Assembly: GCF_006517815.1 (NCBI RefSeq)
Contig: NZ_CP041198.1
Location: 2,356,001 to 2,420,000 of the forward strand
From: Pseudarthrobacter sp. NIBRBAC000502770
Lineage (GTDB): Bacteria; Actinomycetota; Actinomycetes; Actinomycetales; Micrococcaceae
DNA length: 64,000 nt
Direction of reading: 5' to 3'
The notes beneath the pieces were generated by a model that had not been told where the DNA came from, did not search any database, and saw only the letters and a list, made by a program, of their open reading frames with translations. Each line of letters starts with the position of its first letter. Position 1 is the first letter of the stretch. The translations under genes and the position numbers were made by a program. Positions 1-64,000 of this stretch are shown here, one piece after another.

Positions 1-519
1 ACCGGGCAGGACGATGAACCCCTGCGCATATTTGACGAACATGGTCTTGCGGGCGAAGAAGTAGCGGAAGTTGATGCCCAGGTCCACCCACTGGTTCAGG
101 CCCTGTTCGAACGGCAGCTCGATGCCCAGGCCCACCGACACCCCGTTGCCCTCCACCGTTCCCCGGTTGGCCGCCTCCATGGAACCCGGGCCGCCGCCGG
201 TGATCACCGCAACCCCGGCCTCGGCGAGCTTGCGCCCCACCTGGACGCCCATTTCGTAGTAGAGGCTTCCCGGCTTGGTACGCGCCGAACCGAAGACGCT
301 GACCGCTTTTCCAATGTCTGCAAGCGCACCGAAGCCTTCGACGAATTCGCTCTGGATCCGCAGGACCCGCCAGGGATCGGTGTGGACGAACTGCCCAGGG
401 CCCTTCGTATCGAGCAGGTGCTGGTCCGACATGTCCACTGCCGCTTGCTTGCGCCGCAGCTCAAGGGGCCCCTTACGGCGCGGCTGGGAATTCTTGGCCG
501 GATCTGCATTGATGCTCAT
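1..519 (-). CDS. LOG-family (TIGR00730-type) Rossmann-fold protein, 3' end cut by window edge
   Basis: The reading frame runs off the left edge with 173 codons visible. It begins MSINADPAKN and contains the Rossmann-fold run VFGSAR near residue 73 and ITGGGPGSMEAA near residue 106. Together these are typical of the LOG/TIGR00730 family; members are cytokinin-riboside-monophosphate phosphoribohydrolases or related nucleotide hydrolases. The second family motif (PGGxGTxxE) would begin at the edge, where the visible part stops at LPG, so catalysis cannot be confirmed here. The ATG at 519 has no Shine-Dalgarno but a TAGCCT box (531-526) exactly 6 bases upstream, so a leaderless mRNA is likely. 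It is divergent from gluA. The in-cell substrate is not known from sequence. Confidence 0.85.
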   Translation of the reverse strand, partial: MSINADPAKNSQPRRKGPLELRRKQAAVDMSDQHLLDTKGPGQFVHTDPWRVLRIQSEFVEGFGALADIGKAVSVFGSARTKPGSLYYEMGVQVGRKLAEAGVAVITGGGPGSMEAANRGTVEGNGVSVGLGIELPFEQGLNQWVDLGINFRYFFARKTMFVKYAQGFIVLPG

Positions 520-610
520 TCCCCTAGGCTAACCTCCAACATGAGGTATCTCTTGAATCACGATCAGCAGGAACTTGGGGTGATTGGCGTCATAACCCAC
601 TGTTGTTCGC

Positions 611-616
611 TAGATT
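611..616 (+). promoter_or_regulatory. -10 box (TAGATT) for a leaderless gluA transcript
   Basis: TAGATT ends 6 bases before the gluA ATG at 623, and no Shine-Dalgarno lies between. This fits transcription starting at or next to the A of the ATG. No convincing -35 box is visible. Confidence 0.5.
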
Positions 617-622
617 CTTTCT

Positions 623-1378
623 ATGACTACTCATGTGCCCGGCGATGCTCTCGTCTCCCTGAACGCCGTAAATAAGCATTACGGCCAGCTGCACGTTCTG
701 AAGGACATCAACCTCCAGGTCCGCAAGGGCGAGGTTGTTGTGGTCATCGGGCCCTCCGGCTCCGGTAAGTCCACCCTCTGCCGGGCCATCAACCGCCTGG
801 AAACAATCGACGACGGCTCCATCACCATCGATGGCAAGGAACTTCCCGCCGAGGGCAAGGCCCTGGCGAAGCTCCGGGCCGACGTCGGGATGGTGTTTCA
901 GTCGTTCAACCTGTTTGCGCACAAGACCATCCTGGAGAACGTCACCCTCGGACCGATCAAGGTCAAGGGCGCTTCCAAGGCTGAGGCCGAAAAAGATGCC
1001 ATGGCGCTGCTGGAGCGCGTGGGCGTCGGGCAGCAGGCACCGAAGCTTCCTGCCCAGCTCTCCGGTGGCCAGCAGCAGCGCGTCGCCATCGCGCGCGCAC
1101 TGGCCATGAAGCCGAAAGTCATGCTCTTCGACGAGCCGACCTCAGCGCTGGACCCCGAAATGATCAACGAGGTCCTCGATGTCATGGTCCAGCTGGCCAA
1201 GGAAGGCATGACCATGATCGTCGTCACTCACGAGATGGGCTTCGCCCGCAAGGCCGCGGACCGCGTGGTGTTCATGGCCGACGGGCAGATCGTGGAGGAC
1301 GAGACGCCGGAGGAGTTCTTTACCAACCCGAAGAGCAGCCGCGCCAAGGACTTCCTGTCCAAGCTCCTGACCCACTAG
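623..1378 (+). CDS. gluA: Glutamate-type ABC transporter, ATP-binding protein
   Basis: This 251-residue protein is the cytoplasmic ATPase that powers amino-acid import. Walker [10 protein letters not shown] is at residues 43-51, the signature LSGGQ at 146-150, and Walker B MLFDEP at 167-172. It belongs to the polar amino-acid (GlnQ/GluA) family and closely resembles the corynebacterial glutamate system. It is followed by a binding lipoprotein and two permeases on the same strand, the gluABCD order. The ATG lies 6 bases after a TAGATT box with no ribosome-binding site, so it is probably translated from a leaderless transcript. Substrate specificity (glutamate rather than glutamine or another polar amino acid) is inferred from gene order and family resemblance. 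Confidence 0.93.
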
Positions 1379-1427
1379 CACACCGCACCGGCTGCCCCAG
1401 CGCGGCCGCTCAATGAAAGGTATCCCC

Positions 1428-2330
1428 ATGAAAAACTTCTTTACCCGGAAGAAGCCGCTGCTTGTCGCGGCGACTGCGGCGCTGGCCCTGTCCCTCAGCG
1501 CCTGCGGCGGCTCAGGCGGCGGCGGAACTGCTTCCTCCGGTACTGATGAGGCTCCCTACAAGGTTGCTGACAACGTCACGCTCACCGGCAGCCCGACCTA
1601 CGACGCCATCAAGTCCAGCGGCAAGGTCCGCATCGGCGTCAAGCAGGACCAGCCGGGCCTTGGCTTCAAAGACGCGGCCACCGGTGAATACACGGGCTTC
1701 GATATCGAGATTGCCAAGTGGATGGCAGCATCGCTGGGCATGAGCAAGGACAAGATCGAGTTCAAGCCGATCCCGTCCGCCAACCGCGAGTCGGCGATCA
1801 CGAACGGTGACATCGACTACTACGTGGGCACCTACTCCATCACGGACAAGCGCAAGCAGCTGATCGACTTCGCCGGACCCTACTTCGTCACCGGGCAGGG
1901 CCTGCTGGTCAAGAAGGACAACTCCAGCATCAACAGCGAGAAGGACCTCACGGGCAAGAACGTCTGCTCGGCCACCGGTTCCACGCCGATCCAGAACATC
2001 AAGGCAAACTTCCCGAACACCAAGACCACCGAGTTTGATACCTACTCGCAGTGCGTCGAGGCGCTCAAGAGCGGCCAGGTTGACGCTGTCACCACCGACC
2101 AGGCCATCCTGCTCGGCTACGCTGCCCAGGAACCGGACAGCCTGAAGGTAGTGGGCCAGCCGTTCACCACTGAAAAGTACGGCGTCGGCCTGAAGAAGGG
2201 TGACACCGCGCTGCGTCAGTTCATGAACAAGACGTTCACCGACGGTAACTCGGTGTGGCAGAAGATCTACGACCAGACGCTGGGCCAGTCGGGCACGAAG
2301 GTCGAACAGCCCAAGGTAGAGAACTACTAA
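1428..2330 (+). CDS. gluB: Glutamate-type ABC transporter, solute-binding lipoprotein
   Basis: This 300-residue family 3 (SBP_bac_3) binding protein captures the amino acid outside the membrane for the gluCD permeases. It has a basic start, a hydrophobic stretch and a lipobox LSAC with the lipidated Cys at residue 26, followed by a Gly/Ser-rich linker. The mature part has the family runs GYTGFDIEIAKWMA-like (here EYTGFDIEIAKW) and NGDIDYYVGTYSIT. An ATG at 1413 is in frame, but the one at 1428 is preceded by AAAGG at 8 bases and gives a proper signal peptide, so 1428 is chosen. It lies 49 bases after gluA. A strong hairpin follows the stop. Confidence 0.93.
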   Translation: MKNFFTRKKPLLVAATAALALSLSACGGSGGGGTASSGTDEAPYKVADNVTLTGSPTYDAIKSSGKVRIGVKQDQPGLGFKDAATGEYTGFDIEIAKWMAASLGMSKDKIEFKPIPSANRESAITNGDIDYYVGTYSITDKRKQLIDFAGPYFVTGQGLLVKKDNSSINSEKDLTGKNVCSATGSTPIQNIKANFPNTKTTEFDTYSQCVEALKSGQVDAVTTDQAILLGYAAQEPDSLKVVGQPFTTEKYGVGLKKGDTALRQFMNKTFTDGNSVWQKIYDQTLGQSGTKVEQPKVENY

Positions 2331-2339
2331 ACCAAAGTT

Positions 2340-2367
2340 GAGGGGGCGGCCATGCAGCCGCCCCCTC
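2340..2367 (+). terminator. Intra-operon hairpin between gluB and gluC
   Basis: A perfect 11-bp stem, GAGGGGGCGGC (2340-2350) with GCCGCCCCCTC (2357-2367), encloses a 6-base loop. There is no real U-tract after it. Such hairpins often let binding-protein mRNA outlast or exceed permease mRNA, by partial termination or by protecting the 3' end. That role is inferred. Confidence 0.7.
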
Positions 2368-2392
2368 TTCAACTGTCGAAAGCGACGATTCT

Positions 2393-3040
2393 GTGAATAC
2401 GCTGCTGAACAATTCGGATCTCTTCATCACGGGATTCCGCAACACGCTAATACTTTTCTTCTTCTCGGCAATTTTCGCCCTGATCCTCGGTACCGTCGTT
2501 GCCGCGCTCCGCGTCTCCCCCGTACCCGCCATGCGTGCCACCGCGACGCTCTACGTCAACGTCGTGCGCAACACCCCGCTGACGCTGGTCCTCTTCTTCT
2601 TCGCCCTCGGCTACCCGAAGCTGGGCCTGGTGCCGATCGACTTTACGACCGCCGCCATCATCGGACTGAGCCTGTATACCGCCACCTACGTGGCGGAAGC
2701 TGTCCGTTCCGGTATCAACACCGTCCCGGTCGGACAGGCGGAAGCAGCCCGCGCCATCGGGCTCCCCTTCACCCAGACGCTGACCCTCGTGATCCTGCCG
2801 CAGGCCTTCCGCGCTGTCATCCCACCGATGTTCAGCGTTTTCATCGCCCTGCTCAAGAACACCACCGTCGCCGCCGGCTTCTCCGTCTTTGAAGCCGGGG
2901 CCATCCGGGCGAACCTCTCCGAACGCGGCGAGCCGGCCATGACCGGCCTCCTGTGGGTGGCGCTGGTGTTCATCATCCTCGTGTTCATCCTTTCCGCCCT
3001 GCAGCGAAAGCTTGAACAGAAGTGGAAGGTTGCACGATGA
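2393..3040 (+). CDS. gluC: Glutamate-type ABC transporter permease
   Basis: This 215-residue inner-membrane permease has about five hydrophobic segments and the EAA-loop signature EAARAIGLPF, which docks the ATPase. It belongs to the His/Glu/Gln/Arg/opine permease family. It starts with GTG at 2393, and upstream ribosome-binding sequence is weak. It follows the gluB hairpin, so its level may be set below that of the binding protein. Its last codon overlaps the start of gluD (ATGA), indicating translational coupling of the two permease halves, which should assemble as a heterodimer. Confidence 0.92.
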   Translation: MNTLLNNSDLFITGFRNTLILFFFSAIFALILGTVVAALRVSPVPAMRATATLYVNVVRNTPLTLVLFFFALGYPKLGLVPIDFTTAAIIGLSLYTATYVAEAVRSGINTVPVGQAEAARAIGLPFTQTLTLVILPQAFRAVIPPMFSVFIALLKNTTVAAGFSVFEAGAIRANLSERGEPAMTGLLWVALVFIILVFILSALQRKLEQKWKVAR

Positions 3041-3888
3041 GTTCAATCCTTTTTGACGCCCCCGGCCCCAAGGCACGAGCCCGGTACCGGATCTTCGGCG
3101 TCGCCACCGCCATCGTGATCCTGCTGATCGTCGGTTTCGTCCTGCTCCGCTTCGCGGAAAGCGGCCAGTTCGAGGCGAAGAAGTGGCAGCTGTTCACCTT
3201 TCCGCTGGTGCAGCAGACCATTGCCCAGTCCGTAGGTGCCACGTTGGCCGCCTTCGGCACTGCGGCAGTCCTCAGCCTGGTCCTCGGCATCCTCCTGGCG
3301 TTTGGCCGCTTGTCGGACCGCCGCTGGATCAGCGCTCCGTGCTACGGCTTCACCGAGCTGTTCCGCGCGGTTCCGCTGCTGATCCTCATGATGATCTTCT
3401 ACTACGGCCTGCCGACCATCGGTGTCCAGGGAATTACGCCCTTCACTGCCGTGGTCGCAGGGCTGGTGCTGTACAACGGTTCCGTGCTCGCCGAGGTGTT
3501 CCGGGCCGGCATCGAGTCCCTGCCCCGGGGCCAAAGCGAGGCCGGTTATGCCATTGGCCTGCCCAAGAGCAAAGTCATGACCAGCATCCTGCTGCCGCAG
3601 GCCGTCCGGTCCATGCTTCCGGTCATCATCTCCCAGCTGGTGGTCATCCTGAAGGACACCGCCCTGGGGTTCATCGTCACGTACAACGAGATCCTCTTCC
3701 AGGCAAAGTACTTCGGCAGCCAGATCCAGTACGGTTCCCCGATTATCCCGGCAGCCATCGTGGCCGCCGTGCTCTATGTGGGTATGTGCCTGATCCTGGC
3801 CGCTGTCGCAAAATGGCTGGAGCGCAGGCTCTCCCGCAAGCCCGGCGCAGCAGTCATACCTGCGGCGGCTGTTCCCGCCGAGGTTTAG
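3037..3888 (+). CDS. gluD: Glutamate-type ABC transporter permease
   Basis: This 283-residue partner permease has several hydrophobic segments and the EAA loop SEAGYAIGLPKSKV. An in-frame start exists at 3022, but the ATG at 3037 overlaps the gluC stop as ATGA and has GGAAGG 7 bases upstream, so 3037 is preferred. The C-terminal tail ends with an Ala/Pro/Val-rich stretch that is probably cytoplasmic. It is the last gene of the operon and is followed by a strong terminator. Confidence 0.92.
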   Translation: MSSILFDAPGPKARARYRIFGVATAIVILLIVGFVLLRFAESGQFEAKKWQLFTFPLVQQTIAQSVGATLAAFGTAAVLSLVLGILLAFGRLSDRRWISAPCYGFTELFRAVPLLILMMIFYYGLPTIGVQGITPFTAVVAGLVLYNGSVLAEVFRAGIESLPRGQSEAGYAIGLPKSKVMTSILLPQAVRSMLPVIISQLVVILKDTALGFIVTYNEILFQAKYFGSQIQYGSPIIPAAIVAAVLYVGMCLILAAVAKWLERRLSRKPGAAVIPAAAVPAEV

Positions 3889-3911
3889 CCACCCGTCGGC
3901 ATTGCCGGCGT

Positions 3912-3947
3912 GAAAGGGCCCGGAACCGTCAGGTTCCGGGCCCTTTC
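3912..3947. terminator. Terminator after gluABCD
   Basis: A perfect 16-bp stem (3912-3927 with 3932-3947) closes on a GTCA loop. It lies between the convergent gluD and dapE and could serve both. The plus-strand tail is only weakly T-rich. Confidence 0.8.
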
Positions 3948-3982
3948 CGTTTGCCGGCTTTCTTCGCCGCCAGCCGGCCGGC

Positions 3983-5119
3983 TTAGCCGGCGAGCCACTG
4001 CTCCAGGGCGCGCAGGCAGGTTCGGATGGCATCGGCGGAAACGTGCTCGTTGTCCTTGTGGGCCAGCAGGGCGTCGCCCGGGCCGAAGTTCACTGCCGGG
4101 ATCCCCAGTTCGCTGAACCGCGCGACGTCGGTCCAGCCGTATTTGGGTTTGGGCTCCGCACCCACAGCGGCAACGAAGGATGCGGCAGCCGGGTGCTGCA
4201 GTCCGGGACGCGCACCGGCGGCGGCATCGGTGCGCACCACGTCGAAGCCTTCCAGGAGCTCCCGGACATGCGCTTCCGCCTGGTCCGGGGTCTTGTCCGG
4301 GGCGAACCGGTAGTTGATCTCCACCACGCAGCGGTCCGGAATGACATTGCCGGCCGTGCCGCCGTTGATCTTCACCGCATTGAGGCTTTCCCGGTAATCA
4401 AGCCCGTCAACGTTGATGGTCCGTGGCTCGTAGGCGGCGAGGCGCGCCAGGATGGGGGCGGCGGCGTGGATGGCGTTGCTGCCCATCCACGCCCGGGCAG
4501 AGTGGGCGGCCTCCCCTGCAGTACTGGCTTCGAACCGGCTGGTTCCGTTGCAGCCGCCCTCCACGGTGCCGTCCGTTGGCTCCAGCAGGATGGCAAAGTC
4601 CCCCTGCAGCAGGTCGCCGTGGTTCCGGACCAGGCGTCCTAGCCCGCTCTTTACCGCCTCCACTTCCTCATGGTCGTAGAACACGAAGGTGACGTCCCGT
4701 TTTGGGTGCGCGCCGTCGTCGAACATTCCCGCTGCCAGCGCCAGCTGGACCGCCACGCCGCCCTTCATGTCCGTGGCACCGCGCCCATAGAGGATCCCTT
4801 CACCCGGAACACCTGACTCCCAGCTGGAGGGGACGGTGCCCCTGGAACCTTCCGCCAGGGGCAACGGAACCGTATCCAGGTGCCCGGCGAGGATGACCCG
4901 TTCGCTGTGGCCCAGCTCCGTGCGGGCAATGATGGCGTCGCCGTCCCGGACCACGGTCAGCTGGGGAATCTCCCGCAGAGCGGCTTCGACGGCGTCCGCG
5001 AGCCGCTTCTCGTTGCCCGACACGCTGTTGATATCCATCAGTGCCGCGGTCAGCAGCGCCACGTCCTGGTGCAGGTCAAGGGTGGATACGGAAGATTCGG
5101 GGGCGGTTTCAGCAGTCAC
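3983..5119 (-). CDS. dapE: Succinyl-diaminopimelate desuccinylase
   Basis: This 378-residue M20-family metallohydrolase removes succinate from N-succinyl-LL-diaminopimelate in lysine and peptidoglycan precursor synthesis. The metal-site motifs are visible: GHLDTVPL (His and Asp ligands), then [10 protein letters not shown], then DHEEVE with the catalytic acidic residues, and a late Zn-ligand His in [10 protein letters not shown]. Length is normal. The start is GTG at 5119, 6 bases after a TAGACT box (5131-5126), so the mRNA is probably leaderless. It is divergent from dapD, which makes the succinylated intermediate two steps earlier; dapC lies about 6 kb away. Confidence 0.93.
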
Positions 5120-5125
5120 GAAGCC

Positions 5126-5163
5126 AGTCTAGTTCGAACCGCCAGCCCCGCCCTCGATAGACT
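5126..5163. promoter_or_regulatory. Back-to-back leaderless promoters of dapE and dapD
   Basis: Only 51 bases separate the two start codons. A TAGACT box on each strand (5131-5126 for dapE, 5158-5163 for dapD) lies 6 and 7 bases from the respective start codon. RNA polymerases on the two promoters would overlap, so mutual interference or joint regulation is plausible. Confidence 0.55.
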
Positions 5164-5170
5164 GGGGCAC

Positions 5171-6199
5171 ATGACTGAGACCGCTTCCTCCGCCGTGCCC
5201 GAAACCCTGACTCCCAACGCTGACGACCGTTCCGCCCATGGCTTTGGCGTGGCCACCGTCGCCACCGCCGGCGGCGCGGATACTGTCCTGGACGTCTGGT
5301 TTCCCGCACCGGCACTCGGTGTTGCCGCCGAGGACCTCCGCTCGGTGGAAAATGCCGACGACGCCCTGACTGCCATCGCTGAGAACGGCGCAGACCAGGA
5401 CCGCGGCACCGAGCAGAAGGTGGTCTTCGTCCAGATCAACCTCGACGAAGCCCCTGCCGACACCGCAGACGCCTACCTCCGGCTGCACCTTCTCTCGCAC
5501 CGCCTGGTTAGGCCCAACACCATCAACCTGGATGGCATCTTCGGTAAGCTCCCCAACGTCGTATGGACCAACTTCGGTCCCGCCGCAGTCGAGGGCTTCG
5601 AACTGACCCGCGCCCGGCTGCGCCGCCGGGGCGCCGTCACCGTCTACGGCATCGACAAGTTCCCGCGCATGGTGGACTACGTGGTACCCAGCGGCGTCAG
5701 GATTGCCGACGCCGACAGGGTCCGCCTGGGTGCGCACCTCGCCGCCGGCACCACCGTCATGCACGAGGGCTTCGTAAACTTCAACGCCGGAACCCTGGGC
5801 ACGTCCATGGTGGAGGGGCGCATTTCCGCGGGCGTCGTGACCGGGGACGGGAGCGACGTCGGCGGCGGCGCCTCCATCATGGGAACCCTGTCCGGCGGCG
5901 GCAAGGAAAAGATCACCATCGGCGAGCGGGTCCTGCTCGGGGCGAACTCCGGCGTCGGCATCAGCATCGGTGATGATTCCGTCGTCGAGGCTGGCCTCTA
6001 CGTCACGGCAGGAACCCGGGTCCGCGTGCCGGGCCCCAAGGACGAGGTGGGCGAGGACACCACCAGGATCGTCAAGGCCGCCGAACTCTCCGGCGTCCCC
6101 AACCTCCTGTTCCGCCGCAACTCCACCACGGGCGCGGTGGAGGCACTCCCCCGCAAGGGCCAGACCGTGGAACTGAACGACGCCCTGCACGCCAACTAG
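5171..6199 (+). CDS. dapD: 2,3,4,5-tetrahydropyridine-2,6-dicarboxylate N-succinyltransferase
   Basis: This 342-residue acyltransferase uses succinyl-CoA to succinylate tetrahydrodipicolinate, opening the succinylase branch to meso-diaminopimelate. The C-terminal half has the left-handed beta-helix hexapeptide pattern (for example [35 protein letters not shown]). The N-terminal half is the actinobacterial-type domain. The frame is open far upstream, but MTETASS at 5171 lies 7 bases after TAGACT, matching a leaderless start, and gives the usual family length. Its neighbour across the spacer is dapE. Confidence 0.93.
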
Positions 6200-6206
6200 T
6201 ACTTTC

Positions 6207-7079
6207 GTGGCACCCATGTCCGTGGCACGCAGGCGCGGCCTGCGCCGCCTCGCGGTGCTGCTCCTCACCCTTGCGCTGGCTGCGGGAGGCATCTACACGG
6301 CGGCGTACTTCGTGCAGCGTTCCGAGACCCTCGTGTCGGAACGCTGCACTGCCACAGCCGGCGACCGGACGGGGGAACTGGCGCCGGACCAGGCGGCCAA
6401 CGCCGCCCTGATCACAGCGGCAGCCGTCCGGCGGGGCCTCCCCGCGCGCGCCGCCACCATCGCCCTGGCCACTGCCATGCAGGAGTCCAAGCTGCGCAAC
6501 ATCGGTCACGGCGACCAGGCCGGCCCGGACTCGCGCGGACTCTTCCAGCAGCGGCCGTCCCAGGGCTGGGGCACCGAGGCCCAGATCATGGACCCCTACT
6601 ACGCGGTCAACGCCTTCTATGACGCACTGGTGAAGATCCCGGGCTACGAGACGCTGGACATCACCGACGCTGCCCAGCAGGTCCAGCGGTCCGCCTACCC
6701 CAAGGCCTATGCCCAGCACGAAGAGATGGGCCGGGCGTTCGCTTCCGGACTGACCGGCCAGACCCCGGCTGGCGTACAGTGCACGCTTCGCTCCCCCACG
6801 GCCGGTGGCAACTCGGCCACTGTGGTGACTGACCTGGACCAGGCCTACGGCGGCGTCGATGCGCAGGTGGACGGCGACACCCTGGTGGTGGACGCCGGCG
6901 GGGCACTGGGGTGGTCGGTTGCCGCGTGGGCAGTTGCCAACGCCAAGGACCTGGCCGTGACCAGGGTGGAAGTAGCCGGCCGCACCTGGGACCGGCCAGG
7001 CGGCGACGGGTGGCAGGCGGCGGGTGTCCAGGACGGGCAGGTGCGCATTACGGTGCGGAAGGACGACGCCGGCACGTAA
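6207..7079 (+). CDS. Membrane-anchored, lysozyme-like (SLT-type) secreted protein
   Basis: This 290-residue protein has a basic N-terminus, one hydrophobic segment (about residues 14-32) and an extracytoplasmic domain. Residues about 75-170 read like a soluble lytic transglycosylase fold: ATAMQESKLRNI supplies a candidate catalytic Glu, followed by SRGLFQQRPSQGWG. Relatives in Arthrobacter are often labelled vaguely. A peptidoglycan-cleaving or -binding role at the cell surface is inferred. The C-terminal 100 residues match nothing I recognise. The GTG at 6207 gives the longest form; an ATG at 6216 is an alternative. It starts 7 bases after dapD. Confidence 0.6.
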   Translation: MAPMSVARRRGLRRLAVLLLTLALAAGGIYTAAYFVQRSETLVSERCTATAGDRTGELAPDQAANAALITAAAVRRGLPARAATIALATAMQESKLRNIGHGDQAGPDSRGLFQQRPSQGWGTEAQIMDPYYAVNAFYDALVKIPGYETLDITDAAQQVQRSAYPKAYAQHEEMGRAFASGLTGQTPAGVQCTLRSPTAGGNSATVVTDLDQAYGGVDAQVDGDTLVVDAGGALGWSVAAWAVANAKDLAVTRVEVAGRTWDRPGGDGWQAAGVQDGQVRITVRKDDAGT

Positions 7080-7107
7080 GGGCCGCCGTCGGCCCGCCGG
7101 CCGCGTG

Positions 7108-7719
7108 TCAGACAAGGATTTCCAGCACCGGCTGGACATAGCTGCGGAACAGCTCAGGCTGCCCCATCAGCTCGTGGCTCATGATCATCTTGTCCGGTTC
7201 CAGGTACCACGCCCGTTGTTCGTCCAGCGGCAACTCGATGATGGTCAGCGTGAAATCCCGGGAGTCCCGCCCCACTTCCATCAGCCTGTCGTCCACCATG
7301 TCCCCGATCAGCTGGTCAATTCCGCTGGCCACCCGCTCCGCTTCGAGCTCGGCATACTCGCTCCTCCGCTCCCGGGCCCAGGTGAGGGCAGAGCCAAAGT
7401 GGGCCTGCAGGACCCGCTGGAGGGCCGGGGAGTTGCCGAAGGCTTCGAAATCCGGCGGCGAAAGTTCCGGGGAGGTGTGCGGGTGGGCCTTGAGCAGCTG
7501 CTCCCACCAGGCCTCCCACTCGGTCTTCAGTGCCCCGAGCCCGCCGACATCCGCGGTCAGGTGGCTGTGGTCCGCTGAACGGACTTTGGGTGATGCATGG
7601 GACAGCATGGGGCGCCCCGCTCCGTTCAGGCCGGCAGCGTCCCGGACGTAAAGAGCAATCATCATCGGTCCGGATGTGTCGGTGGTGATCTGCCACCCTG
7701 AACCGCCTGCGTGCTGCAT
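7108..7719 (-). CDS. Conserved-looking protein of unknown function
   Basis: This 203-residue soluble protein has no signal peptide or membrane segment. It is rich in acidic residues and Trp (EWEAWWEQLL, DEQRAWYLEPD). The ATG at 7719 has AAAGGA 6 bases upstream, and the GC-rich third positions look like a real gene. I recognise no domain or catalytic motif. It is convergent with the lysozyme-like gene and lies downstream of the TetR gene on the same strand, 114 bases away, so co-transcription is possible but not shown. Confidence 0.7.
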   Translation of the reverse strand: MQHAGGSGWQITTDTSGPMMIALYVRDAAGLNGAGRPMLSHASPKVRSADHSHLTADVGGLGALKTEWEAWWEQLLKAHPHTSPELSPPDFEAFGNSPALQRVLQAHFGSALTWARERRSEYAELEAERVASGIDQLIGDMVDDRLMEVGRDSRDFTLTIIELPLDEQRAWYLEPDKMIMSHELMGQPELFRSYVQPVLEILV

Positions 7720-7833
7720 CCAAAGTCCTTTCCTGGCCTCCCGGTCCCGGGCGCCATATTCCGGCCCGGCCTACCCGGCTCCCAGTCTATTCCCGCAGCC
7801 AGTTCGCGGTAGTGCCGGACGGGCTTTGGTCGC

Positions 7834-8445
7834 TCAGCGTGCCAGCCCGTCCAGATGGCGCTCGAGCACGTCGCGGCACATCTGCGCCGTCATCCAGGCA
7901 GGCTGCAGGAGCGCATGCATGCACAGCCCGTCCAGCGTGGCCAGCAGCCGCTCCGCCTCCAGGACGAGGTTCTCCTGCGGTTCATCGTCCGGGAGCAGGC
8001 TTGCCACCAATGCGCCCACGATGGCCGCCACTTCGCGGTGGCTGCGGTCCGCTTCCGCCACCAGGAAGGGCCGGATGCGTGCGGCGTTCTTGAAGGCCAG
8101 CCATGCGCAGGCTTCCACCGCTGTCACCTCATCCAGCGGAAGCATTCCACCCAGAAGGGTTAAAACGGCCTCGCGCTGGCCAGGGCTGGCCTTGCCGGCT
8201 CCGAGCACGGCCGGCAGCAGGCCCTCCAGCCTGCCGACGACGCGGTCCACCACGGTGCCGAAGGCGAAGGCCAGGAGCTCCTCACTGCCCTCGAAGTAGT
8301 GCCGGACCGAGCCGACGGCCAGCCCGGCCTCGTCCGCCACTTCGCGCAGCGACGCCCGTTCAAGCCCGTCCACGGCGATGATGCGGAGAACCGCCTGCAC
8401 TACGTCCTGCCGACGGGCACCGGCGTCTACAATTTTGGGCACCAT
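7834..8445 (-). CDS. TetR-family transcriptional regulator
   Basis: This roughly 203-residue repressor-type protein has the TetR N-terminal helix-turn-helix at about residues 10-50 (LREVADEAGLAVGSVRHYFEG). The C-terminal ligand-binding domain resembles the BetI-like group. The longest frame begins at a GTG at 8457, but that codon lies inside a perfect 14-base inverted repeat (8453-8466) that looks like the operator. A start at the ATG 8445 (or the GTG 8442) is therefore preferred. Autoregulation is inferred from this operator, which also sits in the spacer shared with divergent galE. The ligand is unknown. Confidence 0.85.
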   Translation of the reverse strand: MVPKIVDAGARRQDVVQAVLRIIAVDGLERASLREVADEAGLAVGSVRHYFEGSEELLAFAFGTVVDRVVGRLEGLLPAVLGAGKASPGQREAVLTLLGGMLPLDEVTAVEACAWLAFKNAARIRPFLVAEADRSHREVAAIVGALVASLLPDDEPQENLVLEAERLLATLDGLCMHALLQPAWMTAQMCRDVLERHLDGLAR

Positions 8446-8452
8446 CCTTAGT

Positions 8453-8466
8453 AGCACACTTGTGCT
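8453..8466. promoter_or_regulatory. Operator-like palindrome at the TetR gene start
   Basis: AGCACACTTGTGCT is a perfect inverted repeat of 6-bp arms around a CT centre. Position at the start of a TetR gene is typical of an autoregulatory operator. Confidence 0.6.
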
Positions 8467-8543
8467 TTTTCTGTCCCGTCACGGCCCACCCGCCGTCCGC
8501 CACATAGCGGCGGGCAACGCTGCGGGTGGGATAGCGTTGAGGC

Positions 8544-9557
8544 ATGAAAATCTTGGTCACAGGGGGCACCGGTTACATCGGTTCCCATACTGTTCTGTCC
8601 CTGCAGGAAGCCGGCCACGACGTGGTCGTCATCGACAACCTGGTCAATTCCAGCGAGGAGTCGCTGCGCCGCGTAGCCGAACTCAGCGGCAAGACCGCGG
8701 AGTTCCACAACGTTGACCTGGTGGACGAGGCCGCCGTCGAAAAAGTCTTCGCCGGGAGCGGCATTGAAGCCGTCATCCACTTCGCAGGCCTCAAGGCCGT
8801 GGGTGAATCAGTGCAGGAGCCGCTGAAGTACTACTACAACAACCTGGTGGGCACGCTGAACCTGGTCCGCGTCATGGACAGGCACAGCGTCCGGTCCATC
8901 GTCTTCAGCTCGTCAGCCACCGTCTACGGGGAACACAACCCCATTCCGTATGTGGAAAAGATGGAAATCGGCGCGAACAACCCTTACGGGCGCACCAAGG
9001 AACAGATCGAGGACATCCTCTCCGACCTCGGCGCAGCCGACCCACAGTGGCACATAGCCCTGCTGCGCTACTTCAACCCGGTAGGCGCGCACCCCTCGGG
9101 CCGCATCGGTGAAGACCCGCAAGGCATTCCGAACAACCTTGTCCCGTTCATTGCCCAGGTGGCCGTGGGCCGGCGCGAGAAGCTTATGGTCTTCGGCGGC
9201 GACTACGACACCCCGGACGGCACCTGCCTGCGCGACTACATCCACGTGGTGGACCTGGCCGAAGGACACGTGGCCGCACTGAACCACATCGCGGACCGCA
9301 CCGGTGTTTTCCGCTGGAACCTCGGATCCGGCAAGGGTTCCTCCGTCCTGGAGGTCCTGCGCTCCTTCGAAAAGGCAGTGGGCCAGCCCATCCCCTACGA
9401 GATCACCGGCCGCCGCGCGGGGGACCTGCCGGCCTTCTGGGCCGATGCCACCTCGGCCCTGGCAGACCTGAGCTGGTCGACCACGAAGACCGTGGACCAG
9501 ATGTGCGAGGACCACTGGCGCTGGCAGAAGAACAACCCCCAGGGCTACGCCTCGTAG
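8544..9557 (+). CDS. galE: UDP-glucose 4-epimerase
   Basis: This 337-residue extended short-chain dehydrogenase interconverts UDP-glucose and UDP-galactose in the cytoplasm. The NAD site TGGTGYIGS is at residues 6-14 and the catalytic YxxxK is YGRTK. RYFNPVGAHPSG and RDYIHVVDLA are epimerase-typical. The length is the normal one. The ATG at 8544 lies 6 bases after TAGCGT (8532-8537), a likely leaderless start, although TGAGG sits close by. It stands alone and is divergent from the TetR gene, so it may be monocistronic. Confidence 0.94.
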   Translation: MKILVTGGTGYIGSHTVLSLQEAGHDVVVIDNLVNSSEESLRRVAELSGKTAEFHNVDLVDEAAVEKVFAGSGIEAVIHFAGLKAVGESVQEPLKYYYNNLVGTLNLVRVMDRHSVRSIVFSSSATVYGEHNPIPYVEKMEIGANNPYGRTKEQIEDILSDLGAADPQWHIALLRYFNPVGAHPSGRIGEDPQGIPNNLVPFIAQVAVGRREKLMVFGGDYDTPDGTCLRDYIHVVDLAEGHVAALNHIADRTGVFRWNLGSGKGSSVLEVLRSFEKAVGQPIPYEITGRRAGDLPAFWADATSALADLSWSTTKTVDQMCEDHWRWQKNNPQGYAS

Positions 9558-9583
9558 TCCCCTTGAATGTGGCACAACGCGAA

Positions 9584-9616
9584 GCGGCCGCCCACCTTGG
9601 AAAGGTGGGCGGCCGC
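9584..9616. terminator. Bidirectional terminator between galE and gltA
   Basis: A perfect 15-bp stem (9584-9598 with 9602-9616) closes on a 3-base loop between two convergent genes. Confidence 0.85.
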
Positions 9617-9654
9617 CGTCGTTATTGACGTTGCTGTCCCTGGCTGACCGGGAA

Positions 9655-10941
9655 TCAGCGTGCGGGGTAGTCGCGCTCCGGCTCGCCGATGTACAGCTGG
9701 CGCGGGCGGCCGATCTTGGTATTCGGGTCGCTGATCATTTCGCGCCACTGGGCAATCCAGCCCGGCAGTCGGCCGATGGCGAACAGGACGGTGAACATCT
9801 TCTCGGGGAAGCCCATGGCCTTGTAGATCAGGCCGGTGTAGAAGTCCACGTTCGGGTAGAGCTTGCGCTGGATGAAGTAGTCATCGCTGAGCGCCTTCTC
9901 TTCCAGGCGCATGGCGATGTCCAGCAGTTCGTCGTTGCCGCCGAGCTTGCTGAGGATCTCGTGGGCCGTGGCCTTGACGATCTTGGCGCGCGGATCGTAG
10001 TTCTTGTAGACGCGGTGTCCGAAGCCCATGAGGCGGACGCCGTCTTCCTTGTTCTTGACCTTCTCCATGTAGTCCTCGGGCTTGAGGCCCTCGGCCTGGA
10101 TCTGGCGGAGCATCTTCAGCACGGCCTCGTTGGCGCCACCGTGGGCAGGGCCGAAGAGGGCGTTGATGCCGGCCGAAACGGAGGCGAAGAGGTTGGCATT
10201 GGAGGAGCCCACCAGGCGCACGGTGGAGGTGGAGCAGTTCTGCTCGTGGTCCGCGTGCAGGATGAGGAGCAGGTCCAGCGCCTTGACGATGACCGGGTCC
10301 AGTTCGTACTGCTCCGCGGGGAGGCCGAAGCTAAGGCGCAGGAAGTTCTCCACCAGGTTCATGGAGTTGTCCGGGTACAGCATGGGCTGGCCGATGGACT
10401 TCTTGTGCGCGTAGGCGGCGATGACCGGCAGCTTGGCCATCAGGCGGATGGTGGAGACCTCCACCTGCTCGGCGTTGAACGGGTCCAGGGAGTCCTGGTA
10501 GAAAGTGGACAGCGCGGACACGGCCGAGGACAGCACCGGCATGGGGTGCGCGTCGCGGGGGAAGCCGCCGAAGAAGCCCTTGAGCTCCTCGTGCAGCAGG
10601 GTGTGGCGCCGGATCTTCTGGTCGAACTCGTCCAGCTCAGTGGGCGTGGGAAGGTTGCCGTAGATCAGCAGGTAGGACACCTCGAGGAAGCTGGAGTGCT
10701 GCGCCAGCTGCTCGATGGGGTATCCGCGGTAGCGCAGGATGCCCGCATCGCCGTCGATGTAGGTGATGGCGGACGTGGTTGCTGCGGTGTTCATGAAGCC
10801 GGGGTCAAAGGTCACGGCACCGGTCTGCTTGAGCAGCTTGGAGACGTCGTAACCTTCGTTCCCTTCAACAACCTGGATGCGCGGGAGCTTCAGCTCGCCA
10901 CCTGCGTGGAGCAGGGTCGCAGCATTGTTGGTCTCAGTCAT
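9655..10941 (-). CDS. gltA: Citrate synthase
   Basis: This 428-residue type II citrate synthase condenses acetyl-CoA and oxaloacetate. The catalytic region is visible: a substrate His in LFGPAHGGANEA, then GFGHRVYKNYDPRAK, and the catalytic Asp region LSDDYFIQRKLYPNVDFY. The frame is open 42 codons further upstream, but the ATG at 10941 is preceded by AAGGGG at about 6 bases and starts like homologues (MTETNN), so it is chosen. A promoter-like pair and a CRP/GlxR-like box lie upstream. In Corynebacterium the gltA gene is controlled by GlxR, which makes catabolite control here plausible. Confidence 0.95.
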   Translation of the reverse strand: MTETNNAATLLHAGGELKLPRIQVVEGNEGYDVSKLLKQTGAVTFDPGFMNTAATTSAITYIDGDAGILRYRGYPIEQLAQHSSFLEVSYLLIYGNLPTPTELDEFDQKIRRHTLLHEELKGFFGGFPRDAHPMPVLSSAVSALSTFYQDSLDPFNAEQVEVSTIRLMAKLPVIAAYAHKKSIGQPMLYPDNSMNLVENFLRLSFGLPAEQYELDPVIVKALDLLLILHADHEQNCSTSTVRLVGSSNANLFASVSAGINALFGPAHGGANEAVLKMLRQIQAEGLKPEDYMEKVKNKEDGVRLMGFGHRVYKNYDPRAKIVKATAHEILSKLGGNDELLDIAMRLEEKALSDDYFIQRKLYPNVDFYTGLIYKAMGFPEKMFTVLFAIGRLPGWIAQWREMISDPNTKIGRPRQLYIGEPERDYPAR

Positions 10942-11049
10942 GGAGTCCCCTTCATGAGGCGTCTTCGGCCTCTGTCGAAAGCTTGATCCAACATCAGGTG
11001 AGCCGTGCACTGAGCCTGAGGAGACAGGTTCCAACACCCGGGCTGCCTT

Positions 11050-11077
11050 CTTGTAGAAAGCCACCATTGATCGTCAA
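11050..11077 (-). promoter_or_regulatory. Predicted gltA promoter
   Basis: On the minus strand TTGACG (11077-11072) and TACAAG (11055-11050) are 16 bases apart. This would leave an untranslated leader of about 100 bases before the gltA ATG at 10941. The assignment is by inspection only. Confidence 0.45.
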
Positions 11078-11148
11078 CTTAAAAAGTACCGCTCCTTGGC
11101 GGGTGTCACTAATCCGCAGGCTTCCCATCCGGCCTAAAATGCACCGAA

Positions 11149-11164
11149 TGTGGGGCGAGTCACA
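11149..11164. promoter_or_regulatory. CRP/GlxR-like box upstream of gltA
   Basis: TGTGGGGCGAGTCACA fits the TGTGA-N6-TCACA palindrome of CRP/GlxR regulators with one mismatch. It lies about 70-95 bases upstream of the predicted gltA -35 box, just downstream of the dapC stop. Confidence 0.5.
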
Positions 11165-11193
11165 CGATTATTACGGGGTGCCTGGGAGCCGGA

Positions 11194-12333
11194 TCAGGCC
11201 AGCCGTGCAACAGCGGCATCGATCCGCTCGTCGGATCCGGTCAGGGCCACGCGGACATAGCCGTTGCCCGCGTCACCGTAGAAGACGCCCGGGCCAACCA
11301 CGATGCCCCGTTCGGCCAGGCGGGCCACCGTAGCCCACGTGTCCTCTCCCGCCGTCGACCACAGGTACAGGCCGGCATCGGACTCCTTGATCTCCAGGCC
11401 GAAGTCCAGCAGCGCGGGCACCAGGCGTTCGCGCCGGCCCCGGTACAGGTCCTTCTGGGCCTCGACATGGGTGTCATCGCCCAGCGCCACCCGCATGGCC
11501 TCCTGGACGGGGTAGGGAACGATCATCCCCGCGTGCTTGCGGCTGTTGACCAGGTTGGGCATCAGGTCCGGATCACCGGCAACGAAGGCTGCGCGGTAGC
11601 CCGCCAGGTTGGACTGCTTGCTCAGCGAGTACACGGCCAGCAGGCCCTGGTGCGAGCCGCCGGCAACGTGGGGATCAAGGATACTGGGGACGCGCCGGCC
11701 GCCGCGCTGGACGTCCCAGTCGCCCCAGCCGAGCTCTGCGTAGCATTCGTCCGATGCCACCACGGCTCCGATTTCACGGGCCTGGACCACCAGGGCCTTC
11801 AGGGACTCCGCATCGCGGACGCTGCCCGTCGGGTTGCCCGGGGAATTGACCCAGATGAGCCGCACGCGTGCACGTGTGGCGTCGTCAAGCTCGTCCAGAT
11901 TGTCCGTGGCCACCGAAGTGACCCCGGCCAGGGTGGCACCGATATCGTACGTGGGGTAGGCCACCTTGGGACGTACGACGACGTCTCCGGGCTTAAGGCC
12001 CAGCAGCAGCGGCAGCCACGCAACGAGTTCCTTGGAACCCACCGTAGGCATGATGTTTTTAGGGTCCAGGCCCGCCACTCCGCGCCGGCGTTCGAACCAG
12101 CCCGCGATGGCTTCCCGCAGCGCCGGCGTGCCATGGACAGTGGGATATCCCGGAGCGTTGGCAGCGGCCTTCAGTGCGTCCTGGACCAACTGCGGGGTGG
12201 GATCCACGGGCGTGCCGATGGAGAGGTTGACTGCCCCGCCCGGGTGTTCCGAGGCCTTGGCCACGTAGGGGGCCATAGCCTCCCACGGGTAGTCGGGCAG
12301 GTTCAGGCCAAACGAATTCACTGCTGCGGTCAC
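11194..12333 (-). CDS. dapC: Succinyldiaminopimelate transaminase
   Basis: This 379-residue fold-type I PLP aminotransferase uses glutamate to aminate N-succinyl-2-amino-6-oxopimelate, the step between dapD and dapE. The PLP-binding Lys is in YSLSKQSNLAGYR, the substrate-binding region has WVNSPGNPTG, and VASDECYAELGW carries the cofactor Asp and Tyr. It begins with GTG at 12333, 13 bases after the fdxA stop. The fdxA-dapC arrangement is common in actinobacteria and supports DapC over a generic aspartate aminotransferase. Confidence 0.9.
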   Translation of the reverse strand: MTAAVNSFGLNLPDYPWEAMAPYVAKASEHPGGAVNLSIGTPVDPTPQLVQDALKAAANAPGYPTVHGTPALREAIAGWFERRRGVAGLDPKNIMPTVGSKELVAWLPLLLGLKPGDVVVRPKVAYPTYDIGATLAGVTSVATDNLDELDDATRARVRLIWVNSPGNPTGSVRDAESLKALVVQAREIGAVVASDECYAELGWGDWDVQRGGRRVPSILDPHVAGGSHQGLLAVYSLSKQSNLAGYRAAFVAGDPDLMPNLVNSRKHAGMIVPYPVQEAMRVALGDDTHVEAQKDLYRGRRERLVPALLDFGLEIKESDAGLYLWSTAGEDTWATVARLAERGIVVGPGVFYGDAGNGYVRVALTGSDERIDAAVARLA

Positions 12334-12346
12334 GTTCCCGTCCGCG

Positions 12347-12673
12347 TCAGTGGTCTTGGTTCTGCGGCGGCAGGGCGGCGATCATCGGGTGGTCCTTGCC
12401 CGTGTTGCCGATCTTTGCCGCCCCGCCCGGGGAGCCGAGGTCGTCGAAGAATTCGACGTTGGCCTTGTAGTAGTCGGCCCATTCCTCGGGAGTGTCATCC
12501 TCGTAGTAGATGGCCTCCACCGGGCAAACCGGCTCGCAGGCGCCGCAGTCGACGCATTCGTCCGGATGGATGTACAGCGAACGCTCGCCTTCATAGATGC
12601 AGTCGACCGGGCACTCCTCAATGCATGCCTTGTCCTTAACATCCACACACGGCTGCGCGATTACGTACGTCAC
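12347..12673 (-). CDS. fdxA: Seven-iron ferredoxin (3Fe-4S/4Fe-4S)
   Basis: This 108-residue electron carrier has cysteines at 9, 17, 21 and 25 and at 40, 43, 46 and 50 (CVDCGACEPVCPVEAIYYED), the pattern of FdxA ferredoxins with one 3Fe-4S and one 4Fe-4S cluster. The frame continues upstream to an ATG at 12733, but the GTG at 12673 gives the standard MTYVIAQPC start and has GGAGAGG 8 bases before it. It is co-oriented with and directly upstream of dapC. Its redox partners are not evident from the window. Confidence 0.93.
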   Translation of the reverse strand: MTYVIAQPCVDVKDKACIEECPVDCIYEGERSLYIHPDECVDCGACEPVCPVEAIYYEDDTPEEWADYYKANVEFFDDLGSPGGAAKIGNTGKDHPMIAALPPQNQDH

Positions 12674-12810
12674 GTCCCTGGCCTCTCCACGTTGGGTTCC
12701 GGCTTGCCCGCCGGCTCTTGCATCCGGCAGCACGGCCGGACTCTTGACATCTGAGCCTATTATCTCCCAGCCCTTTCCCGCTAACCTAGCCGGCGGCCTA
12801 GTATGAACTG

Positions 12811-13053
12811 GTGAGTCTGCCAGCGTCCGCCCCCGTCCGCTTCCTGACCGCGGCCGGCCCCGGAACCCGGGTGGTGGTGCGCTACCGGATCGATGGCGGC
12901 CTGACGGATGCGCTGGGCCACCTGCTGGCTTGCGACGCCGGTTCCTGCACCGTCCGCACCCGCCGGGCCGACGTCGTCATTCCCCTGGAGCTCGTGGTGG
13001 CCGCGAAGGAAGTCCCGCCCGCTCCCCCGCGCCGCCCCGCGCGCCCCGCCTAG
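12811..13053 (+). CDS. Small SH3-like domain protein, unknown function
   Basis: This 80-residue protein contains GTRVVVRYRIDGGLTDALGHL followed by a short beta-rich stretch and a Pro/Arg-rich tail. The core resembles the small SH3-like domain found ahead of some mycobacterial GNAT acetyltransferases (the Rv0428c type), here standing alone. That match is from memory and is tentative. The GTG at 12811 lies 6 bases after TAGTAT (12799-12804), a clear leaderless configuration. It is divergent from fdxA. Confidence 0.7.
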   Translation: MSLPASAPVRFLTAAGPGTRVVVRYRIDGGLTDALGHLLACDAGSCTVRTRRADVVIPLELVVAAKEVPPAPPRRPARPA

Positions 13054-13096
13054 GCCTCGCTGCGCCGGGACTGTCCCTGCGCCATGACCCGGTCCT

Positions 13097-13906
13097 TCAC
13101 CGCGCCCGGCGGTACGTGGCCAGGGCCAGCTCCACCATCCGGACGAACTCCGCGGGGTCGCGGACCAGCATCTCGAACGTCACCCGAAGGGTTGGGACAC
13201 CCCCGATGACGGTGACATTCCAGCGCCGCCTGTCTTCCCGGTAGGCCTCCCGGCTGCTGTGGTGGGCATAGCCGTCCGCCTCAATCCCCAGCAGACCATC
13301 AACAAGGAGATCCAGGTGGCCCATTCCAGGAATGTGCACCTGCAACTCGACTGTAAGCCCCGCTTCTTCAAGCAGATACCGGGCGATGGTTTCGATGATG
13401 GAGCCGGACTGGGGTCGGATTCTGCCAACCAGGTTCAGCAGGGCCTTTTCACGGGCGGCCGGAAACCGCGCCCGCAGCTCCGCGAGTTGGATGTGGCCTT
13501 TCTTGACGGCGGACTCCGCGATAGTCAGGCCCTGAAGAGCCGGCAGACAGCGGAGAGACTGGCAGACGACGTCCAGAGGCGTCAACGGAAGGTCGCTGCG
13601 GTGTACCACACAGCCGGCTATTGGCCTGCCATGGCGGGCGGCAAGATGCGGCCTATCCGGAACCTTGATCACCCACAACCCGGAAGCCACTGCGGCCGTG
13701 ACGCAACCAGGTGCGGCGTGATGGCGCGCCGCATGGATGAGCACGGGGTCAGCATCCGGAAGGGCGAATACTCCACGGGCAATCCTTTGGACGGACCCCT
13801 CTGATAGTCCGGCTTCCAGACGTCGGCGGGAGACGCCTGCCAGTAGTAACTCCCGGGTCCCGGCAGTGCCGCCCAGGCCAGCCAGCGCTTCAGAAATAGT
13901 TCGCAT
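13097..13906 (-). CDS. AbiEi-like/DUF559-type protein
   Basis: This 269-residue protein begins with a winged-helix-like region (GVSRRRLEAGLSEGSVQRIARGVFAL, residues 24-50) like AbiEi-type antitoxins. It ends with a domain like DUF559/very-short-patch nucleases: DLLVDGLLGIEADGYAHH then RRRWNVTVIGGVPTLRVTFEMLV. Such two-part proteins are frequent, usually single, chromosomal genes in Arthrobacter and relatives. No AbiEii toxin is next to it, so a working toxin-antitoxin system is not supported here. A nuclease function is possible, since the Glu/Asp in IEAD could form part of a PD-(D/E)xK site. Upstream there is no good ribosome-binding site. Confidence 0.72.
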   Translation of the reverse strand: MRTISEALAGLGGTAGTRELLLAGVSRRRLEAGLSEGSVQRIARGVFALPDADPVLIHAARHHAAPGCVTAAVASGLWVIKVPDRPHLAARHGRPIAGCVVHRSDLPLTPLDVVCQSLRCLPALQGLTIAESAVKKGHIQLAELRARFPAAREKALLNLVGRIRPQSGSIIETIARYLLEEAGLTVELQVHIPGMGHLDLLVDGLLGIEADGYAHHSSREAYREDRRRWNVTVIGGVPTLRVTFEMLVRDPAEFVRMVELALATYRRAR

Positions 13907-14053
13907 GTCTGAAGCCTGCGCCTGGCGGGGAGCATCCGCAGGTGGTGGAAACGGCTATGTGGAGAACGGACCCGGGCGCGGAAGCAGGCGCTCAGTGCGC
14001 CCACGCCGTTCCTGCGCATCGAGGCCTGGTTTGGCCGCGCCGCCCGGCTTAAC

Positions 14054-14089
14054 GCAGAACGCCACCGGCAAATGCCGGTGGCGTTCTGC
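14054..14089. terminator. Terminator downstream of typA
   Basis: A perfect 16-bp stem (14054-14069 with 14074-14089) closes on AAAT, immediately after the typA stop on the minus strand. Confidence 0.85.
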
Positions 14090-14104
14090 AGACCTGCGGA
14101 GTTA

Positions 14105-16033
14105 CTAGGCCTTGGCGCGGGCGCGGTTGGCCTTGGCACGCTCGTTGGTATCCAGGATGACCTTGCGGATGCGGATGGCTTCCGGGGTCACCTCGACGCA
14201 CTCATCCTCGCGGGCGAATTCCAGCGACTCTTCAAGGGTGAGTTCGCGCGGCGGGGTCAGGTTCTCAAAGGTGTCGGAGGAAGCGGCACGCATGTTGGTG
14301 AGCTTCTTTTCCTTGGTGATGTTCACGTCCATGTCGTCGGCGCGGGAGTTCTCGCCCACGATCATGCCTTCGTAGACCTCGGAGGTGGGCTTCACGAAGA
14401 AGGAGCCGCGTTCCTGCAGGTTGATCATGGCGAACGGGGTAACCACACCGGCGCGGTCGGCAATCATGGAACCGTTGGTGCGGTACTCGATGGGGCCGGC
14501 CCACGGCTCGTAGCCTTCTGAGATGGAAGCTGCGATGCCTGCACCGCGGGTGTCGGTCAGGAACCGGGTGCGGAACCCGATCAGGCCACGGGCCGGAACG
14601 ATGAACTCCATGCGGCACCAGCCGGTGCCGTGGTTGGCCATGTTGGTCATCCGCCCCTTGCGGGCAGCCATGAGCTGGGTGACGGCGCCGAGGTACTCTT
14701 CCGGCACGTCGATGGTCATGTGCTCCATCGGCTCGTGGATCTTGCCGTCGATGGTCTTGGTGACAACCTGGGGCTTCCCGACGGTCAGTTCAAAGCCCTC
14801 GCGGCGCATCTGCTCGACCAGGATAGCCAGCGCGAGCTCGCCACGGCCCTGGACTTCCCAGGCGTCGGGACGCTCGGTCGGGAGGACCTTGATGGAGACG
14901 TTACCGATCAGTTCCTTGTCCAGCCGGTCCTTGACCTGGCGGGCGGTGACCTTGGCGCCCTTGACCTTGCCGGCCAGCGGGGAGGTGTTGATACCAATGG
15001 TCATGGAGATCGCGGGATCGTCCACGGTGATCAGCGGCAGCGGCTGGGGGTTCTCGACGTCGGTGAGGGTTTCACCGATGGTGATGTCCTCGATACCGGC
15101 GACGGCCACGATCTCGCCGGGTCCGGCGGACTCGGCCGGAACGCGCTCCAGTGCCTTGGTGGCGAGCAGTTCGGTGATCTTGACGGTCTTCAGCTCACCG
15201 TTCTGGCGGGCCCAGGCAACCTGCTGGCCCTTGCGGAGGGTGCCGTTGTAGATGCGGAGCAGCGCGAGGCGGCCCAGGAACGGGGAAGCGTCCAGGTTGG
15301 TGACGTGGGCCTGCAGGACGCCCTCAGGGTTGTACGTCGGCGCCGGGATGTGCTCGATGATGGTCTTGAAGAGCGGCTCGAGGTCCTCGTTGTCCGGTGC
15401 GGAGCCGTTGGCCGGCTGCTCGAGGGACGCGCGGCCAACCTTTGCGGCGGCGTACACAACGGGAACTTCCAGGACCTTGTCCAGGTCCAGGTCCGGCACT
15501 TCATCGGCGAGGTCGGAAGCCAGGCCCAGGAGCAGGTCCATGGACTCGTGGACAACTTCGTCAATGCGGGCGTCGGGGCGGTCGGTCTTGTTGACCAGGA
15601 GGATCACCGGGAGGTGCGCGGCCAGCGCCTTGCGCAGCACGAAGCGGGTCTGGGGCAGCGGGCCCTCGGAAGAGTCGACGAGGAGCACGACGCCGTCCAC
15701 CATGGATAGGCCGCGCTCCACCTCGCCGCCGAAGTCGGCGTGGCCGGGGGTGTCGATGACGTTGATGGTGATGGTCTCGCCGTTGGAGGAGGGACCGTTG
15801 TAGGCCACCGTGGTGTTCTTGGCCAGGATGGTGATGCCCTTTTCGCGCTCCAGGTCGCCGGAGTCCATGACCCGGTCCTCGACGTGGTTGTGCTCGGCGA
15901 AGGAGTTGGTCTGCTTGAGCATGGCGTCGACCAGGGTGGTCTTGCCGTGGTCAACGTGGGCCACGATCGCGACGTTGCGGAGGTCACTGCGCGATGCAGT
16001 GGCTACCGCAGTGTTGGTGGTGGTTTCAGACAT
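14105..16033 (-). CDS. typA: Translational GTPase TypA/BipA
   Basis: This 642-residue ribosome-associated GTPase acts in ribosome assembly and stress or cold adaptation. The G1 motif AHVDHGKTT is near residue 25, DTPGHADFGGEVER is G3, and NKTDRPDAR is G4. EF-G-like domains follow, and the BipA-typical C-terminal domain (GVVTPFAMINLQERG) and a basic tail (RAKANRARAKA) complete it. Length is normal. It appears monocistronic with a terminator close behind. No Shine-Dalgarno is obvious before the ATG at 16033. Confidence 0.95.
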   Translation of the reverse strand: MSETTTNTAVATASRSDLRNVAIVAHVDHGKTTLVDAMLKQTNSFAEHNHVEDRVMDSGDLEREKGITILAKNTTVAYNGPSSNGETITINVIDTPGHADFGGEVERGLSMVDGVVLLVDSSEGPLPQTRFVLRKALAAHLPVILLVNKTDRPDARIDEVVHESMDLLLGLASDLADEVPDLDLDKVLEVPVVYAAAKVGRASLEQPANGSAPDNEDLEPLFKTIIEHIPAPTYNPEGVLQAHVTNLDASPFLGRLALLRIYNGTLRKGQQVAWARQNGELKTVKITELLATKALERVPAESAGPGEIVAVAGIEDITIGETLTDVENPQPLPLITVDDPAISMTIGINTSPLAGKVKGAKVTARQVKDRLDKELIGNVSIKVLPTERPDAWEVQGRGELALAILVEQMRREGFELTVGKPQVVTKTIDGKIHEPMEHMTIDVPEEYLGAVTQLMAARKGRMTNMANHGTGWCRMEFIVPARGLIGFRTRFLTDTRGAGIAASISEGYEPWAGPIEYRTNGSMIADRAGVVTPFAMINLQERGSFFVKPTSEVYEGMIVGENSRADDMDVNITKEKKLTNMRAASSDTFENLTPPRELTLEESLEFAREDECVEVTPEAIRIRKVILDTNERAKANRARAKA

Positions 16034-16221
16034 GCGTAAAGGCTCGATTCAGTGGAGTCAGCTGTTGTATCGCGACATTTCCAACTGGAACGCACGACGG
16101 ACAAGGCCCTTGGCACAGGGCGCCTTCCTCTATTCTAGCCGCTGAGTTATTTGTTGGCCTAAATTCCGGCGGGACAGGCTGCCGCCGATTGAGCCAGTAT
16201 CAGCCACGGCGCCGCAATGGG

Positions 16222-16237
16222 TGTGACCAAGTTCACT
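16222..16237. promoter_or_regulatory. CRP/GlxR-like box in the typA/SGNH spacer
   Basis: TGTGACCAAGTTCACT fits TGTGA-N6-TCACA with one mismatch at the last base. It is 68 bases upstream of the SGNH hydrolase start and about 190 bases from typA. Confidence 0.4.
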
Positions 16238-16304
16238 CCAGGATCCCGGTGCATGGCATGATGTCTGTGACACAGCCCATCCATTGAGCACGCCGGAGAC
16301 AACG

Positions 16305-17183
16305 ATGCCCCCTGCAAAGGCAAGCACCCTGCGTGGTTTCGCCTGGGCTGCCTGCGCCGCGGTCTCCGCGCTCGTGGCGGTATCGGGAATCGTGGGCAAC
16401 ACCGGGGACGACGCTGTTCCCGGTACAGCCCTGTCACGGGCGGCCGCAGGCCAGGTATCCGGCGGCCGGACCGGCAGCGCCGAACCTGCCGTGGCAGCCA
16501 CGGCCCGCGTCCTGAATACAGGCAACGGACGGCTGGAAGCGGTTGTGCCCGACGTCGCCGGCACCGTCCTGCTGATCGGGGACTCGCAGGCGGAACCCGT
16601 TGACGGCTGGCCGCGCCTGGGCCTCGCTGCCGCCGGGTACAACGTGTACTTTTGCGGCCGCGGCGGCACGGGCTACGTCGCGGCGAACGGTGCCACGGGA
16701 AACTACATAGACGCCCTGCAGCGCGGAGACTGGCTTCTCCCCTCCGGCACTCCCGCATTGATTGTGGTCGAAGGTGGCGGCAACGATGCCGCCGGCGGGG
16801 CAAGCAACGCACAGATCGCCCGGAATGCCGAACGGCTGGTCACTGAACTCCGGACCCGCTATCCCGGCACACGGCTCGCGATGATCGGCACCTTGGCGCG
16901 CGGAGCGAACGACGGCGGCGGCCGCCGGAGCGAGGTTGACGCCGTGTTGGGTGCCGTGGCGGGAGCCAACGGACTGCCGTTCATCTCTGCAGGCGACTGG
17001 CTCACCAGGTACGGGCTGGCGAAAGACCTCGCCGATGCGGTGCACATGAACTCTGATGGCCGCCGCGCCCTTGGCGGAATCCTCGCAGCCAGGCTCCGGG
17101 AACTTGGACTTGGCCGCAATCCTTCGCCGGCCCAAGGAGCCCTCGCTGCCGTGCCCGAAGCGGGCAGCATGTTCCAGGACTGA
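16305..17183 (+). CDS. Secreted SGNH/GDSL-family hydrolase
   Basis: This 292-residue protein has one hydrophobic N-terminal segment (a signal peptide or anchor, about residues 10-28). The SGNH blocks are LLIGDSQAEP with the nucleophile Ser, GGGNDAAGG with the oxyanion Asn, and DLADAVHMNSDGRRAL with the Asp-x-x-His pair. It is probably an esterase or acyl hydrolase acting outside the membrane; the substrate is unknown. A TTG at 16284 is in frame, but the ATG at 16305 has GGAGA 5 bases upstream and is preferred. A CRP-like box lies upstream. Confidence 0.85.
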   Translation: MPPAKASTLRGFAWAACAAVSALVAVSGIVGNTGDDAVPGTALSRAAAGQVSGGRTGSAEPAVAATARVLNTGNGRLEAVVPDVAGTVLLIGDSQAEPVDGWPRLGLAAAGYNVYFCGRGGTGYVAANGATGNYIDALQRGDWLLPSGTPALIVVEGGGNDAAGGASNAQIARNAERLVTELRTRYPGTRLAMIGTLARGANDGGGRRSEVDAVLGAVAGANGLPFISAGDWLTRYGLAKDLADAVHMNSDGRRALGGILAARLRELGLGRNPSPAQGALAAVPEAGSMFQD

Positions 17184-17219
17184 CATCCGCAGCGTTTCCG
17201 TCTTCTGCGCACATGGGAA

Positions 17220-17245
17220 GAGCCGGGACCCGAAGGTCCCGGCTC
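17220..17245. terminator. Bidirectional terminator, SGNH gene and dpp operon
   Basis: A perfect 11-bp stem (GAGCCGGGACC, 17220-17230, with 17235-17245) and a CGAA tetraloop sit between convergent genes. Confidence 0.85.
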
Positions 17246-17270
17246 CAGCCATTCCGAAGAAGGACTCCAG

Positions 17271-18992
17271 CTATGCCACCTCGGGCGGAAGCATGAGCTT
17301 CGCACCGGGGATGGCGTTGAGCAGGGCCTTCGTGTATTCCTGCTGGGGCGACTCGAAGACATCGTCCGTGGATCCCGTTTCCACCAGGCGCCCCTTTTCC
17401 ATGACGCACACATGGTCGGCAATTTGCCGCACCACTGCGAGGTCGTGGGTGATGAACAGGTAGGTCAGCCCAAGGTTGGCCTGGAGGTCGGCGAGCAGGT
17501 TCAGCACTTGCGCCTGAACCAGGACGTCGAGGGCGGAGACAGCCTCATCACAGATGATGACCTCGGGGTCCAGCGCCAGTGCCCGGGCAATGGCAACACG
17601 CTGCCGCTGCCCGCCTGACAGCTCGTTGGGATAGCGCTGCATGGCGGACTGTGGCAGTGCCACCTGGTCCAGCAGCGTCCGGACCTTCTTCTCCCGGCTG
17701 GCCTGGTCCCCGATCTTGTGGACCCGCAATGGCTCCTCGATGGTGCGGAAGATGTTGTACATCGGATCGAGCGAGCCGTACGGGTCCTGGAAAATCGGCT
17801 GGACCCGCCGGCGGAACTTGAACAGTTCGCCGGGCTTCAGTGCCGACGTGTCGACGCCGTCGAACAGGATCCTCCCGTCCGTCGGCTTTTCCAGCTGGAG
17901 CACCATCTTGGCCACTGTGGACTTGCCGGATCCGGACTCCCCCACGATCGCCGTCGTGGTGCCGCGCCGGACGTCGAAGCTCACGCCGTCGACGGCTGCG
18001 AAGTCCGTCGCCTTGCCCAGCCCCGAGCGGAGCTTGTAGACCTTCCGCAGGTCCTGGATCTGCAGGAAGGTCTCCGGCCTCACCGTTTCGGCGGCAGGTG
18101 CCAGCAGGTCCGACGTCTCCACGCCCTGTTCCTTGGCCACCTGGATGCGGCGGCTGGCAAGGGAAGGCGCCGACTCGACGAGCCGCTTGGTGTACGGGTG
18201 CTGGGGATTGCGCAACAGTTCCAGTGACGGGCCCGCCTCAACGACGCGGCCCTGGTACATGACCACGACCTTGTCGGCACGCTCGGCGGCCAGGCCAAGG
18301 TCGTGGGTGATCAGCAGCACCGACGTGCCCAGGTCCTTGGTCATGGTCTCCAAGTGGTCCAGGATCTGCCGCTGGACAGTGACGTCGAGGGCCGACGTCG
18401 GCTCGTCCGCAATCAGCAGGCGCGGCTGGCAGGAGAGGCCAATGGCGATCAGTGCACGCTGGCGCATACCGCCGGAGAACTCGTGCGGGTACTGGCCGGC
18501 CCGGCGCTTCGCGTCCGGAAGTCCCGCCTGGGACAGCACTTTGGCGATATCGTCCGGACCGCTGGGCCGGCCGTTCGCCCGCAGTGTTTCCCGGACCTGG
18601 TAACCGATCTTCCACACGGGATTCAGGTTGGACATCGGGTCCTGCGGAACCATGCCGATGGTGTTGCCGCGCAGCTCGATCATGCGTTGCTCGCTCGCAT
18701 GGGCGATGTCCTCGCCGTCGAGCAGGATCTGGCCGCCGGACACCTTGCCGTTGTTGGGCAGCAGGCCGATGGCGGCCAGGGCGGTGGTGGACTTGCCGGA
18801 GCCCGACTCGCCCACGATGGCTACGGTTTCGCCGGGCATGATGGTCAGGTGCGCATCACGCACTGCCTTGACCTCGCCGCTGCCGGTCTTGAAGGTGATG
18901 GCAAGGTCGCGGATCTCCAGCAGCGGCCTTACACCGGCGGCACCGGATTCATCAATACGGACGTCTGCACTGGTCATCTTGTTATCTCTCAT
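17271..18992 (-). CDS. Peptide/nickel-type ABC transporter, fused double ATP-binding protein
   Basis: This 573-residue protein is a DppD-DppF style fusion with two complete ATPase domains. Each has Walker A GESGSGKST (near residues 59 and 355), a signature (FSGGMRQRALIAIGL in the first, [15 protein letters not shown] in the second) and a Walker B ending in DEPTSALD or DEAVSALD. It energises the DppBC-type channel. The ATG at 18992 overlaps the stop of the permease gene before it (ATGA). An ATG at 18977 with GAGAG upstream is an alternative. It is the last gene of the operon, and a terminator follows. Confidence 0.9.
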   Translation of the reverse strand: MRDNKMTSADVRIDESGAAGVRPLLEIRDLAITFKTGSGEVKAVRDAHLTIMPGETVAIVGESGSGKSTTALAAIGLLPNNGKVSGGQILLDGEDIAHASEQRMIELRGNTIGMVPQDPMSNLNPVWKIGYQVRETLRANGRPSGPDDIAKVLSQAGLPDAKRRAGQYPHEFSGGMRQRALIAIGLSCQPRLLIADEPTSALDVTVQRQILDHLETMTKDLGTSVLLITHDLGLAAERADKVVVMYQGRVVEAGPSLELLRNPQHPYTKRLVESAPSLASRRIQVAKEQGVETSDLLAPAAETVRPETFLQIQDLRKVYKLRSGLGKATDFAAVDGVSFDVRRGTTTAIVGESGSGKSTVAKMVLQLEKPTDGRILFDGVDTSALKPGELFKFRRRVQPIFQDPYGSLDPMYNIFRTIEEPLRVHKIGDQASREKKVRTLLDQVALPQSAMQRYPNELSGGQRQRVAIARALALDPEVIICDEAVSALDVLVQAQVLNLLADLQANLGLTYLFITHDLAVVRQIADHVCVMEKGRLVETGSTDDVFESPQQEYTKALLNAIPGAKLMLPPEVA

Positions 18993-19933
18993 CGCTGGCG
19001 GCTCTTCGGGTCCAGGGCGTCACGCACGGCGTCACCGAGCATGATGAAGCTCAACACCGTAATGGACAGCGCCGCGGCCGGGTAGAGCATGATTTCCGGC
19101 CGGGTCCTGATCGATGCCTGCGCGCCGGCAATGTCATTGCCCCAGGACATGATGCTCTGGGGCAGACCGATACCCAGGAAGGACAGGGTGGCTTCGGCCA
19201 CGATGAACACGCCCAGTTCCAGCGTCGCCAGGACGATGATCGGAGCCAAAGCGTTGGGCAGGACGTGGCGGATCAGTGCGCCGAACTTGGAGACCCCCAG
19301 CGCGCGGGCAGCTGTGACGAAGTCCGCGTTGCGAACTTCGATGACGGCTCCGCGGGTGATGCGGGCCATCTGCGGCCACGCCAGGAGCGAAATGACGAAC
19401 ACCACGGTCCACACGCTCTTGTTCTCCCGGAAAAGGGGCAGCTGCGTGATCACCAAGGCACCCAGGACCAGCGGCAGGGCGAAGAAGATGTCACCCAGGC
19501 GTGCGAGGACGGCGTCGACCCAGCCACCGTAGTAGCCGGCGAGGGCACCGAGTGTCACACCGATCACCAGCACGCAGAGGACGGAAAGCAGGCCTACGGA
19601 AAGCGAGGCCTGCGTGCCGTGGATAACCCTGGAGTAGACGTCGCAGCCCTGGAAAGTGAAGCCGAACGGGTGCCCGGCCGTGGGGGCGCCTTCGGAATTG
19701 GCCAGCTCACAGCCCTCGTTGGGGGGCGTCGATGTGAACAGGCCCGGGAACAGCGCAACCACAATCAGGGCAAGGATGAGCAGTGCCGAGATGATGAACA
19801 GCGGACGACGCCGGAGCTTGCGCCAGGCATCGGCCCACAGGCTGAGCGGGGCTTGGTCCGCCTTCACGGCGTCAGTGGCCTGCAGCGGGGTCTCATCAAT
19901 GGGAGCCACGAAGTGGCTGTTATTACTGGTCAT
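18989..19933 (-). CDS. dppC: Peptide-type ABC transporter permease (DppC/OppC family)
   Basis: This 314-residue membrane protein has an N-terminal cytoplasmic stretch, a first hydrophobic helix near residues 46-66, a large external loop containing two Cys, and further helices. The permease EAA-type loop is visible as TAARALGVSKFGALIRHVLPNA. The start at 19933 lies inside the end of dppB: the genes overlap by 11 bases, so translation is probably coupled. Its stop overlaps the ATPase start. Substrate class (oligopeptides or nickel-like ligands) is by family only. Confidence 0.9.
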   Translation of the reverse strand: MTSNNSHFVAPIDETPLQATDAVKADQAPLSLWADAWRKLRRRPLFIISALLILALIVVALFPGLFTSTPPNEGCELANSEGAPTAGHPFGFTFQGCDVYSRVIHGTQASLSVGLLSVLCVLVIGVTLGALAGYYGGWVDAVLARLGDIFFALPLVLGALVITQLPLFRENKSVWTVVFVISLLAWPQMARITRGAVIEVRNADFVTAARALGVSKFGALIRHVLPNALAPIIVLATLELGVFIVAEATLSFLGIGLPQSIMSWGNDIAGAQASIRTRPEIMLYPAAALSITVLSFIMLGDAVRDALDPKSRQR

Positions 19934-20852
19934 AGCGGATCCTCGGGTCAAGCCAGGCGTACAAAAGATCGACAAGCAGGTTGGCCACCACGAACACCAA
20001 CACCAGCACGCTGACGATGGAGACGATGGTGGGGCCTTCACTGCGGAGGACAGCCTGGTAGAGCTTGTTGCCGACTCCGGGAACGTTGAAGATGCCTTCA
20101 GTAACAATGGCACCGCCCATGAGGCCGCCAAGGTTGGCGCCCAGGTAGGTCACTACCGGGATCAGTGAGTTGCGCAGGATGTGCGCCACCACTACCCGCG
20201 GCCGGGAAAGGCCCTTGGCGGTGGCTGTCCGCACGTAGTCGGCGTTCATGTTCTCGCTGACCGATGCACGGGTCAGGCGAAGGACATAGGCGAAGGACAC
20301 GAGTCCAAGGACCACCGCCGGCAACAGCAGGGTGACCCAGTTGGCGTTGGCGCCCACGGTCGGTTTTGCCCAGCCAAGCTGCACGCCGAACACGAGCTGG
20401 AAGACGAAGCCCAGGACGAAGGTGGGGACTGCGATGACCACCAGCGAGGCGACCAGGACAGTGGAGTCGAACCAGCCACCACGGCGCAGGCCGGCGAAGA
20501 CGCCGAAGGCAACGCCGAAGATTGCTTGGATGGCCAGTGCCTCAATGGCGAGCATCGCCGTCACCGGGAAGACGCGGGCGAGGCTGGCTGCAATCGGCTG
20601 CCCCGTGAAGTCATTGCCCAGGTTGAACGTGAAGAGGTTTTTGAGGAACAGTCCGTACTGGACCCAGAAGGGTTGGTCCAGGTTGTACTGGGTGCGCAGG
20701 GTGTCGATGACTGACTGCGGGGGCTGGCGGTCGCCGAACAGCGCCGCGATGGGATCGCCCGGCAGGGCGAACACCATGTAGTACACCAAGAGGGTAGTGC
20801 CGAGGAAAACAGGGATCACCTGGAGGAGTCGGCGCAGGATGAACCGGATCAC
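19923..20852 (-). CDS. dppB: Peptide-type ABC transporter permease (DppB/OppB family)
   Basis: This 309-residue inner-membrane permease has the family start MIRFILRRLLQVIPVFLG, six or so hydrophobic segments, and the docking loop YVRTATAKGLSRPRVV followed by HILRNSLIPVVTYLG. It is downstream of the binding-protein gene after a spacer holding a hairpin and overlaps dppC by 11 bases. Together dppA, dppB, dppC and the fused ATPase make a complete importer. Confidence 0.92.
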   Translation of the reverse strand: MIRFILRRLLQVIPVFLGTTLLVYYMVFALPGDPIAALFGDRQPPQSVIDTLRTQYNLDQPFWVQYGLFLKNLFTFNLGNDFTGQPIAASLARVFPVTAMLAIEALAIQAIFGVAFGVFAGLRRGGWFDSTVLVASLVVIAVPTFVLGFVFQLVFGVQLGWAKPTVGANANWVTLLLPAVVLGLVSFAYVLRLTRASVSENMNADYVRTATAKGLSRPRVVVAHILRNSLIPVVTYLGANLGGLMGGAIVTEGIFNVPGVGNKLYQAVLRSEGPTIVSIVSVLVLVFVVANLLVDLLYAWLDPRIRYDQ

Positions 20853-20920
20853 AGGATCACCTGCCTTCCGGTAAAGGGGAAAACGCGTTCATGAATGCCT
20901 TCCTGCCGCTTGCAAGCCAA

Positions 20921-20950
20921 TGGGGGCCCGGACGTGACCGGAACCCCCAT
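20921..20950 (-). terminator. Hairpin between dppA and dppB
   Basis: An imperfect stem (TGGGGGCCCGG / CCGGAACCCCCA arms) sits just after the binding-protein stop. As in the glu operon, it could reduce permease mRNA relative to binding-protein mRNA. Confidence 0.5.
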
Positions 20951-20977
20951 CAGCCTTACGGCAAGTTAGATCTGGGA

Positions 20978-22666
20978 CTACTTGGCGGTGATGCCGTAGT
21001 AGAGAATTTCACCGTTCCAGCCAGTTTCGGCTTTCGTGATGTTGTTGCTCCACACGATCGGACGTGCCTGGTCCCACAGCGGCAGGCCGGGCAGGTCCTG
21101 GAACAGGATCTCCTGCGCCTGGTTGAACTTGGCGTTTGCCTCGTCGGTGGTCTTGCTGGCAAGGCCTTCCTTGAGGAGCTTGTCGAACTCGGGGTTCGAG
21201 TACTTCTCGTAGTTCGACGGAGCGTCAGTGGCCCAAACCGGACCCAGGAAGTTGTAGAGCGACGGGTAGTCACCCTGCCAACCGGAGCGGGTCAGGCCCG
21301 GGAGCTGCTGGGACTTGCGCAGGTTCAGGACTTCGGCGAACTTGGCGAAGGGCTGGATTTCAGCCTGGATGCCGAGGTTGTTCTTGAAGCCGTTGGTTAC
21401 GGCGTCGATCCATTCCTTGTTGCCGCCGTCGGTGTTGGAGGCAATCTGGAGCGGCTTGGAGTCGTCGTACGGCTTGATCTTGTTGGCCTGGTCCCACAGG
21501 TCCTTTGCCTTGGCGGCGTCGAACTTCAGGACTTCGCTGCCCTTGAGGCCTTCCTTGAAACCGTCGATGACCGGCGGCGCGAATGCCTTGGCCGGGGTAC
21601 GGGTGCCGTTGAAGACCACCTTGGCGATTTCCTCGCGGTTGATGGCGTAGGACAGTGCCTGGCGGCGCAGCTTGCCGGCTTCACCCTGGAAGTTCGGGTT
21701 GTAACCCGGGATGTTCAGCGTGGAGTCGGTGGCAACAGCCTTGGTGGCATTGCGGTCCGGGAAGTCGTTGACGTAGGTCTTCAGGGCGTTGGACGGCAGG
21801 ACGTCGGTGATGTCCAGGTTGTCCGACTGCAGGTCCGTGTAAGCGGGGCCCGGATCGGTGTAGAACTTGAACGTCACGCCACCGTTCTTGGCGGGGCGGG
21901 TGCCGTTGTAGTCGGCGTTCTTGACCAGGGAGATGGACTGGTCGTGGACCCAGGAGCCCTGCTTCTCGAACTTGTAGGGACCGTTGCCCACGGGGTTCTC
22001 ACCGTAGGACTTGGGGTCCTTCAGTGCTGCGGAGGGCATGGGGTAGAAGGCGGAGTAACCGAGGCGCAGGGACCAGTCGGCCTCAGGCTGGGCGAGCTTG
22101 ACCGTGATGGTCGAGTCATCCGTCGCCTTCAGGCCCGACATCGTGTCGGCGGTCGGCGCGGGAGTGGTGGTCTTCTTGCCGTCCGCACCTGTCGAGGACG
22201 TTACCGCGGATACTTCCGGGTAGCCCTCGATTGACTCAAAGAAGAAGCCGTTCTGCTGCAGGTTCTTCGAGTTGGCGGCGAAGTTCCAGGAGTCGACGAA
22301 GGTCTTGGCCGTGATGGCCTCACCGTTGGTGAACTTCTGGCCCTGCTTGACCTTGATGGTCCAGTTCTGCGCGTCGGGAGACTCGATGGATTCGGCCAGC
22401 GCATTGACTGCCTTGCCGTTCGCGTCGTAGCTGCGGAGACCTTCGAAGAGCAGGTTGACGACGCGGCCGCCATAAACCTCTCCGGTGTTTGCCGGCAGCA
22501 ACGGGTTTTGTGGCTCGTTGCTGTAGGCGGTGATGACCTTGTTCGGATCGCCGGCTGCGTTGCTGGATCCGTCAGTGCCGCCGCCGCCGCCGGCGCCGCA
22601 CCCGGTCAGGGCAAGCGCGGCGACCGCCACGATGCCCAGTGCTTTGGAAGTGCGCGTAAAACGCAT
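20978..22666 (-). CDS. dppA: Peptide-type ABC transporter, solute-binding lipoprotein
   Basis: This 562-residue family 5 (SBP_bac_5) protein begins MRFTRTSKALGIV and has a lipobox LTGC with the lipidated Cys near residue 23, then a Gly-rich linker. GQKFTNGEAITAKTFVDSW and the run near the C-terminus typical of oligopeptide-binding proteins are present. The frame extends 24 codons upstream, but ATG 22666 has AGGAGG 4 bases before it and gives the proper signal peptide. An inverted repeat like a DtxR/IdeR iron box lies about 100 bases upstream, hinting at metal or siderophore-type cargo rather than simple peptides. Confidence 0.92.
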   Translation of the reverse strand: MRFTRTSKALGIVAVAALALTGCGAGGGGGTDGSSNAAGDPNKVITAYSNEPQNPLLPANTGEVYGGRVVNLLFEGLRSYDANGKAVNALAESIESPDAQNWTIKVKQGQKFTNGEAITAKTFVDSWNFAANSKNLQQNGFFFESIEGYPEVSAVTSSTGADGKKTTTPAPTADTMSGLKATDDSTITVKLAQPEADWSLRLGYSAFYPMPSAALKDPKSYGENPVGNGPYKFEKQGSWVHDQSISLVKNADYNGTRPAKNGGVTFKFYTDPGPAYTDLQSDNLDITDVLPSNALKTYVNDFPDRNATKAVATDSTLNIPGYNPNFQGEAGKLRRQALSYAINREEIAKVVFNGTRTPAKAFAPPVIDGFKEGLKGSEVLKFDAAKAKDLWDQANKIKPYDDSKPLQIASNTDGGNKEWIDAVTNGFKNNLGIQAEIQPFAKFAEVLNLRKSQQLPGLTRSGWQGDYPSLYNFLGPVWATDAPSNYEKYSNPEFDKLLKEGLASKTTDEANAKFNQAQEILFQDLPGLPLWDQARPIVWSNNITKAETGWNGEILYYGITAK

Positions 22667-22765
22667 TCCGCCTCCTATGAGTTGTGGGAGAGATGTATAG
22701 GGGAATCTTGTGCTTCCCCGCAGGCCGAAGCAGCTCACCGCTGTGACGGAACCTACACAATACGA

Positions 22766-22776
22766 GTTAGCCTAAC
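22766..22776. promoter_or_regulatory. DtxR/IdeR iron-box-like palindrome upstream of dppA
   Basis: GTTAGCCTAAC is a perfect palindrome around a central C and matches the core of the actinobacterial iron box (TTAGGTTAGSCTAACCTAA). The flanks (GA before, CG after) do not extend the match. It is 100-110 bases upstream of the dppA ATG. A TATACAT candidate -10 lies between them. Confidence 0.45.
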
Positions 22777-22937
22777 CGCACGCAGTCCAGATATTGGTAC
22801 TCCGTTGCCAAACCGTGACCGGGGCAGTGCAATGCCCCCGTCAGGTGTGGATAGTTAGGCACGTCACATGCTACTCGGCGGTAGGCCGGACGGCGAATCG
22901 GCGCCGCGGGCGCCAAAGGAGCCCACGCCAGGCGCGC

Positions 22938-24695
22938 TTACTGGGACAGCCGCCAGTCCCACACGTTCCACCAGACGCCCAGCGGTCCAGGGCTCGTCTT
23001 CACTCCGGCCACCCTGGAGCTGAAGGCCGTGGTACCCAGGGTTTGGTAGAGCGGCAGCCCGTAGGCGTCCTCCCACACGTGCTTGTCGATCTCGGCCAGG
23101 AGCTCGTCCTGCTTACCGAGATCCGTCGTGGCGGCGAGTTGTTCCATGATCTTGTCCGCGTCGCCGTCGGAATATCCCGTGAAGTTGCTGCCTGCCCCGG
23201 TGCGGAAAATCTGTGGCACCCTGCTGACGCCTACCTCGGTCCCGATCCACCCTGAGAGGGCGGCCTCAAAGCCGCCCCGGCTCAACGCCGCGGGCCAGTC
23301 GGCGCTTGCCAGTCCGCCGTCGACCACCTTGAATCCCGCCAGCGCGGCTGAATCGCGGATCAAGCCGAATGCCCTGGCCCGGTTCGGGTTGTCGCGGTTG
23401 TAGAGGATGCGGATGCTGGGAGAGGCGCCCTTCAGGAGCTTCTTTGCCCCATCGATGTCCACCTCGGCGTAGTCGGCGGACCCGTTGTTCTTCACGGTGT
23501 CGTCGTACTTCGGCTGGCCGGGGAGGAACACCTGCGAATCCAGCGGCTTGGTGTCCTGGGTTCCCACCACCGCATCCACGATCGCCTGCCGCGGCACAGT
23601 CTTCAGGAAGGCCTCCCTGACATCCTTGTCGGAGAACGTCCCGGTGAAGTTCAAATCAAGGTGGTCATAGCCGGACTGCTTGTAGCGTTGAACGGTGATG
23701 CCCTGGCTGGAGAGTCCGCTGAGGAGGCTGTCCGTTGAGGCCGAAGGCTGGGGCGAGATGATGTCTGCCTGGCCGCTGCGCAGGGCGTCGACTGCTGCCG
23801 GCACGGCCCCTGTGAACCTGACGTTGATTTCATCGAGCCAGGGTTCGGCGCCCCACACGTAGTCCCGGTTCCGGACCAGTTTCATGGAGACACCCGGCAC
23901 GATGTCGCGGACAATGTAGGGGCCGCTGGAGAGGTACAGCGCGGGGTCATCGGGAATGGATTTCGCGTCGAACCCGGTGTTCCAGAAGTCACTGACCTTC
24001 TTGAGGGCCGGGTTGGAGGCCGGCTTTTCCGGGTTGCCCCGCGGCGTGTCCTTGAGGAGATTGACCAGGTCTTTTTCGTCGTTGAGTCCACTTTTTGCAG
24101 CAACGACGTGGGCTGGGAGTCCGACGTCGAACGCCACTTCCCAGTCAGCGTAGGGCGCGGCGTACTCAATGGTGATGGACCGGCCGTCCGAACCGATGTC
24201 GGGGAACAGGGTGCCCGCCAGGCCCGTGGTGTCCGAGGCGACGGAAAAGTATTTGGTGCCCTTGCCGGCAACAGGATCGACGTCGTCGAAATACCCCGAT
24301 CCTGCAGCCCAGGCCAGCAGGAGGTCTGCCGCGCCGATCGGGGCCCCGTCTGACCACTTCACGCCCTCGTTGACCGTGTACTTCACCTTGAGGGGCTGGT
24401 CCGAGACCTTCTCGAAGTGCCCGAACTTGTCATTGCGGACCACTTTGGAGCTGTCGTCCAGGTAGTAGAAGCCGGAGTGCGTGATGGCACCGATCTTGGA
24501 GTTGATGTCGGTATTGCCGCCGGCGCTGTAGGGGTTGAACGAGGAGAACGCATTGACTTCTGCCACGGTGACGCTGCCGCCGCGCTTCGCCTCCCCCACC
24601 ACCACGGACGGGGCGCTGCCGCCAGAACACCCGGACAGGACCAGGGCTGCCGCCAACGCCGCGGTGAGCAACTGCATCAGGCGCCTGACCGGCAT
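22938..24695 (-). CDS. Second family 5 solute-binding lipoprotein without its own permease
   Basis: This 585-residue protein has a signal sequence and lipobox LSGC with the lipidated Cys at residue 23, then GGSVTVAEVNAFSSFNPYS and EGVKWSDGAPIGAADLL, which are family 5 features. It ends in a Trp-rich tail (WWNVWDWRLSQ). AGGAGG lies 4 bases before the ATG at 24695. It is upstream of the dpp operon on the same strand, 271 bases away, and has no transporter genes of its own. It may share the DppBC channel with a different ligand. The two binding proteins are clearly diverged, so this is not a recent duplication. Confidence 0.9.
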   Translation of the reverse strand: MPVRRLMQLLTAALAAALVLSGCSGGSAPSVVVGEAKRGGSVTVAEVNAFSSFNPYSAGGNTDINSKIGAITHSGFYYLDDSSKVVRNDKFGHFEKVSDQPLKVKYTVNEGVKWSDGAPIGAADLLLAWAAGSGYFDDVDPVAGKGTKYFSVASDTTGLAGTLFPDIGSDGRSITIEYAAPYADWEVAFDVGLPAHVVAAKSGLNDEKDLVNLLKDTPRGNPEKPASNPALKKVSDFWNTGFDAKSIPDDPALYLSSGPYIVRDIVPGVSMKLVRNRDYVWGAEPWLDEINVRFTGAVPAAVDALRSGQADIISPQPSASTDSLLSGLSSQGITVQRYKQSGYDHLDLNFTGTFSDKDVREAFLKTVPRQAIVDAVVGTQDTKPLDSQVFLPGQPKYDDTVKNNGSADYAEVDIDGAKKLLKGASPSIRILYNRDNPNRARAFGLIRDSAALAGFKVVDGGLASADWPAALSRGGFEAALSGWIGTEVGVSRVPQIFRTGAGSNFTGYSDGDADKIMEQLAATTDLGKQDELLAEIDKHVWEDAYGLPLYQTLGTTAFSSRVAGVKTSPGPLGVWWNVWDWRLSQ

Positions 24696-24761
24696 GCCGC
24701 CTCCTTGTGGTTTTTCCCTCTCCGGAGGGGACTGGGGCCGCTGCGATCACGCCCTGCATAC

Positions 24762-26420
24762 TCAGGATACTTGGTGCTGCGGCCCGGTACCCGGATCCGC
24801 ACCCCCTCCGGATGCAGGAGGGGGCCCCTGCAACAACCTGTCCGCCCCGGGCCGGTTAAGCAGCCCGCAGGCCCTACGCCGGTGGCCCTCCCGCACGCCG
24901 GGCTCCATCCGGTCAAGAAGGGAAACGATCATCCGCGAGCGCGGGTTCCGCTCGAAAACCGGCCGGTGGTCCTGGATGAAGGCCCAGTACAGCGCATCCC
25001 AGTCAGGCATCCACTCCCCCGGCGGCAGGTCGGACATTTTCCGCAAGTAGTTGCTGCCTGACACATAGGGCTTTGTGGTGATGTCCGCCCCTGCGGCGAA
25101 TTGGCTCATGGCGTAGACGTTGGGCACCATCACCCAGTCGTAGGCATCGACGAACATTTCCATGAACCACTCGTAGACGTCGTCAGGATGGATCCGGAGC
25201 AGGGACATGGCGTTGCCCAGCACCATGAGCCGTTCGATGTGGTGCGCATACCCCGTGGCCAGTACGCGGGATATCACCAGGTCCACGGGCGGCAAGCCAG
25301 TAGTTGCATCCCACCAGCCGGGTCCCAGCTGGTTCCGGTGGTTGAGCAGGTTGGCAGTGCGCATCCGGCGGCCGCGCAGCCGGTACGTGGCGCGCATGTA
25401 CTCCCGCCAGCCAATGACCTGGCGCACAAAGCCCTCAAGGGAGGCGAGCGGGGTATTTTCATCCGCACCGCCCAGAACCGCCTGCAGGATATCGCCCGGG
25501 TTCAGAAGGCCGATGTTGAGCCCGGGCGTCAGCAGGCCGTGGTTGACGAATGGATGCGCTGCGGAGATCGCATCTTCGTAGGGGCCGAAGCCCGCGAGGC
25601 GTTCTTCGACAAACTCCTGCAGGTGCCTTTGGGCCTCTTCCGCGGTGGTGGGCCAGGCGAAGAGGTGGGGGTCTCCAGGGGCATCCGGAAACTCCGTGGC
25701 GACCCAGGCGATGGCGGTTTCGACGTCCCCCGCGGCGTCGGAGCCGGCGTCCTTTCCCTGCCCGCTGCCCGGCGATGCCAGCGCATCCAGGTTGAACGTC
25801 CCCTCCTCCTGGAGCACGGGGTGCCCCCTGAACCTGCCGACAGTGGGTGGGGTATAGCCGCGGGGAAGCTTCCTGCGGTTGTCCGCGTCGAACGACCACT
25901 TTCCGCCGACCGGAGCGCCGTTGTCCACCAGGATGTCCAACCGCCGTCGCTGCCAGATGTAGAAGTCATGCATACGGGCCGGATTCTCCGCGAACCAGTC
26001 GTCCAACTGCGCCCGCGACGTCAGGAAATTCGGTGTCTCAAGCACGTCCTGGCTGCGCATCCTGTAACCGCCGTCCTCAAGGCCGGCTTCCAGGTCCTTC
26101 GCGAGCCAGTCATCGACGACGTCAAACCAGGACACTCCCCGGGGGCGCCGCTGCCGGATAAGGTCCGCCAGCTGGACACGGGATATCCGCGCTGGGTCGC
26201 TGTAGAGGACAACCACGTCGTGCCCAAGTGCGCGCAGGCGGCGGGCAAAACCAGCCATCGACGCCCGGTGCAGGACCAGCTTGTGTGAATGGAACCGGTA
26301 TTGGCGGAAGTAGAGGTCGTGCTCGATGAGCACAAAGACCGTGTCCGGGTCCGTACCATCCCGCTGCTGCTCAAAGAGCTGATGGGGCAGGACGAGGCGC
26401 AGGAGCGGGCCGGCAGTCAT
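24762..26420 (-). CDS. PhrB-type (DPRP/FeS-BCP family) photolyase lacking the cluster cysteines
   Basis: This 552-residue flavoprotein matches prokaryotic (6-4) photolyase/cryptochromes of the PhrB family: an N-terminal DPRP domain (LVLPHQLF, IEHDLYFRQYRFHSHKLVLHR) and a FAD-binding C-terminal half (IGWREYMRATY, GYAHHIERLMVLGNAMSLL, MFVDAYDWVMVPNVYAMSQFA). Family members normally hold a 4Fe-4S cluster with four Cys in the C-terminal part. Here the matching stretches read WWDATTGLPP and MSDLPPGEWMPDWDALYW, with no Cys, and the loop is shortened. The only late Cys is in the tail. It probably repairs UV lesions or senses light without a cluster. The ATG at 26420 follows TAGGGT by 6 bases (leaderless-like). 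Confidence 0.88.
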   Translation of the reverse strand: MTAGPLLRLVLPHQLFEQQRDGTDPDTVFVLIEHDLYFRQYRFHSHKLVLHRASMAGFARRLRALGHDVVVLYSDPARISRVQLADLIRQRRPRGVSWFDVVDDWLAKDLEAGLEDGGYRMRSQDVLETPNFLTSRAQLDDWFAENPARMHDFYIWQRRRLDILVDNGAPVGGKWSFDADNRRKLPRGYTPPTVGRFRGHPVLQEEGTFNLDALASPGSGQGKDAGSDAAGDVETAIAWVATEFPDAPGDPHLFAWPTTAEEAQRHLQEFVEERLAGFGPYEDAISAAHPFVNHGLLTPGLNIGLLNPGDILQAVLGGADENTPLASLEGFVRQVIGWREYMRATYRLRGRRMRTANLLNHRNQLGPGWWDATTGLPPVDLVISRVLATGYAHHIERLMVLGNAMSLLRIHPDDVYEWFMEMFVDAYDWVMVPNVYAMSQFAAGADITTKPYVSGSNYLRKMSDLPPGEWMPDWDALYWAFIQDHRPVFERNPRSRMIVSLLDRMEPGVREGHRRRACGLLNRPGADRLLQGPPPASGGGADPGTGPQHQVS

Positions 26421-26433
26421 ACCGCAACCCTAA

Positions 26434-26468
26434 GGCAGGGTGCCGCAACTGGACCGCGGCACCCTGCC
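26434..26468. terminator. Terminator after ychF
   Basis: A perfect 13-bp stem (26434-26446 with 26456-26468) lies between the ychF stop and the photolyase start. Confidence 0.8.
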
Positions 26469-26485
26469 TGATTGACGATGCGGCG

Positions 26486-27571
<1,086 letters not shown>

Positions 27572-27661
27572 GAGCATTGATTCTACCCGCCGGACCCTGC
27601 GGGCCAGTACCCGGGGATGTCACTGCCCGTGATTGTCAGAGCCCCATGCAACAGTGAAGCC

Positions 27662-28888
27662 ATGGATGCTTTTGCCTTGATTCTGGCCCTCTTCATGCTG
27701 CTGCTGGGTGCGCTTGCCGGCGCTGCAGCCACTTATTTCTCATTGCGCCGGAACTCGCACGCGCTGGAGGCGGACTTTGACCAGGTCTCGTCCCGCCTTT
27801 CGGAGGTCACCGCGCAGCTGGCAGCGGCGGACGCCGAGCGGCGGCTTTTGGCGGCACAGAACCGCGAGCTGGGCGAGGCCAGGACACAGGATGGAAGTGT
27901 GCTGCGTGCCCTGGCGCCCGTGGCGGAGAAGCTGTCCGCCGTTCAGCAGCAGGTCGCATTGCTGGAGCGGGACAGGGTGGAGCAGTACGGCCAACTGGCC
28001 CAGCAACTGCAGGAGGCCCGGCTTTCCGACGAGCAGCTCATTCGCTCCACCCATGCCCTGGAGTCGGCGCTGCGGTCCAACAGCGCCAGGGGCCAGTGGG
28101 GCGAGGTGCAGCTCCGGCGCGTGGTGGAGGCCGCCGGTATGCTGCGCCACGTCGACTTCGTGGAGCAGGTCCACAGTGCGGGCCACGACTCGGCGGTGCG
28201 GCCGGACCTGGTAGTGCAGCTGCCGGGCGACAAGCAGCTGGTGGTGGACGCCAAGGTTCCGCTGTCCTCCTACCTTGAGGCACAGGAGCTGGGCTCGGTG
28301 GACCCTCGCCTGGGCCCGGCTGGTCCGCAGTCGGCGAACGACGGCCGCAACAGGCAGGCCCTCCTGGCCGCACACGCCAAGGCCCTCAGGGCGCACGTGG
28401 ACGCGCTCGGTACCAAAAAGTACTGGGACATCCCGGGGAACTCGCCGGAACTGGTGGTCTGCTTCATCCCGGCCGAGTCCATCCTGGCGGCGGCGCTGAC
28501 AGCTGACGCCGGGCTCCTGGACCACGCGCTGTCCCGCAACGTCGTCCTCGCCTCGCCGAGCACCCTGCTGGCCGTGCTGAAGTCCGTCGCCTTCACGTGG
28601 CGGCAGGACGTCCTGACGGACAGTGCGCGCGAGCTGTTCGAACTCGCGCGGCAGCTGTACGACCGGATGGGCACGCTGGGCGAGAACGTCACCAAGCTCG
28701 GATCCTCGCTGAAGACGTCCGTGGACCGCTACAACGCCATGGTGGGGACGCTGGAAGCCAGGGTCCTGCCCACCGCGCGGAAACTCAACAGCCTGGAGGA
28801 AACAGGCCTGGTTGCACCCCCCTTGGTGGAGGTGCAGCCGCGGGCGCTGGTGGCACCCGAGCTGCAGGGCGACGGTGAAGCAGCCTGA
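27662..28888 (+). CDS. rmuC: DNA recombination protein RmuC
   Basis: This 408-residue protein has an N-terminal membrane helix (residues 3-25), a long coiled-coil region (about 35-140) and the RmuC nuclease-like core with GQWGEVQLRRVVEAAGM, VVDAKVPLSSYLEA and KKYWDIPGNSPELVVCFIP. It limits DNA inversions and rearrangements in E. coli; the molecular activity is not settled. The frame opens 15 codons earlier, but ATG 27662 gives the usual membrane start. It is divergent from ychF and convergent with ispH. Confidence 0.9.
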   Translation: MDAFALILALFMLLLGALAGAAATYFSLRRNSHALEADFDQVSSRLSEVTAQLAAADAERRLLAAQNRELGEARTQDGSVLRALAPVAEKLSAVQQQVALLERDRVEQYGQLAQQLQEARLSDEQLIRSTHALESALRSNSARGQWGEVQLRRVVEAAGMLRHVDFVEQVHSAGHDSAVRPDLVVQLPGDKQLVVDAKVPLSSYLEAQELGSVDPRLGPAGPQSANDGRNRQALLAAHAKALRAHVDALGTKKYWDIPGNSPELVVCFIPAESILAAALTADAGLLDHALSRNVVLASPSTLLAVLKSVAFTWRQDVLTDSARELFELARQLYDRMGTLGENVTKLGSSLKTSVDRYNAMVGTLEARVLPTARKLNSLEETGLVAPPLVEVQPRALVAPELQGDGEAA

Positions 28889-28905
28889 CACGGCCGCCGG
28901 ATGCA

Positions 28906-28942
28906 GAATGGGTCGGGCAGCAAGATGCTGCCCGGCCCATTC
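28906..28942. terminator. Bidirectional terminator, rmuC and ispH
   Basis: A 17-bp stem with one G-T pair (28906-28922 with 28926-28942) closes on AGA between convergent genes. Confidence 0.85.
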
Positions 28943-28962
28943 CTTTGGAAATATGGTGGCGG

Positions 28963-30042
28963 TTAGCTGCGGGGCCGGCGTCCGCCCAGGGCACGGCTGA
29001 CGTCACCGGCCTGCTTCAAGGTGGCCCGGAGCTCCTTGGGCAGCGAGAAGAGGAGGTCTTCCTCAGCCGTGACTACTTCCTCCACGGCGCCATATCCGTA
29101 GTCGGCGAGCAACCGCAGCACGTCCTGCACCAGGACCTCGGGAACGGAGGCTCCGGAGGTAACTCCCACGGTGGCCACTCCTTCGAACCAGGCTTCGTCC
29201 ACCTCGTTGGCGAAGTCCACCCGGTAGGACGCTTTGGCGCCGTATTCAAGCGCCACCTCCACCAGCCGGACGGAGTTGGATGAGTTGGCCGACCCCACCA
29301 CGATCACCAGGTCGGCCTTCGGCGCGATCTTCTTGATGGCCACCTGGCGGTTGGTGGTGGCATAGCAGATGTCGTCGCTGGGCGGATCCTGCAGGGTGGG
29401 GAACCGTTCCTTGAGCAGCCGCACGGTTTCCATGGTCTCGTCCACACTCAGCGTGGTCTGCGAAAGCCAGATGACCTTCTCGGGGTCCCGGACGGTGACC
29501 TGGTCCACTTCGTGCGGGCCGTTGATGATCTGGATGTGCTCCGGCGCTTCCCCTGAGGTGCCTTCCACTTCCTCGTGGCCGTCGTGGCCGATCAGGAGGA
29601 TATCGAAATCGTCCTTGGCGAAGCGGACGGCTTCCTTGTGCACCTTGGTAACCAGGGGGCACGTGGCATCAATCGTGCGCAGGCCCCGGGTTTCGGCAGA
29701 TTCGACGACTGCCGGGGAAACGCCGTGGGCGGAGAAGATCACCAGGGCGCCCTCGGGCACCTCATCGGTTTCGTCCACGAAGATGGCGCCCTTCTCCTCC
29801 AGCGAGCTGACCACGTGGACGTTGTGGACGATTTGCTTGCGGACGTATACGGGCGGACCGTAGTGTTCCAGCGCCTTCTCGACGGCGATCACGGCACGGT
29901 CAACACCGGCGCAGTAACCGCGCGGAGCAGCCAGCAGTACCTTCTTGGTGCCGTTCACGGGGGCCGCAGCTGCTACTTCCTCCGGGGAGCGGCGCCTGCG
30001 CGGAATGGATGGCATCGAAAGGGATACAGCCGAGGTGGTCAT
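28963..30042 (-). CDS. ispH: 4-hydroxy-3-methylbut-2-enyl diphosphate reductase
   Basis: This 359-residue iron-sulfur enzyme performs the last step of the MEP isoprenoid pathway, making IPP and DMAPP. The three cluster cysteines are in [22 protein letters not shown] and [11 protein letters not shown]. The catalytic Glu run [10 protein letters not shown] and the [10 protein letters not shown] motif are present. The N-terminus carries an extra basic, Ser-rich leader of about 30 residues. The ATG at 30042 lies 6 bases after TAGCAT (30054-30049), which overlaps the stop region of the gene upstream. It may therefore have its own leaderless promoter as well as read-through. Confidence 0.95.
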
Positions 30043-30051
30043 GCCTCCATG

Positions 30052-30903
30052 CTACCGGCTGGCCCCAACCCGTTTCCGGGATGCGAACAACGTCACAATG
30101 CCGGCTGCCACCAGGACGCCGCCGGTAACGGCGGTGGTTGTGATCCATGCCTGGAAGTCTGCACCGGCGGCGGCAAGGAACTCGTCGCGGAACATGTTGG
30201 CTATCGCGTTACCGGTGTCGGTGGCCTGGGCACGGGCCGAGCCCAGCTGCAAGCCAAGCCCCCACAGCCCTGCAACCGCCAGGCCGCCAACCCCTGAGGC
30301 CAGCAGCACGGTCCAGCGGCGGCGTGCCGCCACGAGCGCCAGCAGGAATGCCACGGCCGAGCCGATGGCCAGGACGTAGCCCATCGGCGCATAGGTGGCC
30401 AGCCGTTCGGTCCATTCCCGCTGCGCGGGCTGGCCCACATTAATCAGCGTCTGTTCCGGGGGGTTGAGGGGAAGCCTTGTGGCCCGGCTGATCTCCTCTG
30501 CGCCGAGGGCTACCAAGGGGGCGACGTCGAGGGTCAGCGACGAGGCCGACGCTCCGCCCTGCGACGCCGCGGCGGGGTCGGCGAAGCTGAGGCGGTGGCT
30601 CCTGCGAAGGGTCTCCTCCCACGCTGCCGGATAGCCGGGAAGCTGGGTCAGGGACTCCGCTGCTTTCTCGAGCATCGGTTCCACCAGTCCCGAGAGGAAA
30701 CCGGGAACAGACCCGGTATCGATCGTCCCCACCGCCGCCGTGGCCAGCTTCCGTTGGAATTCCGGGTCCTTGCCGAGCGGAGCAGCAAGACGGACAAATC
30801 CATCTTCCTGGACGATATTGCGGTCAACCCAGATGGCGGGAACGGCAACGGCAGCCAGGAGGATGCCCAGCACGGTGGCCAGGACGGAAACGAAAGTGCG
30901 CAC
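30052..30903 (-). CDS. Membrane protein of unknown function upstream of ispH
   Basis: This 283-residue protein has an N-terminal membrane helix (VLGILLAAVAVPAIWV), a large outside domain of about 150 residues and three hydrophobic segments near the C-terminus. It matches a type common next to ispH/xse in Arthrobacter, but I know no function. The frame begins upstream at 30972, but the GTG at 30903 has AAGGA 6 bases before it and starts directly with the hydrophobic segment, so it is chosen. Only 9 bases separate its stop from the ispH start. Confidence 0.78.
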   Translation of the reverse strand: MRTFVSVLATVLGILLAAVAVPAIWVDRNIVQEDGFVRLAAPLGKDPEFQRKLATAAVGTIDTGSVPGFLSGLVEPMLEKAAESLTQLPGYPAAWEETLRRSHRLSFADPAAASQGGASASSLTLDVAPLVALGAEEISRATRLPLNPPEQTLINVGQPAQREWTERLATYAPMGYVLAIGSAVAFLLALVAARRRWTVLLASGVGGLAVAGLWGLGLQLGSARAQATDTGNAIANMFRDEFLAAAGADFQAWITTTAVTGGVLVAAGIVTLFASRKRVGASR

Positions 30904-31030
30904 AACAGGTCCTTCGGGGTTGGGGGACTCAACCCATCCTAGGCAGGGTGGCGGGGCTGTCCCTGTCAGCACCCGGTGCTAGACCTTACGGATAAGGTTG
31001 ATTGACCGCCACCAACAGATAAAGGACCGC

Positions 31031-31072
31031 ATGCCCGCAGCACCAGCCTCCCAACGGCGTCCGCATGTCTGA
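31031..31072 (+). CDS. Possible 13-residue leader peptide overlapping xseA start
   Basis: An ATG at 31031 with AAAGGA 4 bases upstream opens [13 protein letters not shown] and stops at TGA 31070-31072. The xseA ATG (31065), which has no ribosome-binding site of its own, lies inside it in another frame. Translation of the short frame would bring ribosomes to the xseA start. Whether it is translated is untested. Confidence 0.45.
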   Translation: MPAAPASQRRPHV

Positions 31073-32417
31073 CCAGGCCTCCCTTCCAGGCACTGCACCC
31101 ACTACCCTGCCAGCCACCGCGGCGGAAACCAGTCCGGACAACCCGTGGCCGCTGCAACTGCTCTCGCAGAAGCTGAAGGCCCACATCGACCGGACCCCGT
31201 CGGCGTGGGTCGAAGGGCAGGTCATTGAGCTGAACCGGCGCGGCAGCAACGCCTACATCACGCTTCGCGATGTGGATGCCGAGGTGTCCCTTCCCGCTTC
31301 GGTCTGGACCAAAGTCCTGGAACGGCAGAACCTTCCCCTTGACCGGGGTTCACGGGTCGTGGCCCTGCTGAAGCCGGAATTCTGGCTGAAAACCGGTCGG
31401 CTGAACATGCAGGTCAGGGATATCCGGCCGGTCGGCCTGGGTGACCTGCTGGCCCGCATTGAGCGGCTGCGCCAAGCCCTCGCGGCGGAGGGCCTGTTCG
31501 CCGACTCCCGCAAGAAGCGGCTGCCCCTGCTGCCTCACCGGATTGGCCTGATCACGGGACGGGACTCGGACGCCAAGAAGGACATCCTCCGCAACGCGGC
31601 ACTGCGGTGGCCGGCCGTGGAGTTCGAGATCCGCGAGGTTGCCGTCCAGGGCAACACGGCCGTGGCCCAGGTGGTCCGCGCCCTGCGGGAACTGGATGCC
31701 CGGCCGGAGGTCGATGTGATCGTTATCGCGCGCGGCGGCGGGGCGCTCGAAGATCTCCTGCCCTTCAACAGCGAGGACCTCATCCGCGCGGTGGCCGCGG
31801 CCGAAACACCGGTGGTGAGCGCCATTGGCCACGAGGCGGACCGCCCCCTGCTGGACTACGTTGCCGACCTCCGCGCCTCAACCCCCACGGATGCGGCCAA
31901 GCGGATCGTTCCTGAGGTCTCCGAGGAGCTCGCCGGCGTGCGCCAGGCACGCGAACAGTTGCGGCGCTCCATGGACCGGATGATAGACCGGGAGTCGGAC
32001 CGGCTGGCGGCACTGCATTCCCGGCCAGTCATGGCGGCGCCGGAGGGCATGGTCTCCGTCCGGGCGGAGGAAATCGAGCGCCTGCTGCGGCGTTCCTCCG
32101 CTGCCGTGAACTCCACGGTGGTGCGGGCAGCGGACCAGCTCCAGCACCTGAAGGCCCAGGTGCGCGCCCTCTCGCCGCAGAAAACCCTGGACCGGGGGTA
32201 CGCCGTCGTCGAACTCGCCGGGAACCAGGCCGCCCGGATCGCCGAAGCCGGCCACGCCGTGGTGCGCAGGCCCGACGAAGCGCCGGCAGGCGCCGCCCTG
32301 TCCATCCGCGTGGCGGAGGGCCGCTTCGGCGCCACGTCCGACGGACCCGCGCAGCCCACCGGGGCACTGCACCCGGGAAACCCCGACCAGCACCAGGAAG
32401 TGGAAGAAAACGCATGA
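31065..32417 (+). CDS. xseA: Exodeoxyribonuclease VII large subunit
   Basis: This 450-residue catalytic subunit degrades single-stranded DNA with XseB. The N-terminal OB-fold is at about residues 45-130 ([20 protein letters not shown]). The catalytic core has [41 protein letters not shown] and [21 protein letters not shown] coiled-coil region and a Pro-rich tail follow. It has no clear Shine-Dalgarno but overlaps a short leader frame that does. Its stop overlaps the xseB start (ATGA), so both subunits are coupled. Confidence 0.94.
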
Positions 32418-32632
32418 CTGAACAGAAGCCCGAATCAGACGTCGCAGCCCTGAGCTACGAGGACGCCCGGGAGCAGCTCATCGCCGTGGTGGGCCGGCTT
32501 GAAGCGGGGGGCGCAAGCCTGGAGGAATCCCTGGCGCTGTGGGAGCGAGGCGAGGCATTGGCCGCGCGGTGCGAGGAGTGGCTCGAGGGAGCACGGAAGC
32601 GGCTGGCCGCTGCCCGCGACCAGCCGCTGTAA
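32414..32632 (+). CDS. xseB: Exodeoxyribonuclease VII small subunit
   Basis: This 72-residue helical protein binds several copies to Xse[22 protein letters not shown] and [22 protein letters not shown] are the family helices. It starts in a 4-base ATGA overlap with xseA. A shorter N-terminal extension than E. coli is normal for actinobacteria. Confidence 0.93.
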
Positions 32633-32678
32633 GCAGGCTGCAAAGCCGAACATACTGCCCGGGCCCCAGGCCGTCGAG

Positions 32679-33533
32679 TCACGAACGGGCGACGAGTTCC
32701 CTTTCGATGTCAACGTCGAATTCAGCCTTGGGCCACTCCAGCCGAAAATCGGACAGCGCCGACATCACCAGCTGCTGCACAGCGATACGGGCGAACCACT
32801 TCTTGTTGGCCGGCACCACGTACCAGGGCGCAATGGCTGAGCTGGTCTCGTCGAAAGCAGCCTGGTAGGCAGCCATGTAGTCATCCCAAAAGGCGCGCTC
32901 CTTCAGGTCGCCGCTGCTGTATTTCCAGTGCTTGGCAGGGTTGTCCAGGCGGGCCAGCAGCCGGGACCTCTGCTCATCCTTGCTGATATTGAGCATCACC
33001 TTGATGATCTTCGTGCCGGCGTCGGTTTGCCGGGCCTCGAATTCATTGATGGCCCGGTAGCGCCGGCTGATTTCTTCCGGGGTGGCCCAGTTATGGACGC
33101 GGTGGATGAGGACGTCCTCGTAGTGTGAGCGGTCGAAGATCCCCACCATGCCGGCTGCGGGGACCTCCTTCTCGATACGCCACAGGAAGTCGTAGGACTT
33201 CTCCTGCTCGGTAGGGGCCTTGAACGCCTTGAACTGGACACCCTGCGGGTCCATGGTGGCCATGACGTGGTTGACGATTCCACCTTTGCCCGCCGTGTCC
33301 ATCGCCTGCAGGACCAGGAGGATCCGTTTCTTTCCGCCGGCCCGTGATTCGGCGAACAGCTGTTCCTGCATCTCGGAGAGCTTTCCGTCCAACTCAGCCA
33401 GCAACGCTTCACCGTCAGCCTTGTTGCCGCTGTAGCCAGGGGTGGCATCCGGGTCAACCGAGGCCAGGGAAAATCCCTTTCCAACGCGCAGCGTGTCAGA
33501 GGGATGCTGGTCGAAGCCAACGACGCGGGCCAT
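32679..33533 (-). CDS. ppk2: PPK2-family polyphosphate kinase
   Basis: This 284-residue cytoplasmic enzyme transfers phosphate between polyphosphate and nucleotides. The P-loop QAMDTAGKGGIV (about residues 80-91), the lid and GIFDRSHYEDVLIHRVHN (Walker B) and the KHWKYSSGDLKER segment are characteristic of one-domain class PPK2. Direction (NDP or NMP phosphorylation) cannot be read from sequence. The frame opens 16 codons earlier, but ATG 33533 has GGAGAGGA about 5 bases upstream. It converges with xseB and sits upstream of nothing on its strand. Confidence 0.92.
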   Translation of the reverse strand: MARVVGFDQHPSDTLRVGKGFSLASVDPDATPGYSGNKADGEALLAELDGKLSEMQEQLFAESRAGGKKRILLVLQAMDTAGKGGIVNHVMATMDPQGVQFKAFKAPTEQEKSYDFLWRIEKEVPAAGMVGIFDRSHYEDVLIHRVHNWATPEEISRRYRAINEFEARQTDAGTKIIKVMLNISKDEQRSRLLARLDNPAKHWKYSSGDLKERAFWDDYMAAYQAAFDETSSAIAPWYVVPANKKWFARIAVQQLVMSALSDFRLEWPKAEFDVDIERELVARS

Positions 33534-33584
33534 GGGGTTCCTCTCCGCAGGGGATACACGGGCCCGGTGGCCCGTGAGCACAGG

Positions 33585-34805
33585 CTAGTTCCCTTGGTAC
33601 CTGCTTAGGAAGTCCCCCATGCGCCCAATGGCTTCTTCGATGTCCTTCACGTTGGGCAGTGTCACCATGCGGAAGTGGTCCGGGCGCACCCAGTTGAAGG
33701 CCCGGCCGTGGGAGACCAGGATCTTCTGTTCCCTCAGGAGGTCAAGGACAAACTTCTCGTCATCCCGGATGTGGTAAACCTCGGGGTCCAGCCGGGGGAA
33801 GAGGTACAGGGCGCCTTTCGCCTGCTGAGTGCTGACGCCGGGAATGGCGTTGAGCATGTCGTAGGCCTTGTTGCGCTGCTCGAGCAGCCGGCCGCCCGGG
33901 AGGATGAGGTCGTTGATGCTCTGGTATCCGCCCAGTGCCGTCTGGATGGCGTGCTGGGCCGGGACATTGGCGCACAGGCGCATGTTGGCCAGCAGGTTGA
34001 TGCCTTCAAGGTAGTCGGAGGCATCCTTCTTGGGTCCTGAAATGGCCATCCAGCCTGCCCGGTAGCCGCAGACCCGGTACGCCTTGGACAACCCGCTGAA
34101 GGTCAGGCACAGGACGTCGTCGCCGGTCAGCCCGGCGAGGTTTACGTGGACAGCGTCCTCGTACAGGATCTTTTCGTAGATCTCGTCGGCAAAGATCACG
34201 AGGCCGTGCTTCTCGGCGAGGGCCACGATCCGTTTCAGGGTCTTCTCGGGGTAGACGGCGCCGGTGGGGTTGTTGGGGTTGATGACCACGATCCCCTTGG
34301 TGCGGGGCGTGATCTTCGCTTCCATGTCCTCCAAGTCGGGCTGCCAGCCGGACTCTTCATCGCAGAGGTAGTGCACCGGTTTGCCGCCGGCAAGCGCTAC
34401 GGACGCCGTCCAGAGCGGGTAATCCGGTGTGGGGATGAGCACTTCGTCGCCTGAATCGAGCAGCGCCATCAGGGACATGGTGATCAGCTCGCTGACGCCG
34501 TTGCCCAGGTAGATGTCATCAACGTGGATGTTCTGGATGCCGCGGGTCTGGTAGTACTGCGAGACCGCGGTGCGGGCCGAGAAAATGCCGCGGGAGTCGC
34601 TGTAGCCCTGGGCGTGGGGCAGGTGGCGGATCATGTCCACCAGGATGGCGTCCGGCGCTTCGAATCCAAACGGTGCCGGGTTTCCGATGTTCAGCTTGAG
34701 GATCCGGTGGCCCTCCGCCTCCATCTGTTGGGCGGCTTCGAGGATCGGTCCACGGATGTCGTAAAGGACGTTATTGAGCTTCGTGGACTGCCTGAATTCT
34801 GCCAT
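33585..34805 (-). CDS. PLP-dependent aminotransferase (AlaA-like)
   Basis: This 406-residue fold-type I aminotransferase most resembles the alanine/valine-type transaminase AlaA: RGPILEAAQQMEAEGHRILKLNIGNPAPFGF, NPNNPTGAVYP, FADEIYEKILYED and the PLP Lys in TFSGLSKAYRVCGYRAGW. It probably moves amino groups between glutamate and pyruvate. Related clades act on aspartate, so the symbol is left blank. It starts with ATG at 34805 and is separated from the operon upstream by a strong terminator. Confidence 0.87.
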   Translation of the reverse strand: MAEFRQSTKLNNVLYDIRGPILEAAQQMEAEGHRILKLNIGNPAPFGFEAPDAILVDMIRHLPHAQGYSDSRGIFSARTAVSQYYQTRGIQNIHVDDIYLGNGVSELITMSLMALLDSGDEVLIPTPDYPLWTASVALAGGKPVHYLCDEESGWQPDLEDMEAKITPRTKGIVVINPNNPTGAVYPEKTLKRIVALAEKHGLVIFADEIYEKILYEDAVHVNLAGLTGDDVLCLTFSGLSKAYRVCGYRAGWMAISGPKKDASDYLEGINLLANMRLCANVPAQHAIQTALGGYQSINDLILPGGRLLEQRNKAYDMLNAIPGVSTQQAKGALYLFPRLDPEVYHIRDDEKFVLDLLREQKILVSHGRAFNWVRPDHFRMVTLPNVKDIEEAIGRMGDFLSRYQGN

Positions 34806-34860
34806 CCCTCAAATATGCCACAGGAAGGATGAATGGCCGTTGAGACATCCGCCACATGGC

Positions 34861-34904
34861 CGACGGCGGCTGCCGGACCTTCGAAAGTCCGGCAGCCGCC
34901 GTCG
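34861..34904. terminator. Terminator after the osmoprotectant operon
   Basis: An 18-bp perfect stem (34861-34878 with 34887-34904) around an 8-base loop lies between the binding-protein stop (34949) and the aminotransferase start. Confidence 0.85.
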
Positions 34905-34948
34905 TTGTCACCAGTGTGTTCCTGCCCGCCCGGGCAGGGAACGGGGCC

Positions 34949-35911
34949 CTACTTAACGATGCCCTTGTCCTTCAGCCAGGCGGCAGCTGCGGTCTTGGCG
35001 TCCTGCTTCTGGCTGCCGCTGACAGCCCGGTTGAGGTTGATCAGGTCATCGGTGGTAAGGATGCTGGACACCGAATTCAGTGCCTGCTTGGCCTTATCCG
35101 TCATCTTGGCCTTGTTGTACAGCGGCAGGACCTGCTGGGCGATGAAGTTGTTCTTGGGATCATCCAGCACCACGAGGTCGTTGTCCGCGATGGACGGAGT
35201 GGTGGTGTAGATGTCGGCCACCTGCACCTGGTCCTCCAGGAGGGCCTTGAGCGTCACCGGGCCGCCGCCGTCGCTGAAGGGCTCCAGCTTCTTGGGTTCG
35301 CAGTTGTAGTTCTTCTTCAGCCCGGGCAGTCCGTAGGCGCGCTCGGCGAAGGTTGCCGGGGCGCCGACGACAATCTGGCTGCAGACCTTGGCCAGGTCCT
35401 CAATGGACTTCAGCTGGTACTTCTCGGCCGTTGCCTTGGTGACCACCATGGCGTCCTTGTCTTCGGCCTTGGAAACGTCCAGGACGCCGAGGCCATCCGG
35501 AAGCTTGCCCGGCAGCGCCTTGGCGATGTCGCCGGCGGAGACTTCGGTGGCCTGCTTGTTGACGTAGAGCAGCAGGTTGCCGCTGTAATCCGGCACCACA
35601 TCCACCGAACCGTCCTGGACAGCCTTGAAGTAGACCTCCCGGGAGCCGATGTTCGGCTTGGTGGTGGCGGTGATTCCGTTGGCGTTCAAGGCGCCGGCGT
35701 ACAGTTCAGCGATGATCTGGCTTTCCGGGAAGTCGGCGGAGCCCACCACCAGGGAGGTGGCTCCCCCGGAAGCGCCCGCACTGGACGCGGGCGCGTTTTT
35801 CAGGGGATCGGACGATCCACCGCAGGCGGACAGCGCCACGGCCAGGCCAAGCCCGGCGGCAAGGCCGGTGAACGCCCGCCTGCCGAGGCGCTGGGGACGG
35901 CTATTTTTCAT
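34949..35911 (-). CDS. Osmoprotectant-type ABC transporter, solute-binding lipoprotein
   Basis: This 320-residue protein belongs to the OpuAC/ProX-like group (glycine betaine, choline or related quaternary amines). It carries the twin-basic, hydrophobic signal GRRAFTGLAAGLGLAVALSACGG with lipidated Cys at about residue 31, so the RR makes Tat export possible but not certain. VVGSADFPESQIIAELYAGAL and GSREVYFKAVQDGSVDVVPDYSG are family runs. AAGGAGG lies 6-7 bases upstream. Its ATG overlaps the permease stop (ATGA). It is the last gene of a four-gene operon. Confidence 0.9.
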   Translation of the reverse strand: MKNSRPQRLGRRAFTGLAAGLGLAVALSACGGSSDPLKNAPASSAGASGGATSLVVGSADFPESQIIAELYAGALNANGITATTKPNIGSREVYFKAVQDGSVDVVPDYSGNLLLYVNKQATEVSAGDIAKALPGKLPDGLGVLDVSKAEDKDAMVVTKATAEKYQLKSIEDLAKVCSQIVVGAPATFAERAYGLPGLKKNYNCEPKKLEPFSDGGGPVTLKALLEDQVQVADIYTTTPSIADNDLVVLDDPKNNFIAQQVLPLYNKAKMTDKAKQALNSVSSILTTDDLINLNRAVSGSQKQDAKTAAAAWLKDKGIVK

Positions 35912-36654
35912 GACTTACCTCCTTGTACAACAGTCTCCGCAACAACGGGGTCTGTGAGATCAACCGCAGCCTCCTGGCTGCGGAAGGACAGCTTCGAGGC
36001 CCCTGGTGTCAGGAACAGCCTCTGGAACAGGGACAGGACGAGGTCTACGGCGATGGCCAGCACGGCGATGAGGAGGGAACCTCCCAGCATTTGCGGGAAA
36101 TCGCTGAGGACAAGTCCGTCAAACAGATACCGGCCCAGGCCGCCGAGGTTGATGTAGGCAACCACCGAGACGGTGGCTATCACCTGCAGCACGCCGGTCC
36201 GGAAGCCGCCGAACATGACGGTGAGGGCGTTGGGCAGTTCCGCCCGGAACAGGACCTGCAGTTCGGTCATGCCCATGGCCCTGGCAGCATCCACAACGTT
36301 GCGGTCCACGCTGGAGATGCCCGCGTAGGTTCCGGCCAGGAGTGGCGGGACCGTGAGGATCACCAAGGCCCAGATGGGTGGCATCAGCCCGATGCCGGCC
36401 AGCAGCACGAACAGGATCAGCAGGCCCAGGGTGGGCAGGGCACGCAGGGCGCCCGCGAGCGCGACCACGGCCACCCGGCCCCTCCCTGTGTGGCCGACGA
36501 ACATCCCGACGGGTACTGCAATGGCGGTAGCGATCAGCATGACCAGGCCGGTGTATTGCAGGTGCTCCCCCAGCCTGGCGGGTATGCCCATGCTCCCGGA
36601 CCAGTGCAGCGGGTCTGCGAGCCAGGCGAAGGTATCGGCGAACACGTTGCTCAT
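35908..36654 (-). CDS. Osmoprotectant-type ABC transporter permease
   Basis: This 248-residue OpuC-type permease has five or six hydrophobic helices. The docking loop is DAARAMGMTELQVLFRAELPNA. It overlaps both neighbours by 4 bases (ATGA at each end), which suggests tight coupling. It pairs with the other permease in the operon to form a heterodimeric channel. Confidence 0.9.
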   Translation of the reverse strand: MSNVFADTFAWLADPLHWSGSMGIPARLGEHLQYTGLVMLIATAIAVPVGMFVGHTGRGRVAVVALAGALRALPTLGLLILFVLLAGIGLMPPIWALVILTVPPLLAGTYAGISSVDRNVVDAARAMGMTELQVLFRAELPNALTVMFGGFRTGVLQVIATVSVVAYINLGGLGRYLFDGLVLSDFPQMLGGSLLIAVLAIAVDLVLSLFQRLFLTPGASKLSFRSQEAAVDLTDPVVAETVVQGGKS

Positions 36655-37385
36655 GCTGCTTCACCAACTGTGGAAGCAGCGCCATCGGCTTCGGGTGCTC
36701 CGGCGGGGACGCCCTGTGTCCCGTGGCCTTGTGTCCCGTGGCCCTGCGGCTTCCCTGCCCGCTCCCACGGGGTGAGGATGCGTTCCAGCAGGACCAGAAC
36801 CGCGTCCATCAGCAGCGCCAGGACCAGGATGGCGATGATGCCCACCACCACCTCGGTGACGAAGTCCCGCTGGAGACCGTCTGTGAAGAGCATGCCCAGG
36901 TTGCCGACACCCAGGAGGGCCGCAACGCTGACCAGCGAGATGTTGCTGACGGATACCACCCGGAGGCCGGCGAACATGACGGGGAGGGAGAGCGGGAGGT
37001 CCACCTGCAGGAACCGGGCCAGCGGTTTGAAGCCCATGGCCTGCGCAGCCTGGCTGATGTCCGCGTCCACGGAATCGAAGGCGTCCAGGGCCGCGCGCAC
37101 CAGCAGCGCAACGGCATAGATGGTCAGGGCCACCACCACGTTGAGTGGGTCCAGGATCCGGGTCCCGAGGATGGTGGGAAGGATGATGAACAGCGCCAGC
37201 GACGGAATCGTGTACAGCAGGGAGGAGGCCGTCAGCACCACGGAGCGGAGGGCATTGTTCCGCCGGGCCAACTGCGCAAGCGGGATCGAAATGATCAGCC
37301 CCAGGACCATGGGAACGAGTGCCAGCACCAAGTGCTGTCCGCCGCGCTCCAGGATCATGCCGGTGTTGGCCAGGAACCAATCCAT
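36651..37385 (-). CDS. Osmoprotectant-type ABC transporter permease
   Basis: This 244-residue partner permease has the loop ISQAAQAMGFKPLARFLQVDLPLS. Its C-terminal tail contains a short tandem GHGTQ repeat, encoded by a duplicated 15-base unit at about 36,711-36,745. The repeat lies in a cytoplasmic extension and probably reflects slippage. Its ATG shares one base with the ATPase stop (TGATG), and its stop overlaps the next permease. Confidence 0.9.
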   Translation of the reverse strand: MDWFLANTGMILERGGQHLVLALVPMVLGLIISIPLAQLARRNNALRSVVLTASSLLYTIPSLALFIILPTILGTRILDPLNVVVALTIYAVALLVRAALDAFDSVDADISQAAQAMGFKPLARFLQVDLPLSLPVMFAGLRVVSVSNISLVSVAALLGVGNLGMLFTDGLQRDFVTEVVVGIIAILVLALLMDAVLVLLERILTPWERAGKPQGHGTQGHGTQGVPAGAPEADGAASTVGEAA

Positions 37386-38485
37386 CAGAGGGCAGCCTGC
37401 CGCACCTGGCGTGCTTCTTCGATCAGTGCCAGGACCTCGCCGCCGCGGACCACGCCCAGCACTACGCCGTCGGCATCCACGGCAACGCCAAGTCCGGACG
37501 GCGAGGAGAGGGCAGAGTCCAGGGCGCGGCGGAGGCTGTCTCCGGGACGGAACAGGGAACCGCCGGGAACGAGTTCGGTTTCGGTCCCCGGCGCCGACCA
37601 GCCCAGCGGGCGCTTGTCCGCGTCCACCACCAGCTGCCAGCCGCCGGCAGCGCTGGAATCCGACTCATATCCTCCGGAAGCCCTGATGATCGTTGGCACC
37701 GGGTGGATGGCCACACCGTCGGACGGGGCAAAGCCGAGGTGGCGGAAGCCGCGGTCGCGCCCCACGAAGGACGCCACGAACTGGTTTGCCGGCGCCCGCA
37801 GGATTTCCTCCGGCGAGGCGTACTGGGCCAGCTTGCCGCCGGTGGCGAAGACGGCCACCTTGTCGCCGAGGATGGTGGCTTCGTCAATGTCGTGGGTCAC
37901 GAAGACGATGGTTTTGGCCAGGTCCTTTTGCAGCCGGAGCAGTTCCTGCTGGAGTTCGTCGCGGACCACGGGGTCCACCGCGCTGAACGGCTCGTCCATG
38001 AGGAGCACGGGCGGATCTGCGGCGAGTGCGCGCGCCACGCCGACGCGCTGCTGCTGGCCGCCGGAAAGCTGTGACGGGTAGCGCCCGCCCAGGGACGCCG
38101 CCAGGCCCACCACGTCCAGGAGTTCCCTGGCGCGCTTGCGGGCTTCCGCTTTTGAGACCCCGTTCAGCCGCGGGACGGTGGCAATGTTATCCAGGACGGA
38201 GCGGTGCGGCAGCAGTCCGGCCGACTGCATCACGTAGCCCATGGACCGCCGAAGTTCCGCAGCCGGTTCGGAGGTGACATCGCGGCCGTCCACGGTGATG
38301 GTCCCGGACGTGGGCTCCACCATCCGGTTAATCATCCTGAGCGATGTTGTCTTCCCGCAGCCGGATGGGCCAACGAAAACGGTGACGGACCCTTTGGCAA
38401 TGGACATGGACAACCCGTCCACCGCCGGCTGGCCACCCGGATACTGCTTGGTAACGCTCTGGAACTCGATCATCGCCTGGTCCAT
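37385..38485 (-). CDS. Osmoprotectant-type ABC transporter, ATP-binding protein with CBS-like tail
   Basis: This 366-residue ATPase has Walker A GPSGCGKTT (39-47), signature LSGGQQQR and LLMDEPFSAVDP. The C-terminal region (about residues 245-366) resembles paired CBS domains as in OpuCA, which sense ionic strength or nucleotides and gate transport (PLGWSAPGTE, GVAVDADGVVLGVVRGGEVLAL). It is the first gene of the operon. The ATG at 38485 is chosen; an ATG 12 bases on (38473) is equally possible because neither has a strong ribosome-binding site. Substrate choice (betaine versus choline) is not readable. Confidence 0.9.
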   Translation of the reverse strand: MDQAMIEFQSVTKQYPGGQPAVDGLSMSIAKGSVTVFVGPSGCGKTTSLRMINRMVEPTSGTITVDGRDVTSEPAAELRRSMGYVMQSAGLLPHRSVLDNIATVPRLNGVSKAEARKRARELLDVVGLAASLGGRYPSQLSGGQQQRVGVARALAADPPVLLMDEPFSAVDPVVRDELQQELLRLQKDLAKTIVFVTHDIDEATILGDKVAVFATGGKLAQYASPEEILRAPANQFVASFVGRDRGFRHLGFAPSDGVAIHPVPTIIRASGGYESDSSAAGGWQLVVDADKRPLGWSAPGTETELVPGGSLFRPGDSLRRALDSALSSPSGLGVAVDADGVVLGVVRGGEVLALIEEARQVRQAAL

Positions 38486-38723
38486 GGTGCGGACTTACCT
38501 GTTCTCTTGGACGGGCTGTTCCCAGCACCGCGACACTGCCATAAGCACGCTGATAGTTACGGTAACCCAAACGGGGTCAGGCTTCAGCAGCTGGGGCCCT
38601 AATCCGCGCAAAGGAATCCCTACTGTAACCATTCGGTACCCCGGCAGGGATGGATGGGTTTCCCGGGATCCGGCCGTCCGGCGGCTCCTGTCGGGGCGCC
38701 GTGGCCGGGCCTACAGTGGAGGC

Positions 38724-39743
38724 GTGACCAACTTGGAAGTTTCGCCCCAGCAGGAAGTTTGCCCGCCCGCCCCGGAAGGAGGGATGTCCGGCCCCTGCCT
38801 GCAGCTGTGGCCCGAACGCGAAGTACCCCTGGGCGGGGTCCGCGCCATGAACGTCAAGCGCACGCTGCCCCAGCGCGGTCTTCCCACGATCGGGGCCTGG
38901 TGCTTCCTGGACAGTTTCGGCCCGGACCGGACGGCGATGTCCGTCCTTCCCCACCCCCACATCGGGCTGCAGACGGTCACGTGGCCGCTGGCGGGGCATA
39001 TCCGCCACCGGGACAGCGTGGGCAGCGACGTGGTGGTGCGCCCCGGGGAGCTGAACATCATGACAGCCGGCCACGGCGTCTCGCACTCCGAGTTCGCTGT
39101 GCTTCCTGCCGACGCCGGGGAGTTGCCGGTGCAACGGGGCCTGCAGCTGTGGGTGGCCCTTCCTGACCTTTACCGGCACCGGGAACCGGCATTTGAACAG
39201 CACCGCGAGCTGCCACGCGCCGCCGGACCGGGCTATACGGCAACGGTCATGGTGGGCGAGTTTGCCGGAGTGGCCTCCCCCGCAACAGTGTTTTCGCCGA
39301 TCGTCGGCGCGGACATTTCGTGCGAAGGGGAGACGGAGCTGCCGTTGAACCCCGGCTTTGAGCACGGCATCCTGGTGCTCGACGGCGGCCTGGCGGTGGA
39401 TGGGCAGGACCTGCCGGCGGGGCCGCTGGGCTACCTCGGCACCGGCCGCAGCGAATTGAAGGTGGCGGCACTGCCCGGTACGAGGTTCCTGCTGATTGGC
39501 GGTGAGCCGTTCGCCGAGGAACTGCTGATGTGGTGGAACTTTGTGGGCCGCACGCATGATGAAGTGGAAAAGGCGAGGGACGACTGGGAGGCGCAGGCCG
39601 GCCTGCCGGACGCTGAAACAGCAGCGGCCCGCTACGGCCTGGTCCCGGGACACGGACCGGATGCCCGGGCGGAAGCCGGACGCATCCCGGCTCCCCCGCT
39701 CCCTGGCGTCCGGCTGACGCCGAGGAAGCGTTCGGTGGGCTAA
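38724..39743 (+). CDS. Pirin-family protein
   Basis: This 339-residue bicupin has the metal-binding cupin runs LPHPHIGLQTVTWPL and NIMTAGHGVSHSE in the N-terminal domain. A second domain follows. Pirins may be quercetinase-like oxygenases or regulators; the role here is not known. The frame is open far upstream, but GTG 38724 lies 6 bases after TACAGT (38712-38717), a leaderless signature, and gives the family length. Its stop codon overlaps that of the convergent kinase gene by 4 bases. Confidence 0.85.
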   Translation: MTNLEVSPQQEVCPPAPEGGMSGPCLQLWPEREVPLGGVRAMNVKRTLPQRGLPTIGAWCFLDSFGPDRTAMSVLPHPHIGLQTVTWPLAGHIRHRDSVGSDVVVRPGELNIMTAGHGVSHSEFAVLPADAGELPVQRGLQLWVALPDLYRHREPAFEQHRELPRAAGPGYTATVMVGEFAGVASPATVFSPIVGADISCEGETELPLNPGFEHGILVLDGGLAVDGQDLPAGPLGYLGTGRSELKVAALPGTRFLLIGGEPFAEELLMWWNFVGRTHDEVEKARDDWEAQAGLPDAETAAARYGLVPGHGPDARAEAGRIPAPPLPGVRLTPRKRSVG

Positions 39744-40690
39744 GCGGGTTCTGCCACCAACTGCAGCACTCCGAATACCGGTTCCTGATCCAGCACCCTG
39801 ACGTCCGTGACCCCGGTTTCGGCGAGGTGCCGGCGGAAGGACTCCTGCAGGGGTGCCACATTCATGCCCAGCCCGCCGCCCAGGATCACCGGACCTTTGA
39901 TCTTCAAGAGGCCCAGCACCTGGCCGGCCAAGGCAGCGAGGTCCTGCCCGGCCTGGTCCAACAACGTTGCGCTGTCCCGGTGCCCGGCAGCCGCGGCTTC
40001 CACGACGTGCCTGGCCTGCTGCGCCCAGAAGCGCCTCCCGGTGTCCGGTGAGTGGAACAAGGCGATGAGCTTGTTGGGATGGTCCAGCCCGCAGGACACC
40101 AGGAGTGCCTCCGTGAGCTGGTCGACGGGCAGCCCCTGGTTCATCCTGCGCAGGCTGTGCCGCACCGCTTCCCTGCCCAGCCAGTAGCCGCTGCCTTCAT
40201 CCCCCAGCAGGTAGCCCCAGCCGCCGGCCCTGGCCTCACCGCCGTCGGCATTGCGTCCCCAGGCGGCCGAGCCGGTGCCCGCAATGACCGCCACGCCCGT
40301 GGTGGCGCGTCCCGCGGCCAGCAGGAGGCGGGAGTCATGGACAACGGTGACACGTGCTTCGGGGGCAAGGGGCTGGATCAGCGCGGCGAGGGCGGCGGCG
40401 TCCTCGTCGGTATCGATTCCGCCGGATCCCGCGTACACCCGGTCCACGGGTCCTCCGCCGATCCTGGCGAAAAGGTCCGCGAGGTTGCGTGCGGCCTGCT
40501 CCCGGCTGACATTCTGGACGTTCGAGCTTCCGGCCGATTCGTCGGCCACGGGGACACCGTCCTCGAAACGGATACCGTGCGTTTTGGTGCCGCCGATGTC
40601 CAGCCCGATCGTGATGCCGTGCAATGGACTGGCCGGGGAACCTGCCGCTTGGTCAAACGGAGCGGCAGGGGGCTTCTGGGTGTTTGTCAC
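39740..40690 (-). CDS. BadF/BadG-type ATPase, N-acetylglucosamine kinase-like
   Basis: This 316-residue protein has the ASKHA phosphate loops GLDIGGTKTHGIRF near residue 28 and VIAGTGSAAWGRN, with LLGDEGSGYWLGREAVR. This is the layout of eukaryotic-type GlcNAc kinases and BadF ATPases. It probably phosphorylates an amino sugar. The GTG at 40690 follows TACCCT (40702-40697) by 6 bases. It overlaps the end of the pirin gene by 4 bases, tail to tail. No sugar transport gene is adjacent, so the substrate is open. Confidence 0.83.
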   Translation of the reverse strand: MTNTQKPPAAPFDQAAGSPASPLHGITIGLDIGGTKTHGIRFEDGVPVADESAGSSNVQNVSREQAARNLADLFARIGGGPVDRVYAGSGGIDTDEDAAALAALIQPLAPEARVTVVHDSRLLLAAGRATTGVAVIAGTGSAAWGRNADGGEARAGGWGYLLGDEGSGYWLGREAVRHSLRRMNQGLPVDQLTEALLVSCGLDHPNKLIALFHSPDTGRRFWAQQARHVVEAAAAGHRDSATLLDQAGQDLAALAGQVLGLLKIKGPVILGGGLGMNVAPLQESFRRHLAETGVTDVRVLDQEPVFGVLQLVAEPA

Positions 40691-40776
40691 GTCACAAGGG
40701 TACTTGCCTCGTGCTGTTTGGTGCCCTGGCCCTGGGCCCCGGAAGCCAGCCCGCCGCCGTCGGGCGCTTTCTCCGC

Positions 40777-41751
40777 TCAGCGTCCTGCCCTGGTGACCAG
40801 CCCGGCCAGCAATCCGGCGCCCTGCCCCACCACCATCTCCCGGAAAAGCCGGGCAGGGACCGGTTCGCTCTCCGGTTTCCGGCGGCGCCAGCTCACGCCG
40901 ACTTCCCGGAAGGCGAGCGGCGAGTCCAGCGGAAGTTCCACCCACCCCAGGTCCCCCGTTTCAGGACGCGGATTCCGGCCGGGGGGATCGCCGCCGGGCG
41001 GGAGGATACTGACGCCAAGGCCCGCGGAAACCAGCCCCCGGACGGTATGGGAATCCTGGCTTTCGAAGGCGATCCGCGGGCGGAAGCCGGCCTCGCGGAA
41101 AAGTGCATCCGTGAGGGAACGCAGCCCGTAGCCGGGCCCGAGCACCACGACGGGTTCCGTTCGGATGTCGGCCAGCCGGGCCATCCGCTGCCGGGCGAGC
41201 GGATGGGCGTGATGCACCACCAGGCGCAGCGGCTCGCGGTACAGGGGTGCGGAGTCCAGGTTCTTGCCCGGGGGCGCAACGGGTGCCGTGAGGGCGAGGT
41301 CCGCCTCCCCCGCTGACAACTCATCCAGGCAGGTGTCGCGGGCCCCCTGGCTGAGGCGGAATCCAGTCCCGGGATGCCGTGCCCGGAAGGCACTGATCAG
41401 CAGCGGCAGGGTGGCCTCGCCAAAGGTGTGCTGGAAAGACACCGATATTGTGCCCCTGACCACCTCGGATTCATTGCGCACCAGGTCCAGTCCGGCCTGG
41501 AACTCTGCGAGCGCCTGCTCGATGTAGGGCAGCAGTGTGCGGGCGGCAGGAGTCAGACGGACACCGCGTCCGTCCCTGACCAGGAGGTCGGTGCCGACGG
41601 CGGCGCTGGCCCTCGCCAGCGCCCGGCTCACCGTTGACTGGGGTACTCCGAGCAGTTCCGCCGTTTCCGTCACGTGCTCGGTCCGGCCCAGCTCTGCAAG
41701 CACCGGCAGCAGCGGGAGCAACTGCGCCAGTTGTTTCCGGTCCGGCTCCAT
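40777..41751 (-). CDS. LysR-family transcriptional regulator
   Basis: This 324-residue regulator has the LysR helix-turn-helix (VTETAELLGVPQSTVSRALARASAAVG, about residues 27-53) and a periplasmic-binding-like effector domain. ATG 41751 has GGAAGGA 6-7 bases before it and is preferred over the in-frame start at 41781. It is divergent from an MFS exporter with a spacer of 97 bases. This LysR/MFS layout is like E. coli ynfL-ynfM and suggests that it controls the exporter. Confidence 0.9.
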   Translation of the reverse strand: MEPDRKQLAQLLPLLPVLAELGRTEHVTETAELLGVPQSTVSRALARASAAVGTDLLVRDGRGVRLTPAARTLLPYIEQALAEFQAGLDLVRNESEVVRGTISVSFQHTFGEATLPLLISAFRARHPGTGFRLSQGARDTCLDELSAGEADLALTAPVAPPGKNLDSAPLYREPLRLVVHHAHPLARQRMARLADIRTEPVVVLGPGYGLRSLTDALFREAGFRPRIAFESQDSHTVRGLVSAGLGVSILPPGGDPPGRNPRPETGDLGWVELPLDSPLAFREVGVSWRRRKPESEPVPARLFREMVVGQGAGLLAGLVTRAGR

Positions 41752-41848
41752 CGGCAGTTCCTTCCAGGCAAAAACAATCAATATTTGCTATCACTTTGGC
41801 ATAAAGCATGCATTGGAGGCATTCATCTACCGGGACTACGCTGGCTGG

Positions 41849-43090
41849 ATGCCTCAGAACGCAAGCGCCGGAACTGATGCGTCGCCTCTCTGGACCGGCC
41901 ACGCCAAGGGATCCAGGGCGTACGGGCGGATCCTTGCCGGCCTGTCCTGCGCGGGCGTGGCCACCTTTGCCCAGCTCTATTCCACCCAGGCGGTCCTCCC
42001 CCTCCTGGCCGCGGACCTGCGCATCACGGCGGCCGAGGCCGCCCTCACCATTTCGCTCGCGACCGTCGGCCTGGCTGCCACGGTGATCCCGTGGTCCTTC
42101 CTGGCGGACAGGATCGGCCGGGTCAAGGCGATGATGTGGGGTATCACCGCGGCCACCGTCCTGGGCCTGCTGGTGCCGATGGCCAGCAGCTTCACCATGC
42201 TGCTGGCGCTGCGGCTCCTCGAGGGAATGGCCCTGGGCGGCATTCCCGCCATCGCCATTGCCTACCTCAACGAGGAAGTCAGCAAAGCCCACGCAGCCGT
42301 TGCCGCGGGAAGCTATGTCGCCGGCACCACACTGGGAGGACTGTCCGGGCGGCTGGTCGCGGGGCCGGTCGGGGAGATCTGGGGGTGGCGGTCGGCAGCC
42401 CTGGCCGTGTCCCTCCTGGCGACGGTTGCCGCCGTCGCCTTCCTTGTCCTGGTACCGCGGGCCCGGGGGTTCCTCCCGGCCCAGGCCTCCGGCTTCCGCA
42501 GTGCGGTCCGGACTCTCGGCGGACACTTGCGGAACGTCAGGCTGCTGGCCCTGTACGCGCAGGCCTTCCTGATGATGGGCGGATTCGTGGCCGTCTACAA
42601 CTACCTGGGCTTCCGGTTGTCCGGTGCACCGTTTGGGCTTCCGGCCACGGTCATCAGCCTGATCTTCCTGGCCTACCTGTCCGGCACCTTCTCCTCCCGC
42701 TGGGCCGCGGGCATGACCACCAGGTACGGCCGCCGGAACGTGCTGCTGGCAGGACTGGCGCTTGCCCTGGCAGGACTTGCCCTGACCCTCACCCAGTCCC
42801 TGGTCCTGATCCTGGCCGGGCTTGTGGTGTTTACCGGCGGCTTCTTTGCCGCCCACAGCATCGGCTCCGGCTGGACGGGCGCCATCGCCAGGACCGGACG
42901 GGCGCAGGCGGCGTCACTGTACAACCTTGCCTACTACCTCGGCTCCAGCCTGCTGGGCTGGGCCGGCGGCCTGGTCTTCCAGGCCTGGGGGTGGAACGCC
43001 CTTGCGGGAGCGGTCATGGTCCTGGCGTGCCTGACTGCGGCAACTGTCGCCGTCGTCCATCCCGGGACAGAGCACACCCTGACGCCGTAA
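41849..43090 (+). CDS. MFS transporter (YnfM-like)
   Basis: This 413-residue protein has about 12 hydrophobic segments, with the A-motif SFLADRIGRVKAMMWG after helix 2. It is probably a proton-driven exporter; cargo is unknown. The frame opens earlier (41537), but ATG 41849 lies 6 bases after TACGCT (41837-41842). It gives an N-terminus of normal length for the family. Control by the divergent LysR gene is likely. Similar length and GC content to surrounding chromosome suggest it is native. Confidence 0.88.
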   Translation: MPQNASAGTDASPLWTGHAKGSRAYGRILAGLSCAGVATFAQLYSTQAVLPLLAADLRITAAEAALTISLATVGLAATVIPWSFLADRIGRVKAMMWGITAATVLGLLVPMASSFTMLLALRLLEGMALGGIPAIAIAYLNEEVSKAHAAVAAGSYVAGTTLGGLSGRLVAGPVGEIWGWRSAALAVSLLATVAAVAFLVLVPRARGFLPAQASGFRSAVRTLGGHLRNVRLLALYAQAFLMMGGFVAVYNYLGFRLSGAPFGLPATVISLIFLAYLSGTFSSRWAAGMTTRYGRRNVLLAGLALALAGLALTLTQSLVLILAGLVVFTGGFFAAHSIGSGWTGAIARTGRAQAASLYNLAYYLGSSLLGWAGGLVFQAWGWNALAGAVMVLACLTAATVAVVHPGTEHTLTP

Positions 43091-43221
43091 CCTGCCGGCG
43101 AATTAACCGGTTACGAGCAGCCCCCGGGGTGTCAGGATGTTCGGCAGGACGCGCTCCTGCTGCGCAGCTCGCGGCGATTCTGCGGTCTAGGATGAACTAG
43201 GACCGCTTGGAAGGAACCGCA

Positions 43222-43725
43222 GTGAGTACGAATGCAAGGAACACCAGGCCCGGGGCGCACCTGGAGCCGCTGGACGCCATCGACGAGCGTCTCCTCGCGG
43301 CCCTGGTGGCGGATGCCAGGATTTCGAACAAACAGCTCGCCGAGATGGTGGGGATCGCCCCCTCCACAGCCCTGATGCGCACCCGTGCCCTTTCGGAGCG
43401 TGGCATCGTCCAGGGTTACGAGGCGAAGCTGAGCCTGTCAGCCATCGGGAGGTCCGTGCAGGCACTGGTGGCTGTTCGGCTCCGCGCCCACGACCGCGAC
43501 CAGATCGACCGCTTCACCGCCCGGGTGCCGCACCTGCCCGCAGTCCTTTCCACATTCCACACCTCAGGTTCGGTCGACTACCTGCTGCACATCGCCGTCG
43601 GGAGCACCGAAGACCTGCGGGACTGGGTCCTGGACAACCTGGCCACCGACCCCGTGGTGGGCCACACCGAAACCACTCTCGTCTTCGAACACATCCAGGG
43701 CAACCACGGACCGCTTCCGGACTAG
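43222..43725 (+). CDS. Lrp/AsnC-family transcriptional regulator
   Basis: This 167-residue protein has the Lrp helix-turn-helix at about residues 25-60 (ISNKQLAEMVGIAPSTALMRTRAL) and a C-terminal RAM/AsnC ligand-binding domain (FHTSGSVDYLLHIAV). GTG 43222 has AAGGA 6 bases upstream and is chosen over the in-frame ATG at 43207. It ends 22 bases before the stop of a convergent MFS gene. The effector is probably an amino acid. Confidence 0.9.
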   Translation: MSTNARNTRPGAHLEPLDAIDERLLAALVADARISNKQLAEMVGIAPSTALMRTRALSERGIVQGYEAKLSLSAIGRSVQALVAVRLRAHDRDQIDRFTARVPHLPAVLSTFHTSGSVDYLLHIAVGSTEDLRDWVLDNLATDPVVGHTETTLVFEHIQGNHGPLPD

Positions 43726-43747
43726 CACCCGGGGCGGCCGGGGCCGT

Positions 43748-44992
43748 TCAGGAAACCTTCCGCCGTGCCGATTGCACCAGCGTCACGGCGGCAAGTCCCA
43801 AGGCCGCCCCGCCGCAGAGCAGGACGAAGCCCTGCACGGCCGCTGCCATCCCAAACGCCGCGCTGGCCCAGCCCAGCCCCAGGACGGGGACTGCGCTTCC
43901 CAGGTAGGTGATCACATAGACGGTGCTGATGATCTGCGCATGGCGGGCCGGTTCCACGCGGGCCGCCACATCGTTGAAGACGGTCCGGAACGCCAGCCCC
44001 TGCCCCACCCCGGCGGCGACGGCGGCGCTGACCAGCATCATGGGACTGTGCCAGGCCCCTGCGGCACCCAACAGCATGACAGAGACGCCCAGGACCGCCA
44101 GGCCAGCCGGTACCGTCCGCCGGCCGTGCACGGTCACCAACTGGCTAAGGGCCGACGCACCGAGCGGCAGGCCCGCGAGGACGCCGATCAGTGGCCGGGA
44201 GTCGGTGCCCAGGACCTGTGCGAAATAACCCGGGGCCAGTGAGAGTGAGAAGCCGAACACGGCGAAGCTGAGGAAGCCGACGCCGGATGCCAGCCAAAAG
44301 GGGCCCCTCGCCTGCCGCGACACGGAGGGCCGGCGGGGCGCCAGGGCATGCAGCGGCCGGGACACCGCGGGAACCATGATGGCCGGGCGGGCACGGATCA
44401 GGTACAGCGGCACCAGCAGCCCGGCCATCAGCAGGGAATGGACGGCATAAGGTGCCGTGGTGGGGCCGGGAAGCAGCGACAGCAGGCCGCCGATCACGGG
44501 TCCCGCCGCCACTCCCCCGGACGAGGCCAGCAGCGTAAAGCGCGAAGCCCACTCCGGCCGGGACGGAAGCAACTCCCGCAGGGCGGCCGCGCTGGCTCCC
44601 GTGGCAAGCGCAACTGCCGCGCCCTGAAGTGCCCGGCCGGCGCACAGTGCGGCCAACGAGTGGGCTTCGGCAAAGATCCAGCCGCCCGCCAGTCCCGTCA
44701 GCACGGCGACCAGGAGGGCCGCCCGGCGGCCGATGTGGTCCGACCAGTGCCCCGCCAGGAGCAGTGTTCCCACCAGCGCCAGGACATAGCTGGCGAACGC
44801 TGCGGTCACCTCCAGGCTGGACAGTCCCAGGTTGGCCTGCAGCAGCGGGTACAGCGGGGTGGCAAGGTTGGCGCCCACCAGGAGCATGAAGATCACCGCC
44901 CCGGAGATCACCAGCCGCGCAGTGGTGGAGGCATTCCATCCGCGGGGCATGGCTGTCGCCGGACGCATGCGCAATTCGCTGAAGACCGTCAT
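43748..44992 (-). CDS. MFS transporter
   Basis: This 414-residue exporter-type protein has 12 predicted helices, the loop GHWSDHIGRRAALLVA (motif A) between helices 2 and 3, and a central loop with a basic patch (SRPLHALAPRRPSVSRQARG). AAGGCGG lies about 8 bases upstream of the ATG at 44992. It is flanked by two Lrp/AsnC genes, one convergent and one divergent, and either could regulate it. Cargo is unknown, although amino-acid export would fit Lrp control. Confidence 0.88.
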   Translation of the reverse strand: MTVFSELRMRPATAMPRGWNASTTARLVISGAVIFMLLVGANLATPLYPLLQANLGLSSLEVTAAFASYVLALVGTLLLAGHWSDHIGRRAALLVAVLTGLAGGWIFAEAHSLAALCAGRALQGAAVALATGASAAALRELLPSRPEWASRFTLLASSGGVAAGPVIGGLLSLLPGPTTAPYAVHSLLMAGLLVPLYLIRARPAIMVPAVSRPLHALAPRRPSVSRQARGPFWLASGVGFLSFAVFGFSLSLAPGYFAQVLGTDSRPLIGVLAGLPLGASALSQLVTVHGRRTVPAGLAVLGVSVMLLGAAGAWHSPMMLVSAAVAAGVGQGLAFRTVFNDVAARVEPARHAQIISTVYVITYLGSAVPVLGLGWASAAFGMAAAVQGFVLLCGGAALGLAAVTLVQSARRKVS

Positions 44993-45087
44993 TTGTGCCG
45001 CCTTAGGGGTCCGCCGCGGCGGGTGGTCCTTTTGGGAGCCCGGCGCGGATACAACTGTGTTGGTTCAAGAGTGCGGCAGTGCTGAGT

Positions 45088-45114
45088 AATTCATCCAATA
45101 ACAGGTGGATAATT
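45088..45114. promoter_or_regulatory. Operator-like inverted repeat in the MFS/AsnC spacer
   Basis: AATTCATCCA (45088-45097) and TGGATAATT (45106-45114) form an imperfect inverted repeat in an AT-rich stretch of otherwise GC-rich DNA. Its position between the divergent MFS and AsnC-type genes fits an Lrp-family operator. Confidence 0.4.
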
Positions 45115-45154
45115 GAGCAAAATAATCAACATGGGCATCCTTGGGTGATGGAGA

Positions 45155-45655
45155 GTGACGTTCTTGAACAAATTAGACCCCACCGATTTGAGGATTCTGC
45201 TGGCGCTCATCAGGGATCCCCGGATCCAGATCGGAGAGCTCAGCGATTCCCTGGGCATCGCCCGCAACACGGCGCAGTCGCGTGTGCGGCGCCTCCTCCG
45301 CGCCGGCGTACTGCGGCCGGGCGGCCGCGAGGTTGACCTTGAGGCAGTGGGTTACGACGTCGTGGCGTTCGTGACCATCGAAGTTTCCCACCGCGAGCTC
45401 GACGGCGTCGTGGGGGCGCTGCGCCTCATTCCGCAGGTTCTGGAAGTCCACGAAATTTCCGGCCGCGGGGACGTCTGGTGCCGGGTGGTAGCCACCGATA
45501 CCCACAACCTGCAGTCCTCCCTGCGGCAGGTCCTGAGGATCAAGGGGGTCATCCGGACAGAAACCGTCCTGGCCCTGCACACCCACATCCCGTACCGGAC
45601 CGAACCCCTCATCAGCGGTCTTAGCAGTGCCGCCGCCCCGGCTAGGATTTCCTGA
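45155..45655 (+). CDS. Lrp/AsnC-family transcriptional regulator
   Basis: This 166-residue regulator has the HTH (RIQIGELSDSLGIARNTAQSRVRRL, about residues 22-46) and AsnC effector domain (EVHEISGRGDVWCRVVA). The start is GTG at 45155, or TTG at 45164, which has GGAGAG 8 bases upstream. The corA ATG follows its TGA directly, so the pair may be co-transcribed. An AT-rich inverted repeat upstream may be its operator, also facing the divergent MFS gene. Confidence 0.88.
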   Translation: MTFLNKLDPTDLRILLALIRDPRIQIGELSDSLGIARNTAQSRVRRLLRAGVLRPGGREVDLEAVGYDVVAFVTIEVSHRELDGVVGALRLIPQVLEVHEISGRGDVWCRVVATDTHNLQSSLRQVLRIKGVIRTETVLALHTHIPYRTEPLISGLSSAAAPARIS

Positions 45656-46651
45656 ATGACCATCATCGATAACGCCGTCTACGTCAACGGCGTCCGCCAC
45701 GCGGAGCCCGAAAGCCTTGAACAGACCTTCGAGACCCTCGCCAGGCACGGAGGTATGGCCTGGATCGGGCTGTACCGGCCCACCGCGGAAGAGATGACCG
45801 CCGTCGCCAACGAATTCGGGCTTCACGCCCTGGCAGTGGAGGACGCCGTGTCGGCCCACCAGCGCCCCAAGCTTGAACGGTACGACGACAACCTCTTCAC
45901 CGTCCTGCGGCCCGCAAGGTACCTGGACGTGGATGAGACGGTGGAGTTCGGCGAGCTGCACGTCTTCACCGGGAAGAACTTCGTCGTGACCGTCCGGCAC
46001 GCGGAAACGGCAGGCGTGGCCCGGGTGCGGCAGCGGCTTGAGGCACGGCCGGACCTGCTCCAGCACGGGCCGGAAGCGGTTCTGTACGCCCTGCTGGACC
46101 GTGTGGTGGACGACTACGCTCCGGTGGTGGCCGGACTGGAAAACGATATTGACGAGATCGAGGACCAACTGTTCAGCGGCGATTCCTCGGTGTCGCGCCG
46201 GATTTACGAACTGGCGCGGGAAGTAATCCAGTTCCAGCGTGCCATCCATCCCCTGCCGGAGATGCTGGACCAACTGAAGAAAGGCTTCGAGAAGTACGGG
46301 GTGGAAACCGAACTGCGGCACAACCTGCGCGACGTTGAGGACCACGTGGAGCGGGTAATCTCCCGGGCCGACTCGTTCCGGGACTTGCTGCAGAACGCCC
46401 TGACCCTGGACGGAACCCTGACCGCCAACCGGCAGAACGAGGCCAGCGCCGAGCAGAACGAACAGGTCAAGAAGATCTCATCCTGGGCAGCAATCCTGTT
46501 TGCGCCGTCCTTCGTCGCCGGCATCTACGGGATGAACTTCGACAACATGCCCGAACTCCACTGGGCCGCGGGCTATCCCTACGCGTTGATCCTCATGGTT
46601 GCGGCCGGGGCCCTCATGTACGGAATCTTCAAGAAGAAGGGCTGGATCTAG
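45656..46651 (+). CDS. corA: Magnesium/cobalt transporter CorA
   Basis: This 331-residue pentameric channel has a cytoplasmic funnel domain with a long acidic helix, and two C-terminal membrane helices. The selectivity motif is YGMNFDNMPELHW (GMN plus the MPEL loop), followed by a Lys-rich end FKKKGWI. The ATG abuts the stop of the AsnC gene (TGAATG). It also lies 7 bases after TAGGAT (45643-45648), so it could have its own leaderless promoter. Confidence 0.94.
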   Translation: MTIIDNAVYVNGVRHAEPESLEQTFETLARHGGMAWIGLYRPTAEEMTAVANEFGLHALAVEDAVSAHQRPKLERYDDNLFTVLRPARYLDVDETVEFGELHVFTGKNFVVTVRHAETAGVARVRQRLEARPDLLQHGPEAVLYALLDRVVDDYAPVVAGLENDIDEIEDQLFSGDSSVSRRIYELAREVIQFQRAIHPLPEMLDQLKKGFEKYGVETELRHNLRDVEDHVERVISRADSFRDLLQNALTLDGTLTANRQNEASAEQNEQVKKISSWAAILFAPSFVAGIYGMNFDNMPELHWAAGYPYALILMVAAGALMYGIFKKKGWI

Positions 46652-46703
46652 GGCCGGATGTCCCGGTGCCGGAACCTCCAGCCCGGGGTCTAACCGGCGC
46701 CGC

Positions 46704-47462
46704 TCAGGCGGCCACTCCGGCGCCCCGGACGCTCTTTGCCCGGGCCGGCCGGCCCGCGGCCAGGGCAACCCGGGCGTTGCCCGCGGCGTGGACGATGGCA
46801 GCAACAACCAGGAACGCAACCAGCACCTGTGCGGTGGAAACAAACACCGTCGCCCACCCGCCGTCGAGCGTTGGATCCAGGAAATCGTAGACGTACCACC
46901 CGTCGAGACCCCCGCGGATCCAGGAGAACGCCAGGAAGGCCACGGGGTAGCCCAGCCATGCCAAGGGCCGCCACCACGTCCCGCGCACGGTCCTGGTGAC
47001 CAGGAGCCAATCGAGCGCGGTCACCAGCGGAGCAAGGCGGTGGTGGACCATTTGGGGCCAGTACAGGTCCCAGCTCCACCAAGGCTCACCCGGCGGAGCC
47101 ACCAGCACAACGTAGATAATCCCCGTCATCACCAGGTACAGGACCAGAGCGCCGAAAAGGTGGTCCCACCACAGTGGCAGCCGGCTCCGTGGCCGGACAC
47201 CCGAAAGGATCAAAACGAGCCCTAAGGCAAGGTTCCCCTGCACGGTGAACTCCGAGAACAGCTGGGCAACATCCACATCGTTACCGGGAAGGGTGGCGTC
47301 AAAGGTCTTCTGGACCAGCGCTGCGAGCACGAAAATCCCGACGGCGATGCGGACGGCCCGGATCCAGGGGCGGTCAGGGTGCAGGGCACGGTTGGCGGCA
47401 ATGTTCCTGCGTACGGGCGGAAGAAACTCCCCGGGACCGGATGCGGATTCTCTGCGGCTCAT
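46704..47462 (-). CDS. Pr6Pr (FAR-17a/AIG1-like) membrane protein
   Basis: This 252-residue protein has about six hydrophobic segments with the family blocks FTVQGNLALGLVLI, YWPQMVHHRLAPLVTALDWLL and ISFAWIRGG-like text (here AFSWIRGGLDGWYVYDFLD). Pr6Pr proteins are related to androgen-induced AIG1/FAR-17a hydrolases, whose conserved Thr and His are catalytic in animals. Bacterial function is unknown. It appears to stand alone. No clear ribosome-binding site precedes the ATG at 47462. Confidence 0.85.
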   Translation of the reverse strand: MSRRESASGPGEFLPPVRRNIAANRALHPDRPWIRAVRIAVGIFVLAALVQKTFDATLPGNDVDVAQLFSEFTVQGNLALGLVLILSGVRPRSRLPLWWDHLFGALVLYLVMTGIIYVVLVAPPGEPWWSWDLYWPQMVHHRLAPLVTALDWLLVTRTVRGTWWRPLAWLGYPVAFLAFSWIRGGLDGWYVYDFLDPTLDGGWATVFVSTAQVLVAFLVVAAIVHAAGNARVALAAGRPARAKSVRGAGVAA

Positions 47463-47567
47463 GGGGAAAGCATGGTGCGGCCTGCCGCCGGCGGGCTAGG
47501 GTCTTTTGGCCGCCCGGGCCACCCGCGTGCCGGACTGAAAGTTCCCGGTCCGGCAGGCGGATGTTGC

Positions 47568-47720
47568 TCAGGCGTTCGTTTTGCGCTTCAGCCAGCCCCA
47601 GACGCCGGTGGCGACGAACAGGACCAGCCCGATGATGGCGAGCCAGATGAGGCCTTTGACGACGAAGCCGACGATGGACAGGATGAGCCAGATGACCAGA
47701 AGGCCGATGATGATTCCCAT
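47568..47720 (-). CDS. 50-residue hydrophobic membrane protein
   Basis: MGIIIGLLVIWLILSIVGFV is followed by a second hydrophobic stretch (LIWLAIIGLVLFVATGVWGW) and a basic end LKRKTNA. This gives two short membrane segments in a hairpin. The ATG at 47720 lies 6 bases after TAGAGT (47732-47727), the same leaderless layout as many genes in the window, which supports it as a real gene despite the size. Very similar tiny hydrophobic proteins are common in Micrococcaceae. Function is unknown. Confidence 0.72.
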   Translation of the reverse strand: MGIIIGLLVIWLILSIVGFVVKGLIWLAIIGLVLFVATGVWGWLKRKTNA

Positions 47721-47882
47721 GGACCCACTCTAGGCCGCCAAATTTCCCCTGCCCCTCATCAGGCGCCGCGTTTTGCGCAGGAGGTTGTCCGATCTCACGG
47801 GCCGTTCGCCTCTCGACAAGGTCCCGCCGCGGGCTTAACGTGGCCTCGCCAAATTCCCACAACGATAACAGAGGTGTGTGAA

Positions 47883-48275
47883 ATGGGAACACAGGAGGAC
47901 GTCGCACTGGTGCGGCGCGGCTATGAAGCATTCATCGCGGGCGATATGGACACGCTCAGGGGGCTGTTCACCGATGACGCCGTCTGGCATACCAGCGGAA
48001 CCGGCGGCCTTTCGGGAGACAAGAAGGGCGTCGGGGAGATCCTGGCCTACTTCGGTGAGCTGTTCTCCCGGTCCCAGGGGTCGCTCAAGCTCACCCTGGA
48101 TGATGTTGCCGCTGGCGACAGATACACGGTCGGAGTGCAGTCCAACCACGCCGAGCGCGATGGCAGGTCGCTGGACCAGCGGTCGGTCATCGTCTTCACC
48201 ATCTCCGGCGGCAAGGTGGCTGAAGCCCTGGAAATCGCAGAGGACACTGCCCAGGCATCCCAATTCTGGTCCTGA
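47883..48275 (+). CDS. SnoaL-like (NTF2-fold) protein
   Basis: This 130-residue cone-shaped NTF2-fold protein shows the family pattern VRRGYEAFIAGDMDTLRGLFTDDAVWH and ends with a strand-rich stretch. Members are enzymes or ligand-binding proteins of varied function, and no specific activity can be read. The ATG at 47883 is weakly preceded by AGAGG. It is the last ordinary chromosomal gene before the tRNA fragment. Confidence 0.82.
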   Translation: MGTQEDVALVRRGYEAFIAGDMDTLRGLFTDDAVWHTSGTGGLSGDKKGVGEILAYFGELFSRSQGSLKLTLDDVAAGDRYTVGVQSNHAERDGRSLDQRSVIVFTISGGKVAEALEIAEDTAQASQFWS

Positions 48276-48325
48276 GACTTCGCCGGGCTGGGACACCGCC
48301 ACGGTCCATCACCGCTGACAAACAG

Positions 48326-48367
48326 TGGAGCTAAGGAGATTCGAACTCCTGACCTCTTCGATGCGAA
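48326..48367 (-). tRNA. 3' half of a tRNA-Ala (CGC), an attachment-site remnant
   Basis: Read on the minus strand, 42 bases match the 3' part of tRNA-Ala: anticodon loop TTCGCAT, the 3' anticodon stem CGAAG, the variable loop, T-arm AGGAG/TTCGAAT/CTCCT, and acceptor strand TAGCTCC plus discriminator A. The expected 5' half is not at the higher coordinates; the sequence there (CTCCGGATAACGCGG) is unrelated. No CCA is encoded. With an integrase next to it, this is best read as the att duplicate left when an element inserted into a tRNA-Ala gene. Confidence 0.85.
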
Positions 48368-48444
48368 CTCCGGATAACGCGGAGCCACGGTCATTCACAA
48401 AACCGTCGGGAGGCCCCAAAACCTGCGGATTAAGCTTCACTCCT

Positions 48445-48506
48445 GTTCACGTTGACTCATGCGACGTTCACGTCGGTTCACTGGCAAAGTGTTACGCAAA
48501 GTGTTA
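48445..48506. repeat. Repeated blocks between att site and excisionase, candidate integrase/Xis arm sites
   Basis: GTTCACGT occurs at 48445-48452 and 48466-48473, with GGTTCACTGG close after. GCAAAGTGTTA then occurs twice in tandem at 48484-48494 and 48496-48506. Such short direct repeats beside attP cores are where tyrosine integrases and excisionases bind. The assignment is by position and pattern. Confidence 0.5.
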
Positions 48507-48564
48507 TTCCGGCAGCCTTGCAGAAAGTGCCGGCTGTCGGGGCGCTGAACGCATAGAGATCACC

Positions 48565-48795
48565 GTGAACAAGAACAATGAAACGACAGGTCTCGACCTG
48601 ACGGTCCCGGCGCGACTCCTGACTCGCAGCGAAGCTGCGCAATATCTTCGACGGTCCACGGGCACGCTGGCCAACTGGGCGGCCAAGCGCAAGGGACCTG
48701 TGTACTACCGACAAGAGGACGGTGCAGTGGTCTATGCCGTCGAGGACTTGGCAGAGTGGTTGGCCCTGCAGCGCGTACTCCCGGTGGTGGCATAG
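48565..48795 (+). CDS. Excisionase-like helix-turn-helix protein
   Basis: This 76-residue protein has a MerR/AlpA-like domain (LLTRSEAAQYLRRSTGTLANWAAKRKG, about residues 20-46) and a wing with YYRQEDGAVVYAVEDLAEWL. The family recruits or redirects integrases (Xis) or regulates the element's genes. The longer open frame from 48325 starts inside the tRNA fragment and is not credible. GTG 48565 gives a compact domain. Its stop overlaps the integrase start by one base (TAGTG), so the two are coupled. Confidence 0.8.
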   Translation: MNKNNETTGLDLTVPARLLTRSEAAQYLRRSTGTLANWAAKRKGPVYYRQEDGAVVYAVEDLAEWLALQRVLPVVA

Positions 48796-50108
48796 TGGCC
48801 AACTTTGCTACACCCCCAGGATCCTGGGGAAAGATTCCGCCAGCAAAGCTGGGAGCTGACGGACGTTGGAAGGCGAACGGTCGCTACAAGACGTTGGCCG
48901 GCGAATCGAAACAGCGGTTTCGGAGCGGTTCGACTGGCCGCAAGGCCGAGAACGCCCTTCTCGAGCTGTTCAAAGCGATGGCAGCCGAAGACAAAGCACA
49001 AGAAGAGGCCGCCGCGCAAGAGGTCAAGAAAAAGCGTCGACAGAAAGAAAACATCAAGTTTGCCGATGCTATTGAGGAGTGGATTTCGTATATCGAAATG
49101 GGCGGCAAGGACCTGAGGGTCAGCACGGCATACGAGTATGCGCGGATGGCGCGGACTGACATCATCCCAGCACTGGGCGAACTCCGGTTGCAGGATCTCG
49201 ACGTTCGGGCGTGTGCGGACTTCCTTCACGGAATCATCAACGGTGGCCGCTACTTCGCGAAGGCCGAACATAACCGTGCGGTGCTATCCAATATTTTGGA
49301 GTGGTGTGCCGGGAGGGGCCTGATCCCGGGTAATCCCGTGAAACAGGTCGCTGCGCTCCCTAAGCCCCGTAAGAAGCCGGTGCAAATCATCGAAAAGCAC
49401 GATATGGCGAGTGTTTTGAGGGCTGTTCGAAAACACGGCGAACATCAGCTGACAGTGAAACGTCCTGGGCCTCCCCCGAACATGGACATTCCTGACGGCA
49501 TCGAGCTCCTCCTCGCAACCGGGGTGCGCATCTCTGAGCTCCTGGCCCTCACGTGGAACGACGTCTGGATCGACGCCCCGGATGACGGTTCATATTGGGT
49601 CCAGATAAACGGTCAGGTCGGCTGCATCAAGGGTCAGGGGATGTTGCGCCACGACTACCGCAAGACGGGCGACAAAATTCTCGATCTGCGCATCAGTCCG
49701 GAGGTCGCGCGCATGCTCCGGGTTAGAAGAGCAAGTCAGTTGAAAACCAACCCAAAGCTGGCGATTTTTCCGGCGCGTGGTGGTGCCTGGATGCAGCAGA
49801 ATAACTTCCGCCGCAGGTGGCGCAAAGTCCGGGAAGAACTGGACATTACCTACGACATTCCTGAGGACGATGAGCGGGGCGGAAGGAAACAGGAGCGGCG
49901 GGAATCCTGTGCTGTTGAAGCCATAACCCCCCATACTTTTCGCCGCTCGGTTGGCACATTTATCGGAGAGACCGTTTCCATTGACCAGGCAGCGCAGCAA
50001 CTGGGACACAAGCGAACAGCGGTGACCATTCGGTCCTACCTTCGAGAGCGCCAAGAAGCTCCTGACAGCAGCGGTTACTTGGCGAGCGTGATGTACCGGC
50101 CTGGTTAA
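48795..50108 (+). CDS. Tyrosine-recombinase (phage-type) integrase
   Basis: This 437-residue site-specific recombinase has an N-terminal arm-binding region, a core-binding SAM-like domain (about residues 86-190) and the catalytic domain. The catalytic residues are Arg245 (ATGVRISELL), Lys290, His380-x-x-Arg383 (HTFRRS), His405 (LGHKR) and Tyr415 (IRSYLRER). All are present, so it should be active. It presumably integrates and excises the element at tRNA-Ala. The GTG at 48795 is chosen because it overlaps the excisionase stop. Confidence 0.9.
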   Translation: MANFATPPGSWGKIPPAKLGADGRWKANGRYKTLAGESKQRFRSGSTGRKAENALLELFKAMAAEDKAQEEAAAQEVKKKRRQKENIKFADAIEEWISYIEMGGKDLRVSTAYEYARMARTDIIPALGELRLQDLDVRACADFLHGIINGGRYFAKAEHNRAVLSNILEWCAGRGLIPGNPVKQVAALPKPRKKPVQIIEKHDMASVLRAVRKHGEHQLTVKRPGPPPNMDIPDGIELLLATGVRISELLALTWNDVWIDAPDDGSYWVQINGQVGCIKGQGMLRHDYRKTGDKILDLRISPEVARMLRVRRASQLKTNPKLAIFPARGGAWMQQNNFRRRWRKVREELDITYDIPEDDERGGRKQERRESCAVEAITPHTFRRSVGTFIGETVSIDQAAQQLGHKRTAVTIRSYLRERQEAPDSSGYLASVMYRPG

Positions 50109-50310
50109 CACTTTCGTTTGCGAGTATCGGCCACGGATGGGTAGCGGGGGTCTGCTTGGGGGTGTGTCGCACGTCAGCAGAGGAGGTCGAATACGAGCGA
50201 CAGCACCAGGTTTAGGGGCTCCGAGAGTTTAGCTGGGCCGTGAAATCTTTTGCCGGTCGGGCTCACCCAGGGCACATCTTCTCGCTCTTGGGAAAAGGAC
50301 TTGCTGAGTA

Positions 50311-50727
50311 ATGAGATTCTCGGCACTCCTCGAATCACTCCCTCGCCACGGCTTTACATCTCGATCCGAGCAACCGCTGCCGTCCGGCCATTCGGTGTCA
50401 GAGCACCTCAGTAAGGTCCATTCCATGAGGCAAATTAGTGAGGGTGACCGAGGACGATTCGAGGTCACAACGGCAACGGGAAGCGTCTATCTGGTCTCGC
50501 TTCTCGACGAGCGTAAAATCGCGCGCCTGCCCGCCGTAGCCGTCCCGGCAGAAGGCTTTCAGTCCGTCGCCCCGTCCCAGCTGCGTCGCGACGGGGAAAA
50601 TCTGGATCTGCTCATGCTCGAGATCTGCCGAATTGGATTACCGGCACTGTTCTGGATCCAGGTCAGGCCGGACGTCCCGACTCTGAGGACGACATCGCCT
50701 GTGACTTGTATAAGGCTTGTGAGCTGA
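50311..50727 (+). CDS. Hypothetical protein in the element
   Basis: This 138-residue frame has no recognised domain, no signal and no membrane segment. The middle (GDRGRFEVTTATGSVYLVSLLDERKIARLP) reads like a small beta-rich domain, which favours a real gene. The upstream purine-rich AAAAGGA is 12 bases from the ATG, too far for comfort. Between the integrase stop and this gene (50,109-50,310) I see nothing else. Confidence 0.4.
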   Translation: MRFSALLESLPRHGFTSRSEQPLPSGHSVSEHLSKVHSMRQISEGDRGRFEVTTATGSVYLVSLLDERKIARLPAVAVPAEGFQSVAPSQLRRDGENLDLLMLEICRIGLPALFWIQVRPDVPTLRTTSPVTCIRLVS

Positions 50728-50865
50728 CGTTCGGGCAAAGACAAAGATCGCCGTCTCGGTGTCCACCATGCGAATCCGTCAAACCCGTCGGCAGCACCGG
50801 CATCTCCCAGTCTGCGGCACCTCACGAAGCTCGGAACGTTCACCGAGGGACTCAAATCTTCGTCG

Positions 50866-51219
50866 TCACCACAGCGCTTGGAAATGTACGTGAGCTGCTT
50901 GCACGACTGCAGCCGCATTATCCAAATGTGCAGCCGGAGGGCCGGGCCTTAGAAGGGTGGAGGGACTTAGGAGCCACAGTGCAAGGTCCCGGTCGGTGGC
51001 TCCTGCGTCCCTGGCAATTTTCAGGAGCTCCGCGATGACGGGGAGTACTTGGAAGTCGACGAACTGGTATTTCGGGAGCCACTGAACGCCGGAATAGCTG
51101 AAGGCGAGCACATTCCCGTCGCGGATAAGGTCCTGGAGCTTCGGAGGTTGAAGGTCCGGGGTACACGCGAGTGATTCGGCCTCCCTGAGGGTGTACGAGC
51201 CATTACAAAGCTGCTTCAT
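50866..51219 (-). CDS. Xre/MbcA/ParS-like antitoxin-domain protein
   Basis: This 117-residue protein has an N-terminal helix-turn-helix-like stretch (SYTLREAESLACTPDLQPPKLQDLIRDG). The following region matches the toxin-binding domain of MbcA/Xre antitoxins: GNVLAFSYSGVQWLPKYQF, then LALWLLSPSTLL and a late AAAVVQAA. Such proteins usually pair with a RES-domain toxin. None is next to it; the neighbour 48 bases upstream on the same strand is a HAD-like protein. GAGGAAGG lies about 5 bases before the ATG. The family match is from pattern memory. Confidence 0.62.
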   Translation of the reverse strand: MKQLCNGSYTLREAESLACTPDLQPPKLQDLIRDGNVLAFSYSGVQWLPKYQFVDFQVLPVIAELLKIARDAGATDRDLALWLLSPSTLLRPGPPAAHLDNAAAVVQAAHVHFQALW

Positions 51220-51267
51220 CCAGCCTTCCTCAGCAGCCTTGGCAAAAGGCTAAGGCCTCGTCGTGAT

Positions 51268-51867
51268 TCATGTGGCTTTACTGGCTGTGGGGCTTCTACG
51301 GGCCCCATACTCAGGGGGCTCAACATCTAGGAGTGACGCAGCAAGGCGAAGCTCTTTACGCGTCAGACCAAACTCCCCGCTCGGTCGAATGAGCTTCACC
51401 TCTGCCACGTTCGGATGCAAGCCTTCAGACAGGAAGAATTCAAGGTCTTCGGTCCGGCCGGTCTGGGGCTCATCGTCAATCCAGATGATGCGAACCGGCG
51501 CCTGCCACGCGTCTTCCGCGGTATCAGCGATGGCAAACCTCTTCCAAGGCCATCCTGATCGCCCATACATGAAGACGTCGGCTGGGGTAGGTTCATAAAA
51601 TACGTCGAACTCAGGAAGCCCCAGTGCCTGAGCAAGGTATCTGGCTTTCCACCCCCAAGAACTCAGCCATTGGATCTCGGTGCCCTGCCTGTACCAAGAA
51701 TTGAGCGCCTCAAGGACGTAGGGCCGCGCACTCACGGTTGTTGGCGTGAAAGGTGGAATAACAACGTCAAACTCGCGCAAGCCACGGCGTCGTATCGCGG
51801 TCCTGTCCAGAGTCGGGAGGACAGTTCCGTTTACGTCGAGCAGGACCAGAGTTTTCACATTCAACAC
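51268..51867 (-). CDS. HAD-superfamily-like protein with Asp-to-Asn change
   Basis: This 199-residue protein resembles the small HAD_18-type phosphatase-like family: motif I LVLLDVNGT (residues 7-15), EIQWLSSWGWKARYLAQALGLP (motif II region) and IIWIDDEP (motif IV). Motif I is normally DxDGT. Here the second Asp, the general acid/base, is Asn (N13), which would impair phosphatase activity. It may bind phosphorylated ligands or be a phosphotransferase. It lies upstream of the MbcA/Xre-like gene by 48 bases and is probably co-transcribed with it. Confidence 0.6.
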   Translation of the reverse strand: MLNVKTLVLLDVNGTVLPTLDRTAIRRRGLREFDVVIPPFTPTTVSARPYVLEALNSWYRQGTEIQWLSSWGWKARYLAQALGLPEFDVFYEPTPADVFMYGRSGWPWKRFAIADTAEDAWQAPVRIIWIDDEPQTGRTEDLEFFLSEGLHPNVAEVKLIRPSGEFGLTRKELRLAASLLDVEPPEYGARRSPTASKAT

Positions 51868-51941
51868 ATTACGGGCCAGGGCCCTCGACGAGCTCCGATC
51901 TTGTCCCTCGCTCGTTATCGACTGTAACGGTGCCCAGCTAG

Positions 51942-52094
51942 CGTCCCGCCAACACCGAAGACGACCTCAAGGATGCGGCCTCAAGCCAAGCGGTCCGCCG
52001 CTTTGGCATTTACGTACCCCTCCTGGGCCCGTCCCATATCGCGCTGTCCCCATCAGAGCTCCGCGACATACTCCGGGGGCAAGATGAGGGATGA
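51942..52094 (+). pseudogene. Possible truncated gene tail
   Basis: A 50-codon frame without a start codon reads TEDDLKDAASSQAVRRFGIY and then VPLLGPSHIALSPSELRDIL, a protein-like composition with GC-rich third bases. It begins right after a stop and ends in TGA. It looks like the C-terminus of a lost gene. The rest of 51,868-52,212 holds nothing I recognise. Confidence 0.3.
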
Positions 52095-52212
52095 ATAGCA
52101 TTGGAGTGGGCGCAGAACCTCAATCGCCCTGGACGCGATGCGCAGCTGGATCCGCAACGGCCCGGACGACTCCTAGAACACTGGTAAGGGACCGCAGTTG
52201 CGGGGCTCTGTG

Positions 52213-52893
52213 TCATGCCAGGAGTGCCGGCGCCGGGCGCCGCGGCTCGACCTTCTCGACGAGCCGCCACGCCACCATGTCCAATGCCCGCAGCGGCGTC
52301 ACGGCCGGACCGTCGGCCGGGGCGAGCCGGGCAATGCCCTGCCAGTGCCGCAGTCCGGTCCTGAGATCGTCCTGGATCAGGGGCAGCCAATCGAGCATGA
52401 ACTGCCTGTTGCTCCTGCCCTTCGTGTGCGTCATCTTCGGTGTCCCAAGCTTTCCGTAGGCGCGCCAGATGTGGTCGTCGTACAGCGGTAACAGGCCGGG
52501 GCGCTTCAGGTGCAGGATCTTGGCCAGCTTCACGAGCTGCAGCTGCGGCGTGGATCGACCATCCAGCACCCCGAACAGGTCGGCGATGGCCGTCAACGTC
52601 TTTTCACCGGCCTCGTCCAAGGTGCCGGCGAGGTGTTCACTGCGCATAAGCGGGTTGATTACCGGGATCAGCGACAGGAAGGAGTATTGGGCGGTAAGGG
52701 CGTTCTGCCCGGCGTTCAACAGTCCGGCGGCCGCTGCGTCCTGCGGCCCAACTGTGTCCGGGTCACAGTTTCCGGGATAGCTGTCGTAGGCGGGATAAGA
52801 CCAGTTGCCGTAGTCGTTCATGTACTCCCGGGCCAGTGCCCGGGCGTCTTTGACGCTGATTTCCAGGCCGCCGATGGTGAGTTTCTCCGTCAT
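52213..52893 (-). CDS. DUF6308-like protein
   Basis: This 226-residue soluble protein begins MTEKLTIGGLEISVKDARALAREYM and has helical repeats with PLYDDHIWRAYGKLG near residue 140. It fits the actinobacterial family I know as DUF6308, of unknown function. The longer frame begins at 53013, but ATG 52893 lies 7 bases after TAGGCT (52906-52901), a leaderless layout. Base composition is like the chromosome. It may be a gene that was in the host before or was captured intact. Confidence 0.6.
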   Translation of the reverse strand: MTEKLTIGGLEISVKDARALAREYMNDYGNWSYPAYDSYPGNCDPDTVGPQDAAAAGLLNAGQNALTAQYSFLSLIPVINPLMRSEHLAGTLDEAGEKTLTAIADLFGVLDGRSTPQLQLVKLAKILHLKRPGLLPLYDDHIWRAYGKLGTPKMTHTKGRSNRQFMLDWLPLIQDDLRTGLRHWQGIARLAPADGPAVTPLRALDMVAWRLVEKVEPRRPAPALLA

Positions 52894-53079
52894 GCCCCTG
52901 AGCCTAGCGCCGCACATAAAGCATGAGCACCTCCATTGCCCACCAGCACCGCGCGCCGCGACCGGCCGCTTCACCGCCGTCACCCACCTTGAACCGGAGC
53001 TGGCGCTGGCCACTCACGGCAGCCGGAACACCGAACGGCCTTGGCGCAGCAGGTTGTCTGACCGAAAGCACCCTTTTTC

Positions 53080-53211
53080 ATGGATCCCCTCCGCTATGCC
53101 CTCGGGCTCGCACTCATGGTTCTCACCCTCCTGGTGATGGCGCTCATGGCCCTGTTCGCCTTCTCGCCGGGCCGCCGCAGGAGCGGTTCCAGGCCCGAAA
53201 CGGAGGATTAG
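53080..53211 (+). CDS. 43-residue single-pass membrane protein
   Basis: MDPLRYALGLALMVLTLLVM continues into a hydrophobic helix ending AFSPGRRRSGSRPETED, so a single membrane span with a basic then acidic tail. It is followed after 5 bases by a second tiny membrane protein, which suggests a two-gene unit. No strong ribosome-binding site is seen. Function is unknown. Confidence 0.5.
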   Translation: MDPLRYALGLALMVLTLLVMALMALFAFSPGRRRSGSRPETED

Positions 53212-53216
53212 CGGCC

Positions 53217-53333
53217 GTGCCGTACATCGACATCAACCCCCACCGCGGCCGTCCAAAGTGGCTTGGATACGTGATTCTGGCTGTTCTGGCCGCCCTGACC
53301 GTCCTCGTTGTGGTCCTCGCGCTAAGCCGCTGA
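53217..53333 (+). CDS. 38-residue single-pass membrane protein
   Basis: GTG 53217 opens MPYIDINPHRGRPKWLGYVI followed by LAVLAALTVLVVVLALSR. It has a short basic N-terminal tail with PHRGRPKW and one membrane helix. GGAGG 11 bases upstream lies in the end of the previous gene. The pair could be a regulatory or toxin-like peptide set, but nothing in sequence proves it. Confidence 0.5.
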   Translation: MPYIDINPHRGRPKWLGYVILAVLAALTVLVVVLALSR

Positions 53334-53445
53334 CTCGGAAATTTCCGCTTTTTCACTGAATGCGCCCGGAAGCGTCCCCGGAGCCGCGGTAGCGGAATTG
53401 ACCGGAAAACACGCTTCGGGGCCGTTTTTGCCGGCTTCGGCCTGC

Positions 53446-53700
53446 AATGGGCGACCATGGGCAACGGATGGCGACCACCTGGTCGCCCATAAAAATCCGC
53501 GCCAGCACTGGGAAGGAGGCCCCTTTATATATATATGGCGACTTAACCAACCATTTAACTACTACTACACATAGGGATCCTTGTACTTCCCTGTTACATG
53601 CTTTCTCTCCTATAGGCATACTTCCCCGTGGTCGGTTTGGTCGCCATTTCCCCAAAACCCGCGCCAGCACTGGGAAGCAGGGGTGGTCATTGGGTCGGTC
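53446..53700. repeat. Non-coding block with GGCGACCA motifs and an AT-rich core
   Basis: TGGCGACCA or its complement occurs about four times (53,446-53,488 with one inverted pair GGCGACC-ACCT-GGTCGCC, GGCGAC near 53,536, and TTGGTCGCCA near 53,636). A second repeat, CGCGCCAGCACTGGGAAG, occurs near 53,499 and 53,660. Between them lies an AT-rich stretch (about 53,522-53,625) with ATATATATAT. Inverted and direct repeats around AT-rich DNA resemble a replication or transfer origin. The frame that crosses it has no protein-like features. Nothing else is recognised in 53,334-54,052. Confidence 0.5.
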
Positions 53701-54052
53701 AGTGGTCGGTCACGATGGCCATGGCCTTATTCGGGCGAAAACTGCGCACCAGGGCGCCGGCCGCACACAACAGGGCATGAGCAGCCACGCATTTAACCCC
53801 GCACAGCACCCCCGGTCCGGCGACGGCCCTTCACCCCCACCGCACTCGAACGCGTACGCTTCCTGGACGTCAATCGAGAGGCGGCCAGCCACCTGCCTGA
53901 AGCTGGACTTCGGCGGGACAGTTTCGGTCGCATTTCTCCCAATCGAGCAGCAGGATCGTAATGATGTTGCGCTGTCCCCCAGCCGGGCTCGAATCTGCCC
54001 AAACGAAGAATTGTGGTCTTCTTATCTAGCAGGTATGTTCGAAGTACATACT

Positions 54053-54372
54053 CACCCGGGTGGAACGCTGGAACGGACCAGCACGCACGGGACCTGCAGC
54101 CTCACGGCCCTACACCGCACACCTCACCCGGGCGGAAGACTGGAACCGACCAGCACGCACGGGACCTGCAGCCTCACGGCCCTACACCGCACACCTCACC
54201 CGGGCGGAAGACTGGAACCGACCAGCACGCACGGGACCTGCAGCCTCACGGCCCTACACCGCACACCTCACCCGGGCGGAAGACTGGAACCGACCAGCAC
54301 GCACGGGACCTGCAGCCTCACGGCCCTACACCGCACACCTCACCCGGGCGGAATACTCGAACCGACCAGCAT
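54053..54372. repeat. Tandem array of a 72-base unit (4 copies plus a partial)
   Basis: Units begin CACCCGGG at 54053, 54125, 54197, 54269 and 54341, so the period is exactly 72. Copies 2-4 look identical, copy 1 has a few changes, and the fifth stops after about 32 bases. The unit length is divisible by three and all three plus-strand frames stay open across it. There are no unique spacers, so it is not a CRISPR array. Each unit has CCCGGG and CTGCAG palindromes. Confidence 0.95.
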
Positions 54373-54591
54373 GACTCTAATTGCGGTTGGACTCCTCACA
54401 GGAGCTAATTGCTTCCGTCACCAGACTCACTGCAGCAGGCCCCGCGCCAGGTGGATCTGCCGGTTCGCGAGCCGGGCCCTTATTCCGCTTTGGTTCGGTG
54501 AAGCTGCCGGGCAGCGGGTTAGGTGCATGGCGGCATCTTTAGGCAAAACGCCAGCTCCTGGCCAGGCCATTGATGTGGGGGATGACCTCGT

Positions 54592-54762
54592 TCATGCCCT
54601 GCCGCCGTCGTGCCGCGCGACCCACTCGTCCATAGAGTGCGGGACCGGCGAGTTCTTGTTCAGCGCCTTGTGATCGTAGAAGCCGAGTCGCTCGGCGATC
54701 CGCGTGATCTGGTTGGGTCGCTCCTCGTGTTCAAGGACGATGCTGGCGCCGGCGCAGTGCAT
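54592..54762 (-). pseudogene. Short coding-like fragment
   Basis: On the minus strand, MHCAGASIVLEHEERPNQIT continues through RIAERLGFYDHKALNKNSPV to DEWVARHDGGRA and a stop, 56 codons with protein-like composition. The frame continues upstream to a stop near 54,822 without a good start. It is probably the C-terminal remnant of a larger gene of the element. I do not recognise the family. Confidence 0.35.
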
Positions 54763-54933
54763 CGACTTATCCGTGGTCTCCCCGTGCCGTCCTCGGAGCT
54801 GTAATCCAGGGTCTTATGGCAATCGAATGAATGAGCGGAAAGCAGGTGGTCAGCCATCTCCCGGGCGGCAGGACTTTCGTCTGACCTCAGGACCTAGGGG
54901 ACGTAATGTGTAAATCTCGCCTTTGAAATCTGA

Positions 54934-54953
54934 TATAAATCTCTTGGCAAGAG
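54934..54953 (+). promoter_or_regulatory. Promoter-like TATAAA with adjoining palindrome
   Basis: TATAAA (54934-54939) is followed by CTCTTGGCAAGAG (54941-54953), a 6-bp-arm palindrome near the expected start of transcription. A leader with a TGGGGG/CCCCCA hairpin (54975-55001) then precedes the excalibur gene at 55047. Confidence 0.4.
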
Positions 54954-55046
54954 CCGAAGGGCCAAGGCGGCCGTTGGGGGCAGTGCTTTTGCTTACCCCC
55001 AGGCTGCCTGCCCTCTTTAATAAATGGTAAAGACTGGGGATTTAAA

Positions 55047-55478
55047 ATGAAGAAGAGTGCTTCGATTTTGGCAGCGGCGGCAGTAATCGGCTTTTCAGCG
55101 CTGACAGCAACACCGGCCAATGCCGTTGTTGGCACTGCCTACCCGAACTGCCCCACCGCAGCTGCTGCAGGCGTATACAACATCCCTGCCGGATCTCCCG
55201 ACTACGCTCCTAACCTGGACAGCGATGGCGATGGAATTGGATGCGAAAAGGCGGGCGTTGCGTTCACGGGGACTCCGGTTCCGGCCAAGGCTCCGGTCGC
55301 GGCACAGGCTCCGGTTCAGGGTCAGGCTCAGGTAGCCAAGAAGCCTGTTGGCGCCGCTCCCACGGGTGTCCCACATGAAACTGATAATGGTATGGGCTTC
55401 CTTGCACTCGGTGGGCTCGTTGCCGCTGGTGCTACCGGAACGGTGATTGCGCGCCGCCGGATGGCCGTCAAGGCTTAG
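55047..55478 (+). CDS. Secreted excalibur-domain surface protein
   Basis: This 143-residue protein has a signal peptide cleaved after ANA (residue 26) and an excalibur Ca-binding domain with NLDSDGDGIGCEK (residues about 56-68). A Pro/Ala/Gln spacer follows, then a C-terminal hydrophobic segment (GMGFLALGGLVAAGATGTVIA) and RRRMAVKA. That tail has the layout of a sortase sorting signal, but the motif before it is GVPHET rather than LPxTG. A class F sortase gene starts 23 bases downstream, suggesting that this is its substrate. GGGGA lies 6-7 bases before the ATG. Confidence 0.85.
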   Translation: MKKSASILAAAAVIGFSALTATPANAVVGTAYPNCPTAAAAGVYNIPAGSPDYAPNLDSDGDGIGCEKAGVAFTGTPVPAKAPVAAQAPVQGQAQVAKKPVGAAPTGVPHETDNGMGFLALGGLVAAGATGTVIARRRMAVKA

Positions 55479-55501
55479 AGCCTTTAGGTCGATCGCTTCG
55501 A

Positions 55502-56137
55502 ATGACTAGCTCAACCAGTGGCCGCCGCAAATGGTATGCGTCTGCGGCGGTCACTTTGCTACTTTTGACAGGCTGCGCTTCTAATGCTTCGACCCAGGCC
55601 GTCACTGCCCGGGAAGTCATAACGGAGACCGCTGCCCCATCAACACCCCCAGCACCGCTCGCAGCGGCAACAGCAACTGTTATGGGGGCATCCGTCCCCA
55701 TATCGATAGACATCCCATCGGTAGGCAAACAGTCCAAACTCATTAGTCTGGGCCTCCGGAAGGATGGAACGTTGGAAGTGCCGCCGGGCGAACCAGGAGC
55801 TCCGGCAGCATGGTTCAACGGATCACCCACGCCGGGCGAACTTGGTCCTGCTGTGGTTTATGGGCACGTCAACGCTACTGACGGTGGCGCGGGGGTATTT
55901 GCACGCCTACGAAGTCTTGCAAAGGGTGACACTATAAAAATCACCCGGAGGGACGGCACGGTTGCCGTCTTCGCAGTTGATCATGGGGAACAATACTCGA
56001 AGTCCGCATTCCCGACGGAAAAGGTTTATGGGAATACGGAGGACGCTGAGCTCCGCCTCATCACCTGCGACGGATATGACCCTAAAACTGGTGAGTTCGA
56101 TGACAACTACGTGGTCTATGCACGGCTGATCAGATAG
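55502..56137 (+). CDS. Class F sortase (lipoprotein-type N-terminus)
   Basis: This 211-residue transpeptidase has a signal with lipobox LLTGC (lipidated Cys25) and a sortase beta-barrel. The catalytic residues are His122 (VVYGHVNA), Cys189 (LRLITCDG) and Arg208 (NYVVYARL). Class F sortases are common in actinobacteria, with uncertain substrates. Here the excalibur protein upstream is the obvious candidate. A lipid anchor instead of an N-terminal helix is a little unusual. A hairpin follows the stop. Confidence 0.88.
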   Translation: MTSSTSGRRKWYASAAVTLLLLTGCASNASTQAVTAREVITETAAPSTPPAPLAAATATVMGASVPISIDIPSVGKQSKLISLGLRKDGTLEVPPGEPGAPAAWFNGSPTPGELGPAVVYGHVNATDGGAGVFARLRSLAKGDTIKITRRDGTVAVFAVDHGEQYSKSAFPTEKVYGNTEDAELRLITCDGYDPKTGEFDDNYVVYARLIR

Positions 56138-56158
56138 CTGGGTCCTTCTGCCCTTACG

Positions 56159-56190
56159 CAAGACCCTGTTCCCTTGGGGGTGGGGTCTTG
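56159..56190 (+). terminator. Hairpin after the sortase gene
   Basis: CAAGACCC (56159-56166) pairs with GGGTCTTG (56183-56190) around a 16-base loop, just after the sortase stop, with a short T-containing tail. Confidence 0.55.
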
Positions 56191-56340
56191 TCGTATCGCC
56201 TCTTCTGGGGGCGATTAGCGGCGTTATTCCTAGGTAAGGCAGCTGGCACTCCTCTTGTTTGTGATCCTTAGTAGACTGCTCGCAACTTTAGAACGGCCAA
56301 GGGGTCAGCCCATGGTCAAATAGCAAAGTAGGTATTGGGG

Positions 56341-56898
56341 ATGCTGCGAAGGGCCGATAACGTCCGACTTGATCACCAGCGGGGCTTTTGGACCAGCAAT
56401 GGTGACGTGATTATCACCCTCGGCAAAAAGCGCTACACCATCGGCAAGGTCAAGGAAGAGGTTTTCCTTGAGCGTCAGCAGGCGCAGATGGGGTTCCCTA
56501 TGTTCATAGCTAACATCAACGGCCGCCGGTATTGGCACTTCAGAAACAGGTTCTATTGGGAGTCCGAGGGCCTAAACGCCAGCGAGGTTGAGGCGCTTTT
56601 GGTCTTGCGGGAACAACGCATGCAGCGACAACTCGACACAGCCCAAGCAGCACGTGCCATGAGGTATGCCCCGCGACTTGCCACAGGCCGTAAAGCTATC
56701 CCGGATGACGTGAAGGTATTCGTCATGCAGCGAGATGCAGGCTCCTGCCGCGCCTGCGGGGCTACAACTGAACTGCAGTTTGACCACATCATCCCGATCG
56801 CCATGGGCGGGAGCAATGAGGCCCAGAACCTGCAAATACTTTGCGGTCCATGCAATCGCTCCAAGTCGGCTGGGCTAACGGTGCGTCGACAGTTTTAG
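56341..56898 (+). CDS. HNH endonuclease
   Basis: This 185-residue protein has a novel N-terminal half (residues 1-115) and a C-terminal classical HNH domain. The Zn pairs are Cys136-x-x-Cys139 and Cys168-x-x-Cys171, the catalytic DHIIP begins at Asp148-His149, and AQNLQILC has Asn163. The domain should nick or cut DNA. The N-terminal half, with many aromatic residues (RRYWHFRNRFYWESEG), may give sequence binding. The ATG at 56341 is used; a TTG at 56335 is in frame. It could be a homing-type or defence nuclease. Confidence 0.85.
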   Translation: MLRRADNVRLDHQRGFWTSNGDVIITLGKKRYTIGKVKEEVFLERQQAQMGFPMFIANINGRRYWHFRNRFYWESEGLNASEVEALLVLREQRMQRQLDTAQAARAMRYAPRLATGRKAIPDDVKVFVMQRDAGSCRACGATTELQFDHIIPIAMGGSNEAQNLQILCGPCNRSKSAGLTVRRQF

Positions 56899-57324
56899 CG
56901 GACGCCAGTTCCTAATTCGACGAAAGGCAAATTTTTTATTGCGCTCACTATCCCGTAGGCCCTCCAACGCAGATCGCGGTGTCCAATACGGCCTGCCCGT
57001 CCTGACCCAGGAATGCCTGCCCCCTGCGGTCGTCCCACGTCTCATGCGCATTGTCTCGTAGACCCTTAAGGCTTAAATAAGACACTGCGGTGAGACGGAC
57101 TTTGCAAGACACGAATGGCGGTATCGCGGCATGGACGCAGACCCTTCCGAGGGTGTCGCCCTTAGGTATAGTTCACGAGACGCTAGGAATGATCTGCAAC
57201 TACCCGAGCTCGCGCATGTCGTACAGACGCGCCGGGACCCATAGCAGTGCGTTGCGGGCTCCCTTCTGCTGCCCCTGAGGCACGTTAAAGACGCCCAACG
57301 AGAATCTTCCGGTATGAATGGGTT
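56899..57324. other. Spacer of about 426 bases, no gene seen
   Basis: I see no credible coding frame in either strand. The stretch contains an AT-rich run (near 56,931), the 17-base motif described separately, and candidate promoter sequence for the EVE/HNH gene. Confidence 0.6.
57167..57183 (+). promoter_or_regulatory. Motif TATAGTTCACGAGACGC upstream of the EVE/HNH gene
   Basis: This 17-base sequence recurs with two changes at 61092-61108, upstream of the CoiA-like gene. TATAGT could be a -10 box and the rest an operator. It is 142 bases upstream of the start at 57325. Confidence 0.45.
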
Positions 57325-58284
57325 ATGACCAATTCGCTGAGGGACGCGGTATCGACTGTCCCGGTCGGTCCTGCCACAAATTTTTGGCGGGCATTCCAAT
57401 CTGAAAACTTCCGGCACGTCTTCCACGAAGGCACCTTGTGGGCCCCCCTGAAAGGCCACCGCGGGCAGAGCGTCCCCTCCTGGGACACGTTGCCTCATGT
57501 CCGGCCCGGAGACGTTGTACTAAATTTCGACAGGCCGGCGGTCCGGGGGATCAGCATCGTTGCCACGCGGCCGGTTCCTTCTTATCCTCCGCTGCGAGGG
57601 TACAAGGAGCCGGCGGGCACGAACGGCATTCTGGTGCTCACCGATCCTCTCTGCGAAGTACGGATCCCGCGGGAAGACGCTTACCGGGTTCTGCCGTGGG
57701 GCCAGGGCCCGGTCAACGCGAAAGGCGGGTCCAAAAATGGGTATGTATTCCGTCTCGACCGGGATGCCGCCCTGAAACTGCTAAGGCAGGCAGGGCTAGA
57801 AATCGGCGACGGCGGGGACGTAGAGCTGAGCGGGGCACGGCCTTCCGACCCCCAGCAATACAAGGGAGGTCCCAGCGACAAATGGACTCTCGCCGCTGTT
57901 CGGACCGAGCAACGCTACCTGAGGTGCCAGCAGCTGCAGCTGCATGGCAGCCACTGCTCCCTCTGCGGACATTCCTATCCGGAGGAATTCCTGGTGGCTG
58001 CCCATATCAAACCCCGGTCCAAATGCTCCGAGGCGGAGCGCATGGACATCCGCAATGTCTCCATGCTGGCTTGTTTGTTCGGATGCGATGCACTTTTTGA
58101 AAACGGCTACCTTGTCGTAGGCGCTGACGGGTCCTTGCGTGCCGGCAAGCCGGGGCGCGGCCAGGTTTGGTACCATGCCGAGGAGCTCCTCGGCCGCATG
58201 TGCATTGCACATAACGAACGATCGCAGGGTTATTTCGCCTGGCATCGGGAGCACCACCTGGCCGACGTAGCCGACCAGCGCTAA
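57325..58284 (+). CDS. EVE-like/HNH protein, candidate modification-dependent restriction endonuclease
   Basis: This 319-residue protein has an N-terminal PUA/EVE-like domain (about residues 18-120: NFWRAFQSENFRHVFHEGTLWAP then VRPGDVVLNFDRP) that in relatives reads modified bases. The C-terminal HNH_2-type nuclease has Cys211-x-x-Cys214, VAAHIKPRSKCSEAERMDIRNVSM, and CDALFENGYLVV, the usual lid. This architecture is known in enzymes that cut modified, usually phage, DNA. The ATG at 57325 lies 6 bases after TATGAA (57313-57318), so leaderless expression is likely. It stands alone, as type IV-like restriction genes often do. Confidence 0.8.
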   Translation: MTNSLRDAVSTVPVGPATNFWRAFQSENFRHVFHEGTLWAPLKGHRGQSVPSWDTLPHVRPGDVVLNFDRPAVRGISIVATRPVPSYPPLRGYKEPAGTNGILVLTDPLCEVRIPREDAYRVLPWGQGPVNAKGGSKNGYVFRLDRDAALKLLRQAGLEIGDGGDVELSGARPSDPQQYKGGPSDKWTLAAVRTEQRYLRCQQLQLHGSHCSLCGHSYPEEFLVAAHIKPRSKCSEAERMDIRNVSMLACLFGCDALFENGYLVVGADGSLRAGKPGRGQVWYHAEELLGRMCIAHNERSQGYFAWHREHHLADVADQR

Positions 58285-58495
58285 GTCTCGCAGATCCAAC
58301 CGAGGGCCACCGACAACGACGTCGGGCTTGTCTCCCTTGCGAAGCCGTTCTGGATCGAGCCCTTAATGGTCGAGTAAGTCGATCATGCTCTCCCGACACG
58401 CTCTACCCGAGGTTCTGTGGAGTTCACGTGTCTCGCCTGGCTGGGTGCCGTCCCTGCAGCGGCGAAGATTAGTCGAATGTCGGTGACGGTCCAAT

Positions 58496-58537
58496 AGTGA
58501 GCCACTAGACGCCAAGCCCGCGAAATGGCTCACTTTT
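58496..58537 (+). terminator. Intrinsic terminator after the EVE/HNH gene
   Basis: AGTGAGCCA (58496-58504) pairs with TGGCTCACT (58526-58534), followed by a T-run. The long loop has 21 bases. The rest of 58,285-58,651 holds no gene I can support. Confidence 0.6.
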
Positions 58538-58651
58538 CGACCAGACAGTCGAAGGAGGCAAATGCCTTGGATGGCTCCGTGCATGTATCAGGCCGCTCAG
58601 TTTAGGCCCCTCCGTCCACGAAAATCAGGGAAGCCGGACTTGAGCTCGAGC

Positions 58652-59911
58652 TCAGTTGTCCTCATACCGGTCAAAGACCGGTCGCAGCGCATACTGTCGG
58701 ATATGCTGCTGAATCTCTGATAACCCCGCTTGGTCGTAGAGCACATTTAGACGAGCCCGTGTCTCTGCTAGTCGCTGCCGCAATTCGCTTGTCATCGGGT
58801 CGTCCGGTTCAGTTCCGGCTTCATCCCGAGCAATCATGTGATTGCGCTGTCTGACGACTTCGGCTTCAAGTGCACGAATCTCCGCGTGCAGCGCTTGTAA
58901 CCTTTCTGAGGAGGCCCGGATGGCGGCCTCAAAAGGAAGGGAAACACGGGCTTGCGGATCGCGCGTCAGGTTGTACGCCGCCGGGGATAGCCACTCTGCG
59001 TAGCTGGAATTCGCCTCGTTCTGTGTCTCAGCGCGTTGCTGCGCGACGTCCTCTAGCTCCTCCCTCGCGGATAGGATTCTTTCGTGGCTGGCGACGGACT
59101 GGACATGACTTGCTGCGTAGTTGAAGAAGGACAGGCCGTTGTAGATGTGGATGGACCTACCGCGTGAATGTTCTCGAAACTCTTTGATCAGTTCAGGCCG
59201 GGGCATAATTTGTTTGCCTTGAGCGGAAACCCACCAGTCCTCTTTGGCGTCCTCAGTCACGAGAATTATGTCTAGCTCATGCTCCTTGGCGTAATCCAAA
59301 ACCTGCCGCCAGAAAACGAAGTCACCGTACTTACGGGTGCCCTCTTTGGCTTGGTCTTTGTACCCGGGCGGAATCTCTTGGGCAAAACGGACGGCTCCCT
59401 CTTTATAAAGCTTCTCCAGGTCATCCGGCGACGGCTCGTCTCCAACCTTTCCCTCATACAGTTCTGTGATTTTCTCTAGAACTGCGTCTTCGGCGGACGG
59501 TCCGTTGCGGTCGGCTAGCTTTGCGCTTTCTTCTCGGAGCTCATCAAGAAGATCTTTAGCTGCAGCCAGGAGTGCCTTGTGCTTGTCGCCGGCAGTAAGG
59601 TGTGACTTCCGGGGCGACTGGCTAATCGCGTTGACGAGTCTTTCAATGTGATTGATCTGCTCTTTATGAGTTGCGTTGGTTTCGGACCGAACAGCTAAGC
59701 GGTTCTCGTGGTATTCGTGGGCCGCTTGGAACGGTAGCCACAGTCGCTCTTGAAAGGCGGAAGCCAGCTCTAAGTATGTGGCAGAGGTGGTTGCCTCATA
59801 TCTATGGAAGTCCAACAGGACATTTGCATCAAAGACTATGGTGGCTGTGTTCCAGAGACCCTGCAGCTCCTCGGCTGATGGCCTGTAGAAGCCTCTGAAT
59901 TTGTCCCGCAT
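58652..59911 (-). CDS. PIN_8 (DUF4935-type) domain protein
   Basis: This 419-residue protein has an N-terminal PIN-like nuclease domain (about residues 20-260). The acidic site residues appear as VFDANVLLD (Asp28), AAHEYHENRLAV, KYGDFVFWRQVLDYA and IILVTEDAKEDWW. The C-terminal 150 residues are helical with many Glu/Arg, probably coiled coil. PIN_8 proteins are often found in defence islands and are likely RNases, but a defence role is inferred. AGGAGC lies 8 bases before the ATG at 59911. It converges with the EVE/HNH gene. Confidence 0.82.
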   Translation of the reverse strand: MRDKFRGFYRPSAEELQGLWNTATIVFDANVLLDFHRYEATTSATYLELASAFQERLWLPFQAAHEYHENRLAVRSETNATHKEQINHIERLVNAISQSPRKSHLTAGDKHKALLAAAKDLLDELREESAKLADRNGPSAEDAVLEKITELYEGKVGDEPSPDDLEKLYKEGAVRFAQEIPPGYKDQAKEGTRKYGDFVFWRQVLDYAKEHELDIILVTEDAKEDWWVSAQGKQIMPRPELIKEFREHSRGRSIHIYNGLSFFNYAASHVQSVASHERILSAREELEDVAQQRAETQNEANSSYAEWLSPAAYNLTRDPQARVSLPFEAAIRASSERLQALHAEIRALEAEVVRQRNHMIARDEAGTEPDDPMTSELRQRLAETRARLNVLYDQAGLSEIQQHIRQYALRPVFDRYEDN

Positions 59912-60074
59912 ACGATCGAGCTCCTGAAATTGCTCCTGACTGAATCCCTCCGCATCCTATGGCCCGCCGAAGCTTTCGACATGCTCACCACGCGGGCGCT
60001 GGCTGGGCGCTTTTGCTATGGGGTGTCATTGTCGCATTGGGTTGTATCCCCTCAACGAAGTGAACCCCGGCGCG

Positions 60075-60653
60075 GGATCTTTCCGTCACTGTCAGCTACG
60101 AGGAGCTCCAGGCCATCATCGCTGACGACCGCAACTGGGCAATGGCGGAGGGCGCTCAACTCCGTCCAGGGGATCTACCTCATCGCCTGCGTCAGCAAGC
60201 GCAGGCTGCATGTGGGGAAAGCCGACGGCACAGAACCTTCCGGTACTGCGCTTCGGTGGCGCAGGGGCCAAACACCGTGTCCGGATCCAGGGGTCGCCTT
60301 GCTTCCCGGCGGCTATGCTGGCCGTGACCATGTCCACCACTTCGTCGTATCGGCTGGCCGGGGCCAGGATGCGGGTGGAGATGTAGCAGGTCCGCCCGGT
60401 GTTCCGCGTGGAAGACTTGATCAGCACCCGCGACATGGCGGCCTGGGTCTCCGGAGGGAGTATGCCAAGAACGGCCATGGTGGCAACGTCGCCCTCCGGG
60501 AGCTGGCAGCTGCCGATGACCGGCACCGGCAACACTTCCAGTTCAGCATCCTGCAATTCTTCTCGCCAAGTGCGCCGGCCGCAGGTCGACGCCGCCGAAA
60601 CCCACTACAAGAGGGCTCTACTTACACGGCAGTTCGGCATGGAGCTGAACTGA
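60075..60653 (+). pseudogene. Broken GIY-YIG nuclease-domain gene
   Basis: Three pieces of one GIY-YIG protein are visible. The first (LSVTVSYEELQAIIADDRNW) is in one frame, and ALNSVQGIYLIACVSKRRL with HVGKADG is in another after a frameshift near 60,138. The second half, EYAKNGHGGNVALRELAAAD to FQFSIL, resumes near 60,456 after an insert of about 190 bases. A final piece, VDAAETHYKRALLTRQFG, is in a third frame. The insert (60,256-60,455) is aldehyde-dehydrogenase debris on the opposite strand. The gene is dead. Confidence 0.75.
60256..60455 (-). pseudogene. Aldehyde dehydrogenase fragment inserted in the GIY-YIG gene
   Basis: Read on the minus strand, QAAMSRVLIKSSTRNTGRTC continues to YISTRILAPASRYDEVVDMV and IAAGKQGDP, an internal stretch of an NAD-dependent aldehyde dehydrogenase. 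It includes the region around the catalytic Cys (NTGRTCYIS). A one-base deletion then breaks the frame, since the next codons would read LDPDTVFGPCAT. Only about 65 codons remain. No transposase, inverted repeat or clear target duplication is visible at the edges. Confidence 0.7.
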
Positions 60654-61207
60654 CGGTTTCAAGTACTGGTGGTTCCTGCTGCTTGATCCATCTGGTTTCC
60701 CACCGCTCGTATGGCTCCGCGGTCATGGACATGGTTCTCTGCGGGTCGCTGAGAATGCTGGTGGTTAGGGATTGCGACTTGCCAGTCTGGCCCTCCCGTA
60801 CGGACTGGCGTCCAGTCATCGACAGACCCCGGCGTCGCATGCCAACCGGTGGAGAATGCGACATTGGCCAGACCTTCGCAGAACCATTGGACAAAAACGG
60901 TGTCCTGCTGTGAGCGTAGTCGGCAACTGGGTCGGTGGGAGAGTGCGTGGCTGCATGTCATGACTGCCACATTTTTGGGAGTCCGGGTTGCCTCGAAGGA
61001 ACGTGAGACAACAACTCGTACCGAGGTGTTGAGACGTTTCCAAACAGGGAAAGGAGGAGACAGAAGACGTAAGAGTCCTAGTGTTATTACCTATAGTTCG
61101 TGAGACGCCGCAACTGGACCCGGGCTGCCTGTTGCCAGACACGCGGGGTCGTGTGATGGAATCCTCGTGAAGGGCCAGAATGGCTGGCCATTGGACCTGG
61201 GGGATCC
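60654..61207. other. Spacer of about 550 bases, no gene seen
   Basis: No frame here has protein-like composition. The last 210 bases hold repeated GTGAGAC-type words and the shared TATAGTTC motif upstream of the CoiA-like gene. Confidence 0.6.
61092..61108 (+). promoter_or_regulatory. Motif TATAGTTCGTGAGACGC upstream of the CoiA-like gene
   Basis: Same 17-base motif as at 57167-57183 with two differences (GT for AC). It is 100-116 bases upstream of the start at 61208. Confidence 0.45.
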
Positions 61208-62629
61208 ATGGGCCTTGTGGCAATTCTTGACGGTGCGCGAGTCGATGCTTCCGAGTATTCGGCCGCGGCCTGGGCGGCATTGAAAGAGTCGGAGGATGCG
61301 AAACGGGTAGTGATGCCACTGTGCGGCATCAGAGCCATCGCCAAGTCGCGAGGTGAAACCTTTTTCTTCGCCCACTACCGGACCTCCGAGTGCAAGGTGG
61401 ACCACGGCGGCGAGTCCCCGCAGCACATCGCCATGAAGACGGCACTTCGGGACCGCATCAACGCGATCGACGGGTGGCATGCGCTGGTCGAGTATCCGCA
61501 CCCGTCGAGGGAATGGATCATCGATGTCCTGGCCGAGTCCGACGACAAGCGGCGTCGCATTGCCTTCGAGGTGCAGCTCTCCTCCCAGACCCCCGAGAGA
61601 TACCAGCAGCGGAGCCAGCGGTATTTCAACGATCGCGTGTTCCCGATGTGGATCATCCCTCGTCGACTCGAATACAACCGAACCCACATTCCAGCCGTCG
61701 TTACCGGCTTCGGGAAGAGCTCAGCCGTCCCGGAGGACCCCACCGACCTGATGACCCTCGACATCCGCTGCGACTTCCGGGAGGAAGACACCCTCGGCGA
61801 CCTGGTCGACAATCTGCTCCGTCGTGGTCACCGATGGGCCTATGGAAGCCCGGATGACCAGGCGGCCCGGCACAAGCGTGAGGAAGAGTACGAGGCCCGT
61901 CTGCGGGAAGAGGAGCGGCTACGGCAGGAGGCCCTGAATGCGCGTATCGAGGAGATGAACAACAACAGCGCCTCGCCCGAGGCGGCATTCGGAGTCCACA
62001 CTGTTTTCACGGAAGATGGTCCGTTCGTCTGGGCAACCCTCACTCAATGCTGGAGCTGCGAGCACCCGATGTTGCTCTGGAACGCGGACTCAGCCAGGGC
62101 CGGTGTGCAGTATTCCTCTCCCCCTGCCTTGGAGATTCGGCGAGAAGTCGGCGCAAAGCGCTACGAGAACCATCCGGACGTCCATAAGGTCCTCAACAAG
62201 TGGATGCGCGAGACCCGGGCTGACGTGGAGAAGGCCAAGATCCAAGTCCGGCGCAGCAAGATGAAGGGCGCTGACTACAGTGCCTTCGTCTGTCCGCAAT
62301 GCGATGCGCTGATCGGCCAGATGTTCATCTCATGCCTACGAACGGAAAAGTGGTCGCTCGTCAGCGCCCCACTCCTGAAGAAGAAGGGCGTGGCGGCGCG
62401 GCCGGCCGCGGGCGAGGCTGGCCACTTCGACCCCAGGCGAGGAAAGCCGCGAAAGCAACGTCTGGCCGCCGTCCCGCTTGAACCGCGCATCCACCCGCCG
62501 CGTCCTACAGTGCCGGAAGAACTGCAAACAGACCGCAAGAAGACCTGGGAGGAGCTCCACTCCCCCGACGGCATCGCCGAAGCGAGGCGCAGGTTCATGG
62601 GGACGAGCAGCCCGTACCGCGGGAACTGA
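61208..62629 (+). CDS. CoiA-like nuclease with zinc-ribbon-type C-terminus
   Basis: This 473-residue protein resembles competence protein CoiA. HYRTSECKVDHGGESPQHIAMK precedes a PD-(D/E)xK-type core in WIIDVLAESDDKRRRIAFEVQLSSQTPERY (Asp, Glu and Gln in order). A charged coiled-coil region (residues about 215-258) follows, then two Cys pairs (CWSCEHP and CPQCDALIG) that could hold zinc. The tail is Arg/Pro-rich. The ATG has GGGGG about 4 bases upstream. CoiA itself acts in transformation. Stand-alone versions in mobile islands may instead act on foreign DNA, which is inference. Confidence 0.78.
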   Translation: MGLVAILDGARVDASEYSAAAWAALKESEDAKRVVMPLCGIRAIAKSRGETFFFAHYRTSECKVDHGGESPQHIAMKTALRDRINAIDGWHALVEYPHPSREWIIDVLAESDDKRRRIAFEVQLSSQTPERYQQRSQRYFNDRVFPMWIIPRRLEYNRTHIPAVVTGFGKSSAVPEDPTDLMTLDIRCDFREEDTLGDLVDNLLRRGHRWAYGSPDDQAARHKREEEYEARLREEERLRQEALNARIEEMNNNSASPEAAFGVHTVFTEDGPFVWATLTQCWSCEHPMLLWNADSARAGVQYSSPPALEIRREVGAKRYENHPDVHKVLNKWMRETRADVEKAKIQVRRSKMKGADYSAFVCPQCDALIGQMFISCLRTEKWSLVSAPLLKKKGVAARPAAGEAGHFDPRRGKPRKQRLAAVPLEPRIHPPRPTVPEELQTDRKKTWEELHSPDGIAEARRRFMGTSSPYRGN

Positions 62630-62696
62630 TCGGGCGGGTGGCGGGGAGCCGTTTCACTGACACGAAGTGTGGACGCCCCTGCTGTAAGTTGAGGCC

Positions 62697-62735
62697 ATGC
62701 GCTTTGTTTCCCGGAATGATCCGGTCCTCGTATGA
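62697..62735 (+). CDS. Possible 12-residue leader peptide coupled to the STAS-like gene
   Basis: ATG 62697 lies 6 bases after TAAGTT (62685-62690), the leaderless layout used elsewhere in the window. It opens MRFVSRNDPVLV and stops at TGA 62733-62735, overlapping the next ATG as ATGA. The downstream gene has no ribosome-binding site, so coupling is plausible. Confidence 0.4.
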   Translation: MRFVSRNDPVLV

Positions 62736-63106
62736 GCGCCCACGTCGAAGTCGCCGGTGGCAAGGCGATTCTGACCCTTCGCCCGGACGGGATCCTGCAG
62801 CTCGTCTGGGCACCGGGCGCGTACGTTGATGAGGACGACGCCGTCTCAGCCGTCACCATGATGAACCAGGTCAGCCCGGACCATGACCGGCCGCTGCTGG
62901 TCGATATGCGGAACATTGGGAACACCTCGACGCGGGCCAGGGATGTTTTCGTGCGTCCGCATGCGGTTTCACGGGTGGCTCTGCTCGGCGAATCCCCTGT
63001 GGACGAGGTGATCGCCAGCTTCTTCACGGGCGTCCGCCAGCCCCAACGCCCCACCCGATACTTCACGTCTGAGGCCAAAGCGCTGAGCTGGCTGTCCGGC
63101 GGCTGA
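62732..63106 (+). CDS. STAS/SpoIIAA-like domain protein
   Basis: This 124-residue protein has an alternating strand/helix pattern with RPLLVDMRNIGNTSTRARDVFV and RVALLGESPVDEVIASFFTG, like the small STAS-like (DUF7793-type) proteins frequent in Arthrobacter next to signalling genes. No phosphorylatable Ser can be assigned with confidence. It may act as a regulatory partner of the membrane sensor that follows after 136 bases. It is expressed through a possible leader peptide. Confidence 0.65.
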   Translation: MSAHVEVAGGKAILTLRPDGILQLVWAPGAYVDEDDAVSAVTMMNQVSPDHDRPLLVDMRNIGNTSTRARDVFVRPHAVSRVALLGESPVDEVIASFFTGVRQPQRPTRYFTSEAKALSWLSGG

Positions 63107-63242
63107 CCGGCCGGCCTCAGGCAGCCGGGACTGGCCAGGCGTAGACCGGAGGGCGGCGTTCAGTCCCCGCGTTGGTGTTGATTGGGGTGCTTTCGGGGTA
63201 GGTTTCCTTTGAGAGGCGATCAGGGCAAGGACAGGGGAGGCC

Positions 63243-64000
63243 ATGCTTTTTGAGCCGTTATATGCGTACTACCGCGCCTTGGGCCCGAGGGGCCGGGCGG
63301 TGTTGTTCCAGCTTCCGTTGTCGATAACGATGATGCTGGTGACGATCCTGACGAGGATCCTGAATCCTGAACTGGCCTGGTCGGGGCCATTTCTGTACAG
63401 CCTTGGAATCCATCTCTTCCTTCTTGCCGCCTGCGCCCTGGTGCCCTGGCGGCGCGTGCCCGAACGGGCGGTGCTCATCATCCCGTTGCTGGACTGCCTG
63501 GCCATCGGAATCACCCGCGAGGCCGCAGACCAGTACCTCGCAGTTCTGGGATTTCTGCTGGTCTTCCCGGTGGTGTGGCTGGCCGCAGACCGGCGCCGCA
63601 GCGGTGTCCTGCTGGCGATCCTCTTCACGGTCCTTAGCGCGGTCCTTCCGCCGGTCATCCTGGGCACAGGCTTTGACGGACCAGACTTCATCCGGATCGT
63701 GCTCCTGCCCGTTATTGTCGGAGCGATCGCGCTCACGGCCTATGCGATCGCCAACGCCCTCTCCCTGCAGCGGCGCCAGCTGGAGGCGCAGGCCTGTGAG
63801 GTTCGGGACCTGCTGGCCGCCAGCGAGGAGCGTGAGCGTCTCATCGGCACTGTCATGGATACCGTCAGCGTTGGCGTCTGTGCCCTCGACGCCCAGGGCG
63901 GCATCGTCCTGATGAACCACCAGCTCAGCAGCCGCGTGGGTAGGACCATCACGGGCACACCCACGCCCGATGACCACGCCGACTGCCCTGTCTACGGCGC
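63243..64000 (+). CDS. Membrane sensor protein with PAS-like domain, cut by window edge
   Basis: The first 252 residues are visible. Six or so hydrophobic helices (residues about 15-175) are followed by a coiled-coil linker (LQRRQLEAQACEVRDLLAASEERERL). A PAS-like start then appears (IGTVMDTVSVGVCALDAQGGIVLMNHQL). The output domain, a histidine kinase or diguanylate cyclase, would lie beyond the edge. GGGGAGG lies 2 bases from the ATG at 63243, which is a tight spacing. TTGATT/TAGGTT boxes at 63178-63204 are a possible promoter. The ligand is unknown. Confidence 0.75.
   Translation, partial: MLFEPLYAYYRALGPRGRAVLFQLPLSITMMLVTILTRILNPELAWSGPFLYSLGIHLFLLAACALVPWRRVPERAVLIIPLLDCLAIGITREAADQYLAVLGFLLVFPVVWLAADRRRSGVLLAILFTVLSAVLPPVILGTGFDGPDFIRIVLLPVIVGAIALTAYAIANALSLQRRQLEAQACEVRDLLAASEERERLIGTVMDTVSVGVCALDAQGGIVLMNHQLSSRVGRTITGTPTPDDHADCPVYG

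Follow-up and report, generated by a model that had tools for sequence, protein, structure and literature searches.

Within positions 57325 to 62629 of the window (the whole 64,000-nucleotide stretch of Pseudarthrobacter sp. NIBRBAC000502770 DNA analyzed here) lie three intact nuclease genes, which, as predicted from their sequences, probably defend against viruses. We consider it reasonably likely that the interval as a whole is the defense cargo of a genomic island and consists of independent single-gene nucleases, not of one multi-gene system. The CoiA-like gene is a good candidate for a stand-alone defense nuclease, and in relatives it is often found among defense genes. According to the preliminary description of this DNA, the nucleases are three, differ in fold, and lie within an island; this was borne out. 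All three frames were open at the coordinates given below and showed coding-like codon statistics in a home-made caller (scores of 32.3, 66.0, and 104.7 for the EVE-HNH, PIN_8, and CoiA-like genes, respectively), and the three assigned identities were upheld by profile searches.

The genomic island

The nuclease genes are close to the integrase end of an island of 75 kb, which is integrated at tRNA-Ala in an Arthrobacter-type genome. The left boundary is a 28-bp repeat (48326 to 48353, minus strand), an att-like copy of the 3' end of tRNA-Ala(CGC). This pattern has two copies in the genome, 75.4 kb apart (up to three mismatches were permitted, and both copies are exact), and the second, downstream copy is within the intact tRNA-Ala(cgc). 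The synteny of core genes with relatives ends at 47.7 kb in all five relatives compared here, and tRNA-Ala(cgc) is present past the break in all five. The island integrase is of the tyrosine-recombinase type (48795 to 50108, plus strand; Phage_integrase, E 7.4e-14; Phage_int_M, E 9.3e-8).

The EVE-HNH and PIN_8 proteins

The EVE-HNH endonuclease gene (57325 to 58284, plus strand) probably encodes a type IV, modified-cytosine-dependent restriction enzyme, as predicted from the VcaM4I (6yex) profile, Foldseek, and the active-site residues. In the Pfam search, HNH_2 reached 21.3 bits (cut-off, 21) and the EVE domain gave no match. A profile of 30 sequences matched VcaM4I over residues 18 to 312 (E 2.3e-35), and a single-sequence match (E 3.8e-12) provided a residue alignment. 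The predicted model matched 6yex in Foldseek (1.7e-17), with PH1033-type and YTH domains as the next best. The whole-length profile and Foldseek both place the EVE domain before the HNH domain. The protein shares its domain order with VcaM4I and is alignable along its whole length; however, identity in the structural alignment is approximately 20%. H224, N241, D250, and D254 of VcaM4I correspond to H227, N244, D255, and E259, which are identical in 29, 23, 29, and 28 of the 30 aligned sequences, respectively. The pocket residues P24 and Y130 correspond to P41 and Y140, whereas W82 is opposite a gap. Unlike VcaM4I, the HNH domain has the additional residues C211, C214, C250, and C254, which are likely to form a zinc site. 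By analogy with VcaM4I, for which both steps have been shown, the EVE domain would flip out the modified cytosine of incoming DNA and an HNH dimer would then cut the DNA. Relatives of this protein occur in 13 viral loci (26–41% identity).

The PIN_8 gene (58652 to 59911, minus strand; PIN_8, E 2.2e-57; PIN_12, E 2.1e-9) encodes a predicted protein that is probably a stand-alone RNase, possibly of the abortive kind. Its residues 1 to 305 match phrog_9788 (E 4.8e-59). Close relatives are few: at E<1e-20, they occur in 7 of the 206 genomes of the genus. Plasmid PIN_8 or PIN-like proteins share the PIN_8 domain with it; relatives were found on 58 of 72,556 plasmid records, with 23–33% identity among the 30 matches listed, three of which are on plasmids of 4–6 kb. 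No match was found among 50,697 phage records.

The uzuA relic

The debris reported between the genes is real, and the preliminary description had missed what it is: a decayed uzuA gene with an aldehyde-dehydrogenase scrap inside it. The relic of this Uzume GIY-YIG nuclease gene (60049 to 60650, plus strand) represents the C-terminal half and was detected by tblastn with 280-aa relatives as pieces at 60049–60132, 60137–60235, 60458–60583, and 60582–60650, corresponding to residues 148–208 and 216–280 of a relative. Identity is 93–95% over 42 residues in the third piece and 87% in the fourth, and the relative used, to which the relic is 93% identical over those 42 residues, matches UzuA at E 1.5e-91. 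An intact UzuA is absent from the window; half of the gene is missing and the rest is broken by an in-frame stop, frame changes, and the insertion. The inserted scrap (60265 to 60436, minus strand; Aldedh, E 2.3e-5) matches Rhodococcus plasmid genes in blastn. Thus, uzuA is a dead fourth defense gene here, and the relic represents the turnover of defense genes within one island.

The CoiA-like protein

The CoiA-like gene (61208 to 62629, plus strand) encodes a PD-EXQ nuclease with N- and C-terminal zinc-type Cys/His sets. CoiA_nuc reached 29.7 bits (Pfam cut-off, 20.3), while CoiA_N reached 13.7 bits, under its cut-off of 26.3. E69, D106, E121-x-Q123, R135, and R138 are invariant in all 25 aligned sequences. 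In the structure comparison, which covers residues 67–211, the model has a restriction-nuclease-like fold and matches Can2, Hjc, and restriction enzymes. Two sets of residues account for the "added zinc pairs" noted in the preliminary description, namely C39/H56/C62/H66 and C281/C284/C362/C365; they presumably bind zinc and are conserved in 22 to 25 of the 25 sequences.

As summarized by Kosinski (2005), CoiA proteins are competence factors with a PD-EXQ site and a conserved Arg, their molecular role was unclear at that time, and the Streptococcus protein has been implicated in DNA uptake and recombination. The present protein resembles competence CoiA (PF06054) in its nuclease-like domain, which scores above the curated cut-off, its PD-EXQ site, and the conserved Arg. 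In contrast to competence CoiA, it is encoded by an island accessory gene and has a long C-terminal part that includes a set of four Cys residues.

Matches to this protein were found in 39 of 206 genomes of the genus (46 merged loci), and these homologues are accessory genes. In 14 genomes, no ComEC gene (PF03772) was near the CoiA-like gene: eight had it on the same contig but at a distance of over 100 kb, and six had it on another contig. Since the homologues are accessory and ComEC is distant, they do not appear to belong mainly to competence loci, as judged by this one competence gene in the 14 genomes. An accessory CoiA branch located in defense islands and away from ComEC offers a compact and testable hypothesis of a second role.

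The defense-like surroundings given in the preliminary description are supported, and the neighborhood of these genes is rich in defense families. At E<=1e-10, PADLOC identified 61 families among 150 neighbor genes of 26 CoiA-like loci compared with 5 families for 142 genes taken from 20 other places; this count leaves out L171 and L192 (near-copies), L193 (a near-copy of L045), L187 and L188 (no CoiA gene called), and genes shorter than 100 aa, longer than 1300 aa, or beyond the nearest 150. Further neighbors include PD-Lambda-1 and a pair consisting of ResIII and an N6_N4 methylase.

The suggestion that the CoiA-like gene is an undescribed single-gene defense holds in part. It is consistent with the defense-like neighbors and with PADLOC-DB 2.0.0, in which no family matched the protein of the window at E<=1. 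However, the idea of a CoiA-domain defense is not wholly new, because the account of Vassallo (2022) includes a CoiA-domain protein among experimentally selected E. coli defense systems; the CoiA domain is what the two proteins have in common. PADLOC includes systems from that screen (the PD-Lambda-1 model), yet none matches the protein of the window. The CoiA-like gene thus becomes an additional candidate defense gene in Actinobacteria.

Gene pairings and the interpretation of the cluster

A UzuA match was located within 5 kb of 6 of the 46 CoiA-like loci (approximately 0.08 expected) and an EVE-HNH match also within 5 kb of 6 (approximately 0.04 expected; uniform placement in 206 genomes for both); the window locus counts toward both, and several of the pairs represent a single event. 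PIN_8 was within 5 kb of one of the 46 loci, the window itself, in a count that used 7 of 47 rows and dropped the 40 that had E above 1e-4. A single three-gene system was therefore rejected: the CoiA-like gene recurs with EVE-HNH or UzuA, whereas PIN_8 accompanies it only here, so that the three are not a unit. The earlier statement that none of the genes belongs to an identifiable named system overlooks that the debris and the EVE-HNH gene are of known kinds, namely an Uzume relic and a type IV enzyme. The DNA common to loci can be little beyond the nuclease pair. Between L046 and L048, the common DNA amounts to 2.5 kb (the CoiA-like gene, uzuA, and the start of the next gene) and 0.2 kb elsewhere, and L045 and L180 share 2.9 kb (the EVE-HNH, CoiA-like, and HAD genes) plus stretches of 1.1 and 0.2 kb.

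We tentatively propose, at slightly less than an even chance, that the CoiA-like proteins of Arthrobacter are anti-phage nucleases of an undescribed single-gene kind, with a PD-EXQ site and two zinc modules. They would be spread on islands and plasmids and act alone, and their genes would recurrently be placed next to those of the modification- or structure-sensing nucleases UzuA or EVE-HNH, with each nuclease cutting phages that escape the other. The protein would most likely be a DNA-cutting defense nuclease, and the two zinc sites beside its PD-EXQ core would read DNA or DNA ends. Its association with UzuA or EVE-HNH in several lineages may mean that the nucleases complement each other or that islands gather defense genes. 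A distinctly less probable view is that these pairs are true two-component systems, of which the window is a rearranged, half-broken mosaic. The geometry is tight and recurring: the 3' or 5' ends of adjoining coiA-like and uzuA genes overlap in three genomes (G019:C88, G117, and G028), where the two lie end to end, and EVE-HNH is divergent from the CoiA-like gene at 187–190 bp in another three (G025, G133:C22, and G172), with an EVE-HNH fragment at 215 bp in G117. Furthermore, all four other EVE-HNH matches with 73–75% identity to that of the window adjoin a CoiA-like gene, as does 1 of 27 more distant loci. However, the close EVE-HNH cases derive from one recent lineage (about 95–99.9% DNA identity), 35 of the 46 CoiA-like loci are without a UzuA or EVE-HNH partner within 5 kb, and a CoiA-like match is absent within 5 kb of 55 of 61 UzuA loci and 26 of 32 EVE-HNH loci. 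A second, divergent CoiA gene would be the expected partner of this EVE-HNH clade; no relic of one was found in the island, where the only real match to the G025 protein was the known gene.

The stand-alone defense role must also be weighed against a role for mobile elements, in which the CoiA-like protein would act not in immunity but on incoming island or plasmid DNA, by processing it, recombining it, or helping it to become established. We regard this as less likely, but as the more serious of these alternatives. It accords with the implication of Streptococcus CoiA in DNA uptake and recombination noted above and with the presence of the family on 34 of 72,556 plasmid records (13 predicted to be conjugative; all under 60% identity), including a 54% relative on a conjugative Arthrobacter plasmid. 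On the other hand, the neighbors of the CoiA-like genes match defense models, and the family is nearly absent from viral contigs (one distant locus). A phage origin of the cluster was also rejected, given this single distant locus and the lack of PIN_8 in the phage records, although EVE-HNH relatives do occur in the viral loci mentioned above. We give little credence to the idea that the cluster is a graveyard of decaying genes without present function. The broken uzuA, the inserted scrap, and the long gaps without called genes between the cluster genes are in keeping with decay; however, none of the three main frames is truncated, their codon use is coding-like, and the catalytic residues of the CoiA-like and EVE-HNH proteins are kept.

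Upstream elements and flanking genes

The pattern TATAGTTC[AG][CT]GAGACGC has two exact sites in the window, 5' of the EVE-HNH and CoiA-like genes, and among 255 loci it was found only in stretches of the window's own genome. Because it was derived from the same two sites and is confined to this genome, we regard it as a curiosity. A hairpin in the 5' leader of the CoiA-like gene was weak (fold z, -1.84 to 1.03) and, therefore, is not claimed; its summed stem length of 67 (shuffle mean, 58.6) was reached in 68 of 2000 shuffles, in a set of 12 of 32 upstream stretches picked for the box GTGRTNRAATC, which L138 of the same branch lacks.

The DUF7793 gene (62732 to 63106, plus strand; E 1.3e-20) is flank and outside the nuclease group. 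Together with the next gene, which encodes a kinase, it aligns (78% DNA identity) with another genome, in a 20-kb stretch that has no match to the nuclease region. At the other end, a small HNH endonuclease gene (56335 to 56898, plus strand; HNH_5, E 2.9e-11; HNH, E 5.5e-11) lies directly 5' of the interval in the preliminary description.

Predicted nuclease genes and their known relatives

The cluster holds three predicted nuclease genes. Its sequence, the conservation of active sites, the island setting and the linkage between genes are shown; the functions of all its genes are predictions. The frames of EVE-HNH (57325-58284, forward strand), PIN_8 (58652-59911, reverse strand) and CoiA-like (61208-62629, forward strand) were recovered at the coordinates of the preliminary description, and all scored as coding in a simple codon model. 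In Pfam, the PIN_8 protein matched PIN_8 (E 2.2e-57), the CoiA-like protein matched CoiA_nuc (29.7 bits; cut-off 20.3), and the EVE-HNH protein matched HNH_2 barely over the cut-off, with no EVE match. None of the three matched NCBIfam at E<=0.1. In PADLOC, EVE-HNH matched generic HNH/REase models (best 5.3e-7), whereas neither the PIN_8 nor the CoiA-like protein had a match at E<=1.

The EVE-HNH protein is a new member of an already known kind. A profile of 30 sequences matched PDB 6yex over residues 18-312 (E 2.3e-35), identified by its structure title as VcaM4I, a type IV restriction enzyme. A Foldseek search with the AlphaFold model (mean pLDDT 87.2, pTM 0.82) also retrieved 6yex (E 1.7e-17) and, after it, PH1033-type and YTH domains. 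The TM-score of the model to 6yex was low (0.40), as would be expected if the two domains were differently placed. The published active residues of VcaM4I (H224, N241, D250 and D254) align with H227, N244, D255 and E259. Its pocket residues P24 and Y130 align with P41 and Y140; W82 lies opposite a gap. An extra set in the group of the window, C211/C214/C250/C254, is kept in 29-30 of the 30 sequences and likely represents a zinc site. The same genome carries a second EVE-HNH copy, 52% identical and 1.9 Mb away.

In other genomes, intact 280-aa GIY-YIG proteins are encoded end to end with CoiA-like genes. Using these proteins, tblastn located pieces of the C-terminal half at 60049-60650, between PIN_8 and CoiA-like. 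An in-frame stop and changes of frame break these pieces, and an aldehyde-dehydrogenase scrap lies in their middle. An intact relative matched PADLOC UzuA, the nuclease of the Uzume defence system, over residues 8-280 (E 1.5e-91). The first description of Uzume is reportedly that of Millman and colleagues (2022). PMC10482375 places it among systems with an unknown mechanism and describes it as enriched in Actinobacteria. EVE-HNH, the uzuA relic and PIN_8 are ordinary parts of the cluster.

CoiA-like genes and their partners

The interesting part of the cluster is the CoiA-like family, which is likely a stand-alone defence nuclease with repeated partners. The 150 genes closest to 26 CoiA-like loci (5 of them from the window itself) matched 61 PADLOC families at E<=1e-10, and the 25 families listed included UzuA (3 genes), PD-Lambda-1, AbiTii, HEC-05, RecD-like and DISARM/BREX-type helicases. 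A control of 142 genes at 20 other places, which were arbitrary and mostly core, gave 5 families and 12 member matches, for the most part mad3 and mad8; PADLOC families overlap, and their number is not a number of genes. Pfam added a weak, under-cut-off NACHT match in a neighbouring protein at two loci, DUF4062, a DUF4379 protein weakly matching REase, and a ResIII gene paired with an N6_N4 methylase, resembling type III R-M, adjoining the Zafaria CoiA-like gene, which was called as three pieces. Among the close neighbours, several encode ordinary metabolic proteins or lack any Pfam match. The competence gene ComEC was not near CoiA-like in the 14 genomes tested: 8 had it on the shared contig, >100 kb off, and 6 had it on a different contig. 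Locus L168 of another genome is a dense defence cluster, in which a weak-NACHT protein, CoiA-like, PD-Lambda-1, a small gene and UzuA form a compact run (5971-14149).

An E. coli screen (PMC9519451) lists the CoiA domain among those not previously reported in phage defence. In three other papers that contain the word CoiA alongside defence terms, it was the name of an author. Among open-licence papers, none joining CoiA, Arthrobacter and nuclease was found.

At E<=1e-3, with fragments counted, CoiA-like was present in 39, UzuA-type in 52, EVE-HNH in 29 and PIN_8 in 44 (7 at E<1e-20) of 206 genomes of the genus. Merging gave 46, 61, 32 and 7 loci, respectively (for PIN_8, strong rows only). Pairs within 5 kb, against those expected under uniform placement, numbered 6 against 0.076 for CoiA-UzuA (both genes in 17 genomes), 6 against 0.038 for CoiA-EVE (9 genomes), 2 against 0.021 for UzuA-EVE (6 genomes) and 1 against 0.010 for CoiA-PIN_8 (2 genomes). 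A UzuA or EVE-HNH partner accompanied 11 of the 46 CoiA-like loci and was absent from 35, the window being counted in both partner sets. The UzuA partner is broken or partial in genomes G000 and G035, and the EVE-HNH partner in G117 and G133:C11.

Several pairs represent one event: G025 and G133:C22 are 99.9% identical across 11.3 kb, parts of this region are shared with G025 at ~95% by G172 (2.9 kb) and G117 (1.9 kb), and G019:C88 is 98% identical to the UzuA pair of G117 across 2.5 kb. An estimate of lineages by eye leaves about four or five CoiA-UzuA associations and three for CoiA-EVE, with the window in both. All four other EVE-HNH matches at 73-75% identity to that of the window lie <=0.25 kb from a CoiA-like gene, yet the CoiA-like gene of the window belongs to the other branch, linked to UzuA (73% to G130, 34% to G025). 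The window thus appears to combine two pairings in mosaic form. In a genome with no CoiA-like match, partial UzuA and EVE-HNH matches lie 0.6 kb apart (G018:C1:3545700-3546951).

The island and upstream sequences

Synteny with five relatives ends at 47.7 kb of the window, and tRNA-Ala(cgc) is present past the break in all five. A 28-bp piece of its 3' end lies at 48326-48353, followed by an integrase gene; the sole other copy in this genome is within the intact tRNA-Ala(cgc), 75.4 kb further on. These features delimit a 75-kb island ending past the window, and the nuclease interval lies 9 to 14 kb within it. The DUF7793 and kinase genes downstream of the nucleases align with genome G009, where they adjoin a SnoaL gene that in the window lies outside the left island boundary; the region has therefore also been rearranged.

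The island also carries a DUF6308 gene (52213-53013; Pfam, E 2.3e-32). In the frame at 53447-54673, a unit of roughly 24 codons (THGTCSLTALHRTPHPGGRLEPTS) recurs about four times in tandem; the frame probably reflects repeated DNA, not a protein. An inverted repeat at 58488-58542 (17-nt arms, 21 nt apart) holds the greater part of a 42-bp sequence that also occurs, unchanged, on an Arthrobacter plasmid. There, an IS30 transposase gene is 112 bp away and an Abi-family gene is close by; the repeat in the window is perhaps an IS30 relic.

The motif TATAGTTC[AG][CT]GAGACGC occurs at 57167-57183 (~141 bp before EVE-HNH) and 61092-61108 (99 bp before CoiA-like), with no further site in the window or the compared loci of other genomes. 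At locus L113 and other CoiA-like loci, 12 of 32 upstream stretches carry, 20-60 nt before the start codon, a promoter-like box (GTGRTNRAATC), a GC-rich palindrome of varying sequence and a GGGGG run, which suggests that these genes have their own promoter.
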